Shown: positions 1-64,000 of the stretch, in pieces
Layout of the letters: each line of letters starts with the position of its first letter
How positions within the stretch are numbered: position 1 is the stretch's first letter
From: Spiractinospora alimapuensis
GTDB taxonomy: Bacteria > Actinomycetota > Actinomycetes > Streptosporangiales > Streptosporangiaceae
Direction of reading: 5' to 3'
DNA: 64,000 nucleotides
Assembly: GCF_018437505.1 (NCBI RefSeq)
Contig: NZ_CP072467.1
Location: 4,736,010-4,800,009, forward strand
Notes under the pieces: generated by a model
What the model was told of the DNA's origin: nothing
What the model saw: only the letters and a program-made list of their open reading frames with translations
Database searches by the model: none
Position numbers and translations under genes: made by a program

Positions 1-777
1 TTCGTCGAGGAGACCGACGAGGTCCCCGAGGGCGCGGTCGTGGTCTTCTCCGCCCACGGCGTTTCGCCGGCGGTCCACGAGCAGGCGGAGCGCCGCAACC
101 TGCAGACCATCGACGCCACCTGCCCCCTGGTCACCAAGGTGCACAAGGAAGCACAGCGCTTCGCCGCCCAGGACCGCGACATCGTGCTCATCGGTCACGC
201 CGGGCACGAGGAGGTGGAGGGCACCAGCGGCGAGGCCCCCGACCACATCCAGCTCGTGGAACGCCCGGAGGACGTCGCAAACCTCGAGGTGCGCGACCCG
301 GACAACGTCTCCTGGCTGTCGCAGACCACGCTCTCGGTCGACGAGACCATGCAGACGGTGGACGCGCTGCGCCAGAAGTACCCCAACCTGCTCGACCCGC
401 CGAGCGACGACATCTGCTACGCCACGTCCAACCGCCAGGAGGCGGTGAAGGCGATCGCCCCGCAGTGTGACCTGGTGCTGGTGGTGGGTTCGGACAACTC
501 GTCCAACTCGCAGCGACTGGTCGAGGTCGCGCTGGACGCGGGGGCGACGGCGTCGTACCTGATCGACGACGCGTCGCTCATGGACGAGGCGTGGCTGCGG
601 GGAGTGGCCACGGTGGGGGTCACCAGTGGCGCCTCGGTGCCGGAGATCCTGGTCGACCGGCTGCTGGAGCGCCTGGCCGAACACGGCTACGCCGACGTGG
701 AGGAAGTGGAGACGACCCGCGAGTCGTTGACGTTCTCCTTGCCCAAGGAGCTACGTAAGGACGCCCGCGCGAGCTAG
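1..777 (+). CDS. ispH: 4-hydroxy-3-methylbut-2-enyl diphosphate reductase, 3' part
   Basis: The frame is open from base 1 to the TAG at 775-777, so the start lies outside the window. IspH is the last enzyme of the MEP isoprenoid pathway and makes IPP and DMAPP with a [4Fe-4S] cluster. Two of its three cluster cysteines are visible, in [11 protein letters not shown] and [11 protein letters not shown]. The substrate-binding SSNSQRL and the conserved SGAS near the end are also present. The C-terminus is complete. It converges on the DUF6542 gene, as often in actinobacteria. Identification is firm; the missing N-terminal part would hold the first cysteine. Confidence 0.96.
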
Positions 778-805
778 CTCCGACGTCGGCCGCTGGGCCG
801 TGCCC

Positions 806-1345
806 TCAGGAGCGGTCCTTGCGCAGGTCCGCCCGGAAGCGACCGATCTGCCGCGGAAGACCGCGGAAGACCGCGATCACCAGCACGGCCGACGTGCCGA
901 AGAACAGCCACGGAGCCGCCCCCGCGAGCAGCATCATCAGCGACAGCAGGGCGCTGCGCGCGCCCTCGTCGCCGCCCGCCGACGTCAGGGCGAGGGCGAC
1001 CAGAGCGCCACCGAGATAGGCGACCGGAGGGCAGACACACATCGGGAGCAGGTCCTTGACCCGAGTGAAGAAGGCGGCGAACACGCTCGCCACGAAGAAC
1101 CCCAGGCCACTGACGATCGGGGCCCCGCTCCACACCGAGATCAGGGTCGACACCAGGCTGACCGCGACGATCCCGGTGATGGCGCCCCGCGCGGTCAGAC
1201 GCAGGGGCTGGTAGGTGGGCGTCGACGGCTTGGCCGCGCGCCGGACATGTGGCGGCTGCTCGCTCCCGCGCCGGATACGCGGGGGAGCGGCGCGTTGCTG
1301 TTCGCCCCGCACGGGCGCCGCCCTCCGCTCAGTTACGTAGCTCAC
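806..1345 (-). CDS. DUF6542 membrane protein
   Basis: The protein has a basic, proline/arginine-rich N-terminus followed by three or four hydrophobic segments (GAITGIVAVSLVSTLISV, GLGFFVASVFAAFF, LGGALVALAL and ALLSLMMLLAGAAPWLFF). This matches the actinobacterial DUF6542 family, which is commonly found near ispH and ychF; its function is unknown. I place the start at the GTG at 1345 (179 aa). An upstream ATG at 1405 would overlap the end of rmuC by 47 nt. The GTG sits just below a TATAAC-like -10 with no Shine-Dalgarno, so a leaderless transcript is possible. The exact start is uncertain. Confidence 0.75.
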   Translation of the reverse strand: MSYVTERRAAPVRGEQQRAAPPRIRRGSEQPPHVRRAAKPSTPTYQPLRLTARGAITGIVAVSLVSTLISVWSGAPIVSGLGFFVASVFAAFFTRVKDLLPMCVCPPVAYLGGALVALALTSAGGDEGARSALLSLMMLLAGAAPWLFFGTSAVLVIAVFRGLPRQIGRFRADLRKDRS

Positions 1346-1358
1346 AGAAGTTATACTG

Positions 1359-2768
1359 TCACTCTCTGTACCTAATTTCAGTGTCCTGATCGCGCGTCGC
1401 GTCATTGAACCCGTGATCGGTGTTATCCCCCGTGAATGCCGCCCCGAAAAGCTCTGTCCGCATTTGGCGGCTTATGTCCGAAGAATGGCCAACGGAAACA
1501 GGCTCGGGTTCGGGATCCGGTTCGGTGACTTCCAACGACTCCGACTCGGTAAGCTCCGGCGCGGCCAGGGGGCGGGCGTGACTCTCCACGGGCGACGGCG
1601 TCGCGAGATCGGACTCGGTGAGTCCGAGGTCCTTGAACCGGCGCGCCGACACCAGGACCCGGCTCTCCAACGACCCCACCGTCTGGTTGTAGGCGTCGAC
1701 AGCCCTGGTCAGCGCCTTGCCGAGTCCATCCACTCGGCTCCCCAGCGTGGTGAGCCGCTCGTGGATCTGCTTGCCGAGCTCGAAGACCTCCCGGGCGTTC
1801 TCGCTGAGTGCCCGCTGCTGCCACGCGTACTGCGCCGTGCGCAGCAGCGAGATCAACGTGGTCGGCGTCGCGATGTGGACCCGGCGCCCCATCGCGTACT
1901 CCAACAGGCCGGCGTCGTGCTCCAACGCCGGAGCGAGGAACGCCTCCCCCGGGATGAACAGCACCACGAACTCCGGCGTCGCGCTGAACGACGCCCAGTA
2001 GGACTTGCTCGCCAGTGAGTCCACGTGCTTGCGCAGGTGCCGCGCGTGGTCGGAGAGCCGGGCCGTGCGCAGGTCCGGATCGTCGGACTCCGCCGCCTCC
2101 AGGTACGCCGCCAGCGAGACCTTGGAGTCGACCACGATGCTCTTGCCCCCCGCGAGGCGGATCACCATGTCGGGACGCTGCGTTCCCTGGTTCGAGTCGA
2201 CGCTGACCTGTTCCTCGAAGTCACAGTAGGCGGCCATCCCCGCGAGCTCGGCCACGCGCCGCAACTGGAGCTCCCCCCAGCGTCCCCGCGCCTCGGGCCG
2301 CCGCAGCGCCGTCACCAGCGCCTGGGTCTGGCCGCGCAGTGCCTCGGAGCCCTCGCGCAGCAGGTCGACGTGCTTGGTCAGCTCGGCGTGCGCCGCTCTG
2401 CGCCCCGCGTCGGCCTCGCGGAGCTGCGTCTCCATCCGCGTCAACGTGTCGCGCAGCGGCGTCACGAGATGTTCGATCGCCTGCCGGCGCTGTTCCAGCT
2501 CGCCCGTCGCGTCGGCGTTCACCGCCTTCAGCCGCCCCTCTGCGAGCTCCAGGAACCGGTGGTTGGTCGCGTCCAACGCCTGTGCCGACAGCTCCCGGAA
2601 CCGTTCCGCGAGCTGGGTGTCCAAGAGGTTCGCCCGCTCCTCAGCCGCGATGGCCCGCGCCTCGGCGTCCCCGTCCGGACTCCGCTGGCCCCGCGCCAGC
2701 AGCCATCCGATCAGCGCCCCCAGCAGCAGACCGATCAGCAACGTCACCACAAGGCTCAGACCATCCAT
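1359..2768 (-). CDS. rmuC: RmuC-family DNA recombination protein
   Basis: 469 aa. An N-terminal membrane anchor (LVVTLLIGLLLGALIGWLLA) is followed by a coiled-coil stretch to about residue 150. The conserved RmuC nuclease-like domain follows, with RGRWGELQLRR, PDMVIRLAGG, VVDSKVSLAAYLEA and VLFIPGEAFL. RmuC proteins limit DNA inversions and are predicted PD-(D/E)xK-type nucleases; activity here is family knowledge, not shown. The acidic tail (residues 390-440) is variable. The gene precedes DUF6542 on the same strand with a 13-nt gap if that gene starts at 1345. Confidence 0.93.
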   Translation of the reverse strand: MDGLSLVVTLLIGLLLGALIGWLLARGQRSPDGDAEARAIAAEERANLLDTQLAERFRELSAQALDATNHRFLELAEGRLKAVNADATGELEQRRQAIEHLVTPLRDTLTRMETQLREADAGRRAAHAELTKHVDLLREGSEALRGQTQALVTALRRPEARGRWGELQLRRVAELAGMAAYCDFEEQVSVDSNQGTQRPDMVIRLAGGKSIVVDSKVSLAAYLEAAESDDPDLRTARLSDHARHLRKHVDSLASKSYWASFSATPEFVVLFIPGEAFLAPALEHDAGLLEYAMGRRVHIATPTTLISLLRTAQYAWQQRALSENAREVFELGKQIHERLTTLGSRVDGLGKALTRAVDAYNQTVGSLESRVLVSARRFKDLGLTESDLATPSPVESHARPLAAPELTESESLEVTEPDPEPEPVSVGHSSDISRQMRTELFGAAFTGDNTDHGFNDATRDQDTEIRYRE

Positions 2769-2973
2769 CCCACCATGCTCTCAGGCAACGCCGACGCGCC
2801 CCGGGAACCCACGCTGAACCGTGCGCGGGGTGTGTGGGATCACGGTCAAGGGGCGGTCACCGGCGATGGATCGACTGGAAGCCCGCTTCGGTGCCCCGCC
2901 CGATGCGGTCACACACCGTAGGGCCTAGGATCCTTCGCGCATCGAAACGATCAACGACTCGAAGGCTGAACAG

Positions 2974-4257
2974 ATGAGCGCAGCTCGCCCCCGATCCCGC
3001 CTCGGTCTGCTCACCGTGGCGACGTCCGTCGCTCTGTTTGCCACAGCGTGTGGTTCCGACGGCGAAGTGGACGCTGACCAGGAGCCGCCCGACGAGACCG
3101 AAGTCGCCGACGAGAAAGACCCCGAGCCCACGTTGGGGGACCCCGGCATCCTGGCCGTGGACTGTGCGGACAACGCGCTCGTGGCCACCCTGTTCTCCGA
3201 CGAGGACGGGAACGAGCTCGTGAGTCGTTCCTTCGAAGGGCAAGGTCTGACCGGGGAGGAAGTCCCCGACTTCGCTGGAGGGCGCCCGATGGAGAACCCA
3301 TCGGTGAGCCTCCCCGTATGCCCGGTGGAAGCGGAACTGCAGGGCATGAACAACACCCAGCAGGTCCTACTTCCCGATGCTGAGCTGCTCCTCGTGACCG
3401 CGACCGAGGACGTCGGCGGCACGGAGGTGGAGACCGTCGGAGTCCTCGACGCCGAGGGCAACCTCTCCGCACTCACCGAGGACCAGGAGGTGAGCGACTT
3501 CGAGACTCCCGCGGAGTTCACCACTCCGCGCTACGACCCCGCCGATGACAGGATCCTCTACCTGGAGCCCGACCCCGAGGACCACCAGGCCGGCATCTTC
3601 CACGAGTTCGCGCTCGATACCGGCGAGGCGACGGAAGCGTTCGCGTGCGAGGACTGCAGGAGCCTGTGGGTGGATCAGGCCAGCGGGCTCCTCTCGGTGC
3701 GAGAAAGCCCGCTCGAGGAACTGGCCAACGTCATCCTGTCCCCGGACGGGTCCGTGGCGGCGGGAGTCCGTGACAACGCCTACTGGAGTGTCGACGCACC
3801 CTCGGTCATCAGCGTCGTCAATGACGCGACCGAAGACGGACCAGTGGATGACGCGCTGGCCCTCGACACTGATGCCGCGCTCCTCGTCGGAAACCCGGAA
3901 GCCGACGGGGAGCCCGCGCTTTTCGTGTCCGAGACCGAGATGGTCCTGTCGGACAACGAACTCTCCGTCATCGAGGTGGGGGAATCGGATCTCGCGGCGA
4001 TCGAGGAGGACGAGCTCTCCATCGCCGGGACCCCGATCCCCATCGCCTACACGCTGGTGCCGGACGGGCCGCGGACCAACGGCTCCCCGGTGCTCGCTCC
4101 GGACGGTGACGAGGTGGCGTTCCTGTCCCAGACAGACGCGGGAGACGCGAGCTGGTACCGAGTCCCCACCGACGGTTCGGAAGATCCAACCGAGATCGGC
4201 CCCGTCGACTCCGCCGAGGACGAAACCGCCGACTACGTTCCCCTCAGTTGGAACTGA
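2974..4257 (+). CDS. Lipoprotein with beta-propeller-like body
   Basis: 427 aa. A signal peptide ends in the lipobox FATAC (Cys26), so this is a secreted membrane-tethered lipoprotein. The mature protein is very acidic. It contains spaced motifs such as YDPADDRILYLEPD, LSPDGSVAAGV and LAPDGDEVAFLSQ, which resemble TolB/WD40-like blades. Two cysteine pairs (VDCADN/LPVCPV and ACEDCRS) may form disulfides. Function is unknown. It converges on another lipoprotein gene with a strong shared terminator between them. Confidence 0.8.
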   Translation: MSAARPRSRLGLLTVATSVALFATACGSDGEVDADQEPPDETEVADEKDPEPTLGDPGILAVDCADNALVATLFSDEDGNELVSRSFEGQGLTGEEVPDFAGGRPMENPSVSLPVCPVEAELQGMNNTQQVLLPDAELLLVTATEDVGGTEVETVGVLDAEGNLSALTEDQEVSDFETPAEFTTPRYDPADDRILYLEPDPEDHQAGIFHEFALDTGEATEAFACEDCRSLWVDQASGLLSVRESPLEELANVILSPDGSVAAGVRDNAYWSVDAPSVISVVNDATEDGPVDDALALDTDAALLVGNPEADGEPALFVSETEMVLSDNELSVIEVGESDLAAIEEDELSIAGTPIPIAYTLVPDGPRTNGSPVLAPDGDEVAFLSQTDAGDASWYRVPTDGSEDPTEIGPVDSAEDETADYVPLSWN

Positions 4258-4265
4258 CCCACCGC

Positions 4266-4297
4266 CTCCGGCCGCGGTGACCCCACCGCGGCCGGAG
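4266..4297. terminator. Bidirectional hairpin terminator
   Basis: A perfect 14-bp stem (4266-4279 with 4284-4297, starting CTCCGGCC) closes a 4-nt loop. It lies exactly between the convergent stops at 4257 and 4303. No U-tract is present, as is usual for high-GC actinobacterial terminators. Confidence 0.8.
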
Positions 4298-4302
4298 CGC
4301 GT

Positions 4303-5058
4303 TCAGGAGCCTGCCACGACCTGTGCCACCTCGAGCAGTCCGGCCAGCTCCTGGTGCTCGAACTCGTCCACCACCGTGGTCCGGGGGAAGTGCCAGAGAC
4401 GTTGGGTGTAGTAGGACGAGTTGGACGCCCCCTGCTCAGCGCAGGGCACCAGGAACTCCGCGTAGACGACCGAGGTGCCGTCGATCGTGACTTCGTCCAT
4501 GAGTTCGGGCTCGGTCGGATTGTCGTTGGTCTCCGACAGCGGAACGATGGAGTCCTCACAGAACGGCGGCTGCTGGCCCCAGGCCAGAGGGAGATCCGGG
4601 GTGAGATCTGTCTGTGCATGGGCAGCCCGCCTCACCTCCGTGCTGAGCAACAGGACATGTTCGCACTTCAGTGGAGAGCGGGACGCGGCCATCTCCCAGT
4701 TGCACCGGGTCGCGGGATCTGTCGCGATTACCGCGATTTCCCCGTGGACAGCTTCATGCTCAGGGAAATTCACCTGGCGCTGCATCTCATACTCATCCAC
4801 GTGCACCTCCCACTCCGCGGGCAGCCAGAGGGTGAGTTCCTGGAACTCCACCCGCTGTGCGTCCGGGTGGTCGGAGAGGTCGACGGCCGCGCCGTCGGCG
4901 TCCTCGTCATCGTTCCCGGTGGCCTCCGGGGAGTCCTGGGCGTCGGGTCGGCCGGATTCGGTGTTCGGTGGTGAACCGTCTGGCGCCGTGCCCTCGGCGC
5001 ACCCGAGAACGGTGAGGAGCGCCGCCACGGTGATCATCAAAGGGGGATGAAACTTCAT
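4303..5058 (-). CDS. Lipoprotein carrying the four-cysteine EEWDV-type module
   Basis: 251 aa. The signal peptide ends in LTVLGC (lipobox, Cys20). After an acidic linker, a module from about residue 65 to the end begins AQRVEFQELTLWLPAEWEV. It carries cysteines in ATRCNW, LKCEHV, PPFCED and LVPCAE. The same layout is found in the extracytoplasmic part of the kinase at 45637-47523 and in the membrane protein at 35081-35824. Function is unknown. An outer-surface sensory or ligand-binding role is inferred only from the kinase link. Confidence 0.82.
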   Translation of the reverse strand: MKFHPPLMITVAALLTVLGCAEGTAPDGSPPNTESGRPDAQDSPEATGNDDEDADGAAVDLSDHPDAQRVEFQELTLWLPAEWEVHVDEYEMQRQVNFPEHEAVHGEIAVIATDPATRCNWEMAASRSPLKCEHVLLLSTEVRRAAHAQTDLTPDLPLAWGQQPPFCEDSIVPLSETNDNPTEPELMDEVTIDGTSVVYAEFLVPCAEQGASNSSYYTQRLWHFPRTTVVDEFEHQELAGLLEVAQVVAGS

Positions 5059-5173
5059 GGTGCGGTAGCCAATTCCACGGAATTCTCGGTGTCAAGCGCG
5101 CCGAAAAACATCGCTCTTCGTCGACTGTCACAATAAGGCACAATAATGCCGAACAATTCTCCCGCGTCCTGGT

Positions 5174-5179
5174 TATAAT
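5174..5179 (+). promoter_or_regulatory. TATAAT -10 element, leaderless start
   Basis: A perfect TATAAT lies 6 nt before the ATG at 5186 and there is no Shine-Dalgarno. The expected transcription start would coincide with the ATG, so the 73-aa gene is probably translated from a leaderless mRNA. No good -35 was found. Confidence 0.65.
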
Positions 5180-5185
5180 CCGGCC

Positions 5186-5407
5186 ATGCCAGCACCCGCG
5201 GGATTCAGCTACACGGAGCGCTCCGACGGCAGCGTCGTGATCACACACCGCGGCCGTGCCGCGACCACGCTGCGGGGTGCCCGGGCGGCGGAGTTCCTCT
5301 CGGAGGTCGACAGTAACCCCCAACTGGTGATGGCTCGCTGGACCGGCAACTACAAGCGGGGCAACGAACGCCAGGCCCGAAGCCACCCCCGAAACCGGGG
5401 CCGGTAG
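5186..5407 (+). CDS. Conserved small actinobacterial protein
   Basis: 73 aa. The pattern AGFSYTERSDGSVVITHRGR, then AATTLRGARAAEFL, MARWTGNYKRGNER and a basic tail is one I recognise as a conserved hypothetical of many actinobacteria. No enzymatic motif or membrane segment is visible. The basic C-terminal GNYKRGNER suggests nucleic-acid contact, but that is only a guess. It is transcribed from its own leaderless-type promoter and lies 46 nt before an SDR gene on the same strand. Confidence 0.8.
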   Translation: MPAPAGFSYTERSDGSVVITHRGRAATTLRGARAAEFLSEVDSNPQLVMARWTGNYKRGNERQARSHPRNRGR

Positions 5408-5453
5408 GGGAAAACCCATTGCTCGTCGGGTGAGGGTGTGTGATCGTGCGGCG

Positions 5454-6284
5454 ATGACCGATCAACACCACGACGTCCGTCGCGATCCTCTTCCGCTTCG
5501 TGGCCGAGTCGCCCTGATCACCGGGGTCAGCCGGCGCGGGGGGATCGGGTTCGCGATCGCCCGCCGGATGGCGGCCTACGGGGCGAGCCTCTTCCTGCAC
5601 CACTACGCGCCGCACGACCACGACCAGGCCTACGGCGCCGACAACGTCCCTGAGGTGCTCGACGCCCTCCGCGCCGAACTCGTTGACGGGGCGCGCCTGG
5701 CCGACGTCCACGCCGACCTGGCCGACCCGGACGCTCCCCGTGCCGTGCTCGGGGAGGCCGTGCGCGGGTTCGGACACGTGGACGTTCTCGTCTGCAACCA
5801 CGCCCGCAGCGGCGACGACGGCCAGCTCGGAGAGCTCACGGCGGCGCAGCTCGACGGACACTGGGCCGCCGACGCCCGGTCCTGCATCCTGCTCACCCAG
5901 GAGTTCGCGAACCAGCACGACGGACGACCCGGCGGGGCGGTCACCTTCATGACCTCGGGCCAGGGGCTCGGACCGCTTCCCGGCGAGGTGGCCTACGGCG
6001 CGGCCAAGGCGGCGCTGGCCGGAATCACCGTCACCCTCGCCGACCAGCTCGCCGACGCGCGGATCCGCCTCAACACCGTCAACCCCGGCCCGGTGGACAC
6101 CGGGTACTTCACCGAGGAGATGCGGCGAGTCTCCCAGCCCATGTTTCCCTTCGGCCGGATCGGCGAGCCTGACGACCCAGCCCGCCTCATCGCCTGGCTC
6201 GCCACGGACGAGGCCGACTGGGTCACCGGCCAGGTGATCAACACCGAGGGCGGATTCGCGCGGTGGCGCCCCCGCGGCACCTGA
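5454..6284 (+). CDS. SDR-family oxidoreductase
   Basis: About 276 aa. The Rossmann motif TGVSRRGGIGFAIA sits near the N-terminus. The catalytic region has Ser in FMTSGQGLG and the YxxxK of AYGAAKAAL, then the PGPVDTGYF loop and a C-terminal NTEGGFARW. It is a NAD(P)-dependent short-chain dehydrogenase of the FabG-like group; the substrate is unknown. The start chosen is the ATG at 5454 (MTDQHH). An upstream start at 5430 is possible, and neither has a strong ribosome site. It converges on the efflux gene. Confidence 0.87.
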   Translation: MTDQHHDVRRDPLPLRGRVALITGVSRRGGIGFAIARRMAAYGASLFLHHYAPHDHDQAYGADNVPEVLDALRAELVDGARLADVHADLADPDAPRAVLGEAVRGFGHVDVLVCNHARSGDDGQLGELTAAQLDGHWAADARSCILLTQEFANQHDGRPGGAVTFMTSGQGLGPLPGEVAYGAAKAALAGITVTLADQLADARIRLNTVNPGPVDTGYFTEEMRRVSQPMFPFGRIGEPDDPARLIAWLATDEADWVTGQVINTEGGFARWRPRGT

Positions 6285-6309
6285 CCACACCCACGCTCCC
6301 GGCGCCCGC

Positions 6310-7857
6310 TCAGTGCCCCTCGGATCCGCCCGGGGGGACACGTCGCAACGCCACCAAGACCATCACGGCTGTCACCGCAAGCGTCACGGCGCTCACGGTC
6401 ACAGCCCACTGGATTCCGTCGGTGAACGCGTGGAACGCGACACCGCGCAACGCCTCTGCGGCGTGGGCGGGCAACTCCTCGGCGATCGCGACGGTCCCCG
6501 GCAGTGTCTCCTTGACGACCTCCGTCACCTCGTCAGGGGCGTCATCGGGAGTGTTGTCCTCGACCGAGGACCGGTACACAGCCATCCCGACGCTGCCCAG
6601 GACCGCGACCCCCAGCGCCCCGCCCAGCTCGCCCGCCGCCTCCGACAGCGACGACGCGGCGCCCGCGCGCTCCGGCGGCGCCGCTGCGACCACCAGATCC
6701 GTGCACAGCGCCGCGATACCGCCGACGAACAGCCCGACCCCGGCCATACCGACCAGCATCGTGGCGGCGGAGAAGTCGGGGGTGACGCTTCGAAGAACCA
6801 GCATGCTCGACGCGCCCACGACCAGGGCACAGGCCACGACATACGCCGGGCGCACGACCGCGACGAGAGTCGAGCACAGGACCGCCCCCACGGTCGCCCC
6901 GATCGCCACCGGAAGCGTCCACAGGCCAGCGACGAAAGGCCGCATCTCCACCACGAGCTGCAGGTACTGAGCCACGAAGAACATGAAGCCCAACAACGAG
7001 AACATGCCCAACACAAGGGTCAGCAGTGAGACACTCAAAGCCGGCACCGCGAACAGTCGAACGTCGATGAGGGGGTCGGGCAGGCGCCGCTGTCGCAGTA
7101 CGAACCACACCCCGAGGACCAGCCCCCCGACCAGGGCGACGAGCGGCACCGTCTCCACCCCGTCGTCGACGAGCCGCTTGAGGCCGTAGACCGCGGCCAG
7201 GACCGCCGTGAGGGACAGCGCGGCGCTGAACAGGTCGAACCGGCCGGGACTGTCCTTCCGGGACTCCGGGAGGAACAGAGGGCCCGCGACCAACAACAGC
7301 ACCATCACCGGCACGTTGATGAGGAACACCGACCCCCACCAGAAGAACTCCAGCAGCGCGCCCCCGACCAGCGGACCCAGCGCCGTCCCCGCGGTGAACC
7401 CCGCGGTCCACAGCGCGATCGCCAGCCGACGCTGCGCGGCGACGCGGAACATGTCCCGGATCAGCGCCAATGTACTCGGCATGAGCGTCGCGCCACCGAT
7501 ACCGAGCACAGCCCGCGCGGCGATGAGCATCTCCGCCGACTGCGCGAACGCCGCCATCACCGAGGCCCCACCGAACGCGACCGCGCCCAACAGCAACAAT
7601 CGCCTGCGCCCGATCCGATCCCCGAGTGTCCCCATCGTGATCAGCAGACCGGCGAGCAGGAACGTGTAGATATCCATGATCCACAGCAGTTGCGTACCGC
7701 TGGGCACCAGATCCGCGCTGAGCCACGGCAGAGCGAAGTTGAGGACCGTCACGTCCATCGAGATCAGCAGAACCGGCAGCATCAACACCGCCAGCCCCAC
7801 CCACTCCCGCCACCCCGCCGGCGACGGAGCTTCCTGTGTGGTGGATTCCGTGTGCAT
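6310..7857 (-). CDS. DHA2-family MFS drug efflux transporter
   Basis: 515 aa with 14 hydrophobic segments, as in QacA/SmvA/EmrB-type drug:H+ antiporters. MDVTVLNFALPWLSADL lies in TM1, the motif A loop reads GTLGDRIGRRRLL, and motif C-like GFTAGTALGPLVGG lies in TM5. It should export cationic or lipophilic compounds. No dedicated repressor is adjacent; an AfsR-like regulator lies 1.5 kb away beyond the DGQHR gene. The nearest homologues are actinobacterial multidrug pumps. Confidence 0.93.
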   Translation of the reverse strand: MHTESTTQEAPSPAGWREWVGLAVLMLPVLLISMDVTVLNFALPWLSADLVPSGTQLLWIMDIYTFLLAGLLITMGTLGDRIGRRRLLLLGAVAFGGASVMAAFAQSAEMLIAARAVLGIGGATLMPSTLALIRDMFRVAAQRRLAIALWTAGFTAGTALGPLVGGALLEFFWWGSVFLINVPVMVLLLVAGPLFLPESRKDSPGRFDLFSAALSLTAVLAAVYGLKRLVDDGVETVPLVALVGGLVLGVWFVLRQRRLPDPLIDVRLFAVPALSVSLLTLVLGMFSLLGFMFFVAQYLQLVVEMRPFVAGLWTLPVAIGATVGAVLCSTLVAVVRPAYVVACALVVGASSMLVLRSVTPDFSAATMLVGMAGVGLFVGGIAALCTDLVVAAAPPERAGAASSLSEAAGELGGALGVAVLGSVGMAVYRSSVEDNTPDDAPDEVTEVVKETLPGTVAIAEELPAHAAEALRGVAFHAFTDGIQWAVTVSAVTLAVTAVMVLVALRRVPPGGSEGH

Positions 7858-7966
7858 ACGGCTCAGTCAAGGAACCCGCACGCACCGGCCGCGCACCGCG
7901 GGCCACGCGCACGCACCGCCAGAGCACCATGGTGCGCGCGTGCGCTCGTCGGAGGGTGCCGTCTGG

Positions 7967-9235
7967 TTACAGGCCAGGAGGTGGTGTTCGGTACCAGCTA
8001 GTGATGACCTTCACCAGGTGCACCAGGTTCTGCGTGCGCATGATGGGAGCTGAGGCGTTCACTTCGAAGTCGGAGTTCGTCTGTCCCCGGCGCCAAAAGC
8101 TGGCGTCAGAGACAGGGGCGTTCATGTGGGGGTTGAGTCGGGCGAAGAATGAGATGATCTCTTCGTCGTCCGCGTTGTGGTTCTCCCGTAGCTCGTGGTA
8201 AACCCCGGCAAGGACGCGGAGCATTCCCACCGATCCAAGGAGGGACTGTGACCGAAGCTCGATCGGCTTCAGCGTTCCCTCGGCGACAGCGGACAAGTCG
8301 GTGAAACCTTCGGCGAGGCAATCGAAGAACCCGTGGACCAGTTCGACCAGAACCTCGTCCGCCAGCTCACGCTCGCGTTGCTTCCCCATCCTGCCGGCGA
8401 CACCCACCGCGACACCACGGGTGAGGTCCGCGACGTGTTTCGCTCCCATGAGGTTCGGGTTCTTGGCCGTCATCCGATCCTGCTCCAGGTCAACCTTCCC
8501 CTTGAGCAGGGCATGACTGACCACCCGATCGAGAATGCGATTGGCCACCTTGCTGCTGTCGAAGCGGGCGCGCAACGCGCTCGAAATCCCCTTCGCGTTA
8601 TCCGCCACGTCGACGAACATTTGGCGGGCTTGGACATTGTCCGGCTCGAGGTAGATGTCCACGCCCACCGATTCGTTCTCCAACCGCTGAAGCTGCGTCG
8701 CGAGTTTCCCACGGGTGGCCCGTAGGGTCTCGACCCGCTCTGGCTTGACCGCCCGTGCGATTTCCCGTTCGATTTTCTTTATCTCTTCGCCGATAGACTT
8801 GATCGTCATGTGGACACCAAGAATGCGGTGCTGTCCGTCGACGTTGTACAGGGGTGAGAGTCCCCCCACGGCCCACGGGATGGTGAGGTAGCCGATCCGC
8901 CCTTCCGTTCCCGCGATCTCCTCGAATTCGCATCCGCCGTTGTCCCGGGCGAGGAGCGTTGGGGCGACCCAGTTCTCCTCTTGTCTGATGTAGTCGCCGA
9001 ACGCTTTGGCATGGCGGCCGTCAACCTTGCGATTGTCTGGGTCGGGCTTATCGGGATCCGGTAGCGGAAGGATTACATCGATACTGGTGAGTGGGATCCG
9101 GATGGTGTACACGGTACGGCCGCCCTGAGTGGAACGTTGAGCGATGAAGGTGCTCTCGCGGCGGGGGCCGGTGATCTTGTCGCTCTGGATCTCGATCAAC
9201 ACTGTTCCTTGGCTGGGGGATATTGGGCAGACCAT
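7967..9235 (-). CDS. Orphan DGQHR-domain (DndB-like) protein
   Basis: About 422 aa. It contains the diagnostic YNVDGQHRILG motif, followed by a helical coiled region (IKSIGEEIKKIEREIARAV). Further downstream are DVADNAKGISSALRARFDS and later helices. This is the DGQHR superfamily that includes DndB, a regulator of DNA phosphorothioation, and phage- or ICE-borne homologues. No dnd, ssp or pgl genes are near. Base composition looks lower in GC than the flanking efflux and AfsR genes, suggesting acquisition. The start is uncertain: ATG 9235 is favoured, and an in-frame start at 9310 would add 25 residues. Confidence 0.8.
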   Translation of the reverse strand: MVCPISPSQGTVLIEIQSDKITGPRRESTFIAQRSTQGGRTVYTIRIPLTSIDVILPLPDPDKPDPDNRKVDGRHAKAFGDYIRQEENWVAPTLLARDNGGCEFEEIAGTEGRIGYLTIPWAVGGLSPLYNVDGQHRILGVHMTIKSIGEEIKKIEREIARAVKPERVETLRATRGKLATQLQRLENESVGVDIYLEPDNVQARQMFVDVADNAKGISSALRARFDSSKVANRILDRVVSHALLKGKVDLEQDRMTAKNPNLMGAKHVADLTRGVAVGVAGRMGKQRERELADEVLVELVHGFFDCLAEGFTDLSAVAEGTLKPIELRSQSLLGSVGMLRVLAGVYHELRENHNADDEEIISFFARLNPHMNAPVSDASFWRRGQTNSDFEVNASAPIMRTQNLVHLVKVITSWYRTPPPGL

Positions 9236-9372
9236 ACCATTTGGCTGCTTGTCTCCAAGGAATGGTTCTAGAATTGACGAAGTACGCCAATGTCGACCGG
9301 ACGACCACAAATGTGTGATGTGTGCCAGGGGGAACCCGACGGACCCTGTGGCGCGGTGAAACCTTCGATCCC

Positions 9373-12300
9373 CTATCCCCGCAGCGTCTCCACCGCCGCG
9401 GCGACGGTGGGGAAGAGATCCGCACGGGGGGTCGTGACTCCGGTGGTGAAGGCGACGGTGAACGCTTCGTCGCCCAGGGCCGCACGGAGCGTCTTGACTG
9501 TGGTGCGACCGTCGGCGTCGATCACGTCGGTGGCGCCGCGGGTGGCGACGGTGATGCCCAGCACGATAGCGGCGCGCTCCGGCTCGCCGGCCGCGGCGAG
9601 GGCGCTAGCGATGACCTCTCCTGCTCCGACACAGGCGAGCAAGTGTGGAGCCGACTGGGGGTTGGCGAGGGCGACGGCGTGACGGCGCGCCGCCGATCTC
9701 GGGCCGTGTTCAGACTCGGCGATCCGGTACCGCTCGATCAACACACGGAACTGTCGCCGCCACGCGGGACCACCGACCGAACCCTCGGTCGCGACGTCGC
9801 GGGCGAGATCGCACAGCCGCCGCGCCTTCGCCAGGTCACCACGCAAACGCGCGACGCGTGCCGACCCCGTCCGCGCCCACACCATGACCTCACGGGAACC
9901 GGCGCGGCGCCCGAACACGGCGGCACGTTCGTACTCCCGGTCCGACTCCTCGAGGCGGCCAAGGCGCTCCAGGGCGTCCCCCCGCATACACGCCAGTTCC
10001 CCGGAGTCCTCGATCGCGTCGATCTCTTCGGCGAGCCGCAGTGCCTCGCTGGTGAGTACGAGCGTGCGCTCCGCGTCTCCCCTGCCCGAATACAGGCCCG
10101 CGAGCCCCGCGAGCCCCTGGATCTGTCCCCAGGTGTCGCCGAGCGCGCGGAGTCGGTCGGTTCCCTCGCGCAGGTCGGGCTCCGCCCTGGCCGGCTCGGC
10201 GATGTGCATGTGGATGTATCCCCGCACGACCTGTGCGGTCGCGCTGGTCCAAGGTTCGTCACTGGAACGGCAGGCATCGACGAACCGCCAGAGGTGGGGT
10301 ACCTCCCCCTGGGAGCCGCCGTAGAAGGTGGGCCACAGCAAGGTGAGGATCGGCCAGTGTCGGGGGCCCGTCAGTGAAAGGACGACGTCCGCGACGCGGT
10401 CCAGGGTCCCCTCCGCGAGGTCCGGGGCGCCGGGGCCGGCGGCCATGGCGTTGAGCGCGCAGAGGACGTATTCCTCCTCCAAGCCGGTGGGCGGTGTCCC
10501 GCCCACCTTCCGCAGCAACGTGGCCCCGAGCGCGTTCCACTCGTGGCGCTGCCCCCGCATCCACATATGCAGGGTGGCCGCCGCGATGAGACGCAGCGCG
10601 GTCGCCGTGTCGTGTTCGACCGACCACCGCAGTGCCGCGTGCAGATTCTCCTGCTCCGGGGACAGCGTCCGAAGCCACGTCGCCTGATCGGCGCCGCGCA
10701 GGTGCCGTTCGGCCTCGATGGAAAGCGCGAGGAAATGGGCCGCGTGGGCCGAGCGGACGTCCCGTGTCTCCTCGGCCTCCGCGAGTCGTTCCGTCGCGTA
10801 GGTCCGGATCGTCTCCAGCATGCGGAACCGATGCCCGCTCACCTGGAGGAACGACTTATCGACCAGGTCGGCGAGAGTGTCGGCGACGTCCGAACCGCCA
10901 CACGTCGCCTCCACCGCGTCCAGCGTGGCGCCCCCGGAGAAGACGGAGAACCGCCGGGCCAGGCGTTGTTCCTCGTCGTCCAGGAGATCCCAGCTCCACG
11001 ACACAGCGGCGCGCAGAGTTCTGTGTTTGGGGTGGGCGACCCGGTTCCCACGGGTCAGGACGTCGAACCGGTCGGCCAGTCGCTCCGTGACAGTGCTCAG
11101 AGACAGAGCCCGCAGACGTGCCGCCGCGAGCTCTATCGCCAGCGGGAGTCCGTCCAACGTCCGGCAGATCGTGACGACGTCGCCCACGGTGGTGTCATCC
11201 ACCTGGAATCCGGGCCGTACCGCCCGGGCCCGCTCGGCGAACAGTCGGACCGCTGGGGAGGCGGCCGCCGCCTCGGCCGGGGACCCCACGTCCGGGAGGG
11301 CGAGGGGCGAAACGGGGCGCAGCACCTCGCCGGTGACGCCGAGATGCTCCTGACTGGTGGCGAGGACTCGTAGCGCGGGACACGACGTCAGCAGCGTGTG
11401 GGCGAGTGAGGCGACGTGGGGGAGTACGTGTTCACAGTTGTCGAAGACCAGGAGCGTTGCCGTGTCCGAGAGAGCGGCCACCAGGCGCGACGTCGGATCG
11501 TCGGGCTCCTCGACCGCGCCGCCCGCCGAGGCGCTGAGCCCGCCCGCGCGGATGTCCATCGCGTTCACCACGACCTGGACGACCTCGGCGTCGGTCCGCG
11601 CGTCGGCGAACTCCGCGACGCACACCGCCCCCGTCACCCGCGTCGCCACCTCCAACGCGCGCCGGGTCTTGCCGACACCGCTCGGCCCGACCAACGTCAC
11701 GAGGCGTTCGGTCTTCAGTAGCTCCACCAGGTCATCCAGCTCGGTCACGCCACCGACGAAACGCGTGATCGGTGTGGGTGCCGGACGGGGAAGCTTCGGG
11801 CCTCCAGTCGCTGGTGAGGGGACGTGCGGTGAGGGAGCGGGGGCCGACGCCGCACCACGCAGCACCTCCAGGTGCGCCTCCGAGAGCTCCGCGGACGGGT
11901 CGGCGCCGAGCTCGTCGGCGAGCCACGCCCGTCCCTCCTCGAACAGTGCCAGTGCCTCCGCCTGGCGCCCTACTGAGGCAAGCGCGCGCATGGTGAGACC
12001 ACGCAGGCGTTCGCGCGACGGATGTTCGGCCAGCAGGCTCTTCAGCGGTGTGATCAGGTCCGATGGGTCACCGATGGCGAGTCGCGCCGCATAACGGCTC
12101 TCCATGGCGGTGAGGCGGGTTTCGTCCAGTCCCTGCCTCCGTGCCGACACGAACGGTGCCTCGCCCACATCCGACAACGCCTCACCTCGCCACAGGGAGA
12201 GCGCCTCGTCGAGTACGGGCGCGGCCGTGTGGGGATCCCCGTTGGTCAGGGCGCGCTGGCCCGAGGCGGCGAGGCGTTGGAACAGCAGCGCGTCGACGTC

Positions 12301-12591
12301 CTCGGGCGCCACCGCGAGCCGATACCCGCCCGGGTGTGACTCCAGCAGATGTCCGCCGTCGACGGACCGCAACGTGGCGCGAATTCGCGAAATCTGGGAC
12401 TGGAGGGCGTTCGCGGCATACGCTGGTGCCCCCGTGTCGTAGACGTCGTCGAGAAGTCGCCCGACCGGAACGACGCGCCCCGCTTCGACGGCCAGGCGAG
12501 CCAACAGCGCTCGGCGGCCAGACCCCCCAGATGGCAGAACCTCGCCATCGTCCGTCCACAACTCGGTGGAGCCGAGGATCCCGATCCGCAT
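9373..12591 (-). CDS. AfsR/SARP-type regulator with NB-ARC ATPase domain
   Basis: About 1072 aa. A winged-helix OmpR-like DNA-binding domain opens at MRIGILGSTELW and runs through QSQISRIRATLR to PGGYRL. A BTAD domain follows to about residue 245. The NB-ARC P-loop ATPase has Walker A GPSGVGKT near residue 300 and Walker B LLVFDNCEH. Helical repeats reach the C-terminus. Such proteins activate secondary-metabolism or stress genes. The start is the ATG at 12591; the frame is open 111 nt further upstream, but homologues start at MRIG. It is divergent from the beta-glucosidase gene, so the 280-nt gap may hold both promoters. Confidence 0.92.
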   Translation of the reverse strand: MRIGILGSTELWTDDGEVLPSGGSGRRALLARLAVEAGRVVPVGRLLDDVYDTGAPAYAANALQSQISRIRATLRSVDGGHLLESHPGGYRLAVAPEDVDALLFQRLAASGQRALTNGDPHTAAPVLDEALSLWRGEALSDVGEAPFVSARRQGLDETRLTAMESRYAARLAIGDPSDLITPLKSLLAEHPSRERLRGLTMRALASVGRQAEALALFEEGRAWLADELGADPSAELSEAHLEVLRGAASAPAPSPHVPSPATGGPKLPRPAPTPITRFVGGVTELDDLVELLKTERLVTLVGPSGVGKTRRALEVATRVTGAVCVAEFADARTDAEVVQVVVNAMDIRAGGLSASAGGAVEEPDDPTSRLVAALSDTATLLVFDNCEHVLPHVASLAHTLLTSCPALRVLATSQEHLGVTGEVLRPVSPLALPDVGSPAEAAAASPAVRLFAERARAVRPGFQVDDTTVGDVVTICRTLDGLPLAIELAAARLRALSLSTVTERLADRFDVLTRGNRVAHPKHRTLRAAVSWSWDLLDDEEQRLARRFSVFSGGATLDAVEATCGGSDVADTLADLVDKSFLQVSGHRFRMLETIRTYATERLAEAEETRDVRSAHAAHFLALSIEAERHLRGADQATWLRTLSPEQENLHAALRWSVEHDTATALRLIAAATLHMWMRGQRHEWNALGATLLRKVGGTPPTGLEEEYVLCALNAMAAGPGAPDLAEGTLDRVADVVLSLTGPRHWPILTLLWPTFYGGSQGEVPHLWRFVDACRSSDEPWTSATAQVVRGYIHMHIAEPARAEPDLREGTDRLRALGDTWGQIQGLAGLAGLYSGRGDAERTLVLTSEALRLAEEIDAIEDSGELACMRGDALERLGRLEESDREYERAAVFGRRAGSREVMVWARTGSARVARLRGDLAKARRLCDLARDVATEGSVGGPAWRRQFRVLIERYRIAESEHGPRSAARRHAVALANPQSAPHLLACVGAGEVIASALAAAGEPERAAIVLGITVATRGATDVIDADGRTTVKTLRAALGDEAFTVAFTTGVTTPRADLFPTVAAAVETLRG

Positions 12592-12766
12592 CGTTCCATT
12601 ATCTCTGAGAACCAGGTGGGCCCCGCTGTATGGAGTGTGAGGTGCGCGCGGGCGATCCCGCGCGGCAGGTGGCTGGCCACCGGCGTCCACCGCACGACCC
12701 ACACCCCTCCACCGCCATTGTGGTCAGTCCGATATCTGGGGAGAAAAGCTCCGGTAAAGAAATTTC

Positions 12767-12780
12767 CGGGAGCGCTCCCA
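12767..12780. promoter_or_regulatory. CelR/CebR-type operator
   Basis: CGGGAGCGCTCCCA matches 13 of 14 bases of the palindrome TGGGAGCGCTCCCA. That palindrome is bound by the LacI-family cellobiose repressors CelR of Thermobifida and CebR of Streptomyces. It lies 94 nt before the GH3 start. Repression relieved by cellobiose is the expected behaviour. Confidence 0.85.
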
Positions 12781-12873
12781 CGAATCGCTTCCCTCACACC
12801 GCCCGGGTACTTACGCTAGCGAGAACGCCGACGCGTGCCCCGGTGCGACCCAGAACCGACAAGGAGCCACACG

Positions 12874-15345
12874 ATGGCCGAACAGCCGGCGACCCCTGCT
12901 GAGGCCGGGCGGGAACAGTGCGTCACCGAGGCATTGGCGAAGCTTGACCTTCCCGCCAAGATCGCGCTTCTGTCCGGGGCGACCACGTGGAGCCTGCCGG
13001 CCGAGCCGGAGATCGGTCTCCGGCCGTTGGTCATGTCCGACGGCCCCGCCGGGGTGCGGGGCGAGCGGTGGGCGCCCGAGGACACCGCCGTCCAGCTCCC
13101 CAACGCCTCCGCTCTCGCCGCGACCTGGGATCCCGAGCTCGTGCGTACGGCGGGGCGGCTACTGGCCCAGGAAGCGCGACGCAAGGGCGTCCACCTCCTC
13201 CTCGCGCCGACGATCAACCTGCACCGAACGCCGCGCGCCGGCCGGCACTTCGAGTGCTACTCCGAGGACCCCCTGCTGACCGCCGAGATCGGTATCGGCC
13301 TCGTCCGCGGGGTCCAGGACGGCGGGGTGGGTGCGACGATCAAGCACTTCGTGGCCAACGACTCAGAGACCGACCGTTTCACCGTGGACGTGCAGATCGA
13401 CCACCGTACGTTGCGCGAGATCTACCTGGCGCCCTTCGAGGCGATCATCCGCTACGCGTCCCCCTGGGCGGTGATGTCCGCCTACAACGCCGTGAACGGC
13501 ACCACCATGACGGAGAACGCGGCCCTCAACGCCGTGCTCCGCGAGGAGTGGGGGTTCAGCGGGGTCATCGTCTCCGACTGGCACGCCGCCCGCGACACCG
13601 TGCGCGACGCCCTGGCCGGAATGGACGTGGCCATGCCGGGCCCCGACACCGTCTACGGCGACAAACTCCTCGCCGCAGTGAAGGAGGGCGTCGTTCCGGA
13701 GCCGCAGATCGACCGGATGGCGACCCGAGTGCTGCGTCTCGCCGCCCGGACCGGGGCTCTCGAGGGGGCGTCGGTCGAGGCCCCCTACGACGGCGTGGTC
13801 GACGGGCACGCGTTGTCCAACGAGCTCGCGGCCCGCTCCATGGTGCTGCTGCGCAACCACGTGGAGCCCGGCGGCGGCCCCACCCTCCCGCTCAACCCCA
13901 AGGGCCTGCGCCGCGTCGCTGTCCTGGGCGCCGCCGCGGCCCACCCCCGAACCGGTGGCGGGGGAAGCGCTCGGGTGTTCCCCCCGTACCGGATATCCCC
14001 GCTCCAAGGACTCCGCGACGCCCTCCCACCCGGAGTGGAGGTGAGCTACGCCGAGGGCTCCAACCCGCGGCTGTCCCTGCCCGTCATCGAGGGCGCGGTC
14101 CGGGCCGAACTGTATGACGACGACGGCTCACTGCTCTCCGGGGCGGACCTGTCCCAGGCATCCACCAACGGACTGCCCGAACTGCTCGGGGATGTCGAGG
14201 TCGAGGACGTCCGCGCGGTGGAGCTCTCCGGAACGGTCGACGTCGCCGAGCCTGGACGCCACGTCTTCGAGGTGCGCGGTCAAGGCCGCCTCACACTCAT
14301 CGTCAACGGCAAGGAGCGCTTCAGCGGGACCCTCACCCTGGCCGACCCCGAGAACCCCGGTGCGGCCCTGCTCGCGCCCGCGCGCAAGCGGGTCGAGATG
14401 CACCTGGAACCGGGCACGGTGTCGTTCGCACTGGTCAAGACCGACATCGACCCCGCGAACCTCGAGTTCGCCCTGTTCAGCCTCGCCTACAGCGAACCCC
14501 TGCCCGACCCGCAGCGGCAACTCGACGAGGCTGAGGACCTCGCCAAGAACGCCGACGTGGCGATCGTCGTGGTGGGGACGTCGGAGGACGTCGAGTCCGA
14601 GGGGTTCGACCGCGAGTCCCTTGCCCTCCCCGGTACACAGGACGAGCTGGTACGTCGCGTCGCCAGCGTCAATCCGCGCACCATCGTGGTCCTCAACTGT
14701 GGCGCACCGGTCCTCACTCCCTGGCGCGAGGACGTGTCCGGCATCCTGCTGGGCTGGTTCGGCGGGCAGGAGATGGGGGCGGCGGTCGCCGACGTCCTGC
14801 TCGGAGTGCGTGAGCCGACCGGCCGTCTTCCCACCACCTGGCCCGACCGTGAGGACGACGCCCCCGTGCTCGCCACCAGGCCGAACTACGGGGAACTCGT
14901 CTACGAGGAGGGCGTGTTCGTCGGGTACCGCGCGTGGGAGAGAGCCGGACGCACGCCCGCCTACTGCTTCGGGCACGGACTGGGCTACACCGAGTGGCGC
15001 TACGACTCCGTCGCGGCGGGGCCGGGGCTGGACGACACCGAGCTGGCGCGGGTCCGGGTGCGGATCACCAACGTGGGCACGCGCCCGGGGCGGGACGTGG
15101 TGCAGGTCTACCTGTCCGCTCCCGACCGCGCCGACGGCCCGGACCGCCCCCGCTTCTGGCTCGCCGGGTTCGCCAGTGTGACGGCGGAGCCCGGCGACGT
15201 CGCCCAGGCCGACATCGTCCTGCCGCGCCGCGCGGCCGAAGTGTGGACGGACGAGGGGTGGCGGCTGCCTCCGGGGAGTTACCAGATCCTGGCGGGTGCG
15301 TCCTATCGGGACATTCGCCTGGCCGCTGCCCTCCCGATCACCTGA
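12874..15345 (+). CDS. GH3 beta-glucosidase
   Basis: 823 aa. The N-terminal GH3 TIM-barrel carries KHFVAND (Lys157) and the nucleophile Asp235 in GVIVSDWHA. A PA14-like insert (about residues 400-540) is followed by the alpha/beta sandwich with GTSEDVESEGFDR. The C-terminal fibronectin-III-like domain has TNVGTRPGRDVVQVYLSAP. There is no signal peptide, so it should act on imported cellobiose or other beta-glucosides in the cytoplasm. The ATG at 12874 follows AAGGAG; an upstream in-frame start at 12835 lacks a site. The CelR/CebR box upstream supports cellobiose control. Confidence 0.95.
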   Translation: MAEQPATPAEAGREQCVTEALAKLDLPAKIALLSGATTWSLPAEPEIGLRPLVMSDGPAGVRGERWAPEDTAVQLPNASALAATWDPELVRTAGRLLAQEARRKGVHLLLAPTINLHRTPRAGRHFECYSEDPLLTAEIGIGLVRGVQDGGVGATIKHFVANDSETDRFTVDVQIDHRTLREIYLAPFEAIIRYASPWAVMSAYNAVNGTTMTENAALNAVLREEWGFSGVIVSDWHAARDTVRDALAGMDVAMPGPDTVYGDKLLAAVKEGVVPEPQIDRMATRVLRLAARTGALEGASVEAPYDGVVDGHALSNELAARSMVLLRNHVEPGGGPTLPLNPKGLRRVAVLGAAAAHPRTGGGGSARVFPPYRISPLQGLRDALPPGVEVSYAEGSNPRLSLPVIEGAVRAELYDDDGSLLSGADLSQASTNGLPELLGDVEVEDVRAVELSGTVDVAEPGRHVFEVRGQGRLTLIVNGKERFSGTLTLADPENPGAALLAPARKRVEMHLEPGTVSFALVKTDIDPANLEFALFSLAYSEPLPDPQRQLDEAEDLAKNADVAIVVVGTSEDVESEGFDRESLALPGTQDELVRRVASVNPRTIVVLNCGAPVLTPWREDVSGILLGWFGGQEMGAAVADVLLGVREPTGRLPTTWPDREDDAPVLATRPNYGELVYEEGVFVGYRAWERAGRTPAYCFGHGLGYTEWRYDSVAAGPGLDDTELARVRVRITNVGTRPGRDVVQVYLSAPDRADGPDRPRFWLAGFASVTAEPGDVAQADIVLPRRAAEVWTDEGWRLPPGSYQILAGASYRDIRLAAALPIT

Positions 15346-15372
15346 CCGGGCGCGTTCCGGGGGCGTGCGGGG

Positions 15373-16332
15373 TCAGCCCGTGGGCGCGAGCGGTTGGCAG
15401 AGCCCGAGCGCGGCCCGCCACTCCTCCACGCGCGACCAGAAGGCGTCGGTGGGCTCCACCGGGGCGAACAGCCAGACGGGTCGTTCGGTGTCGCCGACGA
15501 TGACGGGCTGTGCGGGGGCCGGGGTGCGCCTGCCGAGGCAGTGCCAGGTGTACTCCAGCGGCTCCAGCAGGGCCATCAGCCGGTCCGCCACGTCGCGCTC
15601 CGGGCGGACCTCGCACACCACCCACGGCCGGAACCTGCGGAGTATCTCCAGGGCCCCGGCGACGACGTCGGGTTCGGTCGACTCGGTGTCGATCTTGATC
15701 ACGGAGGGGGCGATGGTGGCGCGGTCCCGCCAGCGGGCCAGGGTGTCCACCGGCACCTGGAGCCGGCCGATCTCCGGATAGGGTCCCTCCACCAGGGAGT
15801 TCGAACCTTCGGTGACTCCGGACAGGCGCAGTGTTCCCGTGCCTGTGTGATTGCTCAACGCGAGCTCGACAACGGTGTAGTTGAGGTCGTTGTCGACCGC
15901 GATGTCCCGGGCCACCTGTGCGACCGCCGGGGTGGGTTCGAAGGCGAAGACCGGGCGTTGGGACCGTGCGCTGGCCAGCGCGGCGTAGAGGCCGATGTTC
16001 GCGCCGACGTCGAGCACCGCGCCGGGAGGGGAGAGTTCGATGGCCGCGAGGAAACAGGCGATCCCCGACCGTTCGTAACCCACGAGCCCCTCGGCCTGCA
16101 GCCGGCTGGGAACCCAGTAGTCTCCGGGGGCCCGGATTCGCAGCGTCGAGCGCTCCGGGGTCTCGGCGTCCGGCCGGTGGGGTAACGCGAGCTCGAACTC
16201 GCGCACGCGCGGAGGGATACGTTCGCGGTCCAAACCTCCCCACGACTCGGGAAGTCGGACTCGCAGTTGACGTGCCGCGTAGCGCACAACTGGATGGCGG
16301 CGCACAAAAGCCCGCACCGACTCATTGACCAC
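15373..16332 (-). CDS. FkbM-family SAM-dependent methyltransferase
   Basis: 319 aa. The SAM motif I is VLDVGANIGLYAALA, followed by VFAFEPTPAVAQVARD, VELALSNHTG and VIKIDTESTEPDVVAGA. This is the order of the Methyltransf_21 (FkbM) family, whose members O-methylate sugars or natural products. The acceptor is unknown. The GTG start at 16332 is preceded by GATAAT at 16338-16343 and no Shine-Dalgarno, so the mRNA is probably leaderless. It converges on the GH3 gene with a 27-nt gap, which does not imply a shared function. Confidence 0.87.
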   Translation of the reverse strand: MVNESVRAFVRRHPVVRYAARQLRVRLPESWGGLDRERIPPRVREFELALPHRPDAETPERSTLRIRAPGDYWVPSRLQAEGLVGYERSGIACFLAAIELSPPGAVLDVGANIGLYAALASARSQRPVFAFEPTPAVAQVARDIAVDNDLNYTVVELALSNHTGTGTLRLSGVTEGSNSLVEGPYPEIGRLQVPVDTLARWRDRATIAPSVIKIDTESTEPDVVAGALEILRRFRPWVVCEVRPERDVADRLMALLEPLEYTWHCLGRRTPAPAQPVIVGDTERPVWLFAPVEPTDAFWSRVEEWRAALGLCQPLAPTG

Positions 16333-16691
16333 TCTGGATTATCCCCCCCGATGGTGTCCGAGACGCATTAGGGGCTGATCCACGAAACATGCCCCAGAGA
16401 CGTCCCAGGCGAGACGACGTTACCGCCATAGTGGGTGGTGGGTCCCGTTTTCCCGAATGTTTCCTTCCGTGGAGTTACCCACGGTCCGCGCCCGGGATGT
16501 GTCCGAGCCTAGAACGCTTGCCGCTCGGGATAAACGGCCAGGTGGGGCCAGGTAACCGGATTCTTTCGAGCTTCCTACCGACAGCGAGTTCGCCGGCACG
16601 GACAGTGGTGTTCCCGGGGGTTCGGTGGCCCCGCCGTGCGCGCAGCGCACGGAAACGAAAGCCCCTCCCACAGCACCTAGACTTGGTCGGC
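16333..16691. promoter_or_regulatory. Divergent FkbM/ychF intergenic region
   Basis: 359 nt without a convincing gene. On the minus strand GATAAT (16338-16343) serves the FkbM gene. The ychF frame stays open upstream to 16389, but the translation there shows no OBG-family features, so I treat it as non-coding. No strong ychF promoter or riboswitch is recognisable. Confidence 0.5.
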
Positions 16692-17786
16692 GTGAGTCTC
16701 TCCATCGGGATCGTGGGACTGCCCAACGTCGGCAAGTCCACACTGTTCAACGCCCTGACCAAGAACAACGCGCTCGCCGCGAACTACCCCTTCGCGACGA
16801 TCGAACCCAACGTGGGGGTAGTGAACGTTCCTGACCCCCGGCTCGGCACGCTGGCCGAGGTGTTCGGGTCGGCGAAGATCCTTCCCGCGACCGTGACGTT
16901 CGTCGACATCGCCGGCATCGTGCGGGGCGCCTCGGAGGGTGAGGGCCTAGGCAACCAGTTCCTCGCGCACATCCGCGAGAGCGACGCCATCTGCCAGGTC
17001 ATCCGGGTCTTCGACGACGGCGACGTCACCCACGTGGACGGCGGCATCGGTCCGGAGCGCGATATCGAGACCATCAACACCGAGCTCATCCTCGCCGACC
17101 TCCAGACCGTGGAGAAGGCGCTGCCGCGTCTGGAGAAGGACGCCAAGCGTAACGCCAAGGACGCCGCGGCCAAGGAAGCGCTGGAGACCGCGCGCAAGGC
17201 GCAGGAGATCCTGAACGAGGGCACCCCACTGTCCACCGGAGCCCCGGCGGCCGGCCTGGACCTGGCGCCGATCCGTGAGCTCAACCTGCTGAGCATCAAG
17301 CCGCTGCTGTACGTGTTCAACCTGGACACCGACCAGCTCACCGACGACGCGCTGCGCAAGCAGCTCTCCGAGCTGGTCGCCCCGGCCGAGGCCATCTTCC
17401 TCGACGCCAAGATCGAGGCCGAGCTGGTCGAGCTCGACGCCGATGAGGCCGCCGAGCTCCTGGAGTCCATGGGCCAGAGCGAGGCCGGCCTCGACCAACT
17501 CGCCCGCGTCGGCTTCAACACCCTCGGCCTGAGCACCTACCTCACCGCCGGCCCCAAGGAAGCCCGCGCCTGGACCATCCCCAAGGGAGCCACCGCCCCC
17601 GAGGCGGCCGGCGTGATCCACACCGACTTCCAACGCGGCTTCATCAAGGCCGAGGTCGTGTCCTTCGACGACCTGACCAAGGCCGGCTCCATGAACGACG
17701 CCCGCGCCGCCGGCAAGGTCCGCCTGGAGGGCAAGGACTACGTCATGCGCGACGGCGACGTGGTGGAGTTCCGCTTCAACGTGTAG
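16692..17786 (+). CDS. ychF: Redox-regulated ATPase YchF (OLA1/Obg superfamily)
   Basis: 364 aa. It starts at GTG 16692 ([16 protein letters not shown]), matching the usual family length of about 363 residues. The P-loop GLPNVGKST is at residues 9-17, then [19 protein letters not shown] with downstream switch II, and NLDTD as the degenerate base-specificity motif. The C-terminal TGS domain ends [11 protein letters not shown]. YchF binds ATP rather than GTP and associates with ribosomes. The 3' end is unusual: its last 34 coding bases and stop act as a repeated integration site for the adjoining island. Confidence 0.97.
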
Positions 17787-17789
17787 TCA
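17753..17789 (+). repeat. attL-like direct repeat in the ychF 3' end
   Basis: A 37-bp sequence beginning CGGCGACG and ending GTGTAGTCA includes the ychF stop codon. It is repeated base for base at 26922-26958. Duplication of a gene's 3' end at both island edges is the hallmark of site-specific integration by a tyrosine or serine recombinase. Confidence 0.85.
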
Positions 17790-17813
17790 CGCGGCGCGAA
17801 CATCTCCCGCTAT

Positions 17814-18484
17814 TCAGTGGACGAGCCCGGTGAGACGCTCGCTGATGCGGCGCAGCTGCGCGCGTGCATCGGTGTCGTACGCCTGCGGATGCATCCGGCT
17901 TCTGCGCGTGCCGTCGAAGTAGTGCCCAGTCGTGTCCGCCAGCGAGGGGTCGGTCGCCAGTCGGTACACGGCCTGCGCTCCTTGGTCTGCCGAGCCGGAT
18001 GGGGCGATGCCTGCGGCTCGGACCATCGTCGTATCGAGGTGCGTTCCGGGATGCAGGCAGTTCGCGGTCAAGACACTGGTTGCATGCTCCTGGGCGAGAT
18101 CGAACGTGAGCATGCCGAGTGCGACTTTGCTCTGACCGTAGGCACGAGTGCCGCTATAGCCGCTATTCAGCATGAGGTCATCGAAGCTGATGCTGCTCTG
18201 GCCGGCCGAGACGACGTTGACGATGCGGGACGGCCGCGCAGCGCTGAGCGTCGGCAGTAGGAGCCGCGTCATGAGGAACGGTGCGAGGTAGTTCACCGCG
18301 AGGTGTCGCTCGAAGCCCTCTGGGGTCTGTTCGCGAGGTCCACCGGGGACCGAGATGCCGGCGTTGTTGACAAGGATGTCCAGCTGGTCGCAGGTGTCGA
18401 GGACGGTGTGGGCCAGCACTCGTACGTCGTCGAGCGAAGCGAGGTCGGCGGGCAGAAAGTGTGCCGAAGCGCCCGCCGATTCAG
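17814..18484 (-). pseudogene. SDR oxidoreductase, C-terminal part (split by composite transposon)
   Basis: This fragment begins at residue E of ...AEAES|AGASAHFLPADL and keeps NNAGIS, the catalytic SAGQSS and YGQSK, and the C-terminus. It lacks the Rossmann TGxxxGIG motif. That motif is found in frame on the far side of the 4.5-kb insertion (23031-23177). The split-gene model restores one SDR of the retinol-dehydrogenase-like group. A start inside this fragment cannot give a working NAD(P)-binding domain. Confidence 0.85.
18477..18484. repeat. 8-bp target duplication, left copy
   Basis: CGATTCAG directly abuts the left end of the ISL3 composite element and is repeated at 23031-23038. Eight bases is the usual target duplication length of ISL3-family elements. 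Confidence 0.88.
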
Positions 18485-18872
18485 GGCTCATCGCAGTTGA
18501 GGGTGTAGCGGCTGGTGGCGGGGTGGGCGCGTCGGTGCAGCGATAGACGTCGAGGTCTCCCGATGATGGAAGTTCTCACGCTCGCCATCTGGAAGACCTC
18601 GACATGCCCAACGCTACCTTCTTGTCCCCAGATCTCGATGCTTTCTGTGGGCTGGGCACGCTCGGTCTCACGGCCACCGGCCAGCGCGTCGAGCCCGACC
18701 ACAGCGTCCTGGAATGTCGGGTCCTCGAGGACGATCGGTGGTGCCATCGCTGCGGTCAGACAGGTGTGCCTCGAGGGACGGTGACCAGGGCGATCGTTCA
18801 CGTCCCGCTCGGATGGCGGCCGACGATACTGCAGGTCAGAGTGCGCCGCTACCGCTGTCCGGACTGCTGCAC
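18485..18872 (+). repeat. 388-bp inverted repeat, left end
   Basis: This is identical, as far as I can read, to the reverse complement of 22643-23030. It covers the ISL3 terminal repeat and the first 90 codons of the transposase. Identity stops abruptly at 18872/18873. Confidence 0.85.
18604..18872 (+). pseudogene. ISL3 transposase, truncated after residue 89
   Basis: It starts MPNATFLSPDLDAF like the complete copy and keeps the zinc-binding WCHRCG and RYRCPDCC. It loses all of the DDE catalytic domain at the junction with cargo DNA. It cannot be functional as an enzyme. Confidence 0.88.
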
Positions 18873-18926
18873 GTCGTCCAGTGTCATGAACCGCGCTGGC
18901 GAGGTGTTCTGCGCGTGGTGGGTCAT
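18873..18926 (-). pseudogene. 5' stub of an excisionase-type HTH gene
   Basis: An ATG at 18926 after GAGAGGA opens a frame reading MTHHAQNTSPARFMTLDD, which runs straight into the ISL3 end. ARF(L/M)TLxDV is the start of a common actinobacterial MerR/excisionase-like HTH protein, so the stub looks like one cut off at residue 18. This is weak evidence given the length. Confidence 0.35.
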
Positions 18927-19119
18927 CGCTTCGGGGTCCTCTCGTCGGGATGATCGTCGCATGCGCGGGGGTGGGGTGGGTTATCTGCTCTGGTCGAGGT
19001 GTGGGCAGGTCGCCCAGGCGCCGGCGCCTGCGGTGCGTGCGGCGAGTGGTGGCGTTACTGCCGCGCCATCGCCAACCAGCCGACCGTTTGCCCGGAGCGC
19101 TTCGCGTTGCGCGCTGTGA

Positions 19120-20040
19120 TCACGAGGTTGCACCGAGGTGCCGCCAGGCCCACGCCTCGAAGCTGGTTGTGGGAATCCCGAGCGCGTGCGCATACTCCGG
19201 TCGGGCGGGCTGCCCGAAGGCGTTCAGCCATCGGTGGGAGGTTCCCATGGCCGGCATGCCGGCCTCGACCGCTTGCTCCTCGCTCATGTCCGGCGCGGGG
19301 ATGGTCAGTCCGAGTACGTGCGAGAGGGTCTCCGCGATCTGAGTCATCGACCGGTAGTCGCTGGCCAGTTCCAGCTCTACGCCGTGGAAGCGATCCGCAT
19401 TGGCGAAGGCAGCCGCCGCCGCGCGGCCGATGTCTTCCACCGCGACGAGGGCGAGGTGAGTGTCCGGCCGGAGCGCGGTGATCAGTCCGCCTTCGAGGCC
19501 GCGGGGGAACATGTAGGCGGCGGAGGGCAGAAAGTTCTCCATGAACGTGCCAGGCTTCAGGATTGTCCAGCGATCAAGGCCGGCCGCACGCACCCGGTCT
19601 TGGATGGCGCTTTTCGCGTCGAGCGAGTCCGCGGTCATGCCCCAGTCGCCTTCGGCCCACCCAGGCGCCGTGGAGTGCTGTCCGGCTCCGCTCACAGAGG
19701 TATGGACGAGCTGCTGCACACCGGCCACCTTGGCGGCCTCGATCAGGTTGACGGCCTGACGCATCTCGCCTTCGAAGTCGACGCCGTCGGCGCTCATGCT
19801 CGGCATCTGCACGGAGAAGATGCCGCGGGCGCCTTGGGCGGCCCGGATGACCGATTCGCGATCGTGCAGGTCGCCGACCGCGAGTTCCGCTCCGAGTCGC
19901 TCGACCGCGGCGCCTCTCTTCGGATCGCGGACGAAGGCGCGGACCGGGATGCCGGCCTCGATCAGTGCATGGACCGTCGCGCCCCCTTGCTTGCCTGTCG
20001 CGCCGGTAACCAGAACGGGGGCTGTGCTCGATGGCGACAT
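19120..20040 (-). CDS. NmrA-family NAD(P)-binding protein
   Basis: 306 aa. The Rossmann motif is VTGATGKQGGATV. It is followed by RAFVRDPKRGAAVERLGAEL, LVHTSVSGAG, ILKPGTFMENFLPSAAYMF and VAVEDIGRAAAAAF. This is the NmrA/QorB-like atypical SDR family, which includes redox sensors and quinone reductases. The ATG at 20040 follows GGAGACCC. It is divergent from a TetR gene, and two operator-like palindromes lie in the 98-nt gap, so TetR control is likely. It is cargo of the ISL3 composite element. Confidence 0.88.
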   Translation of the reverse strand: MSPSSTAPVLVTGATGKQGGATVHALIEAGIPVRAFVRDPKRGAAVERLGAELAVGDLHDRESVIRAAQGARGIFSVQMPSMSADGVDFEGEMRQAVNLIEAAKVAGVQQLVHTSVSGAGQHSTAPGWAEGDWGMTADSLDAKSAIQDRVRAAGLDRWTILKPGTFMENFLPSAAYMFPRGLEGGLITALRPDTHLALVAVEDIGRAAAAAFANADRFHGVELELASDYRSMTQIAETLSHVLGLTIPAPDMSEEQAVEAGMPAMGTSHRWLNAFGQPARPEYAHALGIPTTSFEAWAWRHLGATS

Positions 20041-20068
20041 GGGTCTCCTTCGCTAGAGTGGGAATGAA

Positions 20069-20118
20069 ACGGCGGAGCCCGCCACTTCTGACAACGACGA
20101 TACGGCGGACCCCGCCGT
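20069..20118. promoter_or_regulatory. Two tandem TetR-type operators
   Basis: Site 1 (20069-20085) reads ACGGCGG-AGC-CCGCCAC and site 2 (20102-20118) reads ACGGCGG-ACC-CCGCCGT. Site 2 is a perfect 7-bp inverted repeat with a 3-nt centre. The copies are 33 bp apart, about three helical turns. They lie between the NmrA and TetR start codons. Confidence 0.78.
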
Positions 20119-20138
20119 TTAGCAACCAGGAGGCCTCG

Positions 20139-20705
20139 ATGCCCGAGCGCCAGCGAGCCGACGCGCGCCGCAACTACGCGCGTATCCTGACGGTGGCCGA
20201 GGCAGAAGTAGCTGCACACGGGGCTGAAGCCTCCCTGGAGAAGATTGCTCGGGTGGCCGGCGTCGGCTCCGCCACGGTGCGCCGACACTTCCCGACCCGG
20301 CGGGCTCTGATGTATGCCGTCTTCCAGCAGCGCATCGATGGGCTATGCAGCTCGGCCAGGCTCCTCGCCGCGGAGGAGGAAAGCCGCCAGGCGTTGCTGA
20401 CATTTCTCAGCCAGGTCCTGAGCTACTGCATCGACGCCCGAGGGTTCGCTGCCACTTTGGCTCATGATGACGCCGTCTCCGGCCCCGTCTACGCGAACGG
20501 CTGCGCGCGCGAATTGGCAGAGGCGACAGACCCACTCCTCAACCGAGCGGTCGCCGACGGCAGTGTGCGCGAAGGTGTGACCGCTGAGGATCTCATCGCC
20601 ACGGTCGTCGGTATCGCCCTCGCGACGGAGAACCATCCCGATCCGGCGACCCAGGCGAACCGCCTGTTCTCCCTGGCCATCGAGGGCATCAGCCCGCCGC
20701 CCTGA
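20139..20705 (+). CDS. TetR/AcrR-family regulator
   Basis: 188 aa. The N-terminal HTH carries RADARRNYARILTVAEA, LEKIARVAGVGSATVRRHFP and the TetR-type RRALMYAVF. The C-terminal domain is the SbtR-like type. The ATG at 20139 follows AGGAGG. It is divergent from the NmrA gene with two tandem palindromes between, so it probably represses both. An inducer such as a quinone or aldehyde is a guess from the NmrA partner. Confidence 0.9.
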   Translation: MPERQRADARRNYARILTVAEAEVAAHGAEASLEKIARVAGVGSATVRRHFPTRRALMYAVFQQRIDGLCSSARLLAAEEESRQALLTFLSQVLSYCIDARGFAATLAHDDAVSGPVYANGCARELAEATDPLLNRAVADGSVREGVTAEDLIATVVGIALATENHPDPATQANRLFSLAIEGISPPP

Positions 20706-20866
20706 TCCGCATCCTCCACCAGCGCGGCGGCCCCAGCGGTTCGCATGGTTGGCAGCGGCGCCGGTGGGCAGGTTGCTTCGGGTATCGACGAATCAGCATG
20801 ATCAGAGTGTGATCATCCCGAAGGCAGGAGGTCTCACTCGATGAGGCCGCTGCGGAAGCATTCTCA

Positions 20867-21505
20867 TCATGTCGCTGCCGAGTCGATCAGCCAGTGATGG
20901 CGCAGTCGGGTGGCTCGTTCGTACCCAGCCAGGATCATTGCGATGTTTGCCCAGGCGGGAAGACTCACCGGTGAGTTGAAGGTGCCGATGTGCTCGGTAA
21001 CCGGTGGTATCGCGGTGATCGACTCGACACCTTGCAGGATGCTCAGGCTCAGCGCGATGAGCAGAACCACTAGCGAGACCAGCCCCACACCTCTGCTCAT
21101 CGCAGGATGCCGGTCGGCGAACTTCGCGCGACGTCCTTCTTGGGATCGAGGGTCGGGGTGCAGCATGTGCTCTGCGCCGGTGTCGTCGGGGATGTAGTGC
21201 ATGCGTTTGACCCCGAATCCGCTGGTGGCGACCTGGATCGTCCCGCTGGGCACGGTGAAGATGGTGGGCACATTGGATCGGGCAATCTGCACCCCGTCCC
21301 GGTAGAGCGCGGCGGGAGCTGTGCCTTTGCCCGCTTCATGGTCGGACTTGGACTTGGCATCGGTCATATGGTGAACGTCCACCGCGTAGAGGTGCGGTGT
21401 GCCGGTCTGGTCGATCAGCCGGATGTAGAACAGGCACCTGCTGAGCAGTTGCCACCAACGAAAGGGCTTGAGAATGCTTCCGTCGCCGCGCCGAACTTTG
21501 CCCAT
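20867..21505 (-). CDS. Two-helix membrane protein, unknown function
   Basis: 212 aa from the ATG at 21505 (MGKVRRGDGSILKPFRWWQ). It has RLIDQTGTPHLYAVDVHH, a middle globular part, and then two hydrophobic helices (GLVSLVVLLIALSLSIL and PAWANIAMILAG). I recognise the pattern as a conserved hypothetical of actinobacteria but know no function. An in-frame ATG at 21604 exists only because it lies in the ISL3 terminal repeat, so I reject it as the native start. The insertion may have removed the native promoter. Confidence 0.65.
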   Translation of the reverse strand: MGKVRRGDGSILKPFRWWQLLSRCLFYIRLIDQTGTPHLYAVDVHHMTDAKSKSDHEAGKGTAPAALYRDGVQIARSNVPTIFTVPSGTIQVATSGFGVKRMHYIPDDTGAEHMLHPDPRSQEGRRAKFADRHPAMSRGVGLVSLVVLLIALSLSILQGVESITAIPPVTEHIGTFNSPVSLPAWANIAMILAGYERATRLRHHWLIDSAAT

Positions 21506-21600
21506 CTGCCACCGGCGCTTGAAGTTCTTGATCACGGGGTGTCCGCTTTCCGAGAGCGTTCGCGCCACCAGACCCCGCCCACGACGGCCACGTTGACGGC

Positions 21601-22911
21601 TCATCGCATTTGAAGGTGTAGCAGGGGTCTGAATCCGCCGGTGTCGAGGAGAGACCGGAGGATGTGGTGGGCGAGGTTGCGGAAGCCCAGCGCGGCGCCG
21701 CGGAGGTGCTCGAGGCGGCCATTGATCGCTTCGGTGGGTCCGTTGCTGGTGCCGGGGCGGTCGAAGTAGGCCAGCACGTCCTCGGCCCGGCGTTTCAGGG
21801 TGCGGCCGAGCGTGATGACCTCGGTCAACGAGGCTGGAACGTCGCCTGCGAGGTCCTTGATCACTGCTGCGAGTTGCTGCTTCGCAGCAGCGCGATCAGG
21901 GTTGCGGTAAGCCTCCACGATCCGCTGGTAGATGCCCCAGGTGGCGTAGACCGCGGCATGCTCGTCTGCGGCGAACACGCTGTTCAGACGGTCGCACTGG
22001 CGATCGCTCAGGAGGCCTGCGCCAGTGCGGAGGACTCGACGTATCCCGTAGAGAGGATCCCCAGAGCGACCGCGGTGCCCGCAGGTGGCCTGTTGGATCC
22101 GTTGCCGGCAGCGGTCCAGTGCGTCACCGGCCAGGGCGACGACGTGGAAGGGGTCCATCACCGCTTCGGCCTGTGGGATCTCTTCCGCGGCGGCGGTCTT
22201 GAAGCCGGTGAAGCCGTCCATCGCGACGGTCTCGATCCCGTCCCGGAAGGTCTGTTCCTGCTGGTCGAGCCAGGTCTTGAACACCTTCTTCGAGCGTCCT
22301 GGGACCATGTCCAGCAGCCTCGAGGGGCCGGTGCCATCGCGGACCGGAGTCAGGTCGATGATTACGGTGACGTACTTGCTGCCGCCTCTGGTGTGGGACC
22401 AGACGTGCTCGTCAACGCCGAGCACGCGGACCCCGTCGAGCCGCGCAGGATCGTTGATGAGGAGCTGGGTGCCGGCCTCGAGGACCGCGTTGTTCACGGT
22501 GTGCCAGGCAGTGCCGAGGTTCTCGGCGACTCGTGCGATCGACATCCGGTCGATGACCACGCTCTTCAGCGCCCACAGCACTGCGTCGCGTGACAGCTTC
22601 GTGCGTGGCGCGGCAGCGGTCGTGGTGTCCTGGCGCCACACGGTGCAGCAGTCCGGACAGCGGTAGCGGCGCACTCTGACCTGCAGTATCGTCGGCCGCC
22701 ATCCGAGCGGGACGTGAACGATCGCCCTGGTCACCGTCCCTCGAGGCACACCTGTCTGACCGCAGCGATGGCACCACCGATCGTCCTCGAGGACCCGACA
22801 TTCCAGGACGCTGTGGTCGGGCTCGACGCGCTGGCCGGTGGCCGTGAGACCGAGCGTGCCCAGCCCACAGAAAGCATCGAGATCTGGGGACAAGAAGGTA
22901 GCGTTGGGCAT
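21601..22911 (-). CDS. ISL3-family transposase
   Basis: 436 aa. It has an N-terminal zinc-finger region (WCHRCG, RYRCPDCC), an HTH, and then the DDE domain with VLGVDEHVW, VAMDGFTGFK, DPFHVV and a C-terminal NGPTEAINGRLEHLR. This is the ISL3/IS204/IS1001 pattern and usual length. It is complete, so it could mobilise both the single IS and the composite unit. The stop codon lies within the inner terminal repeat. Confidence 0.95.
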   Translation of the reverse strand: MPNATFLSPDLDAFCGLGTLGLTATGQRVEPDHSVLECRVLEDDRWCHRCGQTGVPRGTVTRAIVHVPLGWRPTILQVRVRRYRCPDCCTVWRQDTTTAAAPRTKLSRDAVLWALKSVVIDRMSIARVAENLGTAWHTVNNAVLEAGTQLLINDPARLDGVRVLGVDEHVWSHTRGGSKYVTVIIDLTPVRDGTGPSRLLDMVPGRSKKVFKTWLDQQEQTFRDGIETVAMDGFTGFKTAAAEEIPQAEAVMDPFHVVALAGDALDRCRQRIQQATCGHRGRSGDPLYGIRRVLRTGAGLLSDRQCDRLNSVFAADEHAAVYATWGIYQRIVEAYRNPDRAAAKQQLAAVIKDLAGDVPASLTEVITLGRTLKRRAEDVLAYFDRPGTSNGPTEAINGRLEHLRGAALGFRNLAHHILRSLLDTGGFRPLLHLQMR

Positions 22912-23030
22912 GTCGAGGTCTTCCAGATGGCGAGCGTGAGAACTTCCATCATCGGGAGACCTCGACGTCTATCGCTGCACCGACGCGCCCACCCCGCCAC
23001 CAGCCGCTACACCCTCAACTGCGATGAGCC
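22643..23030 (-). repeat. 388-bp inverted repeat, right end
   Basis: This is the reverse complement of 18485-18872 and carries the ISL3 outer terminus and the transposase 5' end. Long inverted repeats allow inversion of the cargo by homologous recombination. Confidence 0.85.
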
Positions 23031-23177
23031 CGATTCAGCCTCGGCGACCGTGTCAGCTCCTCGACGAGCATCACGGCCGTGGAGGAGCAGGTGGTTCCCG
23101 GGGCGCGCGAACCGCGTGGCGAGTCGACGTCCGATGCCGTCTGTTGCTCCAGTGATCAGGACGGTGAGGTCGGGCAT
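23031..23177 (-). pseudogene. SDR oxidoreductase, N-terminal part (split by composite transposon)
   Basis: An ATG at 23177 after AGGAG opens MPDLTVLITGATDGIGRRLA and continues ...ADTVAEAES up to the transposon. It supplies the Rossmann TGATDGIG motif missing from the fragment at 17814-18484. Joining the two at one CGATTCAG copy keeps the frame (AEAES-AGASAHF). It is divergent from a TetR gene, with a palindrome between them. Confidence 0.85.
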
Positions 23178-23204
23178 GGTGCTCCTGACTCGAAACGGAG
23201 GGAT

Positions 23205-23226
23205 ACTACGGATTGTGATCCGTAGT
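23205..23226. promoter_or_regulatory. TetR operator palindrome
   Basis: Perfect 9-bp arms ACTACGGAT and ATCCGTAGT surround a 4-nt centre. The site lies between the divergent SDR start (23177) and TetR start (23267), so it can control both. Confidence 0.82.
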
Positions 23227-23266
23227 GACTCTACGCTTACGCTGGGTCGATGGGAAGCGTTGTGCC

Positions 23267-23863
23267 ATGAGTCCGCCCACTGGCCGTAGGCCGCGCGCCG
23301 ACGCGCAACGCAACCGGTCTCGGCTCATCGCCGCCGCGCGAGCGGTCGTCGACGAGGACGGCGGTCTCGGCAGCTTGGACCGCGTTGCGCAAGAGGCCGG
23401 CGTGAGCATTGCGACGTTGTATCGGCACTTTCCTCAGCGTGACGCGTTGATCGAAGCGATCTACACCGAGGAAGTCGACGCTCTCGTGACCGCGGCCCGA
23501 GAGCTTGGAGCCGAACGCGACCCGATCGAGGCACTTCGCGAGTGGTTGCTGCTGTTCGTCGAGTTCCTCGACACCAAGAGGGGGATGTCGGAAGTCCTCG
23601 GCACGCTGTTGCGTGGCCCTGACGCGCTCTTCCGTGACTCGACCGAGCGGTTGTCGTCCAGCGTCGCTGAGCTGGTTCTTCAGGCTCAGAGCTCTGGGCA
23701 GTTGAGTGCTGGTATTGACCCGGTCGATCTGTTGCGCGCGCTCGGCGGTGTCGCGTCGGTGAATCCCAGCGAAGCGTGGCGGGCCTCTGCGGTCGGACTC
23801 GTCGATGTCCTGCTGCGAGGACTTCAGCATCGAGACGACGCCGGGAACGAGACGCGGCCGTGA
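23267..23863 (+). CDS. TetR/AcrR-family regulator
   Basis: 198 aa from the ATG at 23267 (MSPPTGRRPRADAQRNR). The HTH is LDRVAQEAGVSIATLYRHFPQRDALIEAIY. The C-terminal half is the SbtR-like type. It probably represses itself and the divergent SDR gene through the 23205-23226 palindrome. Its target is now broken by the transposon, leaving this regulator without its likely function. An upstream in-frame start at 23225 would sit inside the operator and is less likely. Confidence 0.9.
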   Translation: MSPPTGRRPRADAQRNRSRLIAAARAVVDEDGGLGSLDRVAQEAGVSIATLYRHFPQRDALIEAIYTEEVDALVTAARELGAERDPIEALREWLLLFVEFLDTKRGMSEVLGTLLRGPDALFRDSTERLSSSVAELVLQAQSSGQLSAGIDPVDLLRALGGVASVNPSEAWRASAVGLVDVLLRGLQHRDDAGNETRP

Positions 23864-23994
23864 TGGCCGCTTCAGCGGGCTGGGCCAGCTCGCTGTGCTA
23901 ACTGGATGGCCGGCAAGGCGTGACTCTGCAGATCGAGCCCGGCGTAGCCAGATGGTTCTACGTGCTGGAATTCGGTGGAGTTTAGATTTTCAAA

Positions 23995-24522
23995 TTAACC
24001 TCTGAGGTCATCCGCAGGAGAAGGCTTTAGTCCTCGCACGTGAAGTCGCAACGCGTTTGCAGCGAAACTTGCGGCCTCCGGGGTTCCGAAGGCGACATGG
24101 AAGTCGGGGTTCGTTTCGTACTGGTCTGCGAGACCACGGATCATGTCGACGGACTTCGCCGTGTCGCCTGCATGGGTAGGAGTTCCCGGAATCTCCTTGA
24201 ACCACTCCACGTGAACGGCCGCGTGCTCCTGCGCTATCGCGGAGTCCAGTTCATGCCCTTCCTGCTGGATCACACGCCACCGGGTGAGTAGGGCGTCGGC
24301 TCTGACTTTCCATGCCTTTTGCTGCTGGACCGATTTCCCGTGCCACCACTGATTCGATGCGTCGAATGCGTCGCGGCCCCAGCGCTCGACGACCTCAACC
24401 TCATATCGGTCGTTGAATCCCTCGAGCATGACATCCATGCGAGGTTCGCGGCCCTGGCGACGCATGGACAAGGTGTGCTCCACCGCGTTGATGCGTCGAT
24501 TCAGAGAGTCGCGTTCCCTAGC
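23995..24522 (-). pseudogene. TipA-like regulator, C-terminal TipAS part (split by IS481)
   Basis: Frame ...ERDSLNRRINAVEHTLSMRR then the TipAS antibiotic-binding domain: ASNQWWHGKSVQQQKAWKVR, ALLTRWRVIQQEG, AQEHAAVHVEWFKEIPG, and a C-terminal PEAASFAANALRLHVRG. In TipAL proteins this domain traps thiopeptide-type ligands. The DNA-binding half is on the other side of the IS (25633-25905). A GTG at 24483 could still start a free TipAS domain, analogous to natural TipAS, but that is speculation. Confidence 0.85.
24517..24522. repeat. 6-bp target duplication, left copy
   Basis: CCTAGC immediately left of the IS481 terminus is repeated at 25633-25638 immediately right of it. Confidence 0.85.
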
Positions 24523-25632
24523 TGTGATGTCCAGGGACGTTGTTTCGGCGACACGGCCGTGAACAGCTGAGAGGTGAGGGCCTCCGGTTGTGAAGTGGAG
24601 CTGTTGAGTTCAACCGCTTCACGTACCAGGAGGCCCTCGTGTCCCACGCTAACGCTGCCCTGACCCCGCGCGCTCGACTCCGCCTGGCGCGCCTGATCGT
24701 CGAGGACGGCTGGTCGCCGCAGGTCGCGGCGAAGATGTTCATGGTCTCTCCCGTCACGGCCCGAAAATGGGCGGCTCGGCTGAGGCTGGAGGGCCCCGCC
24801 AGGATGACCGATCGTTCGAGTCGGCCGCGATCGATGCCGACGAAGACGCCACTGCCCGTGGTCAAGCGGATCGTGAAGCGGCGGTGGCGGGGCCGTCTCG
24901 GCCCGGCCCAGATCGCCGGTGAACTCGGGCTGCCCGCCTCGACCATCCACGCAGTGCTCGTGCGATGTCGAATCAACAGGCTCAGCCATATCGATCGGGT
25001 CACGGGAGAACCCATCCGACGATACGAGCACGACCATCCCGGCTCGCTGATCCATGTCGACGTCACGAAGTTCGGCAACATCCCCGACGGCGGCGGATGG
25101 CGGTTCGTCGGCCGCGTCCAGGGCGAACGCAACCGGGAGGCCACCGCGACCCGTCTGCAAAGCAGGAACCACCGCTATGAGCCCCGGTTGGGCACCGCGT
25201 TCGTCCACACCGTCATCGACGACCACTCCCGTGTTGCTTACGCTGAGATCTGCTCTGACGAGAAAGCGCAGACGGCGATCGGCGTCCTGCGTCGTGCTGT
25301 CTCATGGTTCGCCGCCCGGGGTGTCCCCGTCGAGCGTGTCCTCTCGGACAACGGCTCCGCCTACAAGTCCCACGCCTGGCGCGATGCCTGCGCAGAACTC
25401 GGGATCACGGCGAAGAAGACCCGCCCTTACCGGCCGCAGACCAACGGGAAGATCGAACGCTTCCACCGCACCCTCGCCGACGGCTGGGCCTACGCCCGGT
25501 TCTACGGATCAGAAGCCGAGCGTCGCATGGCGCTACCAGGCTGGCTGCACTTCTACAATCATCACAGGCACCACTCCGCAATCGGGGCCCCACCCATCAG
25601 CAGAATCCAAAACAACCTGCCTGGACATCACA
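24523..25632 (+). mobile_element. IS481-family insertion sequence, 1110 bp
   Basis: Its termini are inverted repeats. The left end reads TGTGATGTCCAGGGACGTTG and the right end, reverse complemented, reads TGTGATGTCCAGGCAGGTTG. TGTGATGTCC... is characteristic of IS481 elements. It is flanked by CCTAGC duplications, lies inside the tipA-like gene and carries one complete transposase. Confidence 0.9.
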
Positions 25633-25637
25633 CCTAG
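24639..25637 (+). CDS. IS481-family transposase
   Basis: 332 aa. An N-terminal HTH (VAAKMFMVSPVTARKWAARL) precedes an rve-type DDE core: HVDVTKFG (Asp near 141), LSDNGSAYKS (Asp near 237) and NGKIERFHRTLADGW (Glu near 273). The ATG follows AGGAGG. The reading frame crosses the right IS end at 25632 and takes its TAG stop from the duplicated target CCTAGC. The protein therefore ends ...GHHT because of where the element landed. Confidence 0.95.
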   Translation: MSHANAALTPRARLRLARLIVEDGWSPQVAAKMFMVSPVTARKWAARLRLEGPARMTDRSSRPRSMPTKTPLPVVKRIVKRRWRGRLGPAQIAGELGLPASTIHAVLVRCRINRLSHIDRVTGEPIRRYEHDHPGSLIHVDVTKFGNIPDGGGWRFVGRVQGERNREATATRLQSRNHRYEPRLGTAFVHTVIDDHSRVAYAEICSDEKAQTAIGVLRRAVSWFAARGVPVERVLSDNGSAYKSHAWRDACAELGITAKKTRPYRPQTNGKIERFHRTLADGWAYARFYGSEAERRMALPGWLHFYNHHRHHSAIGAPPISRIQNNLPGHHT

Positions 25638-25905
25638 CGAGATGCTCCAAGTGCCCGGTGAGCGCTTGGACTTCCACCTCAGGAGTTGTGGGCACATCAA
25701 GTACGTCCGCGATGTCGGCCAGCGGCATGCCCGTTTCTCGCAACAGCAGGATTCGCTGTAGGCGGGAGACTGCGTCGGGCCCGTAGTACCGGTAACCGTT
25801 GGACCCGACGCGGTCTGGCTCGAGCAGCCCAATCTGGTGGTAGTGACGCAGCGTTCGCCCGCTGATGCCCGCACGTTCTGCGAGCTCGTGCACGGTCCAC
25901 TCCAC
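25633..25905 (-). pseudogene. TipA-like regulator, N-terminal MerR part (split by IS481)
   Basis: GTG at 25905 after GGAGG opens MEWTVHELAERAGISGRTLR, a MerR HTH, then LLEPDRVGSNGYRYYGPDAV and a dimerisation helix to HLEHLA|R at the IS. Removing the IS and one CCTAGC copy joins it in frame to 24522. The first 273 nt make a MerR DNA-binding domain without ligand domain; the frame runs into the IS and stops near 25597. Its start lies 30 nt below the DUF2268 stop, so the two form an operon. Confidence 0.85.
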
Positions 25906-25934
25906 GGACTGCCTCCAGCTGGTTGACGTCGTTC

Positions 25935-26843
25935 TCATTCTTCCCGATTGAGGCGCAAGCCCAGTTGAGGCGCGGCGACACGCAGAACCTCGTCCACAGG
26001 CACGGCAATGCTCTGTGCCGCGGTGGCTCCTGTGGCATCGAGGTAGGCGCGAACTAGCCGTATGCCGGCTGCGTAGCCAGCACCCGTGGGCAGGCCAACT
26101 GGCTCTGCGCCGAGGAGGCGCGCGCTCGCGTCACCATGCACCCACGCCGTGAAGTTCTGCATGCCTGTGACGTGCAGCCCGCTTGCGACCTTCGCAAGGA
26201 CTTCGGCATCGTTGTGGGTGCTTTCACTGACGAAATGCGTGTACCCGCGGTCGCCGAACAGCTCCGCAGCGAACACGTCCGCAAGCCCTTCCGAGATTAC
26301 CTGCTCGCCGACGGTGACCGTCATCGGGTCCCATACGACTCCGCCCGGCGAGTACCGCACATTGTGGTGCAGTTCATGAACGGCAATCGCTTCGAGTCGC
26401 TCCAGAACCTGGGGCGTGGGCCAGACGGTGATGGTGATGTAGCCGCTGATTCCACCGAATGCGGACAGCCCCTGGATCTCGTCGACGAAGTGCTTGTTGT
26501 CGGGATCGCCTAACACGAGGAGCACCTGCAGATCGGGCACCTCGATGCCCGGGGCAGCTGCCCGGAGTGCCGCGGCTCCGGACTCGAGCGCCGTAGTGAT
26601 GCGGTTCCAGGCGTCTGCCTCGACGAGACGCTCGAGGGCCCCCTGGATCGGTTCGGTTGCGCCCTCCCAGTCGAAGCCGAAGTTCTGTCGGTGCACGTTG
26701 GCCATGTCGACCCCTCCCGGGATGAAGTGGTACATCCCAGCCAGGGGAGACCACATCTCACGGACCAGATCGGCGCGGTCATCGGGTGTCGCTGCGAGCA
26801 CTCGGCGCATGCTCGACGCGCTGTCAATCACTGAAATAGTCAT
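25935..26843 (-). CDS. DUF2268 putative zinc metalloprotease
   Basis: 302 aa. The zinc-binding AVHELHHNVRY (HExxH) is followed 40-50 residues later by VISEGLADVFAAELFG, whose Glu fits the third metal ligand. The N-terminal half is typical of DUF2268 predicted Zn-dependent proteases. There is no signal peptide, so it is cytoplasmic. It is the first gene of an operon with the TipA-like regulator. Its ATG at 26843 lacks a Shine-Dalgarno and lies about where transcription should start from the promoter at 26852-26882, suggesting leaderless translation. Confidence 0.87.
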   Translation of the reverse strand: MTISVIDSASSMRRVLAATPDDRADLVREMWSPLAGMYHFIPGGVDMANVHRQNFGFDWEGATEPIQGALERLVEADAWNRITTALESGAAALRAAAPGIEVPDLQVLLVLGDPDNKHFVDEIQGLSAFGGISGYITITVWPTPQVLERLEAIAVHELHHNVRYSPGGVVWDPMTVTVGEQVISEGLADVFAAELFGDRGYTHFVSESTHNDAEVLAKVASGLHVTGMQNFTAWVHGDASARLLGAEPVGLPTGAGYAAGIRLVRAYLDATGATAAQSIAVPVDEVLRVAAPQLGLRLNREE

Positions 26844-26851
26844 AGCAAGAG

Positions 26852-26882
26852 ACGGTAAACCTTGCCGTTACGACAAGGTCAA
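26852..26882 (-). promoter_or_regulatory. MerR-type promoter with 19-bp spacer and operator
   Basis: On the minus strand TTGACC (26877-26882) and TACCGT (26852-26857) are separated by 19 bp rather than 17. This is the hallmark of promoters activated by DNA-twisting MerR regulators. An inverted repeat (ACCTTG 26859-26864 and CAAGGT 26874-26879) fills the spacer. It should be the autoregulated promoter of the DUF2268/tipA-like operon. Confidence 0.78.
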
Positions 26883-26921
26883 ACCCGGGGAGTAGCTAAC
26901 TTCTCCAGAGGTTGGTATCTG

Positions 26922-26958
26922 CGGCGACGTGGTGGAGTTCCGCTTCAACGTGTAGTCA
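26922..26958 (+). repeat. attR-like direct repeat of the ychF 3' end
   Basis: A perfect 37-bp copy of 17753-17789. The bases before it do not continue the ychF sequence, so it is an isolated gene end, as expected for an attachment-site duplicate. Confidence 0.85.
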
Positions 26959-27034
26959 TAGCGATGATCGCCTCGAAGCCTTCACCGGACCCGAGGCGAT
27001 CTCTCTATCTGTTGTCGGGCCGGCCGCGGGATGC

Positions 27035-28015
27035 TCAAATGTTCCCGTCGAGCGCGGCTCGTACTCGGCGCTCTTCGGCATCATCGAGGCCTGTCCGCCG
27101 TGCGCCACCGCGACGGTTCTCGTATGCGAGGGCGTCGCGCAACGTATCCAGAAGCGGCCGTGTCACCAAACCGTTCGCGCGTGCTCGAGTCGTGTCGAGA
27201 GTGGCGAAGCCGCGCCAGTCCGGTTTGTCGATCCACAGGGGCAGTGACGCGGGCCCCATCCAGCACCCGACGCCGAGTTCCGCGAGCCGTGCGGCGGGCA
27301 CGGGGCGGGCCGGCACCTGACTGCGTGCTGCCTGTGCCGAGACGGCGAGAACTTCCCCCAGGGAGATCGTGGGGCCGGTCGCGTTGAACACCCCGTCGAG
27401 GCGCTGTTCGGCCGCGGAGACGATCCACGCGGCCAGGTCGCGGACGTCGATCATGGCGCAGGGGAAGCCCGGGTCGTCCGGCACGATCACGTCGTCGCCG
27501 GTTGAGTGCGCGAACCTCCACGGCCAGTACCCGCTTCGGCCGGAGTCGTCGTCCGGTCCGCCGATCAATCCCGAGCGCACGATCGTCGAGGAGGAGCCAG
27601 CGGATCGGATCGCCGCCTCGCAGGCGACCTTGGACTCGCCGTAGCTCGACATGTCCTCCATGACGTCACCCTCGAGGGGAGCCCGCACGGCTGATCGTTC
27701 GTCCTGTTCCAGCGCGGAGAAGTCAGCGTAGACATTGCCGGACGAGACGAACACCCAGTGCGAGCAGTGGAGGTCCCGCACCGCGCGGCGAACCTGGCCG
27801 GGCTGCCGGGAGACATCGATGACCGCATCCCAGTGGTGCCCCCCGACAGGGGCCAAGCCCTGATCCTCGTCCCGGTCGGCCACGACCAGTTCGATCCCGT
27901 CAGGTGCGGGGTTGCTGCCGCGCGCTACGCAGGTCACCTCGTGGCCGCGTGCCGCAGCCGCCACGGCGATGTGGCGTCCGAGGAAGGCCGTACCGCCCAA
28001 TAGAAGAATCTCCAT
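27035..28015 (-). CDS. NAD-dependent epimerase/dehydratase-like protein
   Basis: 326 aa from the ATG at 28015 (MEILLLGGTAFLGRH). This is an extended SDR with Rossmann GGTAFLGRHI, HWVFVSSGNVYADF and the catalytic SSYGESK. C-terminal substrate-domain features include DVRDLAAWIVSA and GVFNATGPTISLGE. These resemble the mRNA-binding-protein/isoflavone-reductase-like epimerase group; the substrate is unknown. The frame is open upstream to 28162, but that part reads through the att-like remnant and has no SDR features. It is the only gene between the second and third ychF-end repeats. Confidence 0.88.
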   Translation of the reverse strand: MEILLLGGTAFLGRHIAVAAAARGHEVTCVARGSNPAPDGIELVVADRDEDQGLAPVGGHHWDAVIDVSRQPGQVRRAVRDLHCSHWVFVSSGNVYADFSALEQDERSAVRAPLEGDVMEDMSSYGESKVACEAAIRSAGSSSTIVRSGLIGGPDDDSGRSGYWPWRFAHSTGDDVIVPDDPGFPCAMIDVRDLAAWIVSAAEQRLDGVFNATGPTISLGEVLAVSAQAARSQVPARPVPAARLAELGVGCWMGPASLPLWIDKPDWRGFATLDTTRARANGLVTRPLLDTLRDALAYENRRGGARRTGLDDAEERRVRAALDGNI

Positions 28016-28144
28016 GGGCTCAGCCAACCACGACGACGCGTGTGATGCGGTGCCGTTCTGCCACGGGCAGACAGGCCGAGCCGCGGTGCTGAGCGCACTC
28101 ACTTCTTCACGTGGAGACGGTGAGATTGCCTCGAGACGGAGAGC

Positions 28145-28168
28145 GGTGGAGTTCCGCCTCACCGTGTA
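28145..28168 (+). repeat. Third, diverged ychF-end repeat
   Basis: 24 bp matching the ychF end (GGTGGAGTTCCGC...GTGTA) at 22 positions. In frame it would encode VEFRLTV-stop against VEFRFNV-stop in ychF. It suggests an older or related element that used the same target. Confidence 0.6.
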
Positions 28169-28264
28169 ATATCCCTGTGGCCAGGGGTTTCATTCTCTGG
28201 AGTGCGACGGCTGGCGTAGCCGGACATCCGGAGGCGGTGGTACGGCGCAATGGAGGCAAGCAGG

Positions 28265-28612
28265 ATGTCAGAGCACGACAGCTACATTTCCGGGGCGCCC
28301 GAGAAGTTCCGCCCGCTGCTCGAGCGGTTGCGCGGGGAACTCGCCGCCGCGCTCCCGGACGCGAGCGAGATCGTGAAGTACGACATGCCGGGGTTCCAGG
28401 TGGGGGATTCCATCGTCGCCGGCTATGCGGCCTTCAGCCGCCAGTGCGGCCTCTACGTGTCCCCCGGTGCCATCACGGCGCTCGCTGACGACATCGCCGC
28501 GGCCGGACTGAAGGCGACGAAGACCGGAGTCACGTTCACGGTGCGACAGCCGATCCCGGACGACCTCGCCCGCGAGCTCGCCCTCGCGTCTCGGCGCGAA
28601 CTCGGCGTCTGA
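28265..28612 (+). CDS. DUF1801 (YdhG-like) protein
   Basis: 115 aa. IVKYDMPGFQVGDSIVAGYAAFSRQCGLY and a C-terminal TKTGVTFTVRQPIPDDLARELA match the DUF1801/YdhG superfamily, whose members include frataxin-like iron-binding and stress proteins. The function here is undefined. The ATG at 28265 sits after GGAGGCAAGCAGG. It lies just outside the outermost ychF-end repeat and may be the first resident chromosomal gene there. Confidence 0.83.
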   Translation: MSEHDSYISGAPEKFRPLLERLRGELAAALPDASEIVKYDMPGFQVGDSIVAGYAAFSRQCGLYVSPGAITALADDIAAAGLKATKTGVTFTVRQPIPDDLARELALASRRELGV

Positions 28613-28713
28613 CGACAATCGCGAGGGCGTCCGACGTGAGTCGCGAACGTGTACCGCTCTGACGTCCAAGTCGATGCTCGTTCCAACCACCAGACCCCTC
28701 CTGGAGGCCCCCG

Positions 28714-29565
28714 ATGAGTAGTCCCGCAGCGCACGTCGTTCGGCGCGGCGCGGGTGTCCCACTGGTATTCGTGCACGGGCTTGGCGTCGACCACCGTCTC
28801 CTGCTCGACCTCGACGACGTGTTCGCCGAGACGGGGGAGTGGGAGCGGATCTACCTCGACCTGCCGGGTTTCGGGGAGACGCGCCCGCTCACCGGCCGGG
28901 GTGGTCTTCCCGATGTCGCGGACTGGCTGGACCAAGCGGTTGATGGGCTGATCGGCTCGACGCCGTTCGCGGTCGTGGGGAACTCGCTGGGTGGGCTGCT
29001 CGCGCGCGACCTCGTGGCTCGCCGACGGCGACAGTGCGTCGGTCTCGCGCTGCTCGCGCCGGTCGTCGACCCTCTCCGAGACCGTCGCGTGCTCCCCGAG
29101 GTCCGGGCCGTGGGCGAGGATCACGCATTGCTCCGGTCGCTATCGGCCGAGGACGCCGAAACGTACGCGGAGATGGCGGTCATCCAGTCCCGCGCGAACT
29201 GGGAACGGTTCCGCGTGGCGGCGCTCCCAGGCATTCGGGCGGCGGACGGCGACGCGATGCGGAGGATCGGGGAGCTGTACGCGTTGTCGGCCACGCCCGA
29301 CGACACGCTCGACGGGTTCGACCGGTCGACGTTGATCGTGGCGGGCAAGCAGGACACGGTTGTCGGCTACGTGGATCAGTGGACCCTGTCCCAGCGATTC
29401 GCCCGGGCCTCCTACGCCGTTCTCGACCAGGCCGGGCACAACGTGCACCTCGACCAGCCGGAAGTCGTGAGGGAGCTACTGCGCGACTGGTCGCGGCGGG
29501 TGGCGAGCGAACTGGGCGGTGCGCCGGTGGTCTCCCCGAGCGAGCACTTGCCGGTCTCTTCGTGA
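28714..29565 (+). CDS. Alpha/beta-hydrolase fold protein
   Basis: 283 aa. It has the oxyanion FVHGLG, the nucleophile elbow GNSLGG with Ser near residue 91, the acid in GKQDTVVG and the catalytic GHNVHLDQP. This is a complete catalytic triad of an esterase or haloperoxidase-like hydrolase. The substrate is unknown. A good AGGAG-type site (TCCTGGAGG) precedes the ATG. It is followed by a decayed PIN-domain gene. Confidence 0.9.
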   Translation: MSSPAAHVVRRGAGVPLVFVHGLGVDHRLLLDLDDVFAETGEWERIYLDLPGFGETRPLTGRGGLPDVADWLDQAVDGLIGSTPFAVVGNSLGGLLARDLVARRRRQCVGLALLAPVVDPLRDRRVLPEVRAVGEDHALLRSLSAEDAETYAEMAVIQSRANWERFRVAALPGIRAADGDAMRRIGELYALSATPDDTLDGFDRSTLIVAGKQDTVVGYVDQWTLSQRFARASYAVLDQAGHNVHLDQPEVVRELLRDWSRRVASELGGAPVVSPSEHLPVSS

Positions 29566-29570
29566 CCTGC

Positions 29571-29860
29571 CCTCCACAGGTCCTCGAGTTCCGCCACAGG
29601 GCGCGAACCCCCGAGGAGTACGCGCGGTATCGGGAGCGGATCTCGCTCGGGTTTCCGCTCGAAACCGCACCAGACGAACTCGCCGGTGCTCGACATGCAG
29701 AGCGCGCTGTGGAACGCGGGGCTGGTGCGGGCGGCTGGAGCGCTCGACATCCTCATCGCCGCCGACGCGTCGTGAACGACGCGACGGTACTGACCGCGAC
29801 GACGACCACATCGCGAATGCCTTCGACCCGCGGCATGAATACGTCGCCCCATCGAAGTAG
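29571..29860 (+). pseudogene. Decayed VapC-type PIN-domain toxin gene
   Basis: Three reading frames together resemble one PIN protein. They are TCPPQVLEFRHRARTPEEYA (frame 3), SPVLDMQSALWNAGLVRAAG then ALDILIAADAS with a stop (another frame), and DRDDDHIANAFDPRHEYVAP near the end. Homologous actinobacterial VapC proteins contain these pieces in this order. At least two frameshifts and a stop make it dead. The N-terminal part and any VapB partner are absent. Confidence 0.7.
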
Positions 29861-29961
29861 ACCGACGAAGGGGGAGCACGGGGGTACAGCTCAATTAGGG
29901 CGCGCGCTTGGGTTCGCCCAAAGCCGCGGTTGGAGTGTCCGGACCGATGGGGCGGTGCGGT

Positions 29962-30846
29962 CTACCGGTCCGTCGCCTCTCCGCGCAGCAGGTCGAGCGC
30001 CTCGGTGGCGACGAGCTCGGGCTCGGTCAGCGGGATCATGTGCCCGGAGTCGGGGGCGGGTACGAAAGTGGCCTGGCGGTTCCGGGACGCGGTCACACGG
30101 TGTGCGGCGACCAACGAACGTCGGATGGACCGATCGAGCCACGTGGACTTCTGCCCCGAGACCACGCGCATCGGGACGTCGTCGAGTGGGAGGGGGTTCT
30201 CCCTGAGCTCGCTCAGTCCCGGCGTCACGTGCCGTAACTCCTCGGAGGCGCTTCGCGCCGCGGACACCGAGGACGAGGCCTCCGCCACGGCTCGACCCAA
30301 AGCCCCGTCGAGGCCGGCGGCGGCCATCCGTGTGAGGGGCGCGAGCAGTCGGAGGCGAGCGAGCGGAACCATCGATGAGGCCTGCATTCGATCGGTCATC
30401 GTGGTGAGCCGCGAGAAGTACAGATCGGAGTGCTCGTCGGCCTGGTCCACGAGAACCACCCCGTGGACGGGTGACCCTCGTCGGGCCAGCCGCGCGGCGA
30501 CGGTGCGCACGACGGCGCCGCCCCAACTGTGACCGACCAGTACGAGCCGGTGGTGTGGGTACGCGGCGATGACCGATTCGAGGTCGTCGGCGAGACGTGC
30601 GAGGTCCCGCGGGGCGCCGTCCGGGTCGCTTCCCCCGAACCCCGCTCTCTCGTAGGCGACGACCCGGACGCGTTCGCCGAGGCGTTCGTGGACCGGCCCC
30701 CAGTACAGGCCGCTGAAGCCCAGCCCGGCCTCAAGCACGACCAGGTCGTTCCCCTCACCGCGAACCATCGTTCTGAGGTGACGGCCGTCCGGCGTCGTGA
30801 CGGACTCGTCGCGACCGAGCAGGTGCCGACCAGGGGGAGTTGGCAT
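29962..30846 (-). CDS. Alpha/beta hydrolase
   Basis: 294 aa from the ATG at 30846 (MPTPPGRHLLGRDESV). It has VVLEAGLGFSGLYW as oxyanion region, the nucleophile elbow GHSWGG, an acid in VVSGQKS and the late His in DSGHMIPLTEP. It is a lipase/esterase-like cytoplasmic hydrolase of unknown substrate. The frame is open far upstream to 31263 over the neighbouring gene, but only the part after 30846 resembles the family. It follows the NmrA-like gene on the same strand with a 199-nt gap. Confidence 0.87.
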   Translation of the reverse strand: MPTPPGRHLLGRDESVTTPDGRHLRTMVRGEGNDLVVLEAGLGFSGLYWGPVHERLGERVRVVAYERAGFGGSDPDGAPRDLARLADDLESVIAAYPHHRLVLVGHSWGGAVVRTVAARLARRGSPVHGVVLVDQADEHSDLYFSRLTTMTDRMQASSMVPLARLRLLAPLTRMAAAGLDGALGRAVAEASSSVSAARSASEELRHVTPGLSELRENPLPLDDVPMRVVSGQKSTWLDRSIRRSLVAAHRVTASRNRQATFVPAPDSGHMIPLTEPELVATEALDLLRGEATDR

Positions 30847-31045
30847 CGAACCCCGCGCTTTCACCAAGGAGTACCGGGCAGAACAGCCCAAGACTATTCG
30901 GTGGAGCCGTACACGCGACATGTCGGAACTTGTCGTGAGTCGGGAGCCGCGGCGGTATGGCGCGCGACACGGGCGAAGACCACGGTGACGACGGGTGCCT
31001 TCTCGACTCCGTCTACGAAGAAGCCCACGCGCAGGGTCGTGGCCC

Positions 31046-31702
31046 TCATGGAGTGGTGCCCTGTGCGCGCGGTCGGCCACGGCGCAGCCCGTAGGAGCGT
31101 CCCACGGCATCGTCGTCGCCCGCCAGCGCGACCAGCGCGTGCGCGAGATCTTCCCGGTGCACGCTCGTCGTGGCGTTGCGCTCGGCCAGCAGGCGGTAGT
31201 CGGTCCGGGCGCCGTCGGTGAGGTAGCCCGGCCGCACGATCGTCCACGCGTGCGACGAGGCACTGCTCCGGAGCACGCGCTCCATCGCCTCGATGTCGTC
31301 GTAGACGCGGGGAGTGAGCCGGCGGACGAAGCCCCGGAGCGCGCGGAACCACAATGGTTCGCCCGCCCCCGACGTGTACGCGGGGGACGCCGACGTCACG
31401 ACGATTCTCGGGATCTCTGCGTTGGTCATGGCGGCGAGCAGGTTCGCCGTCCCCGGCTCGCACACCGGCTCACCCGGCCGGTCGGGCCGCATGCCGATGG
31501 ACGAGACCACCGCGTCCGCACCGTGGGGCAGGACCAGGTCCGCGTCGTTCACCACGTCGGCGATCTGTGCCTCGACGCCTTCGGGCGCTTCGAAGCGCGC
31601 GCGGTCGCGGACCAGTGCCGTCACACGATGCCCCGCGACCAGCGCTTGGTTCACCACCCTGCGCCCGGTCGCCCCCGACGCTCCCGCAACCACGATGTGC
31701 AC
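31046..31702 (-). CDS. NAD(P)H-binding NmrA-like protein
   Basis: 218 aa. MHIVVAGASGATGRRVVNQALV (Rossmann), ALVRDRARF, DAVVSSIGM, RIVVTSASPAYT and WTIVRPGYLTDG mark an atypical SDR of the NAD(P)-binding SDR_a5 type (biliverdin-reductase-B/NmrA-like). The ATG at 31702 follows GGAAGGAGT. It is divergent from a PadR regulator with a 74-nt gap, the usual arrangement of a PadR repressor and its target. Confidence 0.88.
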   Translation of the reverse strand: MHIVVAGASGATGRRVVNQALVAGHRVTALVRDRARFEAPEGVEAQIADVVNDADLVLPHGADAVVSSIGMRPDRPGEPVCEPGTANLLAAMTNAEIPRIVVTSASPAYTSGAGEPLWFRALRGFVRRLTPRVYDDIEAMERVLRSSASSHAWTIVRPGYLTDGARTDYRLLAERNATTSVHREDLAHALVALAGDDDAVGRSYGLRRGRPRAQGTTP

Positions 31703-31776
31703 GATCGACTCCTTCCAGATTCGCTAGTCAAACTGTACTACGCTGATCATGGGAGTCCCCGGTGGAGGGAGCGAAC

Positions 31777-32331
31777 ATGTCAGCCGCCAAGTTGTTGGTG
31801 CTCGGGGCGGTGATCGAGCACGGGAGTGCTCACGGGTACCAGGTGCGCAAAGACGTGGAGTCCTGGCGCGCCGACCTCTGGGGCGGCATCGGGCAGGGAT
31901 CGATCTACCACGCACTCCGACGATTGACGGCCGAAGGACTGCTCGCCCACGCCGGCGAGGAGACGCCGGCGGCGGCCCCGGCGCGCACGATGTATCGCGC
32001 GACGTCCGAAGGGCGACGGGCGTTCGTCGAGTTGCTCGAACGGATGCTCGCCAGCGACAGTTGCACCCCCGGCGAGACCATGGCGGCGATCGGGTTCCTC
32101 ACGACACTGACCCGCCAGAGAGCACTCGAGATCCTCGGGCGCCGCGTCGCGGCATACCGGTCGAAACGGGACCGTATCGCGAAGGAGTACGAGCGTTCAC
32201 CCGACGCAGAGTGGGGCCACCACATCGAGGCCGTCCGCTTCTGGATCCGCTCCGCCGACGCGGAGGTCGACTTCACGACAGACCTGATCGATCGACTGCG
32301 TTCGGGGGAGTACGTGATGGCCGGCGACTAG
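31777..32331 (+). CDS. PadR-family transcriptional regulator
   Basis: 184 aa. The winged helix LLVLGAVIEHGSAHGYQVRKDVESW, GSIYHALRRLTAEGLL and YRATSEGRRAF are standard PadR. The C-terminal Vir_AT-type helical domain follows. The ATG at 31777 lies after GGAGGGA. It probably represses the divergent NmrA-like gene. TAGT (31725-31728) and ACTA (31737-31740) in the gap could be half-sites of its operator, but the match is too short to be sure. Confidence 0.9.
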   Translation: MSAAKLLVLGAVIEHGSAHGYQVRKDVESWRADLWGGIGQGSIYHALRRLTAEGLLAHAGEETPAAAPARTMYRATSEGRRAFVELLERMLASDSCTPGETMAAIGFLTTLTRQRALEILGRRVAAYRSKRDRIAKEYERSPDAEWGHHIEAVRFWIRSADAEVDFTTDLIDRLRSGEYVMAGD

Positions 32332-32666
32332 ACGGTGCCGGGCAGACGTCCGGTCCCAGTCGCCGGAAACGACCGCCGGGACCTCGGCCCCGGCCGACGG
32401 TCCTGGCCCTCTCCACCATGCTGAGCGGCACTCATGGGTCCCGGACTGGCTCCAGCAGCTCCGGGTGGATGGGGATGCAGCGGCGCCGTTGTCCGTCGGC
32501 CCGGACCGGGCTCGGATGAGTCCATGCTCCCGCTGACTCTCTCACTGGCGTTCAGGGTCGACGACCCCGATTGTCGATGCACCCTCACGGAGGGCGTGGT
32601 GGGCAGGCGCCCTCGTACGCGTACTCTGTCCGGGGCCACGTCTACGGCGAGAATCGAGGGCGCCCG
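32332..32666. other. Gap without recognisable gene
   Basis: 335 nt after padR. I see no plausible coding frame, repeat or strong promoter; only a GAGGG ribosome site at the far end serves the next gene. Confidence 0.5.
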
Positions 32667-33218
32667 GTGGTGACGGACTTCGCACGGGACCACGCGTTCT
32701 CCATCGCGTGGTTCGGGCTGATGACCATGGTGTGGCTGGGCTGGGCCCAAGAGGATCCCCCCGCCTCGTGGCGATGGCGACTGGGCCTCGGGTCCGGTGT
32801 CGGAGTCGTGCTGGCGGGGCTCTTCGGGCTCGCAGTGGCCCTGCGCTGGAGCGAGCCGTCCGCGCTCGACGGCCAGTACCACTGGTTCGGTGTCCTGGTC
32901 GCGGCCGAGGTGGTCGCCGCCGGGGTGGGCTGCCTCCTCCTCGCGCTGCGTGGACGGAGCCGCTGGATGGCGTGGTGGGTGGCCGTGGTCGTCGCGGCGC
33001 ACTTCGTCCCCCTGGCTGCCCTGCTCCAAGACGTGTCGGTCGCGGCCCTGGGACTCGTTCAGGGAGTCGGTCTGGCGTGGTTGGTTCCGCGCCTGCGCGG
33101 GAGCGACATCTCGACCAGCCGCTATGTCGGACCGGTCATGGGCGTGGCCCTCCTGGGCTTCGCGCTGGTCTCGGCCGGCGTCTTCCTCGTCGAGTACGGG
33201 GTCCCGTGGTCGTCGTAG
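32667..33218 (+). CDS. Polytopic membrane protein, unknown function
   Basis: About 183 aa from GTG 32667 (or 32670), after GAGGG. Five hydrophobic segments are visible: FSIAWFGLMTMVWLGWA, GVGVVLAGLFGLAVAL, FGVLVAAEVVAAGVGCLLLAL, WMAWWVAVVVAAHFVPLAALL and VGPVMGVALLGFALVSAGVFLV. No motif gives a function. The frame is open further upstream, but that part is unlike a membrane protein. Confidence 0.7.
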   Translation: MVTDFARDHAFSIAWFGLMTMVWLGWAQEDPPASWRWRLGLGSGVGVVLAGLFGLAVALRWSEPSALDGQYHWFGVLVAAEVVAAGVGCLLLALRGRSRWMAWWVAVVVAAHFVPLAALLQDVSVAALGLVQGVGLAWLVPRLRGSDISTSRYVGPVMGVALLGFALVSAGVFLVEYGVPWSS

Positions 33219-33481
33219 GTGTCGGAGTGGTGTCGCCCGGGTGAATCCCGGATCCACATCCCCTGTGGTTGCTGGATTTCTCCGCTGTATCGGCCACTCC
33301 CGGATATCGTGATCAGTGCTGGTCAACGGGTGGCGGTGGCCGCCCCGTTGGGCTGTGAGACTTCACTCCCGTCCCGCCGCGCCCTGGGAAACTAGTGCGC
33401 ATTGGGGGTGTTTGGCCCTACCTTGTCCGGGTTGATTCGTGCAGCGCGGCACGATCCGATCTACCTGGAGTACGTACGTCG

Positions 33482-35059
33482 ATGAGCAGCAGACACCCAG
33501 CGCAGGACCATCGTGTCGACCCTGGGTGGGGGCTGTTCAACACGGTCGTGATCACCGCGGCGATCACCGGGCTGCTCGCCTACCCGCTCGCGCCGCGCCC
33601 CTACGATCTCGGTCGCGAGGTCGTCGGTGACCAGGAGCTCGCGCGCAACGTGTGGGTGGGGATGGAGGGAGACCGGGTCGGCTACCACGGTCTGGCGGTC
33701 GCGACTGTGGAACGGCTCCAGGAGGACCAGACCCACGTACGCGGGGCCGGCCTGGGGACCGAGGGAACCGCAGGCGAGCCCGTGGCGCCGGACACGCGCA
33801 TGGCCGCCAGCCCCATCGCGGGCGTGCTGCCGGGGATGATCCTCGCGGACATGGTCGAGCGCGACGAAGTGGCGCTCGACTCCACCGTGGGGGACCTGCT
33901 GCCCGAGCTCGACCCGGCCGATCCCGACCTCACGGACGTCACCATGGAGGAGCTCGGTACGCACACCTCCGGAGTGACCTGGACCGAAGCCCCGCTGCCG
34001 AACCAGTTGTGGGACCTGGCGACCAAACAGCCCTCGGACAAACCACGCTCGGTGTCGCACTTCCTGGAACGGGTCTCCACCGAGGCCGAGGTCGACGACG
34101 AGCGGCGCGGGGAGCGGGAGTACTCCCACACCGGGCTCAACCTGCTCGGACACGCGCTCGCCGCCGCAGCGGACCAGGAGTACGCCGACCTCGCGCGCGA
34201 ACGGATCTTCGCCCCGCTCGGGATGGAGGACACCGAGGTGTGGACGACGGCCACCGGTTGGTCACCGCCCCTGGTGCACGACGCCGACGTGGGGCGCCCG
34301 ATCCGCTTCACCAGCACCGAGGCCGACGGGCCGGCGGAGGGGCTGGTGACCACCGCCGCCGACCTCTCCTCACTGGTGAAGGCGATGATCGACGGCAGCG
34401 CCCCGGGCCACTCCGCGGCACTGCCCCGAACCGGCGACCCACGGGAGGGACCACAGCACGGGTTGGGCTGGCAGATCGAGAAGGTCGGCGACCACCTGAT
34501 CACGACCTACGGTGGGACCGCGTCCCGCAACGGCCACGCGGCCTGGATCGCGTTCTCCGGAAACCGGGGAGCGGTGGTCATGTCCAACACCCACCGCGGG
34601 GCGGAGGACATCACGCTGCGGCTGATGGGGGTGCGGGATCCGGACCGCGACGACAACCGGCAGGTGTTGCTCAGCTCCTGGGCCACCGTCCTGCCGACCC
34701 TGCTCCCGAGCGTGGCAGTACTCGCCTTCGCGCTGCGCCGGCGCCCAGGAGTCCGCTGGCGTCGCCAGACCGACCGGGCTGGTCTGGTCGCCTACTCGGC
34801 CATCGCGTCGTCCATCCTGACCTACACCTACCTGGTGGGATTCTGGCACCGGGTCCCGCCCTGGGTGTGGATCCTCGGCGTGGTCCTGACGGCGCTCGCC
34901 ATCGCTCTCGGCGTGCGCCGCTGGCCGGATCTCCCCGCCGTCCGAGGACCCCGCCGATGGCTGCGCCGACTCCTCCTCATCCCGATCACACTCGGGGCCC
35001 TGGGCGCGGTCCTCCTCCTCGGCCCCATGGCGGCCGACATGACGTCCAGCGTGCCGTAG
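33482..35059 (+). CDS. Membrane beta-lactamase-fold protein lacking catalytic motifs
   Basis: 525 aa from ATG 33482. An N-terminal helix precedes a beta-lactamase/class-C-like domain recognisable from ILADMVERDEVALDSTVGDLLPE, ELGTHTSGV, RERIFAPLGMEDTEVW and LGWQIEK. Three C-terminal TM helices follow. The SxxK lysine is absent (the aligned stretch is AASPIAGVLPG), YxN reads YSHTG, and the third motif is YGGTASRNG. It is therefore probably not a serine hydrolase. A binding or scaffold role in the cell envelope is possible. Confidence 0.85.
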   Translation: MSSRHPAQDHRVDPGWGLFNTVVITAAITGLLAYPLAPRPYDLGREVVGDQELARNVWVGMEGDRVGYHGLAVATVERLQEDQTHVRGAGLGTEGTAGEPVAPDTRMAASPIAGVLPGMILADMVERDEVALDSTVGDLLPELDPADPDLTDVTMEELGTHTSGVTWTEAPLPNQLWDLATKQPSDKPRSVSHFLERVSTEAEVDDERRGEREYSHTGLNLLGHALAAAADQEYADLARERIFAPLGMEDTEVWTTATGWSPPLVHDADVGRPIRFTSTEADGPAEGLVTTAADLSSLVKAMIDGSAPGHSAALPRTGDPREGPQHGLGWQIEKVGDHLITTYGGTASRNGHAAWIAFSGNRGAVVMSNTHRGAEDITLRLMGVRDPDRDDNRQVLLSSWATVLPTLLPSVAVLAFALRRRPGVRWRRQTDRAGLVAYSAIASSILTYTYLVGFWHRVPPWVWILGVVLTALAIALGVRRWPDLPAVRGPRRWLRRLLLIPITLGALGAVLLLGPMAADMTSSVP

Positions 35060-35070
35060 GAGAGGAGAAG

Positions 35071-35090
35071 CCCCGAATGGTCAGTCGGGG
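35071..35090. terminator. Small hairpin between convergent genes
   Basis: CCCCGA (35071-35076) pairs with TCGGGG (35085-35090), with a TG/CA pair inside. It overlaps the stop of the minus-strand gene and follows the plus-strand stop at 35059. Terminator function is likely but the hairpin is short. Confidence 0.5.
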
Positions 35091-35824
35091 GTGGCGCCGG
35101 CGTACAGCAGGGCGTCGAAGAACGCCTGGGAACCCCAGTCGTCGATGGCGATGACACCCTCGTCCTCGAAGTCGTAGAGGTACTGACTCCACCGCATGGT
35201 GCTGGCGTCCTCCGCGCAGCTCAGGGCGTGCTCGTACTGCTCCACGCGGCCGTTGGCGATGTCCAGTCCTTCGCCGGTGGGGACCCCCGGTGGTGCCGGG
35301 CCGACGGCGGGCTCGACCGGGACCTCGGGTGCGCAGGGGGAGTCCTCCGTGTGGCCGGGTGGGGCGACGGGTTCCCGCGGGTCGTCGTGGACCGCCTCCG
35401 GCAGGATCTTGACGTGGGGACACACGTCGTCGGCGTCGGGGTCGAGCCAGTCGGTGTCCTCGGAGCACGAGTCGTCAGGGTCGGGTACCACCACAAGGAA
35501 CGCGCCCTCGGCCCCGGAGTCCTCCGGGTCGATCTGGAAGACGTCCCACTCCTCGCGGAACCGCAGCGTGACGTTCCTGATCTCCACCGTTTGGGCATCA
35601 AAGGGTGGCTCCACCAGCGGTTCTCTCTCGGGTTCGGTGTCACGGTCCCCCGGGGCTGGGGCCGTGTCGGGTTCGCTGGCGCTCCCGGTTGAGCTGAGGA
35701 CCAACCAGGCCCCGCCACCGAGCGCCACCAGCCCGAGCAGTCCCAAGACCGCGACCAGGACGATCACCGTAGCGGAGGAGGAACCGCCGCTCGAGGGTCC
35801 GCCGGGAGGTGAGTAGATCGGCAT
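35081..35824 (-). CDS. Single-pass membrane protein with the four-cysteine EEWDV module
   Basis: About 247 aa from ATG 35824 after GGAG; a GTG at 35842 is an alternative. A short Pro/Ser-rich cytoplasmic head (MPIYSPPGGPSSGG) and one TM helix (VIVLVAVLGLLGLVALGGGAWLV) precede the outer part. The module from about residue 74 starts AQTVEIRNVTLRFREEWDV. It keeps cysteines in DSCSEDTDW, DVCPHVKIL, DSPCAPE and ALSCAED and ends near DDWGSQAFFDALLYAG. The kinase at 45637 has the same module after its TM region. This protein has no kinase domain. Confidence 0.83.
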   Translation of the reverse strand: MPIYSPPGGPSSGGSSSATVIVLVAVLGLLGLVALGGGAWLVLSSTGSASEPDTAPAPGDRDTEPEREPLVEPPFDAQTVEIRNVTLRFREEWDVFQIDPEDSGAEGAFLVVVPDPDDSCSEDTDWLDPDADDVCPHVKILPEAVHDDPREPVAPPGHTEDSPCAPEVPVEPAVGPAPPGVPTGEGLDIANGRVEQYEHALSCAEDASTMRWSQYLYDFEDEGVIAIDDWGSQAFFDALLYAGATPD

Positions 35825-36001
35825 GTTGTCTCCGCCGGACACGGTGCCCTCCTCCGGTTGCCCGACTGGCCCGTCGACCGTGGCGAACGGGCCCACTCCG
35901 CGTCACCAGTATCGCGCGCACGATCGCCGATCACGGGGGAGTCGCGGGATCGGGAGCCAGATGGCCGGGATCGGCCGCGACCAGGCCGGGGAGAGCGTCG
36001 C

Positions 36002-36679
36002 TCACCCCTCCGTCAGGGGAAGGAAGAAGTCCACGTCGGACAGCAGGATCCGCGTGCGCAGCTCACGGTTCCACGTGACGTGGATGCCGTGCTTGGTGAG
36101 GATGGGGATGACCTCGGTGTCCATGAGTTCGGTGACGAGCGCGGTGTAGGTGGTCTCCTGGTCCTCCTCACTCATCGCGAACCACGCGTCCTCGGTGTAG
36201 GAGGAGTCCGGGAAGAACCCGTAACCGACGTAGGTGCTGTGGTTCTCCAGCAACTGGTCGGTGTCCTGCGTGTGGAAATACACATACCCGCGCCAGGTTC
36301 GCGACTCGTCCCGCTCGCCGCCGATCTCCGCCGCGGCGCAGTTGCCGCAACAGGTGAAGTCCTGGCGGGCGATCACACCGATGGTCTCGAGTTCCCTGAA
36401 CGCCCGGGTGAGGTTGGTCGTGGGAATCTCGTCCCAGGAGGCCTCCTGCGCTCGACGCAGGTCGATGACCGACGCGAAGAACGCGGCGGCCTCCTCCCGG
36501 GGGACCTTGGCCGCGGCCAGTTCGTCCTCGAACAGCTCGAGGTATCGCTCGGCGTCGTCACAACCACGCAGGACGAGCTCCCACGTCCGGCCGTGGATCA
36601 GCGCACGGTCCTCAGCCTCGAGCCGCCACTCGGCGGGGATCGCGTAGCCGTCGGGTTTCACGGTGGGGTCCACAGTCAT
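36002..36679 (-). CDS. DUF6891 protein
   Basis: 225 aa, cytoplasmic. The mid-protein motif DFTCCGNCAAAEI and the following YVYFHTQDTDQ and YVGYGFFPDSSY match what I know as DUF6891. The CC-x-x-C cluster could bind metal or be redox-active. Function is unknown. It starts MTVDPTVKPDGYAIPAEWRL at 36679. The C-terminal VTWNRELRTRILLSDVDFFL is also conserved in the family. No operon partner is evident. Confidence 0.78.
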   Translation of the reverse strand: MTVDPTVKPDGYAIPAEWRLEAEDRALIHGRTWELVLRGCDDAERYLELFEDELAAAKVPREEAAAFFASVIDLRRAQEASWDEIPTTNLTRAFRELETIGVIARQDFTCCGNCAAAEIGGERDESRTWRGYVYFHTQDTDQLLENHSTYVGYGFFPDSSYTEDAWFAMSEEDQETTYTALVTELMDTEVIPILTKHGIHVTWNRELRTRILLSDVDFFLPLTEG

Positions 36680-36961
36680 GCCCCGTTCCTACCGCACTGG
36701 GACGACACGTCGTCCTCGTTGAGGTGCGGGCGACCGGCTTCGCGCCGGCGGGCTGGTAGCATCCCCGCCGCCGTAGCGACCGCCGCGTTCCTGCGGGACG
36801 GCCACCCCGGCCGCGCCTTCGCCCAGTGGGCCGGGACCACGTCGCGGCGTTGTGCTCACTGTCGCCGTGACGGATGTCGAACATCCGTGCGTCATGTCAC
36901 CGATGATTTGCGGGAACGGGGTAGGTCTTCCCCTGTGGCCACCCACATGAGAGGACCAACC

Positions 36962-37519
36962 ATGAACCGCGTCATCTACTCCGTCTCGTCGTCACTGGAC
37001 GGGTACATCAAGGACGCCAACGGCGACTTCTCCTGGGCGTACCCCACCGAGGAGGTCATCGACGCCATCACCGCCGACATGAGCGACGTGCGCACATACC
37101 TCTACGGCCGACGCATGTACGAGACCATGGCGGTGTGGGAGACCGACCCCTCGGCCGCGGACCAGTCTCCCGCCTCCGCCAGCTTCGCCCGCACCTGGCA
37201 GGCCGCGGACAAGGTCGTCTTCTCGACGACGCTCCCGGAGGTGTGGACCAAGCGCACGCGCCTGGAGCGCGAACTCACCGCCGACGCCGTCAACAGGGCC
37301 CGCGCCGAGTCCCCCGGCGACCTCACCATCGAGGGCCCCACCCTTGCCCAGAGCGCCCTGAAACTCGGTCTCGTCGACGTCGTCGAGGTCCTGATCTGCC
37401 CCGTGGTGATCGGCGAGGGGACCCGCATCTTCCCCGACGACCTGCGCGTCTCCCTCACCCTGACCAGGGAACGCCGCTTCGCCAACGGCATGGTCCAGGT
37501 CACCTACGACGTCGGATAG
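36962..37519 (+). CDS. Dihydrofolate-reductase-like (RibD C-domain) protein
   Basis: 185 aa from ATG 36962 after GAGAGGA. MNRVIYSVSSSLDGYIKD, DVRTYLYGRRMYETM, DKVVFSTTL, GDLTIEGPTLAQSALKLGLV and ICPVVIGEGTRIFP are the standard motifs of the RibD_C/YwjB/YyaP group. This group has the DHFR fold but rarely true folate activity. It is probably a cytoplasmic NADPH-binding reductase of unknown substrate. It converges on the lipid-kinase gene. Confidence 0.9.
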   Translation: MNRVIYSVSSSLDGYIKDANGDFSWAYPTEEVIDAITADMSDVRTYLYGRRMYETMAVWETDPSAADQSPASASFARTWQAADKVVFSTTLPEVWTKRTRLERELTADAVNRARAESPGDLTIEGPTLAQSALKLGLVDVVEVLICPVVIGEGTRIFPDDLRVSLTLTRERRFANGMVQVTYDVG

Positions 37520-37590
37520 CCACTTCCCTGAGGGGCGCACACGCCGGGAGCTCACGCACCCCCAGGTCGCGGCGTTCACCGCCGGCGTGG

Positions 37591-38466
37591 TCACGCCCGG
37601 GAGCTACCCGGCGGAACCAGGAAGTTCCACGCGCCGGGGCGCGCGGTCCAGGAGCGGTGGGTGACCCCCTCGGTGGTCTCACCGTCGGAGCTGGAGGTGG
37701 CCGGAGTCGTGTAGATGGTGACCTGGCGGGCCCGGTGATGGAAGACGTCGTGCTCGGCGATGTGGGAGCCCCTGGCGAGGGCCATCGCGTAGCGGGCGCG
37801 GCGCGTCAGGCGCATGGAGCGGGAGATGATGAGGTCGATCGTCCCGTCGTCGAGGTGGCTGCCCGGGGAGAGCTCGGCCCCGCCGCCGATGAAGCGGCCG
37901 TTGGCGAGCGCCACCATGAGCACCCGACGGTTGGGCACGACCAACCGGCCGTCCGCCGCGATCCGCATGCGGTGGCCGCTGGTCCGGACCCCCGCCGTCA
38001 GCGTGCCCAGGGGGTACCCGAGCGGCCCGAGAGCCTTCTTGTAGGCGGCGGCCGCCACGGTGGCCTCTGCGCTCGCCCCCAGGTGCACGGCGTTCACCGT
38101 CACCTCACCGGTGTCGTCGACGATGACGTCCAGGCGCCGGGGCGAGCTCGCCATCAAGGCGCGCGCGGCGTCGATGGGGTCGGAGGGCAGCCCCAGGGTG
38201 CGGGCGAAGTCGTTCCCGGTGCCCATGGGGATCAGTCCGACCGTGCGCTGCCCCAACTCCCCGCGCCGGTACAACGCGTTGGCCAGCGCGTGCAGGCTGC
38301 CGTCCCCGCCCGCCGCGACCACCGTGTCGTGGCCGTGGTCCAGCGCGGCGTCCAGGTCGCCGGGCGTCGCGGTCTGGGCGATATCGGCGTGGTCGAGTTC
38401 GGCGGCCACCGTCTTGACCTTGTCGTCGCGGGTGCCTCCGGCGTCGGAGTTGGTGATGATGAGCAC
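37591..38466 (-). CDS. Diacylglycerol/sphingosine kinase-like lipid kinase
   Basis: 291 aa, GTG start at 38466 after GGAGAG. The nucleotide-binding signature VVAAGGDGSLHALANALY and the IPMGTGNDFARTLGLP motif define the DAGK catalytic family. NGRFIGGGAELSP and DDGTIDLIISRS follow in the second domain. It should phosphorylate diacylglycerol or a related lipid at the membrane for phospholipid recycling. The length is typical for bacterial DgkB/YegS-like enzymes. Confidence 0.92.
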   Translation of the reverse strand: MLIITNSDAGGTRDDKVKTVAAELDHADIAQTATPGDLDAALDHGHDTVVAAGGDGSLHALANALYRRGELGQRTVGLIPMGTGNDFARTLGLPSDPIDAARALMASSPRRLDVIVDDTGEVTVNAVHLGASAEATVAAAAYKKALGPLGYPLGTLTAGVRTSGHRMRIAADGRLVVPNRRVLMVALANGRFIGGGAELSPGSHLDDGTIDLIISRSMRLTRRARYAMALARGSHIAEHDVFHHRARQVTIYTTPATSSSDGETTEGVTHRSWTARPGAWNFLVPPGSSRA

Positions 38467-38589
38467 CGAACTCTCCGTTTCCGATGTGTCCGTTCACCTG
38501 GTGTGGGGCGGATCTGAGTCGTCCAGATCATAGGGTCTGACAGTCGGATAAGCTCGGAGCTCTCAGTATTTGCGTCGTGTCTTATTGGG

Positions 38590-39354
38590 GTGTTCACGAT
38601 CGCCACGGGGCTTCAGTCACTGCAGGCGGACCCGCAGGGGCACTTCCACGGACCGATGGCACACGCCTACGCCTGCGGCGCGCAGATGGCGGTCACCAAC
38701 GAAGCCCCGTGGAACATCGTGTTCCGCTCGTGCGCCTGTTGTGACGTCGAGCAGAAGCGCGAGATGCTGCGCCGAAGCTGGGGTGTACACGATCCGCAGG
38801 GATGGCGAGCCACCCTGGACACCCTCCTCAGTGACCAGAGCAGCGACCAGTGCGCCAGCATCGTCATGGGGATCCGCCGCCAGATGGTCCAGTACTACCG
38901 TGGTCTCATCGACCCGGGCACCTGGCAGGGCGCGATCGCCAACTGGTGCGGTCAGAACGGGTGCCAGGACCTCCAACCCGCGTTGATGGAGACCATGGGC
39001 CGTATCGTGCGCTACGAGGCCAGCCTGCTGGGCGACGGGGTACTGATGGCGGGCGACTTCGTGCGCGACATGCTCGCCTACGACTTCGGCCGCGCGGTGA
39101 ACTTCGCCCGCTGGGGCGTCCACGCCCAGTACGTCGACCCCCAGACGGCCGAGGCCCTCATCCTGCACGCCGGAGCCCAGTGCCGCCGCCACTACAACAG
39201 TTGGGCGGAGATCTCCGCCGGCTACATCCTGGGCCGGTCCCTGCGGTTCGACAAGGACGAGTACGGGGAGTTCTACACCGAGCCGGTCGCCGCGCACCAC
39301 ACCCTGGTCAACCATCCACAGAGTCCGTGGCGGAACATACCCTTCCACATGTGA
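38590..39354 (+). CDS. DUF1266 protein
   Basis: 254 aa from GTG 38590. The domain AWRATL-like LL...YRG, VRYEASLLGDGVL, MLAYDFGRAVNFARWGVHAQYVD and SWAEISAGYILGRSLRFD is characteristic of DUF1266 (YbeR-like). Many such proteins lie in polymorphic-toxin or contact-dependent loci, but the activity is not established. It is followed 72 nt later by a frameshifted DUF6086 gene, and the two may once have been co-transcribed. The N-terminal third (SCACCDVEQKREML) is less conserved. Confidence 0.8.
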   Translation: MFTIATGLQSLQADPQGHFHGPMAHAYACGAQMAVTNEAPWNIVFRSCACCDVEQKREMLRRSWGVHDPQGWRATLDTLLSDQSSDQCASIVMGIRRQMVQYYRGLIDPGTWQGAIANWCGQNGCQDLQPALMETMGRIVRYEASLLGDGVLMAGDFVRDMLAYDFGRAVNFARWGVHAQYVDPQTAEALILHAGAQCRRHYNSWAEISAGYILGRSLRFDKDEYGEFYTEPVAAHHTLVNHPQSPWRNIPFHM

Positions 39355-39426
39355 CGCGCTCGCCCCCGCGCCGGCCACATGGCGGATTTCGCGCACCTAC
39401 CCCACCGCGACGGAGAGACAACCGCG

Positions 39427-39797
39427 ATGAGCGTCTTCTTCGACGTCGACGGCCAGTCGGTGTGGAACCCGTCGAACACCGTGGCAGAGGTCTACTTGGC
39501 CACCGCCGCCGCGCTGCGGGGGCTCGCCGGCACCGAGACCGGGTTGGGTGAGCGACGCGACGACGAGTGCGCCGTCGACGCCCACCAGCTTCGCGACTTC
39601 ACCACCGCGCTCCTGCGGCGCCGCGGTCAGGCCCCCACAACCCCGTGCTGCACTCGTTGCTGGACGGGTTCCTCGCCACGTCCCTCGTACTGGTGGAGCG
39701 AAGCGGTCTTCCGCCGGATCCCCTCGCCGCCCCAACGGTGGACGTCCCGTTCTGGCGTGCCCTGATGGACCGCCATGCCACCGGCATGCCCCGCTGA
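39427..39797 (+). pseudogene. DUF6086 gene with a single-base frameshift
   Basis: The first 67 codons (MSVFFDVDGQSVWNPSNTVA through LRDFTTALLRRRGQA) match DUF6086. After the five-C run at 39629-39633 the homology continues in the next frame: NPVLHSLLDGFLATSLVLV, ending RALMDRHATGMPR at 39797. Adding one C to the run restores a single protein of about 123 aa. It is either a real frameshift or a sequencing error in the homopolymer. Confidence 0.8.
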
Positions 39798-39917
39798 GCG
39801 GCCCCAGACCCGCCGGGCGCCCGAGCGTCCGACCACCACGGAACCCGACCCGCGCAAGGCTCACCCCACATCCCCGGCAGTGAGGGAGAGCCCGCGCCGC
39901 GAGCCGACTCCAGCAGG

Positions 39918-40982
39918 TCAGAAACCGGACTCCGCGCACGCCTGGGTCGCGATCGTCCCTTCCGGTGGCAGGTTGTCCTCGGCGATGCCGAACGGTTCCC
40001 CGATCTCCAGCAGCCGTCCGTCGGTGCGCATCTCGTGCACGACGGGGTTGACGTCCCGCAGGATGTCCTCGTCCTCCAGGGCGAAGATCATGCCCGAGTA
40101 CATGGGCTCCTCGCCGGAGCTCCCTTCGAGGACGAAGGGTTCGGTCAACTCCACGTCGTCGCCACGATCCTGGTCCTCGACCAGCCACCGCAGCCACTGG
40201 GAGGAGGAGACGAAGGCGTCCACGTCACCGTCGGCCACCATGTCCAACACCGGCGCGGTGGTTCCCTGTACGAGCTCCAGGTCAGACGTTGAGATGCCCG
40301 CCTCCCCCGCGTGGAAGGCGAAGTTGCTCCCCTCGATGACGGCGAGCGTCAGCTCCTCCTCGATCACGTCCTCGAAGCTCTCGATGTCCTCGGGGTTCCC
40401 CGACGGGACGACGAAGGTGGTGGGATGCAGCGCGTCCGGATCCGCCGAGGCGAACTGCTCACACGCGGTGGAGTCGTAGACGGCGGAGTTGGCGACGACG
40501 TCGACCTCCCCCACGTTCAACGCGGCCTGCAGACTGGGCCAGTCGGCCATCTCTACGACCTCGTGGTCCGGCACGCCGAGCTCGGCGAACACCTCCCGCG
40601 CGACCTCGGGCGACGACCCCGTGGCCTCTCCGGACTCACTCCAGGAGAACGGGGGAGACTCGGTGACACCGATCCGGACCATGCCCTCGTCCCGGATCTC
40701 CTGCAGCGCCGCGCTTCCGTCCTCCTGCGGAGCGGGTGCCTCGTCCTGACCGACGGGCGGTGGGCCCGAGGGTTCACGAGTCGAGACGACCACGACGGCC
40801 ACCACCGCGACGAGGACGACGACAACGCCGCCGGCGATCACCGCGATGAGGGCTCCGAGGGGTGCGCCTCCCGGCGACGACGGTGGTTGCCACTGCGGGG
40901 TGTTGTTCGGCGGCGGCCCACCGGGTGGTCCTCCGAGGCCCGGTCCCGAGGGTGGAGGCGGAGTGGGTGGGGGGTAGGACAT
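39918..40982 (-). CDS. Membrane-anchored solute-binding protein (SBP_bac_3 type)
   Basis: 354 aa. A proline-rich cytoplasmic head (PPPTPPPPSGPGLGGPPGG) and one TM helix (ALIAVIAGGVVVVLVAVVAVVVV) precede an amino-acid/ectoine-type binding domain. Features are VRIGVTESPPFSW, VEMADWPSLQAALNVGEVDVV and the late MADGDVDAFVSS-like repeat. Ordinary binding proteins are lipoproteins next to a permease and ATPase. Here there is no lipobox and no transporter gene nearby. A receptor-like role is possible. Confidence 0.85.
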   Translation of the reverse strand: MSYPPPTPPPPSGPGLGGPPGGPPPNNTPQWQPPSSPGGAPLGALIAVIAGGVVVVLVAVVAVVVVSTREPSGPPPVGQDEAPAPQEDGSAALQEIRDEGMVRIGVTESPPFSWSESGEATGSSPEVAREVFAELGVPDHEVVEMADWPSLQAALNVGEVDVVANSAVYDSTACEQFASADPDALHPTTFVVPSGNPEDIESFEDVIEEELTLAVIEGSNFAFHAGEAGISTSDLELVQGTTAPVLDMVADGDVDAFVSSSQWLRWLVEDQDRGDDVELTEPFVLEGSSGEEPMYSGMIFALEDEDILRDVNPVVHEMRTDGRLLEIGEPFGIAEDNLPPEGTIATQACAESGF

Positions 40983-41488
40983 CGAAGCTCCTCAGAGAAC
41001 GGGGAGCGAGGCATCGACCTCGCTCGTCGTGCGGGACCCCGGCGCGTCCCACCTCCACCACACCGGAGACCTCTCGTGACGCCGAGCGTGAGTGGCGATT
41101 GGGACGCGCCGCCGAGGCCGTGGCACGGCCGAAGCGAGTGCGGCGGTCGAGACGCGGTCTCGTGCGGGGGGCTTCGCCACGAACCCTCCAACGTGCTGTC
41201 CACCTCACCACGTGTGACCCACGTCCGGCGCGTCGGAACCCCTCCGCGCCTGGTCGCCGGCCACACGCCGTTGTTCGGCAAGGACAGAATAGTCCCGGCG
41301 TCGCTCAGGATGAAGGGGCGTCGCGCGATGTGTTCGCGGGCGACATCTGGACAGACGGACCGGTCGCGTCGGAATTCCCGCACGGTCGAGCTCACCCGGC
41401 GTCCGAAGGGGAGTCACTCGGCGGAAGCGGGGTGCCGCGCGGGCCGCGCTGGTGGCCGAGCCCCCGGGAGTAACCGCGAAGGTGGGGG
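40983..41488. other. 506-nt gap without recognisable gene
   Basis: The frames here are arginine/proline-rich and show no conserved motif on either strand. The ribosome site of the binding-protein gene lies at its left edge. I see no repeats, CRISPR or RNA gene. Confidence 0.5.
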
Positions 41489-42220
41489 TCACAGGGACAC
41501 GTAGCCGCCGTCGACCACGAACTCCGCCGCGGTGCAGTAGCTGGACGCGTCGCTGGCCAGGAAGACCACCACGTCGGCGACCTCCCGTGGTTCACCCATC
41601 CGTCGCAGGGGCAGACCGCGCGCCATCGCGAGCGGGCCCTCCCTGCCGGCGGTCATGGGGGTGTCGATCGGCCCGGGGTGCACGGAGTTCACACGGACCC
41701 CCTCGGGGCCGACCTCCTGTGCGACGGACTTCGTCATGCCACGCACCGCCCACTTGGAGGCGACGTACGCGTGGAGCAGCGGATGGGCCACGATGCCGTC
41801 CACCGACGACACGTTGACGATGGACCCGCTGCCCGCCCGGCGCATCGTCGGGAGCACCGCCCGCATGCCCAGAAACACGCCCACCTGGTTGACGTCGACG
41901 ACTCGCTGGTAGTCCACCAGGGTCACGTCCTCGATCCCACACCGGTGGTTGATTCCAGCGTTGTTCACCAACGTGGTGACCGGGCCGAACGCCGCCTCGG
42001 TCTCGGCCAGGGCCCGCTCCCATGACTCCTCGACCGTGACGTCCAGCTCGGCGAACCGGGCCCGGTCCCCGAGCTCCTCGGCCAGGTCCCTGCCCGCCCG
42101 GTGAGCGACGTCGGCGACGACGACGCGCGCTCCCTCGTGGAGCAGCTGTCGTGCGCACGCGGCGCCGATGCCACCCGCGCCGCCGGTCACGACCACGACC
42201 TTGCCCTCGACCCGCCCCAT
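41489..42220 (-). CDS. SDR oxidoreductase (hydroxysteroid-dehydrogenase-like)
   Basis: 243 aa from ATG 42220 (MGRVEGKVVVVTGGAGGIGA). Classical SDR with the TGGAGGIG Rossmann loop, NNAGINHR, catalytic SSVDGI and YVASKWAVRG, and the PGPIDTPM loop. The C-terminal FVVDGGYVSL is typical of tetrameric classical SDRs. The best guess is a 3-alpha/20-beta-hydroxysteroid-dehydrogenase-like enzyme with unknown substrate. An open upstream extension to 42253 has no homology. Confidence 0.9.
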   Translation of the reverse strand: MGRVEGKVVVVTGGAGGIGAACARQLLHEGARVVVADVAHRAGRDLAEELGDRARFAELDVTVEESWERALAETEAAFGPVTTLVNNAGINHRCGIEDVTLVDYQRVVDVNQVGVFLGMRAVLPTMRRAGSGSIVNVSSVDGIVAHPLLHAYVASKWAVRGMTKSVAQEVGPEGVRVNSVHPGPIDTPMTAGREGPLAMARGLPLRRMGEPREVADVVVFLASDASSYCTAAEFVVDGGYVSL

Positions 42221-42394
42221 CCGCCCTCCCGATCCCCCAGCGTCGACGCACAACGACGGTGGCCGTCAACCGACCACCGGGCCGATTGTCACACCGGGTG
42301 AGGGAGGAATGACGGCTTCCCGCGAGAGTGACCGATTGCGGCTGCGAGAAGGGCGCGTTTCACGTCATGGGGTCCGCGCCGTCGCGGCTCCGGG

Positions 42395-42865
42395 TCACGT
42401 CGGACCGATCGGGCCGCCGGCCCAGCTCTGGAAGATCAGCCGTGTCTGCACGGCCGCGATCTCGCGTCGGGTCGTGAAGTGTTCGAGTACCAATCGCTGC
42501 AGGGCGTTGAGGTCCTGGACGGACACGCGCACCATGAAGTCGTCGGGGCCGGTGAGAAGGAAGATCTCCCGCACCCCGGGCCGGCGCAGGGTCTCCTCGA
42601 TGAATGGCGGGACGAACGCCTGGTTGTGTGGCGTCATCTGGATCGCGAGGAACGCCTCCACCGTGTTGCCGAGTGCCTTCTCGTCGAGGACCACCCGGAA
42701 CCCGTGGATCACCCCGCGTTGCCGGAGTCGCTGTACCCGCGCCAGACACGTCGAAGGCGCGACTCCCACCCGTGCGGCCAGGTCCTTGTTGCTGATCCGC
42801 GCATCGTTCTGCAGTTCTGCCAGAAGAGCAAGATCAACCGAATCCAGTTCGATAGCGGCTGACAT
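42395..42865 (-). CDS. Lrp/AsnC-family regulator
   Basis: 156 aa. An AsnC-type HTH (LDSVDLALLAELQNDARISN, LAARVGVAPSTCLARVQRL) is followed by the RAM ligand-binding domain (LLTGPDDFMVRVSV). It is divergent from a LysE-type exporter with a 91-nt gap. This arrangement usually means that an amino acid bound by the RAM domain induces its own export. Confidence 0.92.
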   Translation of the reverse strand: MSAAIELDSVDLALLAELQNDARISNKDLAARVGVAPSTCLARVQRLRQRGVIHGFRVVLDEKALGNTVEAFLAIQMTPHNQAFVPPFIEETLRRPGVREIFLLTGPDDFMVRVSVQDLNALQRLVLEHFTTRREIAAVQTRLIFQSWAGGPIGPT

Positions 42866-42956
42866 GCCCGAATAGTACTCGGCCGACCATCGAAACCGGG
42901 TCGCGCGCGGTCAGGATTTGCGGTGTCTGGATGTCCGAACTCCGGGGGAGGGGCTC

Positions 42957-43589
42957 GTGTCCGCCGATATCTCGTTGTTCGTGGGGCTCGTCGTGGTCGC
43001 TCTGGTGGTGCCGGGACCGGACTTCGTCGTGGTCTCCCGGAACACCATCGCTGGTGGCCGAGTCGGTGGCCTGCTCACCGCGCTCGGCATCTGCCTCGGA
43101 CTGGCGGCGCTGACGACTGTCGCCGCGCTTGGTGTCGCCCTCGTCGTCGCCGAGAACGAGAGCGTGCTGTTCGCGCTCCGGCTCCTCGGTGGCGCCTACC
43201 TCGGGACCCTCGGCGCGCTGCTGGTCTGGAAGGCCGGGGGAGAAGCGGGAGACGTCGACCATGGGTCGCCCGACGCGCGGCACGGCGGCGGTTTCCTCTC
43301 CCCGGTCGCGCAGGGGTTCCTGACCAACGTGCTCAACCCCAAGGCACTCGTCTTCTACGTCGCCGTGATGCCCCAGTTCCTCGACCCGGCGGACTCCGTG
43401 ACGCGCCAGACGACGATCCTCGGCGCGGTCATCATCGCGTTGGCGGCCACGTGGTGGGGCCTCTTCGTGTTCACCCTCGCGCGTGTGGTCCCGTGGTTGT
43501 CCCGCCCCGCCAACCGGACCCGTCTGGACCGGGCCGCGGGTTTCGTACTGATCGCCTTCGGCCTGTGGGTCGTCTTCGTCGGCACCTGA
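42957..43589 (+). CDS. LysE/RhtB-family amino-acid exporter
   Basis: 210 aa from GTG 42957 after GGGGGAGGGG. It has five or six TM helices, with the family signature VPGPDFVVVSRNTIAGGRVGG in TM1/loop. Later come LRLLGGAYLGTLGALLVWKA, GFLTNVLNPKALVFYVAVMPQFLD and a C-terminal LDRAAGFVLIAFGLWV. It exports amino acids or related compounds. Control by the divergent Lrp/AsnC protein is likely. Confidence 0.93.
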   Translation: MSADISLFVGLVVVALVVPGPDFVVVSRNTIAGGRVGGLLTALGICLGLAALTTVAALGVALVVAENESVLFALRLLGGAYLGTLGALLVWKAGGEAGDVDHGSPDARHGGGFLSPVAQGFLTNVLNPKALVFYVAVMPQFLDPADSVTRQTTILGAVIIALAATWWGLFVFTLARVVPWLSRPANRTRLDRAAGFVLIAFGLWVVFVGT

Positions 43590-44048
43590 GCGGTGCTCCC
43601 GGCCACGGAGTTCCGCATAACGCCTCCGGAGCTCCCCCAATTGGGCAATAATGACGGACTGACTCCTCAGCGCGTCAATCAAAAGCGCCCTGACGGGGTC
43701 ATTCGTCCCACCTGTGGGACGCATAAACAAGATCATCGTGAATGCCGGGCAAATCAAGGAAATCGGGGCGCCGAAGGCGATCTTCCTCGCGGCGGAGTGG
43801 GATTCCCAGGAGCGGGGTGGGGGATTGGCATCGCCTGGCCCGCAAGGGATGTCGCGCGCGGGGCGGCAACGGTCGCCCATCCGCGTCGAGCGAATGATTT
43901 CCCGGAACAATTCACGGCGATCGGCTGGCGACAGACGGTGAACAGGGGTGGACGGGCGGCGGGTGAGTGGTAGACGCATATCCCATTAGTGGATGGCGGC
44001 GGCGATATTCCCCCACGTTGATCCCGTCCACGAGGAGAGGCAGCGATA
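43590..44048. other. 459-nt gap upstream of the HTH gene pair
   Basis: AT-richer than its surroundings around 43610-43760 (CAATTGGGCAATAATGACGG and nearby). I see no convincing gene. A 75-codon frame from 43714 has no ribosome site or conserved motif. The region probably holds promoters for the gene at 44049. Confidence 0.5.
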
Positions 44049-44609
44049 ATGGCTGAATTTGAGATCACGTTTCGGTTGGACGGAATCAGTCCGGATGATC
44101 ACGAGGCGGTCGGGGACCTGAGGACACAGTTCGACGCCGATGTGTCCCTCTCCTCCGGCGCCACCCTGATGACCGTCAACGCGCCCGGTCAGGACGCCTG
44201 CGCCGCCGCCGTGGCGTTCGTGGTCCGGGCCCGGGAGGCCATCGGAACGATCCGGTTCATGCACCTCGACCGCGACCTCGTGGGCGTGGCCGAAATCGCC
44301 CTGCGCACCCGGGTGACCGCCCAGGAGGTGACCGGCTGGACCGGCGGAACCCTCCGCGAGGCCCCGCCCTTCCCCACACCTGAGGCCAACGTCGGTGACG
44401 CCCCGGTCTGGTTGTGGTGTGAGGTCAACGAATGGCTCGAACAAATCGATCGCGGGGACGGCCGCAGACGCCCCAACCGCTACGAACTCAGCGAGATCGA
44501 CGCCCTCCTCCCCTACGTCCCCGCCACCGGCCACGCCGCCATCCACCACCGCCCCCGAGTCGCCCTGGTAGAACTCATGCTCGACCCCACCCGATCCACC
44601 CCCAACTAG
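44049..44609 (+). CDS. HTH-like DNA-binding protein, paralogue A
   Basis: 186 aa after GAGAGG. It has an N-terminal alpha/beta domain (FEITFRLDGISPDDHEAVGD, TLMTVNAPGQDAC), then MHLDRDLVGVAEIALRTRVTAQEV and WLWCEVNEWLEQI. The second part resembles an AlpA/excisionase-like HTH ending in the winged FPTPEANVGDAPVW. The neighbour at 44928-45587 has the same architecture. The role is probably regulatory; the target is unknown. Confidence 0.72.
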   Translation: MAEFEITFRLDGISPDDHEAVGDLRTQFDADVSLSSGATLMTVNAPGQDACAAAVAFVVRAREAIGTIRFMHLDRDLVGVAEIALRTRVTAQEVTGWTGGTLREAPPFPTPEANVGDAPVWLWCEVNEWLEQIDRGDGRRRPNRYELSEIDALLPYVPATGHAAIHHRPRVALVELMLDPTRSTPN

Positions 44610-44834
44610 GTCGTGTTTTTTGAACCGCTGTGTTGTCTGGGGGTGCTGGGGGCTCGCGACCGCCAGGACGACGTTCGGCTTGCGTCGATCCCTTCAGACA
44701 GCCAACCAGGATGCCCATCACGGATCGCCGTACGAGCCGAAGCCCGGGCCCCCGCTGGGGCACAATCGCGAAGCGGCCCCAGTAGGGGCGACGGCCGCTC
44801 CCTCATCCGAAAGCCTTCAAAAAACACTCCCTAG
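44606..44834. mobile_element. MITE-like element between the HTH paralogues
   Basis: 229 bp with imperfect 19-bp terminal inverted repeats (17 of 19 match), including a perfect 12-bp core GTGTTTTTTGAA at 44613-44624 and its complement at 44816-44827. Both ends carry CTAG, a target often duplicated by IS5-type elements. No gene fits inside. It begins within the stop of the first HTH gene and ends before the second. Confidence 0.68.
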
Positions 44835-44927
44835 GTCGTGCCGCCCTCCAGCCAACCGCCCCCATCCCAGCCGAGGGCAGACGTGGCTGTGGACGGTGGG
44901 GCGGAGGGCGGAGGAGTGGCGGTGACG

Positions 44928-45587
44928 ATGTCGGAGTACGAGTTCATCTTCGTCCTGAGTGGCATCAGCCTTGAGGACGACGAGGCTGTCAACACGCTGA
45001 CCACCGAGCTCGACGCCCTGCTCTCGTCTCAGCGGGGCATGCTGCGGATGACAGTCACCGGCGAGGGGTCCAACGCTGTCTCGGCGGCTATCGCGACCGC
45101 GCAAAAGGCCCATGAACTGGTGGACGACGTGCGGTTTGTCCGGCTGGACCGAGATCTGGTGGGTGTCTCCGACATCGCAGACCGCATCGGGCGGTCACGA
45201 CAGAACGTGGACCAGTGGGTGCGGGGGCAACGCTGTCCCAGCGGACCCTTCCCCGAGCCCGAGGCGATGGTGGGCGCGTCCCCGGTCTGGCTGTGGGCGG
45301 ACATAAACGCGTGGCTGCGCCCGCTCGGCCTCGATGACGGGGAGCGGCGTCCGACCAGGGAGCAGATGAACCGCATCGACCTCGTCCTGCCGTCCGTCAG
45401 GCTGGTGCCCACACACTTCGGGGGCGGGAGAACCGATGGAGGAGCCGAGGTGTCCGCGTTTAACGTCGAGGCACGGCTTGTCCGGTCAGCGTCGCGGACC
45501 CGCTCCGCAGCCGCCCGCGCCCTTCATCGCCACCTACTGGCTCGTGCCGGTGAGGCCACAGACGACGAGGCGTTCCTGCGCCTCTAG
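44928..45587 (+). CDS. HTH-like DNA-binding protein, paralogue B
   Basis: 219 aa from ATG 44928 after GGAGGAG. YEFIFVLSGISLEDDEAVNT, VRFVRLDRDLVGVSDIADRI, GRSRQNVDQWVRGQ, FPEPEAMVGASPVWLWADIN and AWLRPLG parallel paralogue A segment by segment. RQNVDQWVRGQR is a good recognition helix. A C-terminal extension of about 60 residues (SAFNVEARLVRSAS...) is unique to this copy. An upstream open stretch to 44838 has no homology. Expression across the MITE is uncertain. Confidence 0.75.
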   Translation: MSEYEFIFVLSGISLEDDEAVNTLTTELDALLSSQRGMLRMTVTGEGSNAVSAAIATAQKAHELVDDVRFVRLDRDLVGVSDIADRIGRSRQNVDQWVRGQRCPSGPFPEPEAMVGASPVWLWADINAWLRPLGLDDGERRPTREQMNRIDLVLPSVRLVPTHFGGGRTDGGAEVSAFNVEARLVRSASRTRSAAARALHRHLLARAGEATDDEAFLRL

Positions 45588-45590
45588 CGG

Positions 45591-45628
45591 AGTCGTGGTC
45601 GTCGGGGACGTCCCCAACGACCACGACT
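45591..45628. terminator. Bidirectional hairpin terminator
   Basis: A 12-bp stem AGTCGTGGTCGT (45591-45602) with ACGACCACGACT (45617-45628) is extended by an inner GGGG/CCCC pair. It sits between the convergent stops at 45587 and 45637. Confidence 0.82.
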
Positions 45629-45636
45629 TCCCACCC

Positions 45637-47523
45637 CTACGCCTCCGCGTACTCCAGGAACTCGGCGAGGTCCTCGTTCGCCCAGTCGTCGACGAGGAGG
45701 ACTTCCTCCGTGTCGAACAGGTACGCGTTCTGGGGGTAGAAGACCTGGTCCACCGGTCCGGTCATACAGGTGTTGGAGTGCTGGCGGAAGGTGATCTCGG
45801 TGCCCTCGGCCTGGACGGTTCCCTCGTCGAGTGGGGTGGAGTCGGGCGCGTAGTTCTCGGGCACCTCGTCGCCGGTGATGCCTGGAGGACACGGTTGGGG
45901 TTCCATCACCGGGGCGTAGACGTCGTTGGGGGTGTAGGGGATCGTGGTCGGTCCGCCGACGGCGATGGCGGCCGGCCCGAGGACCTTGATGTGATCGCAC
46001 ATGTCCGCGGAGTTGTAGGGCTGCCAGTCCGTGTTCTCGTCGCAGTCCGAGTTCGGGTCGGTGGAGAGTACGAGCCATTCCTCAGTCTCGCCGCCTGCCT
46101 CCATCGCCGGGGCGAAGAGACTCTCCTGCGGGTAAACGTCCCACTCTTCCGGAATGTGGAACGTGACGCCGCGGAACTCCACCTCCTGGGCCTCGAAGGG
46201 CGGGCCGTCGTCCTCCTCCTCGTTCTCACCGGCCTCCGCCTGCGCGGTGGCCTGCGTGTCGGCGGTGGGGTCGGACGCGTCCTCGTTGTTCACCGCGGTG
46301 ACGGCGATGCCGCCGCCGACCGCGCCCGCGGCGACGACCGCGGTGGCTGTCGCCACCGCCACCGACGTCTTGACGCCCAGAATGGTGCCGCCCGTGGCCA
46401 CCGGTGCCGCCGCCGCGCCGATCCCGGTGTTGGCGGCCACGAGGCCGACCGCGCCCGCCGCGCCGAGGTGGGCACCGGCCAGGGCGCCCCAGGCGCGGGG
46501 GTCGTGTCCCGCGGAGTCGAACCGCACCCACGCACTCCGCAGTGCCTGACGAAGCCGGGCCCGCTGTGGGTCGACTGGGACCGCGCCGCCTTGCTCCATG
46601 GGCGCAGCCGGAGCGGGGGCGCCAGGCGGCGGCACGTAGGGCAGGGTGGGCTCTGGTCGGGGTTCCGCCTCGGCCGCCGTGGACTGTGCGACCTCCGGGA
46701 ACAGGGTGTCCAGCACCTCGGAGTAGGCGTCTCCCGCACTGGGCCTGCTCTCCGGGGTTCGCTCCAGGCCGCGCCGAATCAACGGGAGCAACTCGTCCGG
46801 CACGCCGGACAGGTCCTGGGCGCCGGTACGGATCCGGGTGAGGACGGCGTCGGTGGTGTCGCCCGGATAGGGGTGGTGCCCGGTCGCCGCGTACACCACC
46901 ATGGCCGCCCACGCGAAGACGTCGGCGGCGGGTGTGGATCGTGCGCCGTCCAGTCGTTCCGGCGCGAGATAACCAGGAGTCCCGGCGATGACCTCTTCCC
47001 GCCCGGTGTCGTGGACCGACCGTGCGATGCCGAAGTCCAGGACCTTGGGGCCGTTGGGGGACAGGATGACGTTGCCGGGTTTGATGTCCTGGTGGATGAC
47101 GCCGCGGGCGTGCAACGCGGCGATCGCCTCGGCGGTTCCGGCGGCGAAAAGCACCAGTTCCGGTCCGGTCAGGGGGCCGAACTCGCGGACGTGGGCGCTC
47201 AGGGTCCGGCCGGGGACGAACTCGGTGGCGAGCCAGGGCGGACGCGCCGCGGGGTCGGCGCCGAGGAAGGCGGGCGCGCACTCGGCATCCACGCCCCGCA
47301 CCAGTTCCACCTCGCGGGTGAAGCGGGCGAGATACTCCTCCTGGTCCGCGAAGTGGGCGTGGATGACCTTGACGGCCACACACGTCCCGGCGCTGTCGAG
47401 CGCGCCGAACACCGCTCCCATCCCGCCGGCACCGAGACGTCCCACCACTCGGAACGGGCCGATGGCCTCCGGGTCCCCCGCCTCCAGGGCCCGCAACTCC
47501 GCCGGTAACGCCGCCTCGGTCAC
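45637..47523 (-). CDS. Membrane Ser/Thr protein kinase with a four-cysteine outer module
   Basis: 628 aa from GTG 47523 after GGGAGGA. The cytoplasmic kinase domain has GAGGMG at 31-36, Lys52, HQDIKPGN at 144-151 (Gln replaces the usual Arg of HRD), DFG at 163-165 and GTPGYLAPE. An Ala/Gly-rich hydrophobic stretch at about 370-415 crosses the membrane. Residues 440-628 form the EEWDV module (AQEVEFRGVTFHIPEEWDV, SDCDENTDW, DMCDHIKVL, QPCPPG, SNTCMTG), shared with proteins at 35081 and 4303. It is probably an outer sensor. No cognate phosphatase is adjacent. Confidence 0.92.
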   Translation of the reverse strand: MTEAALPAELRALEAGDPEAIGPFRVVGRLGAGGMGAVFGALDSAGTCVAVKVIHAHFADQEEYLARFTREVELVRGVDAECAPAFLGADPAARPPWLATEFVPGRTLSAHVREFGPLTGPELVLFAAGTAEAIAALHARGVIHQDIKPGNVILSPNGPKVLDFGIARSVHDTGREEVIAGTPGYLAPERLDGARSTPAADVFAWAAMVVYAATGHHPYPGDTTDAVLTRIRTGAQDLSGVPDELLPLIRRGLERTPESRPSAGDAYSEVLDTLFPEVAQSTAAEAEPRPEPTLPYVPPPGAPAPAAPMEQGGAVPVDPQRARLRQALRSAWVRFDSAGHDPRAWGALAGAHLGAAGAVGLVAANTGIGAAAAPVATGGTILGVKTSVAVATATAVVAAGAVGGGIAVTAVNNEDASDPTADTQATAQAEAGENEEEDDGPPFEAQEVEFRGVTFHIPEEWDVYPQESLFAPAMEAGGETEEWLVLSTDPNSDCDENTDWQPYNSADMCDHIKVLGPAAIAVGGPTTIPYTPNDVYAPVMEPQPCPPGITGDEVPENYAPDSTPLDEGTVQAEGTEITFRQHSNTCMTGPVDQVFYPQNAYLFDTEEVLLVDDWANEDLAEFLEYAEA

Positions 47524-47612
47524 GAAATCCTCCCTCGGTGATCGTCGAGACAGGATTCTCGCACTGCCCGCTCACGCTCCAGGCACCGAGTCAGCGTTCT
47601 GTGGCTGGAAGG

Positions 47613-48452
47613 CTACTCCGGGCTACGCGCGACCAGCGAGAACGTGAGTGGAATTCGTGGACAACCGGGAGGAAGCCGCCACCCTTCCGCGCAGGGCTCC
47701 ATCTCCGAGAAGGGCCGCCAGTCCATGAACGGGTGTTCTCCCAGCGATTCGACCCGCAGGCCCGCCGCCAGCAGCGACCCGGCGATCTCGGCCAGGTCGT
47801 GCCGCCACTCGTGGTTGACGGTCTGGGTGATGCCGTCAGTTGGCCCGTCGGTGTAGGTGCCCTCGGCGTCGTAGACGTTCACGCCACCACCGCTGAGGTA
47901 GTCCTGCGTCACCTTCCACGGTTCATAGTCCAGTGCGCCCAGCAGGGGGTGGTCGTCCCTGACCATGAACACCCCGCCGGGTTCCAGGAGGTCGCGGATG
48001 GATCGCGCCCAGGACGCGAGTTCAGGCAGCCAGACAATGGCGCCAACGCTGGTGACCACCACCTGGAAGCGCCGGTCAACCGCGTCCGCCGCCTTTCGGG
48101 CGTCCCCCTCCACCCAGGTGGCGTCCAGCCCCGCCGCCTCGGTGATCCGCCGCGCGTGGGCGAGCGAGTTGGGGGAGAGGTCGAGTCCGTGCACGTCCAC
48201 CGCCCCCAGCCGAGCCCAGCTCAGAGTGTCGGTCCCGATGTGGCACTGCAAGTGGAGCAGCGACAAACCCGCCACCGTGCCGCCGGGAAGGTGCGGAGCC
48301 AGAACAGCGAGGTCATTGCGTACGACACTGGAGATCCGTCCGGGCTCGGCGATGAACCCATCCACGTCATACATCGCCGACCGCGCGTGCACGTCGGCCC
48401 GCTGATCCCAGTTCACCCGATTGTCGGCGAAGGCCTGCTCGAACTCGTCCAA
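47613..48452 (-). CDS. Class I SAM-dependent methyltransferase
   Basis: 279 aa from TTG 48452 (MDEFEQAFADNRVNWDQRAD) after GGAG with 6-nt spacing. The frame is open upstream to 48626, but that part has no homology. Motif I is modified: LSLLHLQCHIGTDTLSWARLG, followed by VHGLDLSPNSLAHARRITE, VVTSVGAIVWLP and LLEPGGVFMVRDDHP. The LQCHIGTDT signature belongs to a well-known actinobacterial methyltransferase group of unknown substrate. It lies 89 nt beyond the kinase start on the same strand. Confidence 0.9.
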   Translation of the reverse strand: MDEFEQAFADNRVNWDQRADVHARSAMYDVDGFIAEPGRISSVVRNDLAVLAPHLPGGTVAGLSLLHLQCHIGTDTLSWARLGAVDVHGLDLSPNSLAHARRITEAAGLDATWVEGDARKAADAVDRRFQVVVTSVGAIVWLPELASWARSIRDLLEPGGVFMVRDDHPLLGALDYEPWKVTQDYLSGGGVNVYDAEGTYTDGPTDGITQTVNHEWRHDLAEIAGSLLAAGLRVESLGEHPFMDWRPFSEMEPCAEGWRLPPGCPRIPLTFSLVARSPE

Positions 48453-48657
48453 TGGTCGCTCCGTTCTCCCCCGAGGAGGTGCCGATCCTACGAAGGCGGG
48501 AGCCCGACCGCCTCTCGTTATTTCCGAAGCCGCTTCACAGCGTTCGCCCCAACCGGAAGAATGGGAGCCCGGACTAAAAGAGATATCCGTTATGTCGGAA
48601 TTTCGAGAAGTGAAGAATTTTGGCACGTGCCGCTGGTAAGTTCGCTGGTCGCGGACT

Positions 48658-48741
48658 GTCGTCTCCCCGCGCGCGGGGATGGTCCCAATTGCAATGGTCG
48701 TGGTATTGGTCGTTACGCGTCGTCTCCCCGCGCGCGGGGAT
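48658..48741 (+). CRISPR. Minimal type I-E-like CRISPR: two repeats, one spacer
   Basis: Two copies of a 23-bp sequence (starting GTCGTCTCCCCG, ending CGCGGGGAT) begin at 48658 and 48719. The unit length is exactly 61 bp, that is a 29-bp repeat plus a 32-bp spacer (48687-48718), the type I-E geometry. Copy 1 continues GGTCCC, the usual end of actinobacterial I-E repeats; copy 2 ends degenerately (TCTGCC), as the last repeat often does. The CCCCGC/GCGGGG stem is intact. AT-rich sequence before copy 1 is a plausible leader. No cas gene is in the window. Confidence 0.8.
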
Positions 48742-48830
48742 TCTGCCGGGCGGAGGCGTGGGGTGCACGGGTTTGCCCGGCTTCGGTGTCTGATTGCTTC
48801 GCTGGTGGGTGGTGACTACTGTCCGGAGGC

Positions 48831-49502
48831 ATGACCGGTCGTGATCCGAAGGACATCGTTCGGTCGGGGTACGACGCGCTGTCGGTGCGCTACTCGGAGG
48901 CCTTCGCGCCGGAGCGGTACGCGCCGTGGATCGAGGAGTTGCTCGCGGAGCTCGCTCCGGGCAGTGCGGTCGCGGATGTGGGGTGCGGGAGCGGGATTCC
49001 GTTCTCGCGGGCGTTGGCCGAGGCGGGACATCGCGTCACCGGGGTCGACATCAGCGCCGTGCAGATCCGCCGTGCCAGGGAGTACGTGCCGGCGGGCGAG
49101 TTCCACCACGGCGACGTGACCACCATGGACTTCCCGCCGAGGTCGTTCGCGGCGATCGTGTGTCTCTACGTCCTCATCCACATCCCGCTGGCCGAACAGC
49201 CGGTTTTGCTGCGGTCCATGGCGAGTTGGCTGTCGCCAGGAGGGTCACTCGTGGCCGTCACTGGCCATGAGGCGTTCCGCGGCATCGACGAGGACTGGTT
49301 GACCGGTGGCGCCGCGATGTGGTGGGAGCACGCCGACGCCGCCACCTATCGGGCCTGGATCGCCGACGCGGGCCTGGAAATCGAGCGTGAGGAGTTCGTG
49401 CCCGAGGGAGATGGTGGACACGTCCTCTTCTGGGCGCGCCGCCCGGGAAACCCACCCAAAAACGGGCGTGGTGATCATCACATTGGGCTTACCTCAGAGT
49501 GA
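48831..49502 (+). CDS. Class I SAM-dependent methyltransferase
   Basis: 223 aa. VADVGCGSGIPFSRALAEAG (motif I), VTGVDISAVQIRRARE, FHHGDVTTMDFPPRSFAAIV and LSPGGSLVAVTGH are standard. The DIVRSGYDALSVRYSEAFAP opening resembles methyltransferases of small molecules. The ATG at 48831 follows GGAGGC. It is not obviously linked to the CRISPR 90 nt upstream or to the conjugation operon downstream. A C-terminal tail after residue 205 has no family counterpart. Confidence 0.9.
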   Translation: MTGRDPKDIVRSGYDALSVRYSEAFAPERYAPWIEELLAELAPGSAVADVGCGSGIPFSRALAEAGHRVTGVDISAVQIRRAREYVPAGEFHHGDVTTMDFPPRSFAAIVCLYVLIHIPLAEQPVLLRSMASWLSPGGSLVAVTGHEAFRGIDEDWLTGGAAMWWEHADAATYRAWIADAGLEIEREEFVPEGDGGHVLFWARRPGNPPKNGRGDHHIGLTSE

Positions 49503-49709
49503 CATCACTGTTTCTGGATTGTCCGGAATTGCGTCGTGACCTGCGCTTATCCGAGCTGCTCATCGGGGGACCGAGTGGCCGGTGGGCATTGTGCGGCCAT
49601 TTCCGGGTAGGCCATCGAGCCGAGACGGATCCGGACACCGACAACCCCTGTCCCGCTGCGGTTGTGTGCCGCAGCATGGATGATGGGGTAACACAAGCGT
49701 GGGGTCGTT

Positions 49710-49750
49710 AATCTCTGGCTGCGTTCGTCCCGGCGAGCTGACCAGAGATT
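49710..49750. promoter_or_regulatory. Inverted repeat at the head of the conjugation operon
   Basis: Perfect 9-bp arms AATCTCTGG (49710-49718) and CCAGAGATT (49742-49750) are separated by 23 nt, so their centres are 32 bp apart, about three turns. The site ends 16 nt before the first start codon. It could be a paired operator or a leader hairpin. Confidence 0.6.
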
Positions 49751-49766
49751 TCCAAGGGAGGCGTGA

Positions 49767-50750
49767 ATGGCGCGGAGATCCGCTGGGAAGCGGTCGCCTG
49801 CCGAGGCACCCAACGATTCCGTCGACGATGCCTGGGGTCCTGACGATGCGCCCACCCGCACCAAGACCAGGCCCCGCCGGCCGAGTCGTGCCTCGGGCGG
49901 ACGGTGGTGGGTGTGGGTTGGCCGGTTCGTGTTGTGGACGTTCCTGCTGGTCGTGATCGCCCTCGGTATCCTCTCGCTGGTCCGGGACGGATTCGCTCGA
50001 CCGTCCGTCGGAGGGGACAGCGCAGAAGAGACGGCCGAGGCCGCGTTCCCCGAGGCGGCGGCCGGCTCCTTCGCCATGGGGTTCGCCCAGGTCTACCTGA
50101 ACGCGGACGACGAGGACCGCGCCGAGGCCCTGGCCGCGTTCGTCGCCGAGGAGCACATCGACGCCCTGAGCGCGGACGGCGCCGCCCTCAGCGGTTCCAA
50201 CATCCAACTGTCCGGTGTCGACGCCGAGAACGACCAGCACGGGGTGGTGACCCTGGCCGCGGTCGTCAACGGCGAGCCCATGGGACTGGACGTCCCCATC
50301 TACGCTGACCATGACGGCGAATCCCTCGTGGTGTCCGGCCCCCCGGCACTTCTCGCCGCGCCACAGCTCGCGGACCTGGAGGAGGCCGAAGAGGTCGAGA
50401 CCGACAATGCGGCGCGTGACGAGATCCAGGACGACGTGGAGTCGTTCTTCGATGCCTACGCGGGCGAATCCGACCTACTGGACCGTTTCATCGCCCCCGA
50501 CGCGCAGGTGACCCCCCTCCCGGAGGATCTGATGACGTTCCAACGCCTGGACGACCTGACCGTGATCTCCGACCCCTCTGGGGAACCTGACGTCCGTGCC
50601 GCGCTGGCCACCGTTGTGTGGGGTGTCGCTGCTGATGAGCAGGACGCCCCCGCCGAACTGACACAGAGCTACCGAATCGAGGTGGTTCAGGATGGCTCCA
50701 ACTGGGTCATCCAGGACCTCCGCGGGGCTCCGCAAACGTTCGGGCGTTGA
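49767..50750 (+). CDS. TcpC-like conjugation protein
   Basis: 327 aa from ATG 49767 after AAGGGAGG. A basic cytoplasmic head, one TM helix (FVLWTFLLVVIALGILSLV) and two repeated NTF2-like outer domains (about 85-195 and 210-327) are visible. FAMGFAQVYLN in the first and YRIEVVQDGSNWVIQDLRG in the second are typical of the TcpC/VirB8-like family. TcpC is needed for DNA transfer in Gram-positive conjugative elements and recruits the other channel proteins at the membrane. It is the first gene of an operon running to the window end. Confidence 0.85.
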   Translation: MARRSAGKRSPAEAPNDSVDDAWGPDDAPTRTKTRPRRPSRASGGRWWVWVGRFVLWTFLLVVIALGILSLVRDGFARPSVGGDSAEETAEAAFPEAAAGSFAMGFAQVYLNADDEDRAEALAAFVAEEHIDALSADGAALSGSNIQLSGVDAENDQHGVVTLAAVVNGEPMGLDVPIYADHDGESLVVSGPPALLAAPQLADLEEAEEVETDNAARDEIQDDVESFFDAYAGESDLLDRFIAPDAQVTPLPEDLMTFQRLDDLTVISDPSGEPDVRAALATVVWGVAADEQDAPAELTQSYRIEVVQDGSNWVIQDLRGAPQTFGR

Positions 50751-50799
50751 ATCCGAGGAAGCCGACAATGTCCATCCACGTGATGGGGGCGTGACACCG

Positions 50800-51093
50800 A
50801 TGCTCCCCGAATCCCTCCAAGCCGCGACCGAAATCTCCAACGTGACATTACTCGCGGACGCCGACATTCCAGACACGGAAGGGTTGGCCGATTGGCTGCG
50901 CAGCTTCTTCGGCCCGCTCTTCCTGGTCATCGTCTCCATCGTCGCCATCTTTTTCCTGTTCACCAAGGAGATCACGAGGTTCGCCCAGTTCATCGTTCTG
51001 GCGATTTTTATCGGCATCGTCTTTTATGTGCCTGGCATCATTGAGGCGATGGCCCGTGGGATCGCGGCGGCGTTGGGAGTTGGCCCGGAGTAG
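50800..51093 (+). CDS. Small TcpD-like membrane protein
   Basis: 97 aa from ATG 50800. After a short head come two TM helices (FFGPLFLVIVSIVAIFFLF and FAQFIVLAIFIGIVFYVPGII). Size, topology and position between TcpC and TcpE genes match TcpD-type proteins of conjugation loci. The frame is open upstream into the end of the TcpC gene, but that portion lacks family features; a GTG at 50791 is an alternative start. Confidence 0.75.
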   Translation: MLPESLQAATEISNVTLLADADIPDTEGLADWLRSFFGPLFLVIVSIVAIFFLFTKEITRFAQFIVLAIFIGIVFYVPGIIEAMARGIAAALGVGPE

Positions 51094-51198
51094 TTGACAC
51101 CACATTCCGTAATCGACTCCGGCCGCCATTTCACGCAACGGAATGGATCCCTCCGGCCGCGGGCCGTGTGGGGCGAAGGATAGAAGGGAGGACAGGAA

Positions 51199-54100
51199 GT
51201 GGATCTGCCCACGTACACCAGCATCTGGCGGATCGAAAAGCGGCTGTACAAGCTGTACGACTTCCGTCTCCCGTTCCCCGTGCCCGTCGTCACGCTGGGT
51301 GTGACGGTCGCGATCTTCGTGGCGTGGGCCGTGCTGATGCGGCTCATCGGGGTGGAGTTCGCGCCCCCCGTCGGGCACATCGTGTGGATCGTCCCACCGT
51401 TGGTGTTGGCCTTCCTCGCCACGCGCACCTTCGTCGAGGGCAAGCGGCCCACTGAGCTGGCGGTCTCCTACGTGCGGTACTCCTCGGAGGCCGCGGTCTA
51501 CTGCCGACTGGCCCCGGAGCGTGAACCTCGCGAGATCGTGGTGACCACGCGGGTATGGCACCGCCACCCCCAGGCACCCCCGCTCCCTGTGGTCCGCGGC
51601 GCGCGGCGACAGGACATCCAGGCGGCGCAGACTCACGAACTCGGCCGCGACCGCCCGCGTCAGATGGAACTCTCACCGGAGTTGGAGGAGTTCCCGCCCC
51701 TGGCCGAGCCGGTCGCGCAACCGGTGGGTGCGCTGACGACCCTCCCCGGTGACGGGCCGCCGGCCGAGGACGCCCGCCCCGAAGAGGCTCCGCTCGTCGA
51801 GGCCCTGCCCGCCGACGAGGGGGCGGAAGTCGAGGCCCTCGACGCACCCGCCCCCGCGACTCAGGCCGAGGACGTGGCCGAGACGCCTGCCCCCTCGGCC
51901 CCCGAACCGCGTGCGCCGATCCGGGCCCGCCTCACCCTGCCCGAGCCCGGGGAGAGTGACGGCCCGGCACCCACCTTCGCTCCGCACGACGCCGAGCTGA
52001 GCGCGGAAGACGCCATCGAAGTCGACGGCGAGGCGCCCAGCCAGGGACTCGGGGACGAGGAGCCCGCACCGGAACGTCGACGCCAGCCGTCCATGGTCGT
52101 CCGCTCGCTGCGGTACTTCGGCTTCGCCCTTCCCCGCCAGGACGACTCCGGGCCGCTCCCCGCCGCGCAGCGGGACAACCTGGGGACGTCGAAGCGGGGC
52201 GAGCAGGCCCCCGACCCGTTCTCCTCCGAGAAGCCCGCTACCGGCGTGACGCCCGCGCGCGGGACCGTCCGCTCAGAACCCCCCGCAGAGAAAGTACGCA
52301 GCGCTCCACCCCTGGCGGGTGACGCCGAGGACCTCGCGATCGAGGACGACGACGTCGACAGTGTCGACTGGTTCTCCGACCTGCGCCGCTCCTCCGGTGA
52401 CACTCCCTGGCGCCTGCGGTCGAAGGGAGCCTACGCTTCCAGCGACACCGCCCCCCTCCCGCCACCGACACCACGGTCGAAAGCCGCGGGGGAGGACACA
52501 GGTGTGGAGGAATCCGCGAGGGAACGCGCCCAACGCGCGATCGAAGAGCAGGAACGACGAGAACAGGAAGAGCTGGACCGACGACGACGCTCGGTGGCTG
52601 CGCGCCGCCGCGCGGAGGAACTGATGTCGTCGACCCCCGCCGAGGAGCGGGACACGTGGCTTGGCCGCGCCGCGGCCGAGGGCGAGGACGGGGAGGTCGA
52701 CCTGGGCGGCGAGCGGGCGCGCGCACAGTTGCGGGGCCGTGCCCAGGGGGCCATGACGGCGCGGGAACACCAGCGGGAGATCGAGGCGGTTTCCGAGTCC
52801 GAGCCCGCCGAGGACGAGCAGGTTCCCGTCCACGAGCGGGAGCCCGCCACCCCGCCGGCCGTGCGGGAACAGGCGCGCGGGTTGGGTATGCCCGCCGAAC
52901 CAGAGGCGGCCGAGGCTGCCGACATTGAGGCTGAGGACTCGGGACCGAAGCAGCGACCTCACGCCGCGCCGTGGGAACTGCCGGCGGACTACTGGGACGA
53001 GAAGGACCCGGAGAGGGCGGCGCGGCAGCCAGCAGCCAAGCCGGTCCTGGAGCTCGACCACGCCACCGACGAGCAGCAGAGCTTCGCGGAGTCGTCCGGA
53101 CTTCCGGCGGGTGCCCGGGACACGGACGAGGGAAGCCCCCTGGAGGGGCTGGACACCACCGACGCGGCGGACGACGTCCCGCCATCGTGGGAAACGCATG
53201 TGTCCCGTCGGACGCCTGGCCCCGCCGAGGAGCGGGTATCTCGCTCCAGCACCGCCGAGGACCGACAAGAACTCGGCGAGGATGCGGCTCCCGAAGGCGA
53301 CGTTTCCCAGCTCTCCGTACGCGAGGACGGACGAGAAACCCGCGATGACGAGGTGTCCGTGGGCCGGTCGGTTGCGGGTGCCGACGCTGTCGCGGACACC
53401 GTGTCGCCGCCGGAGGATTCGGGTAGCGCGACGGTGACGGGCACCGCGAACGTCGAGAGTAACGGGGCTTCGCCCCGCGCCCAGGAGGATGGCCCGCAAG
53501 CCGGCGAGGACCTGGCCCCCGAAGGCGACGTTTCCCAGCTCTCCGTACGCGAGGACGGACGAGAAACCCGCGATGACGAGTCGTCCGCTGGCCGGCCGGT
53601 TGCGGGTGCTACGACCGACGGGTCCTCGGCCAGTGCCCAGGACCGACCGGAGACCGCGCACGGCACCGACCACACGCCGCCCACGCACGCGGGGTGGACG
53701 GACACGCCAGGCACCGGCGACACCGAGGGTGTCGAGGGGAGTGCTGCGGCGGATTCCGAAGTTGGGCCCCCGGTTTCCAGGGGTAGTCGGGAGGACGCTT
53801 CGGCGCATATCGCGGCCGCGGGGTTGGGGACAACCTCCGGTTCCGCTCCCGAAACCGACGCCGAGGACGCGGACCTCCGCCAGTCGTCCACTCGACGCGA
53901 GGCCGCCTCGGACCTGCCCGCCGACTCCGGCCCGGCGGCCGAGGTCTCGAGCTCCGCGACACCGGAGCCGAACACGGCCCCCGACGAGGACGCCGCACGC
54001 GCGGATGCCTCCCCGTCTGACCACGACGCCGCGTTGACGTCGAGCACCGCCGCCGCCAACACACCGGCAGCGGCTACGGACGCCACCGACGGCGCTGGTG

Positions 54101-56286
54101 GCGCTGACGGTGCCGAGGCGAGTGCTGTGGCTGATCCCGAAGTTGGGCCCCCGGTTTCTAGGGGTAGTCGGGAGGACGCTTCGGCGCATGTCGCGGACGC
54201 GGGGTTGGGGACAACCTCCGGTTCCGCCCCCGAAACCGACGCCGAGGACGCGGACCTCCGCCAGTCGACCGCCGCTGACGAGTCCGCTGCGGACGCGCAC
54301 CGTAGTCAGGAGGAGGGGCTCGCCGCGTTGCGGAGCCTGGGGGTGGACACTCCCGTCGGGGGGACACCCAGCAGGGCCGAGGCCGACGAGCCGGAGTCCG
54401 CGCGCGCTGCCAAGCCGGAGCTGCAACTGGACCATGGGACCGGCGAGCACCTCAGCATGGTGGCGTCCTCCGGGCCGAACCGGTCCGCCGTCGAACCACC
54501 CGAGGCCGAGCCCGCCCCTGAGCCCAAGCCTGAGCTCCAACTGGACCACGGAACCGGGGAGCACCACAGCCTGGCCGCCTCCTCCGGCCCCAACCGGGTA
54601 TCCGGCAGCCAGCCCGAGGCCGACGACGAGAACACCACCGCCGGCCACGAGGCCATGGACCCCGACATCACCCCGATCGCGACCAACGGATTCCCGCGTC
54701 GTGGCGGGCCCAGCCGCGAGCAGCACTACCCGCACGTCATGCCGAAGCCGCCGCTGGAGCTGGACCACGCGACCGACGAGCAGCGCAGTTTCGCCGAGTC
54801 CATGTCCGCGCCGGACCGCGCGGAGGACTCCGCCCGCCGCACCATCGAGGAGATCGAGGCGGCGGAGAACGCCGCACTGTTGGCCCGACAGAAGGCCGCG
54901 AAGTCGGCGGCACCCGCCCCAGCTGACCCCGCCGAGCGGTCCGACCCCGCCCCGACGGAGGCGCCGGAGCGGCCTGCCCGCATCTCGCGCTCGGGTCGAC
55001 TGTCGCGCGCCATGCGGTCCATGCCCACCGGGCCCCAGTCCGAGGCCCTGCCGCTCGACCCCGCCGAGGTTCTCGCCGCGGAGCAGGCCGCGCGGGCCGC
55101 GAACGGGGACACCGGTCCCGATGACGCCCAGCCCGCCGCACCCGCCGAGCGGCCGCCCAGCGCCGACGAGCCCAAGGACGAGCACAAGCCGGCCGTGCGC
55201 AAGGACAAGGTCCGTGGCGCGAAGCCCCTGACCCAGCTCGACCACGGAACCGGGGAACAGTCCGCCCTGACCGCGTCGGGCGGCAACAACTCCGCCGCGC
55301 GCCCGCCCACCCGCACCAACAGCGCCGCGAACTCCACCGGCCGGCCGGCGACCAACGGGCGCCCCGCGTCGGCAAAGCCGTCCGAGCCGGCCCAGGACCG
55401 TCAGGCCGCGGAAACCGGGGGACGCAAGACGCCCACCAGTGGATGGCGGCGCTTCGCCCAAGCGATCACCGGCGCCCGCAACGAACCCACCCTGGACCTG
55501 CCGCAGGAGTACGCCGAGCGGCTGCGGGCGCCGATCGCCCGCCCGCAGAGCGTGGTGGTGCTCGGCTGTACCGGGGGAGCGGGCCAGAGCATGACCGCCC
55601 TCCTGCTGGGGCACACCCTGGCGTCCTACCGCGACGACCGCGTGGTCGCCGTCGACGCCAACCCGAGCCAGGGCGGGATGTCGCGCCGGGTCCACAACGG
55701 CACCGGCGAGACCCTCACCTCCCTGCTCGCCACGGGTGGGGACCTCACCGGTTACCAGTCCATGCGCGGCTTCACCACCGTGACCGCCACCGGGCTGGAA
55801 GTGGTGGGCACCAAGGATGATCCCTACGTCCAAACCCTCGATGACGAGGACTACTCCGGGCTGGTCGAACTCCTGGGCCGCTTCTACACCATCAGCCTGG
55901 TCGACCCGGCCGCCACCGGAGTCGCCCGGGCGCTCCCGGTGGCGGATGCGCTGGTTCTGGTGGCCCCCGCCAGCACCGACGCCGCCCGCTCCGTGGCGAT
56001 GACCTTCGAGTGGCTGGACGGCCACGGCTACGGTGGGCTGCGTTCCCGCGCGGTCCTCGTCCTCAACGGCGTCAGCAAACGCACGGTGGACGACGTCGCC
56101 GCCGCCGAACGCATGGCCCGTGGCCAGTGCCGCGCCGTGGTGCGCACCCCGTGGGACGAGCACGTCAGCGACGGCCGGGGTGAGGTCGCGGTGAACAGTC
56201 TCCGCCCGATCACCCGCAAGGCCTACGGTGCGTTGGGCGGTGTGGTCGTCGCCGGCCTCGCGGCGTCGGAGGAGGCCCGTCGGTGA
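51199..56286 (+). CDS. TcpE-like/MinD-like fusion protein, 1695 aa
   Basis: GTG 51199 follows GGAGGACAGG. Residues 1-130 are a TcpE domain: YTSIWRIEKRLYKLYDF, a hydrophobic pair (VVTLGVTVAIFVAWAVL, HIVWIVPPLVLAFLAT) and FVEGKRP. Residues 130-1430 are acidic, Pro/Ala/Glu-rich and probably disordered. They include five LDH(A/G)T(D/G)E motifs (near 615, 1072, 1111, 1184, 1345) and two long internal repeats. Residues 1440-1695 form a MinD/ParA-type domain with VVLGCTGGAGQSM (Walker A lysine replaced by Gln), VVAVDANPSQGGMS and VDPAATG. Fusion of these two domains is unusual. It probably links the channel to a partition-like switch. Confidence 0.85.
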   Translation: MDLPTYTSIWRIEKRLYKLYDFRLPFPVPVVTLGVTVAIFVAWAVLMRLIGVEFAPPVGHIVWIVPPLVLAFLATRTFVEGKRPTELAVSYVRYSSEAAVYCRLAPEREPREIVVTTRVWHRHPQAPPLPVVRGARRQDIQAAQTHELGRDRPRQMELSPELEEFPPLAEPVAQPVGALTTLPGDGPPAEDARPEEAPLVEALPADEGAEVEALDAPAPATQAEDVAETPAPSAPEPRAPIRARLTLPEPGESDGPAPTFAPHDAELSAEDAIEVDGEAPSQGLGDEEPAPERRRQPSMVVRSLRYFGFALPRQDDSGPLPAAQRDNLGTSKRGEQAPDPFSSEKPATGVTPARGTVRSEPPAEKVRSAPPLAGDAEDLAIEDDDVDSVDWFSDLRRSSGDTPWRLRSKGAYASSDTAPLPPPTPRSKAAGEDTGVEESARERAQRAIEEQERREQEELDRRRRSVAARRRAEELMSSTPAEERDTWLGRAAAEGEDGEVDLGGERARAQLRGRAQGAMTAREHQREIEAVSESEPAEDEQVPVHEREPATPPAVREQARGLGMPAEPEAAEAADIEAEDSGPKQRPHAAPWELPADYWDEKDPERAARQPAAKPVLELDHATDEQQSFAESSGLPAGARDTDEGSPLEGLDTTDAADDVPPSWETHVSRRTPGPAEERVSRSSTAEDRQELGEDAAPEGDVSQLSVREDGRETRDDEVSVGRSVAGADAVADTVSPPEDSGSATVTGTANVESNGASPRAQEDGPQAGEDLAPEGDVSQLSVREDGRETRDDESSAGRPVAGATTDGSSASAQDRPETAHGTDHTPPTHAGWTDTPGTGDTEGVEGSAAADSEVGPPVSRGSREDASAHIAAAGLGTTSGSAPETDAEDADLRQSSTRREAASDLPADSGPAAEVSSSATPEPNTAPDEDAARADASPSDHDAALTSSTAAANTPAAATDATDGAGGADGAEASAVADPEVGPPVSRGSREDASAHVADAGLGTTSGSAPETDAEDADLRQSTAADESAADAHRSQEEGLAALRSLGVDTPVGGTPSRAEADEPESARAAKPELQLDHGTGEHLSMVASSGPNRSAVEPPEAEPAPEPKPELQLDHGTGEHHSLAASSGPNRVSGSQPEADDENTTAGHEAMDPDITPIATNGFPRRGGPSREQHYPHVMPKPPLELDHATDEQRSFAESMSAPDRAEDSARRTIEEIEAAENAALLARQKAAKSAAPAPADPAERSDPAPTEAPERPARISRSGRLSRAMRSMPTGPQSEALPLDPAEVLAAEQAARAANGDTGPDDAQPAAPAERPPSADEPKDEHKPAVRKDKVRGAKPLTQLDHGTGEQSALTASGGNNSAARPPTRTNSAANSTGRPATNGRPASAKPSEPAQDRQAAETGGRKTPTSGWRRFAQAITGARNEPTLDLPQEYAERLRAPIARPQSVVVLGCTGGAGQSMTALLLGHTLASYRDDRVVAVDANPSQGGMSRRVHNGTGETLTSLLATGGDLTGYQSMRGFTTVTATGLEVVGTKDDPYVQTLDDEDYSGLVELLGRFYTISLVDPAATGVARALPVADALVLVAPASTDAARSVAMTFEWLDGHGYGGLRSRAVLVLNGVSKRTVDDVAAAERMARGQCRAVVRTPWDEHVSDGRGEVAVNSLRPITRKAYGALGGVVVAGLAASEEARR
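53290..53352 (+). repeat. 63-bp direct repeat, copy 1
   Basis: Identical to 53518-53580 and encodes PEGDVSQLSVREDGRETRDD plus one residue. Lies in the disordered middle of the TcpE-like fusion. Confidence 0.85.
53518..53580 (+). repeat. 63-bp direct repeat, copy 2
   Basis: Second exact copy of 53290-53352, 228 bp downstream and in the same frame. Recombination between copies would remove 76 codons without a frameshift. Confidence 0.85.
53752..53886 (+). repeat. 135-bp near-identical repeat, copy 1
   Basis: Closely matches 54133-54267 (a few base changes) and encodes EVGPPVSRGSREDASAH followed by GLGTTSGSAPETDAEDADLR. Both copies are in frame. Confidence 0.8.
54133..54267 (+). repeat. 135-bp near-identical repeat, copy 2
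   Basis: Second copy of 53752-53886, 381 bp (127 codons) downstream, so deletion between copies would also preserve the frame. Confidence 0.8.
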
Positions 56287-56489
56287 CCACCCCCCAGCCC
56301 CACCCCCTCGCCCCGCCTCCATCCGCCACTCGACGGAATCGCCTCGTCCGCCCGGCAGCCCAGCCGAGCGGAGCCGGGGCGTCTCAGGGCGCCGTCAGGT
56401 GGCGGGCCGGCACAGCACGCGTTAAACAGGACCTTGGAACCCGCCTCTCCCGCCCCCCGGCGGGGGTATCCACGGAGGAAAACCGATGA
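56283..56489 (+). CDS. Small coupled conjugation-operon protein
   Basis: 68 aa, Pro/Arg-rich (MTTPQPHPLAPPPSATRRNR), without recognised domain. The support is its position: its GTG overlaps the upstream TGA (GTGA) and its own TGA overlaps the next ATG (ATGA). It therefore fills the gap exactly and would couple translation of the flanking genes. It could instead be a non-coding spacer, as GGAGGA before 56486 can serve the next gene alone. Confidence 0.5.
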   Translation: MTTPQPHPLAPPPSATRRNRLVRPAAQPSGAGASQGAVRWRAGTARVKQDLGTRLSRPPAGVSTEENR

Positions 56490-58957
56490 ACGTCCGGTCG
56501 AGAGGCGCCAGCCGTCTGGCGGTGCGCTACTTCGACGACCGCATCCTGCTCAGCGACACCTTCGCCTGGGCGTACTACCGTCTGCCAACGGTTTCCTTCG
56601 AGTTCTGTACCCCCACCGAACGCGAGGCCCTGGCCGCCAACATCACCATCGCCCTGGCCGCGATCCGGATGAACGACGCCGAGGTGCACCTGCGGATCGC
56701 ACACCGCACCTACCCCGCGGTCACCTGGGCGACCCGCCTCAACGACACCTCCGACCAGGGGCCTGGCTGGCACGACTACCTGGACGAGATCTACCGCCAC
56801 GTGTGGGAGAAGGACTTCTGGACCAAGGAGGTCTACCTGGGGGTCCGTCTCGGTCAGCGTGGCATGCGGGCCCAGCTCGAGGGCGGGGTGTTCGGCCAGT
56901 TCGTCAACGCCTACCAGCGCACCGAGCAGGTCCTCGGCCTGGAGGACGACGCGGTGGACGCCCGCGAGATCTCCCGCTGGACCGACCAGTCCGAACGGCT
57001 CGGCCGTGCCCTCGCCTCCTCCTCGCTGCGCGCCCGGCACGCCTCGGCGACCGAACTGTCGTGGCTGCTGCGCCACGCCGTCACCGGTCCCATCGAGGAG
57101 CCCCGGCGTTCGGCCGCCCGCCGCCGTGCGTGGGGGCAGGGCGAGATCGAGGCACTGGTCGACGGGACGATCGTCAACGGCCGTACGTCCCTGCGGCTGG
57201 AGCAGCCCGGCGGCAGCGCCCACGTCGCCTACCTGCCGTTCTCCCGCTTCCCCGAGGTCATGCCCTTCCCCGAGGGCGAGCCCTGGATGCACTACAGCGA
57301 TCAGCTCCCCTTCCCCGTGGAGTTCAGCCTGCGGATGAAGCTGGTCCCGCCCGCCCAGGCCAGCAAGGACGTCGGCCGGCGCCTCGCCCACGCCCGCGAC
57401 ATGGACGCCCACATCCGCGAGGCCGGGGTGGAGGCCCCCATCGCCCTCGCCGAGCAGATCGACGCCGCCCGCGCGCTCGAACACGGCATCACCAAGGAAC
57501 GCCTCCCGTTCGTCTACGGGTGGCACCGTCTGATGGTGTCCGCTCCGACCGAGGACCTCCTCACCCAACGCGTGGAAGCCGTCATCGAGCACTACCGCGA
57601 CATCGGGATCGACGTCGTGAACTCCACCGGTGACCAGTTCGCGTTGTTCTTGGAGTCCCTGCCCGGGGACCGGATCCGACTCAACTCCTACGTCCAACGC
57701 CAACCCCTGCGCACTATCGCCGGAGGCATGCCCACCGCCACCGTGCAGTTGGGCGACGGCGTGGACTCCCACGGTGCCGGCTGGGTCGGCCCCTACATCG
57801 GCGAGACGTCCGGCCGTTCCCGCTCCGTGGTGCACTTTGACCCGATGCTGGCAGCGGCCCGCAACCGCCCCACCGCCATCGCCATCACCGGCGAACCCGG
57901 CGGCGGCAAGACCACCCTCGCGCTGCTGTTGCTCTACCAACTGGCGCTGCGCGGCATCACCGTGGCCGCCATCGACCCCAAGGGCGACGCCGCAGCGCTC
58001 GTGGAACTCCTCCAGAGCCGCGGCCGCAACGCCCGCATCATGAGCCTGGACTCCGCCGACGCCGGACTGCTCGACCCGTTCGGCTTCGGCGACGACCTGC
58101 CCAGCCGCAAGACCATGGCCACCGAGACCCTGCGCCTCCTCCTGCCCCGCATGAGTGAGGAACGCGAGTCCGCGATGATCCAGGCCGTGGCCGCGGTGGC
58201 GAACCAGCCGCGCCCCAGCTTGTTAAAGGTGGTCAACCACCTGGAGCGCTCCCCGGACGCGGCGTCGAAGAACCTCGGCGCGGTCCTGCGCTCCATGGCG
58301 GAGATGCGGCTCGCGCGGCTGTGCTTCGACCCCCAGGGCGACGCCCAGATCGACACCGAGGGCTGGACCACTGTGTTCACCCTGGGTGGGCTCACCCTGC
58401 CTGACGCCACGATCCACCGCGACGACTACTCCTACGAGCAGCGCCTCAGCGTCGCGCTGCTCTACCTGGTGAGCCAGTTCGCCCGCCGACTCATGAACGG
58501 CCTCGACCGGCGCCTGCCCAAGGCGATCTTCCTGGACGAGGCGTGGGCGGTCACCTCCACCCCCGAGGGCGCCAAGCTGGTGCCCGAGGTGTCCCGGATG
58601 GGCCGCTCCCGCAACACCGCCCTCATCCTGGTCAGCCAGAATGCCGGTGACCTCCTCAACGAGCAGGTCACCAACTGTCTGTCCAGCGTGTTCGCCTTCC
58701 GCTCCTCCGAACGCGGCGAGGTGGAGAACGTGCTGAGCCTGCTCGGGGTGGACTCCAACGACGAACACCGCGGCACGCTGCGCAGTCTGGGTAACGGAGA
58801 GTGCATCTTCCGTGACCTGGACGGGCGTGCCGGGCGGGTCGGTGTGGACCTGGTGTCCGACCAGCTACTGCACTGGCTCGACACCAACCCCACCCGTGAA
58901 CACCCCGACCACCTGACCGGTGCCATCACCGGTGTGAGTCCCGAGGCCCTGGAGTGA
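56486..58957 (+). CDS. VirB4/TcpF-like conjugation ATPase
   Basis: 823 aa from ATG 56486 after GGAGGA. The N-terminal half (about 1-430) is the VirB4-type domain. The C-terminal half is a RecA-like motor with Walker A GEPGGGKTTLALLLL near 470, AIDPKGD, Walker B KAIFLDEAW near 680 and ILVSQNAGD. It powers the conjugation channel as a cytoplasmic hexamer. Its stop overlaps the next GTG. Confidence 0.9.
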   Translation: MNVRSRGASRLAVRYFDDRILLSDTFAWAYYRLPTVSFEFCTPTEREALAANITIALAAIRMNDAEVHLRIAHRTYPAVTWATRLNDTSDQGPGWHDYLDEIYRHVWEKDFWTKEVYLGVRLGQRGMRAQLEGGVFGQFVNAYQRTEQVLGLEDDAVDAREISRWTDQSERLGRALASSSLRARHASATELSWLLRHAVTGPIEEPRRSAARRRAWGQGEIEALVDGTIVNGRTSLRLEQPGGSAHVAYLPFSRFPEVMPFPEGEPWMHYSDQLPFPVEFSLRMKLVPPAQASKDVGRRLAHARDMDAHIREAGVEAPIALAEQIDAARALEHGITKERLPFVYGWHRLMVSAPTEDLLTQRVEAVIEHYRDIGIDVVNSTGDQFALFLESLPGDRIRLNSYVQRQPLRTIAGGMPTATVQLGDGVDSHGAGWVGPYIGETSGRSRSVVHFDPMLAAARNRPTAIAITGEPGGGKTTLALLLLYQLALRGITVAAIDPKGDAAALVELLQSRGRNARIMSLDSADAGLLDPFGFGDDLPSRKTMATETLRLLLPRMSEERESAMIQAVAAVANQPRPSLLKVVNHLERSPDAASKNLGAVLRSMAEMRLARLCFDPQGDAQIDTEGWTTVFTLGGLTLPDATIHRDDYSYEQRLSVALLYLVSQFARRLMNGLDRRLPKAIFLDEAWAVTSTPEGAKLVPEVSRMGRSRNTALILVSQNAGDLLNEQVTNCLSSVFAFRSSERGEVENVLSLLGVDSNDEHRGTLRSLGNGECIFRDLDGRAGRVGVDLVSDQLLHWLDTNPTREHPDHLTGAITGVSPEALE

Positions 58958-59358
58958 AGGCCGCGGGCACGCCGACCCAGCCGTCGCGGCGCGGCCCAAC
59001 CGGCGCGACCGCGGGGAGTCCCGTTGATGTCCTCTCCTCTCGGGAGGAGGGGGTTCCGCCCCACGCGGGGCGGGTTACCTGTTTCGTCGCCGGTTGCGGA
59101 AGGGAGGGACCCGTGCCGTCCGACACCAGCCTCGCGGGCATCGCCCGGGTGCGCTCGGGCCGCGACTGGACCAGCGGCCATGGCGTGGTCCGCGGCGGTC
59201 ACACCACGGTCGTACCAGGTGCGGCAGACCTGCCACGGCCCCACCGAACGCGTCGAACACACCAACGCAAGCCGGCCGGGACCCGAGGCGTGAGCGAGTC
59301 GCGCAGCGGAATCCTCCCTGGCCCGAGGTTCGGGACCATCTCCGGGAGGTTCTGGTGA
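58954..59358 (+). CDS. Coupled small protein of the conjugation operon
   Basis: 134 aa with no recognised domain. It overlaps the upstream gene by GTGA at 58954 and the downstream gene by GTGA at 59355-59358, the same pattern as the 56283 gene. An internal GTG at 59113 after GGGAGG would give 81 aa (MPSDTSLAGIARVRSGRDWT). Codon bias shifts to another frame around 59215-59290, so the gene may be wrong or frameshifted. Treat as tentative. Confidence 0.42.
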   Translation: MKAAGTPTQPSRRGPTGATAGSPVDVLSSREEGVPPHAGRVTCFVAGCGREGPVPSDTSLAGIARVRSGRDWTSGHGVVRGGHTTVVPGAADLPRPHRTRRTHQRKPAGTRGVSESRSGILPGPRFGTISGRFW

Positions 59359-61805
59359 GCGGGCACGCCAAACGTCGGACGGCGCGTACGAGCGCGCGCC
59401 CCGACCGGGACCACACCCCGAGCGCACCGCACGGGCGGGCCGAGCGACCAGCCCGGCGTCGGCTGCGCCGGGGGCTGCTGCTGTGCGTGCTGGCGGCGGG
59501 GTTCCTCCTCACCCCCATGGGCGCGGCGCAGGCCCAGCCCAGCATCCCGGGCTGTGAGGGCGAACCCGCCCCCATGCCACAGACAGCCGACTCCGGCTCC
59601 GACGGCCTGCTCGTCCCTCCGCAGTCCGCCGCGTCCATCGCCGAGTCCCCGGACGGTCTCCCCCCGGACGCCAGCCTCTACGGCCAGTACGGCACCGCCG
59701 GCACTCAGTGGCATACCATCCGCGACTCCTGCGTCGACAAGCTCGGCTCCTCCGCCCAGGCCACCCTCGCCAGCACCGCCTGGGACCTGTCCAAGACCAT
59801 CAATCAGTCCACGATCACCGTCTACCAAGCCGCCACCTCCGACGGGCTACTCGACAACTTCAACCCGATGGTCGAGAGCGTCATCGTCGAGCTGCGCGAA
59901 GGGCTCTGGCGGCCCCTCATCCCCGCGATCGTCGTGCTCGGCGCCCTGTGGCTCGGCTGGTACGGGCTGATCCGCAAGCGGGTCACCCTCACCTTCGAGA
60001 GCACCATCTGGATGGTGCTCGCCGTCGCCATGGGCATGTGGGTGCTCGTCCAGCCGGGACAGGTACTCAACCTGGCCGGCACCGCCGTGAACTCCGGCAG
60101 CCAACTCGTCAACGCCGCCGTGGGGCAGGTGTCCGTCCCGGGCGTGTCCTCCCAGTGCCCAGCCGGAGCACCGGAGATGGAACGCGCGGACTGGGAGAAC
60201 GAGAGCGACTTCGCCGTCCGCCAGAACACCCAGATGCTGTGGTCGGGACTGGTCTGCCGCCCCTGGGTCGCGGGGACGTTCGGCAATGGTGATTACGCGG
60301 AGGATGCTGCGGCTTCCTACGGTGTGGAGCTCCTCGAGGCCCAGTCCATCAGTCGCATCGAACAGCAACAGATCGCCGATGGAGAACTGGATCAAGCCGA
60401 ACTCCTAACAGATAAGCAGGAAGCCTACGCGGACATCGCCGACGACATCGAGACGGCCTACCCTGGCGTTTTCCCGCTCTTCTCCGGTGACCAGGCCGGG
60501 GAGCGCCTCGGCGTGGCGACCCTCGCGCTGTTCGCCTCGATCTTCGCCGGGGGCCTGATCCTGGCCGGTGCGATCGCGCTGATCGTGCTCAAGATCGGCT
60601 TCCTGCTGCTCTTATTGCTGGCACCGGTCTTCCTGCTCATCGGTATCCATCCCGGCTTCGGCAGGGTGATCCTGTTGCGCTGGGTGGAGATGATGTTCGG
60701 GCTCCTGCTGAAGCAGGTGTTCGTCATCCTGCTCATCTCGCTGCTGGTGATGGCCTACGGCATGGTGATGGCCACCGGGCTGAGCTGGGGCCTGCAGATG
60801 ATCCTGCTGTCGCTGTTCACGCTGGCCCTTTTCGTCTACCGCAAGCCGTTCGCGCACCTGTTCGCCTCGGTGAACGCCAACACCTTCACCTCACGCATGG
60901 TCAACGACGCCGTGACCAGCTCGGTGCTGAGCCGCAGCGCCTCCGCGCTGCCGCCCGTCGCCTACCTGCGGGCACAGAAGTGGGGCCTGCGGCGCGCTCC
61001 ACAGCTCGGCGCGGCGGCGGCGGGAGCGGCCGCCGCCACGGGTGCGGTCACGGGCGGCGGTGGCGGCGAGGGAGAGGCGGGCCCACAGGCGGCCCCGGGA
61101 GCCGACACCGGCGCGAACGAACCCATGGGGGTCCGGTCCGACGCGCGACGACAACGCGGACAGGCCGGCTACGGGCGGGCACGAGCGGGAGCCGCGCCTC
61201 CGCCACTCTTCTCCGGTCAGGGTGCTCGGGTGACCGAGATGCCGGCGGCCGGACGTTCCGGCAAGGACGCTCCCCGACTCAGTGAAGCCGCCTCTGTCGG
61301 TTACAACGGCGGTGGCGACAGCGGTCAGGTCCCACCCCGGCCCGCCGGCGGGTGGACCGGGCGCGGTAGTGCCGGTTGGTCGGACCTCTTCGGCGCCCCC
61401 AGTGGGGGAGCGGGTGGTTCGGCGGGCCGGCCCGGCGGCGGCTGGAGCGGCGGTGGCGGGGGTGACGCGCCGGCGCCGCGTGACGTTCCCGCCCCACGAG
61501 GAGGATCCGACGGTCGTGCCCCGCGCCCCGAGGGCGGCGGATGGGGGCGTGGCGGCCCACGCCGGTATGGCGGTGGGGGGGCCCGCTGGGGCGGTGGCGC
61601 GGGGCGCGGTGCTCCTCGTCCGGCGCCGCGCGGCGAGCCCCGCGGATCCGGCGGGGATCGCGGGGGTTCCGGTGGTGGCTGGTTCGCTGGATCCGAGTCC
61701 CGCCGGGATCCGCACACCTCCAGCCCCTTCTGGGCCCGCGACGGCAGCCGCCGTGACCGCCCCCGCCGCGACGTGCCGTTCTGGCTGCGAGACGACGATG
61801 TGTAG
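59355..61805 (+). CDS. Polytopic VirB6/TrbL-like conjugation membrane protein
   Basis: 816 aa from GTG 59355 after GGGAGG. A signal-peptide-like helix (GLLLCVLAAGFLLTPMGAAQA) is followed by an outer loop with cysteines. TM helices include LIPAIVVLGALWLGWYGLI, FESTIWMVLAVAMGMWVLV, ATLALFASIFAGGLILAGAI and LLLLLAPVFLLIGIHPGF. Residues beyond about 600 are a Gly/Pro/Arg-rich cytoplasmic tail (many GGG and RGGP runs) ending DVPFWLRDDDV. Topology and position match the TcpH/VirB6-like pore component. Confidence 0.82.
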   Translation: MSGHAKRRTARTSARPDRDHTPSAPHGRAERPARRRLRRGLLLCVLAAGFLLTPMGAAQAQPSIPGCEGEPAPMPQTADSGSDGLLVPPQSAASIAESPDGLPPDASLYGQYGTAGTQWHTIRDSCVDKLGSSAQATLASTAWDLSKTINQSTITVYQAATSDGLLDNFNPMVESVIVELREGLWRPLIPAIVVLGALWLGWYGLIRKRVTLTFESTIWMVLAVAMGMWVLVQPGQVLNLAGTAVNSGSQLVNAAVGQVSVPGVSSQCPAGAPEMERADWENESDFAVRQNTQMLWSGLVCRPWVAGTFGNGDYAEDAAASYGVELLEAQSISRIEQQQIADGELDQAELLTDKQEAYADIADDIETAYPGVFPLFSGDQAGERLGVATLALFASIFAGGLILAGAIALIVLKIGFLLLLLLAPVFLLIGIHPGFGRVILLRWVEMMFGLLLKQVFVILLISLLVMAYGMVMATGLSWGLQMILLSLFTLALFVYRKPFAHLFASVNANTFTSRMVNDAVTSSVLSRSASALPPVAYLRAQKWGLRRAPQLGAAAAGAAAATGAVTGGGGGEGEAGPQAAPGADTGANEPMGVRSDARRQRGQAGYGRARAGAAPPPLFSGQGARVTEMPAAGRSGKDAPRLSEAASVGYNGGGDSGQVPPRPAGGWTGRGSAGWSDLFGAPSGGAGGSAGRPGGGWSGGGGGDAPAPRDVPAPRGGSDGRAPRPEGGGWGRGGPRRYGGGGARWGGGAGRGAPRPAPRGEPRGSGGDRGGSGGGWFAGSESRRDPHTSSPFWARDGSRRDRPRRDVPFWLRDDDV

Positions 61806-61885
61806 CCACGGGTGGGTTCCCCATCGCCGGCGGGCGCCCGAGCCCCATCGACCCGTAGCCCGCCCCGACGTTGGAAAGTCCCCTC

Positions 61886-62503
61886 ATGGCTAGGCAGATG
61901 TCCGAGCGCCAACAGCGGCTTGTGCTCGCCTTGGTCGTCGTCGGCCTGATCGCGTTCGGAGTGTACCTCTACTTCAGCACCATGGCCGAGGACGAGGCGG
62001 AGCGGGCCGAGCAGGACGCCGCCGACGACGCGGCCCCCACGCCGATGCAGGTCACCCCAGAGGACGACCTGGACTTCTTCGAGTGGGTCCCCTACTCCGA
62101 GGCGGACTTCCACGACGCGGCGCTCACCGCACGCGAGTTCGCCGCCGCCTACGGCACCTACGACGCCACCGAGTCCGACGCGGAGTACGTGGACCGGCTC
62201 GCCGCGCTCGCCACCGACGACTTCGCCGAGACGCTGGAGCGCGGGTCCGGCGGTGGCGCGGGCCGCGCCGAACTGGAGGAGCAGGAGACCGAGGCCGAAG
62301 GCTACGCCGAGACGGTCGAACTGCGTTCCTTCGACGACGAATCCGTCACCTTCGTGGTGGACGCCCAGTCCATCGCGGAGGACGACGAGGGCTCCCGAGA
62401 GAGTCTGGGCGAGTTCGCCGTGACCGTTGTCCCCGACGGTGACGACTGGCAGGTCTACGACTTCCAGCCCGCGGATGCCGGTGACTGGGGGGAGGAGCTC
62501 TGA
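61886..62503 (+). CDS. Single-pass membrane accessory protein of the conjugation operon
   Basis: 205 aa from ATG 61886 after GGAAAG. One TM helix (LVLALVVVGLIAFGVYLYF) and a very acidic outer part carrying an NTF2-like fold signature (ALTAREFAAAYGTYDATESD, EYVDRLAALATDDFAETL, EFAVTVVPDGDDWQVYDFQP). This is similar in kind to the outer domains of the TcpC-like protein, so it is probably a second VirB8-like component. A start 15 nt upstream (TTG 61871) is less likely. Confidence 0.75.
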   Translation: MARQMSERQQRLVLALVVVGLIAFGVYLYFSTMAEDEAERAEQDAADDAAPTPMQVTPEDDLDFFEWVPYSEADFHDAALTAREFAAAYGTYDATESDAEYVDRLAALATDDFAETLERGSGGGAGRAELEEQETEAEGYAETVELRSFDDESVTFVVDAQSIAEDDEGSRESLGEFAVTVVPDGDDWQVYDFQPADAGDWGEEL

Positions 62504-62510
62504 CTCAGGC

Positions 62511-63677
62511 ATGACCCTCTTGTCCCCCTTCGTTCGCCCCACGCCCGACGACCGCGGTTCCTGTGCCACCCGACTCGCCATCGGGATCGGCCTGGTGATG
62601 GTCGGCACGATCGTGGCCGCGCTGGCCATCGTCTCCGTCAGCACGGTCTCCTCCAACATGCCCGGGCTCCTCACCGGGGGAGTGGAGTGTCGTGCCACCG
62701 GCGAGCAGCCGGGAGCCTCCGACTACGCCCAGGACTCCATCCCGGAGAACTACCTGGAGATCTACCAGGAGGCGGGGGAGGACCGCGGAATTCCGTGGAA
62801 CGTGCTGGCGGCCATCGGCCAGGTGGAGACCCACCACGGCCGATGGGAGGGGCCTGGCGTGACCGAGGGCTGGAACGAGGCCGGTGCGGCCGGTCCGATG
62901 CAGTTCGGGACCCAGGCGGATCTCGCGGCCACCAACACCTGGGGCGGCGAACCGGTGATGGCCACCGAGGACCGCCCCGAGCAGGGCTACGGCGTCGACG
63001 GCAACGACGACGGGGTCGTGGACGTCTACGACCCCGAGGACGCGATCCCCGCCGCGGCCGACTACCTGATCGCCAACGGAGCCCCGGACGACCTCCCCAA
63101 CGCGATCTTCGCCTACAACCGGGCGTGGTGGTACGTGGAGGACGTACTGGACTGGGCCGACAGCTACGCCGACGGCGACTTCACGGTCGACGGGCCCACC
63201 CAACGGGCGGTGATCTGTACCGAGCGGGAGGACGGCGGCCCGATCGGCGAGGCACCGGACGACCTCTCGCAGGCCGTCGTGGACTGGGCGCTGGCACAGC
63301 GCGGCAAACCCTACCTGTGGGGCGGGACCGGGCCGGACGCCTTCGACTGCTCTGGACTCACCCTGAAGGCGTTCGAGCAGGTGGGCGTGACGATTCCCCG
63401 GGTGGCGCGGGACCAGTGGGCACACGGGCCGGAGATCCCACAGGGCGAGGAACAGCCGGGGGACCTGGTGTTCTTCGACACCCCGCACCAGGACGGCGGA
63501 GCGGGGCCGGGGCACGTCGGCATGGTGGTCGGCGACGGGCTGCAGGTGGAAGCTTGGTGCACGGACTGCGGGCCGATCGCCACCCGGCCCTACGACGACC
63601 CGAACCGCTCGGACATACTCGGGTTCACCCGGCCGCTGGAACACGAGAACGCCAAGGCAGAGCTCGGCCTGGACTAA
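62511..63677 (+). CDS. Bifunctional lytic transglycosylase / NlpC-P60 peptidase
   Basis: 388 aa from ATG 62511. After one TM helix (IGIGLVMVGTIVAALAIVSV) comes a transglycosylase domain with Glu106 in IGQVETHHGR, GPMQFG and AIFAYNRAWWYV. An NlpC/P60 domain follows with Cys280 in DAFDCSGLT and His335 in GPGHVGMVVGD. Such TcpG/VirB1-like enzymes open peptidoglycan for the conjugation apparatus. Both active sites are intact. The gene follows the previous one by 7 nt. Confidence 0.93.
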   Translation: MTLLSPFVRPTPDDRGSCATRLAIGIGLVMVGTIVAALAIVSVSTVSSNMPGLLTGGVECRATGEQPGASDYAQDSIPENYLEIYQEAGEDRGIPWNVLAAIGQVETHHGRWEGPGVTEGWNEAGAAGPMQFGTQADLAATNTWGGEPVMATEDRPEQGYGVDGNDDGVVDVYDPEDAIPAAADYLIANGAPDDLPNAIFAYNRAWWYVEDVLDWADSYADGDFTVDGPTQRAVICTEREDGGPIGEAPDDLSQAVVDWALAQRGKPYLWGGTGPDAFDCSGLTLKAFEQVGVTIPRVARDQWAHGPEIPQGEEQPGDLVFFDTPHQDGGAGPGHVGMVVGDGLQVEAWCTDCGPIATRPYDDPNRSDILGFTRPLEHENAKAELGLD

Positions 63678-63713
63678 TGATCGGCCGACCCGGCCGGGTG
63701 AGAGAGAAACGCT

Positions 63714-64000
63714 GTGGCAGACCCCGACAAGGACACCAACGACGACGCGGGCGAGGACAGGGACGACGAACGTGCACGACCGGAGGCCGAGGAAAGAGAG
63801 CCAGCCGATCGTGCGGAGGAGAGCGACCCCGACGGGGATTCGGAGCAGCCGACGTCCCGGCGCTTCCGGCTCCGGGAGCTCTCCGGGCCGCAGGCCTGCC
63901 TCTCCATCGTCGGTTGCGGCACCGTGGCTGCTGTGCTTGTGGTCGCCTTGGTCTTTGGGGGGATCCGCCTCGTTGTGGGGTCTCTGTCTGACGATAGTGA
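63714..64000 (+). CDS. Membrane protein of the conjugation operon, 5' part
   Basis: GTG 63714 (after GAGAGAGAAA) opens a frame with no stop before the window end. It has about 63 very acidic/basic residues (MADPDKDTNDDAGEDRDDER), a short basic stretch (SRRFRLRELSG) and a TM helix (CLSIVGCGTVAAVLVVALVFGG). It is in the operon direction, 36 nt after the NlpC/P60 gene. The identity cannot be told from this part. Confidence 0.65.
   Translation, partial: MADPDKDTNDDAGEDRDDERARPEAEEREPADRAEESDPDGDSEQPTSRRFRLRELSGPQACLSIVGCGTVAAVLVVALVFGGIRLVVGSLSDDS

Follow-up and report, generated by a model that had tools for sequence, protein, structure and literature searches.

A TcpE domain tethered to a degenerate MinD-like fold in a conserved chromosomal T4SS-like locus of Streptosporangiales

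The chromosome of Spiractinospora alimapuensis carries a gene that appears to encode, in a single chain, a TcpE domain of the kind found in conjugation channels and a ParA/MinD-like domain with an altered P-loop. This raises the question of whether the chain is genuine, whether it belongs to a conjugative element and what a MinD-like head could do when it is fixed to a channel protein. The question was addressed with the 64 000-nucleotide stretch of DNA that contains the gene (the window; coordinates refer to it, and to its forward strand unless indicated) and with related loci of other actinobacteria.

The open reading frame at 51199-56286 begins with a GTG codon, placed 6 bases after a Shine-Dalgarno-like GGGAGGA (51186-51192), and its 1695 codons join a TcpE domain, a disordered linker and a MinD/ParA fold in a protein of 1695 amino acids. 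The TcpE domain (amino acids 5-103; 51211-51507) belongs to PF12648, with a score of 68.6 bits against a gathering cut-off of 29.9 (E = 6.9e-19), and is regarded as a VirB3-like membrane hairpin on the basis of a FEMS nomenclature review, which identifies TcpE as most probably the counterpart of VirB3 in its system (PMC12857230). It is followed by the linker (amino acids ~112-1420; 51532-55458), recognized by its composition and probably cytoplasmic, then by a conserved basic segment, GWRRFAQAITG (55441-55473), defined by alignment and helical in the AlphaFold model, and finally by the MinD/ParA fold (amino acids 1447-1692; 55537-56274). The initial annotation had described TcpE and a MinD-like domain in one chain, separated by some 1300 disordered residues. 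Both elements of that description stand: the reading frame is single in the window, both domains are encoded at one locus in 38 of 38 genera, and the tether consists of ~1310 low-complexity residues predicted to be disordered. On the reverse strand, a 1349-amino acid open frame (52273-56322) lies opposite the linker; it most probably arises from the GC-rich codon composition and is no gene.

Forty loci were fetched, and the main set consists of the 38, one per genus, that encode both domains. The fusion occupies one open frame in 36 of these genera and extends across a frame break in the other two (L035 and L067). Of a further 80 named loci, from Nocardiopsis, Streptomonospora, Thermobifida, Actinomadura, Thermomonospora, Actinoallomurus and others, 60 have the fusion in one frame, 15 are truncated by a contig end and 5 are without an in-frame TcpE. 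TcpE was present in 147 of 151 genomes of the order, mostly in long open frames; the named relatives, together with Nonomuraea gerenzanensis, indicate that this order is Streptosporangiales. Among 247 genomes of the class no fusion was found outside this group, TcpE occurring only in the window's own family. A frame error joining two genes had been raised at the outset as an objection, and separate TcpE and MinD genes do exist on plasmids (described below), although nothing in the window itself speaks for such an artefact. We consider a frame error or misassembly ruled out, with a residual probability that is practically nil, because GC content at third codon positions stays at 0.79-0.91 along the whole reading frame and because the same one-frame fusion recurs in 36 independently assembled genera. 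In two loci from a third family of the order (L065 and L066, in genomes G004 and G006), TcpE is diverged and not fused, and VirB4 is only 24% identical; their system is probably a different, mobile T4SS.

The gene order of the locus is TcpC, a small membrane protein, TcpE-MinD, VirB4, TrbL, a 210-amino acid protein and NlpC/P60, and each of the seven genes was found in 35-38 of the 38 loci, several absences being due to stretch ends. In the window, TcpC (VirB8-like; PF12642) lies at 49767-50750 and was found in 38/38 loci; the small two-helix membrane protein at 50692-51093 (likely start near 50800) is likewise present in all 38, with a median identity of ~70%. The gene immediately downstream of the fusion is virB4 (VirB4/TcpF ATPase; 56486-58957; AAA_10, E = 4.5e-67), an arrangement conserved in 38 loci and typical of TcpE. 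Its Walker A motif, GEPGGGKTT, is intact and invariant in 38/38 loci; therefore the channel motor looks functional. A match of VirB4 to the anti-phage protein mad8 most likely reflects shared P-loop ATPase homology, and a defence function was discarded. Then follow the TrbL/VirB6-like channel protein (59094-61805, start uncertain; PF04610, E = 2.1e-6), the conserved 210-amino acid protein with one N-terminal membrane segment (61871-62503; at the locus in 35/38) and a cell-wall hydrolase with NlpC/P60 and weak SLT domains (62427-63677, start likely ~62508; PF00877, E = 4.8e-21). The usual upstream neighbour is ychF, located within 7 kb in 33 of 38 loci, and rmuC and other housekeeping genes are also nearby. 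In the window, ychF is at 16389-17786 and ~32 kb of other genes (17800-49700) separate it from TcpC, compared with a few kb in most relatives; among them are an ISL3 transposase (21601-22911), a beta-lactamase-fold protein (33395-35059), a RibD_C protein and a solute-binding protein.

AlphaFold gives the C-terminal part of the protein (residues ~1447-1692) a MinD/ParA fold with a pLDDT of 89.6, and the best PDB matches of this fold are ParA, FleN, Soj and MinD (Foldseek, E = 1.8e-10 to 1e-7). Pfam CbiA matches the window sequence with an E-value of 0.011 only, and 35 of 36 aligned homologues match it, the best at 4.5e-7. The Walker A region reads L-G-C-T1458-G-G-A-G-Q1463-S (degenerate P-loop G-C-T-G-G-A-G-Q-S at 55564-55590), where the canonical sequence of relatives is KGGVGKT. 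The replacement of the catalytic lysine by glutamine, already pointed out in the initial annotation (TGGAGQS), was confirmed and is fixed across the clade; the deviant motif has lost its signature lysine as well (KGG to TGG, Thr1458), which that account had not mentioned. Conservation of the glutamine had been suggested as a check: 39/39 fused rows have it, as do 80/80 rows of the second set, the latter being partly Q-biased since one of its two search patterns contained Q. All 39 rows conform to the consensus LGC(T/S/A)G(G/S)AGQ(S/T); TGGAGQ[ST] stands in the fused clade where deviant Walker A ATPases have KGGxxK[ST]. Among 25 unfused actinobacterial relatives, by comparison, 23 have KGGVGKT or KGGAGKT, one has RGGAGKT and one is unaligned at this place. 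Switch II has changed from D-x-G-T-G (D-C/S-G-T-G in relatives) to D-P-A-A in all fused rows (DPAA, 55903-55914 in the window), and the aspartates of both switch regions are kept, that of switch I being Asp1486 (DANPS, 55654-55668).

The fused MinD domains form one clade (37/37 rows; rooted support only 0.74) and show strong purifying selection despite their degeneration. About 50 columns are invariant across 36 rows, and in 14 close pairs dN/dS was 0.04-0.18 in the MinD domain and 0.05-0.20 in TcpE, against 0.34-0.66 in the linker. The pairs were picked by MinD identity, which favours low MinD values, yet within these same pairs the linker values are far higher.

The linker is of low complexity (charge-hydropathy score -0.11), with 13% order-promoting residues versus 45% in TcpE and 31% in MinD. 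Its sequence diverges fast among relatives and its length varies from 352 to 1679 amino acids; for that of the window, a random-coil estimate gives a radius of gyration of ~14 nm and a mean end-to-end distance of ~35 nm. In genera on the Nocardiopsis side, the linker contains a repeated motif, P-x-L-[QE]-LDHGTGE-[HQ], usually in 2-6 copies. A motif search found five in the window: LDHATDEQ (53053-53076), LDHGTGEH (54427-54450), LDHGTGEH (54541-54564), LDHATDEQ (54760-54783) and, next to the MinD fold, LDHGTGEQ (55237-55260). The last copy lies 66-109 amino acids upstream of the P-loop (56 motif-bearing sequences). LDHGTGE is confined to this linker (26/26 matches in 8 genomes; a control pattern gave 0), which rules out, for these 8 genomes, a tag common to other proteins. 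Since it is present in only 14-15 of 38 genera, the motif is inessential to the architecture. AlphaFold left the copy next to the MinD fold undocked on it (motif pLDDT about 50).

The same channel also exists in split form. It was found on plasmids of Nocardiopsis changdeensis and N. exhalans (NZ_CP074136 and NZ_CP099838; L299 and L300), with identities of 71% and 74%, respectively, for VirB4 and 62% and 55% for TcpE. Here TcpE is a gene of its own, coding for 158 or 169 amino acids, and MinD is a separate gene with a canonical IKGGVGKTT. Each plasmid also encodes a MobF relaxase and a VirD4-like protein, and that of N. changdeensis has in addition a separate parAB pair; MOB-suite typed both as 'non-mobilizable' despite the annotated mobF relaxase. 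Homologues with separate TcpE and MinD genes and a canonical lysine had been named beforehand as an observation that would speak against the fusion; they do occur on these plasmids, and the chromosomal fusion is left standing. The plasmid channel may descend from the chromosomal one: in the VirB4 tree the plasmids are placed beside one Nocardiopsis row (94/95), but the AU test does not reject a single clade of chromosomal rows (P = 0.19), which would leave either direction of descent conceivable. The plasmid MinD groups with the canonical relatives, outside the fused clade, so its being the direct ancestor of the fused domain is unsupported. The channel is thus associated with a MinD-like partner both as a fusion and as a separate canonical protein. 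Other MinD family relatives sit in ESX loci between EspG and EccD, the usual position of EspI. On the Iamia plasmid NZ_CP050950, a T4SS operon that also has SCO6880-type, VirB4-like and VirD4 genes, and is unrelated to the TcpE-MinD channel, starts with a stand-alone canonical MinD-like gene (L292, 2817-3812). With partners at ESX, Iamia and Nocardiopsis systems, a MinD-family protein thus recurs with actinobacterial secretion systems.

The initial annotation had placed the chain in a dedicated conjugation machine, with ICEs as the expected setting, and this context was not borne out. TcpC, TcpE, VirB4 and TrbL are homologous to components of conjugation systems, so that the VirB4 and channel proteins of a conjugative element are present at the locus, and the sister channel sits on plasmids with MobF and VirD4. 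However, no relaxase or coupling gene was recognized among the conserved locus genes (MOBF and VirD4 were examined), and a mobile, variable location is contradicted by the chromosomal site, beside ychF or rmuC in most loci, and by the occurrence in nearly every genome of the order. The conserved position and near-universal presence largely rule out an ICE context for the chromosomal form, and we judge it very unlikely that the locus is part of a mobile conjugative element. VirD4-type genes were found in 37 of 61 genomes and were absent from 24; in five fused genomes without one, a search for relaxases of the MOBF class found none. FtsK-type genes were present in 6/6 genomes tested and in no case inside the locus. 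The channel may conceivably work without a coupling protein; alternatively, a VirD4 or FtsK-type protein encoded at another site might assist it in trans. Genes for a VirD4-type protein and for a MOBF relaxase lie ~140-160 kb before the start of the window (G000:C1:4575026-4576363 and 4596972-4598045), in what seems to be a second, separate conjugation module.

Comparison with known systems shows familiar parts. TcpE of pCW3, ConC of ICEBs1 and OrfE of ICESt3 resemble the fusion in having a PF12648 domain, in being encoded just upstream of virB4 and in being accompanied by TcpC, VirB4, VirB6 and a cell-wall hydrolase, but they are single-domain proteins on mobile elements, whereas in the fusion a 1300-amino acid tether and a MinD fold are added to the domain, and its chromosomal locus occurs almost throughout the order. 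The nearest sequence relatives of the fused MinD domain, the EspI/MinD-ParA proteins of ESX (T7SS) loci, have disordered N-terminal tails and, in several cases, a GWRR-type lead segment as in the fusion; unlike it, they are unfused, T7SS-linked and have a canonical KGGVGKT. The fusion itself lies in a T4SS locus, and ESX loci were the setting of these relatives only. The Nocardiopsis plasmid proteins share the channel and a MinD-family partner and differ in the separate genes, the canonical lysines, the MobF and VirD4 on the plasmid and a MinD outside the fused clade. VirC1 sets the precedent of a ParA-like protein by which substrates of a T4SS are positioned (PMC4949242). VirC1 of Agrobacterium and TadZ/CpaE are ParA/MinD-like and direct secretion or pilus machines to the cell pole, but they are separate proteins, neither being fused to VirB3, and VirC1 recruits the relaxosome. 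According to a report on Patescibacteria (PMC12102498), these bacteria have a monoderm-type T4SS that, like the Streptosporangiales locus, is chromosomal, lineage-wide and mostly without relaxase, and that is inferred to be co-opted; they belong to another phylum, and the abstract of that report mentions no fusion.

In the reading to which we give about an even chance, TcpE is the VirB3-type subunit of a chromosomal T4SS-like channel that is passed on by vertical descent, and the MinD-like domain covalently joined to it is an adaptor that does not cycle. Two hydrophobic stretches with basic flanks suggest that TcpE crosses the membrane as a two-helix hairpin whose ends both face the cytoplasm, and it would be located next to VirB4. 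Because both ends are predicted to be inside, the tether and the MinD head should be cytoplasmic, and the earlier proposal that the tether spans the envelope is unlikely. The tether, of 350-1680 residues, would instead let the head range through a broad region of cytoplasm around the channel without leaving it. Permanently attached and probably deprived of the usual ATP dimerization cycle, the head may be a constitutive docking or positioning device rather than an oscillating ATPase; candidate targets are VirB4, a cell-tip landmark or a substrate, and covalent attachment would replace ATP-regulated recruitment. Positioning is a plausible candidate role. A folded partner that belongs to the system may dock on the repeated LDHGTGE motifs.

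A constitutive adaptor is favoured because the ATP-sandwich cycle should be out of reach for a head that lacks both lysines. A different possibility is that the domain binds ATP in spite of the K-to-T and K-to-Q changes and is a nucleotide-regulated, perhaps non-hydrolysing, switch or dimer. The retained fold and switch aspartates are consistent with this, as are McdA (SGGQGKT) and BcsQ (RGGVGTT), which are listed as ParA-like members with altered motifs (PMC9178275), but the loss of both lysines together with the D-P-A-A switch II in all fused rows goes further than in McdA, and we consider this reading unlikely, if with some weight. The head might also sense energy state or substrate and switch the channel on or off in the manner of EspI. 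EspI acts as a regulator, and the relatives in ESX loci are at its usual place; an energy sensor would, however, need nucleotide binding, which looks crippled in the fused domain, and such a role appears distinctly improbable. Decay into a functionless remnant, to which the loss of catalytic residues might point, is ruled out by the purifying selection seen in the dN/dS values and invariant columns, and is extremely unlikely. Extending the adaptor reading, we propose with somewhat less than even confidence that a domesticated, vertically inherited, relaxase-less T4SS is a core machine of Streptosporangiales, and that the catalytically dead ParA/MinD head which its VirB3 subunit carries on a long motif-bearing tether takes the place, covalently and without need of ATP, of the separate ATPase of the plasmid channel.

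In open-access text, no description was found of TcpE with MinD in actinobacteria, nor of a T4SS in Nocardiopsis or Actinomadura. The parts are known; their combination, a VirB3 protein with a fixed and apparently dead ParA-type head in an order-wide, chromosomal, relaxase-less T4SS locus, seems new to the literature covered. ParA/MinD proteins are thought to place machines through ATP-driven cycling. Here, a close relative is wired into a secretion channel with the cycling chemistry invariantly lost, and the fused form and the split plasmid form lend themselves to a comparison that asks what a type IV secretion machine gains from ATP cycling. The locus also suggests that a T4SS-like machine, probably with no part in conjugation, has been conserved across a large group of antibiotic-producing actinomycetes.
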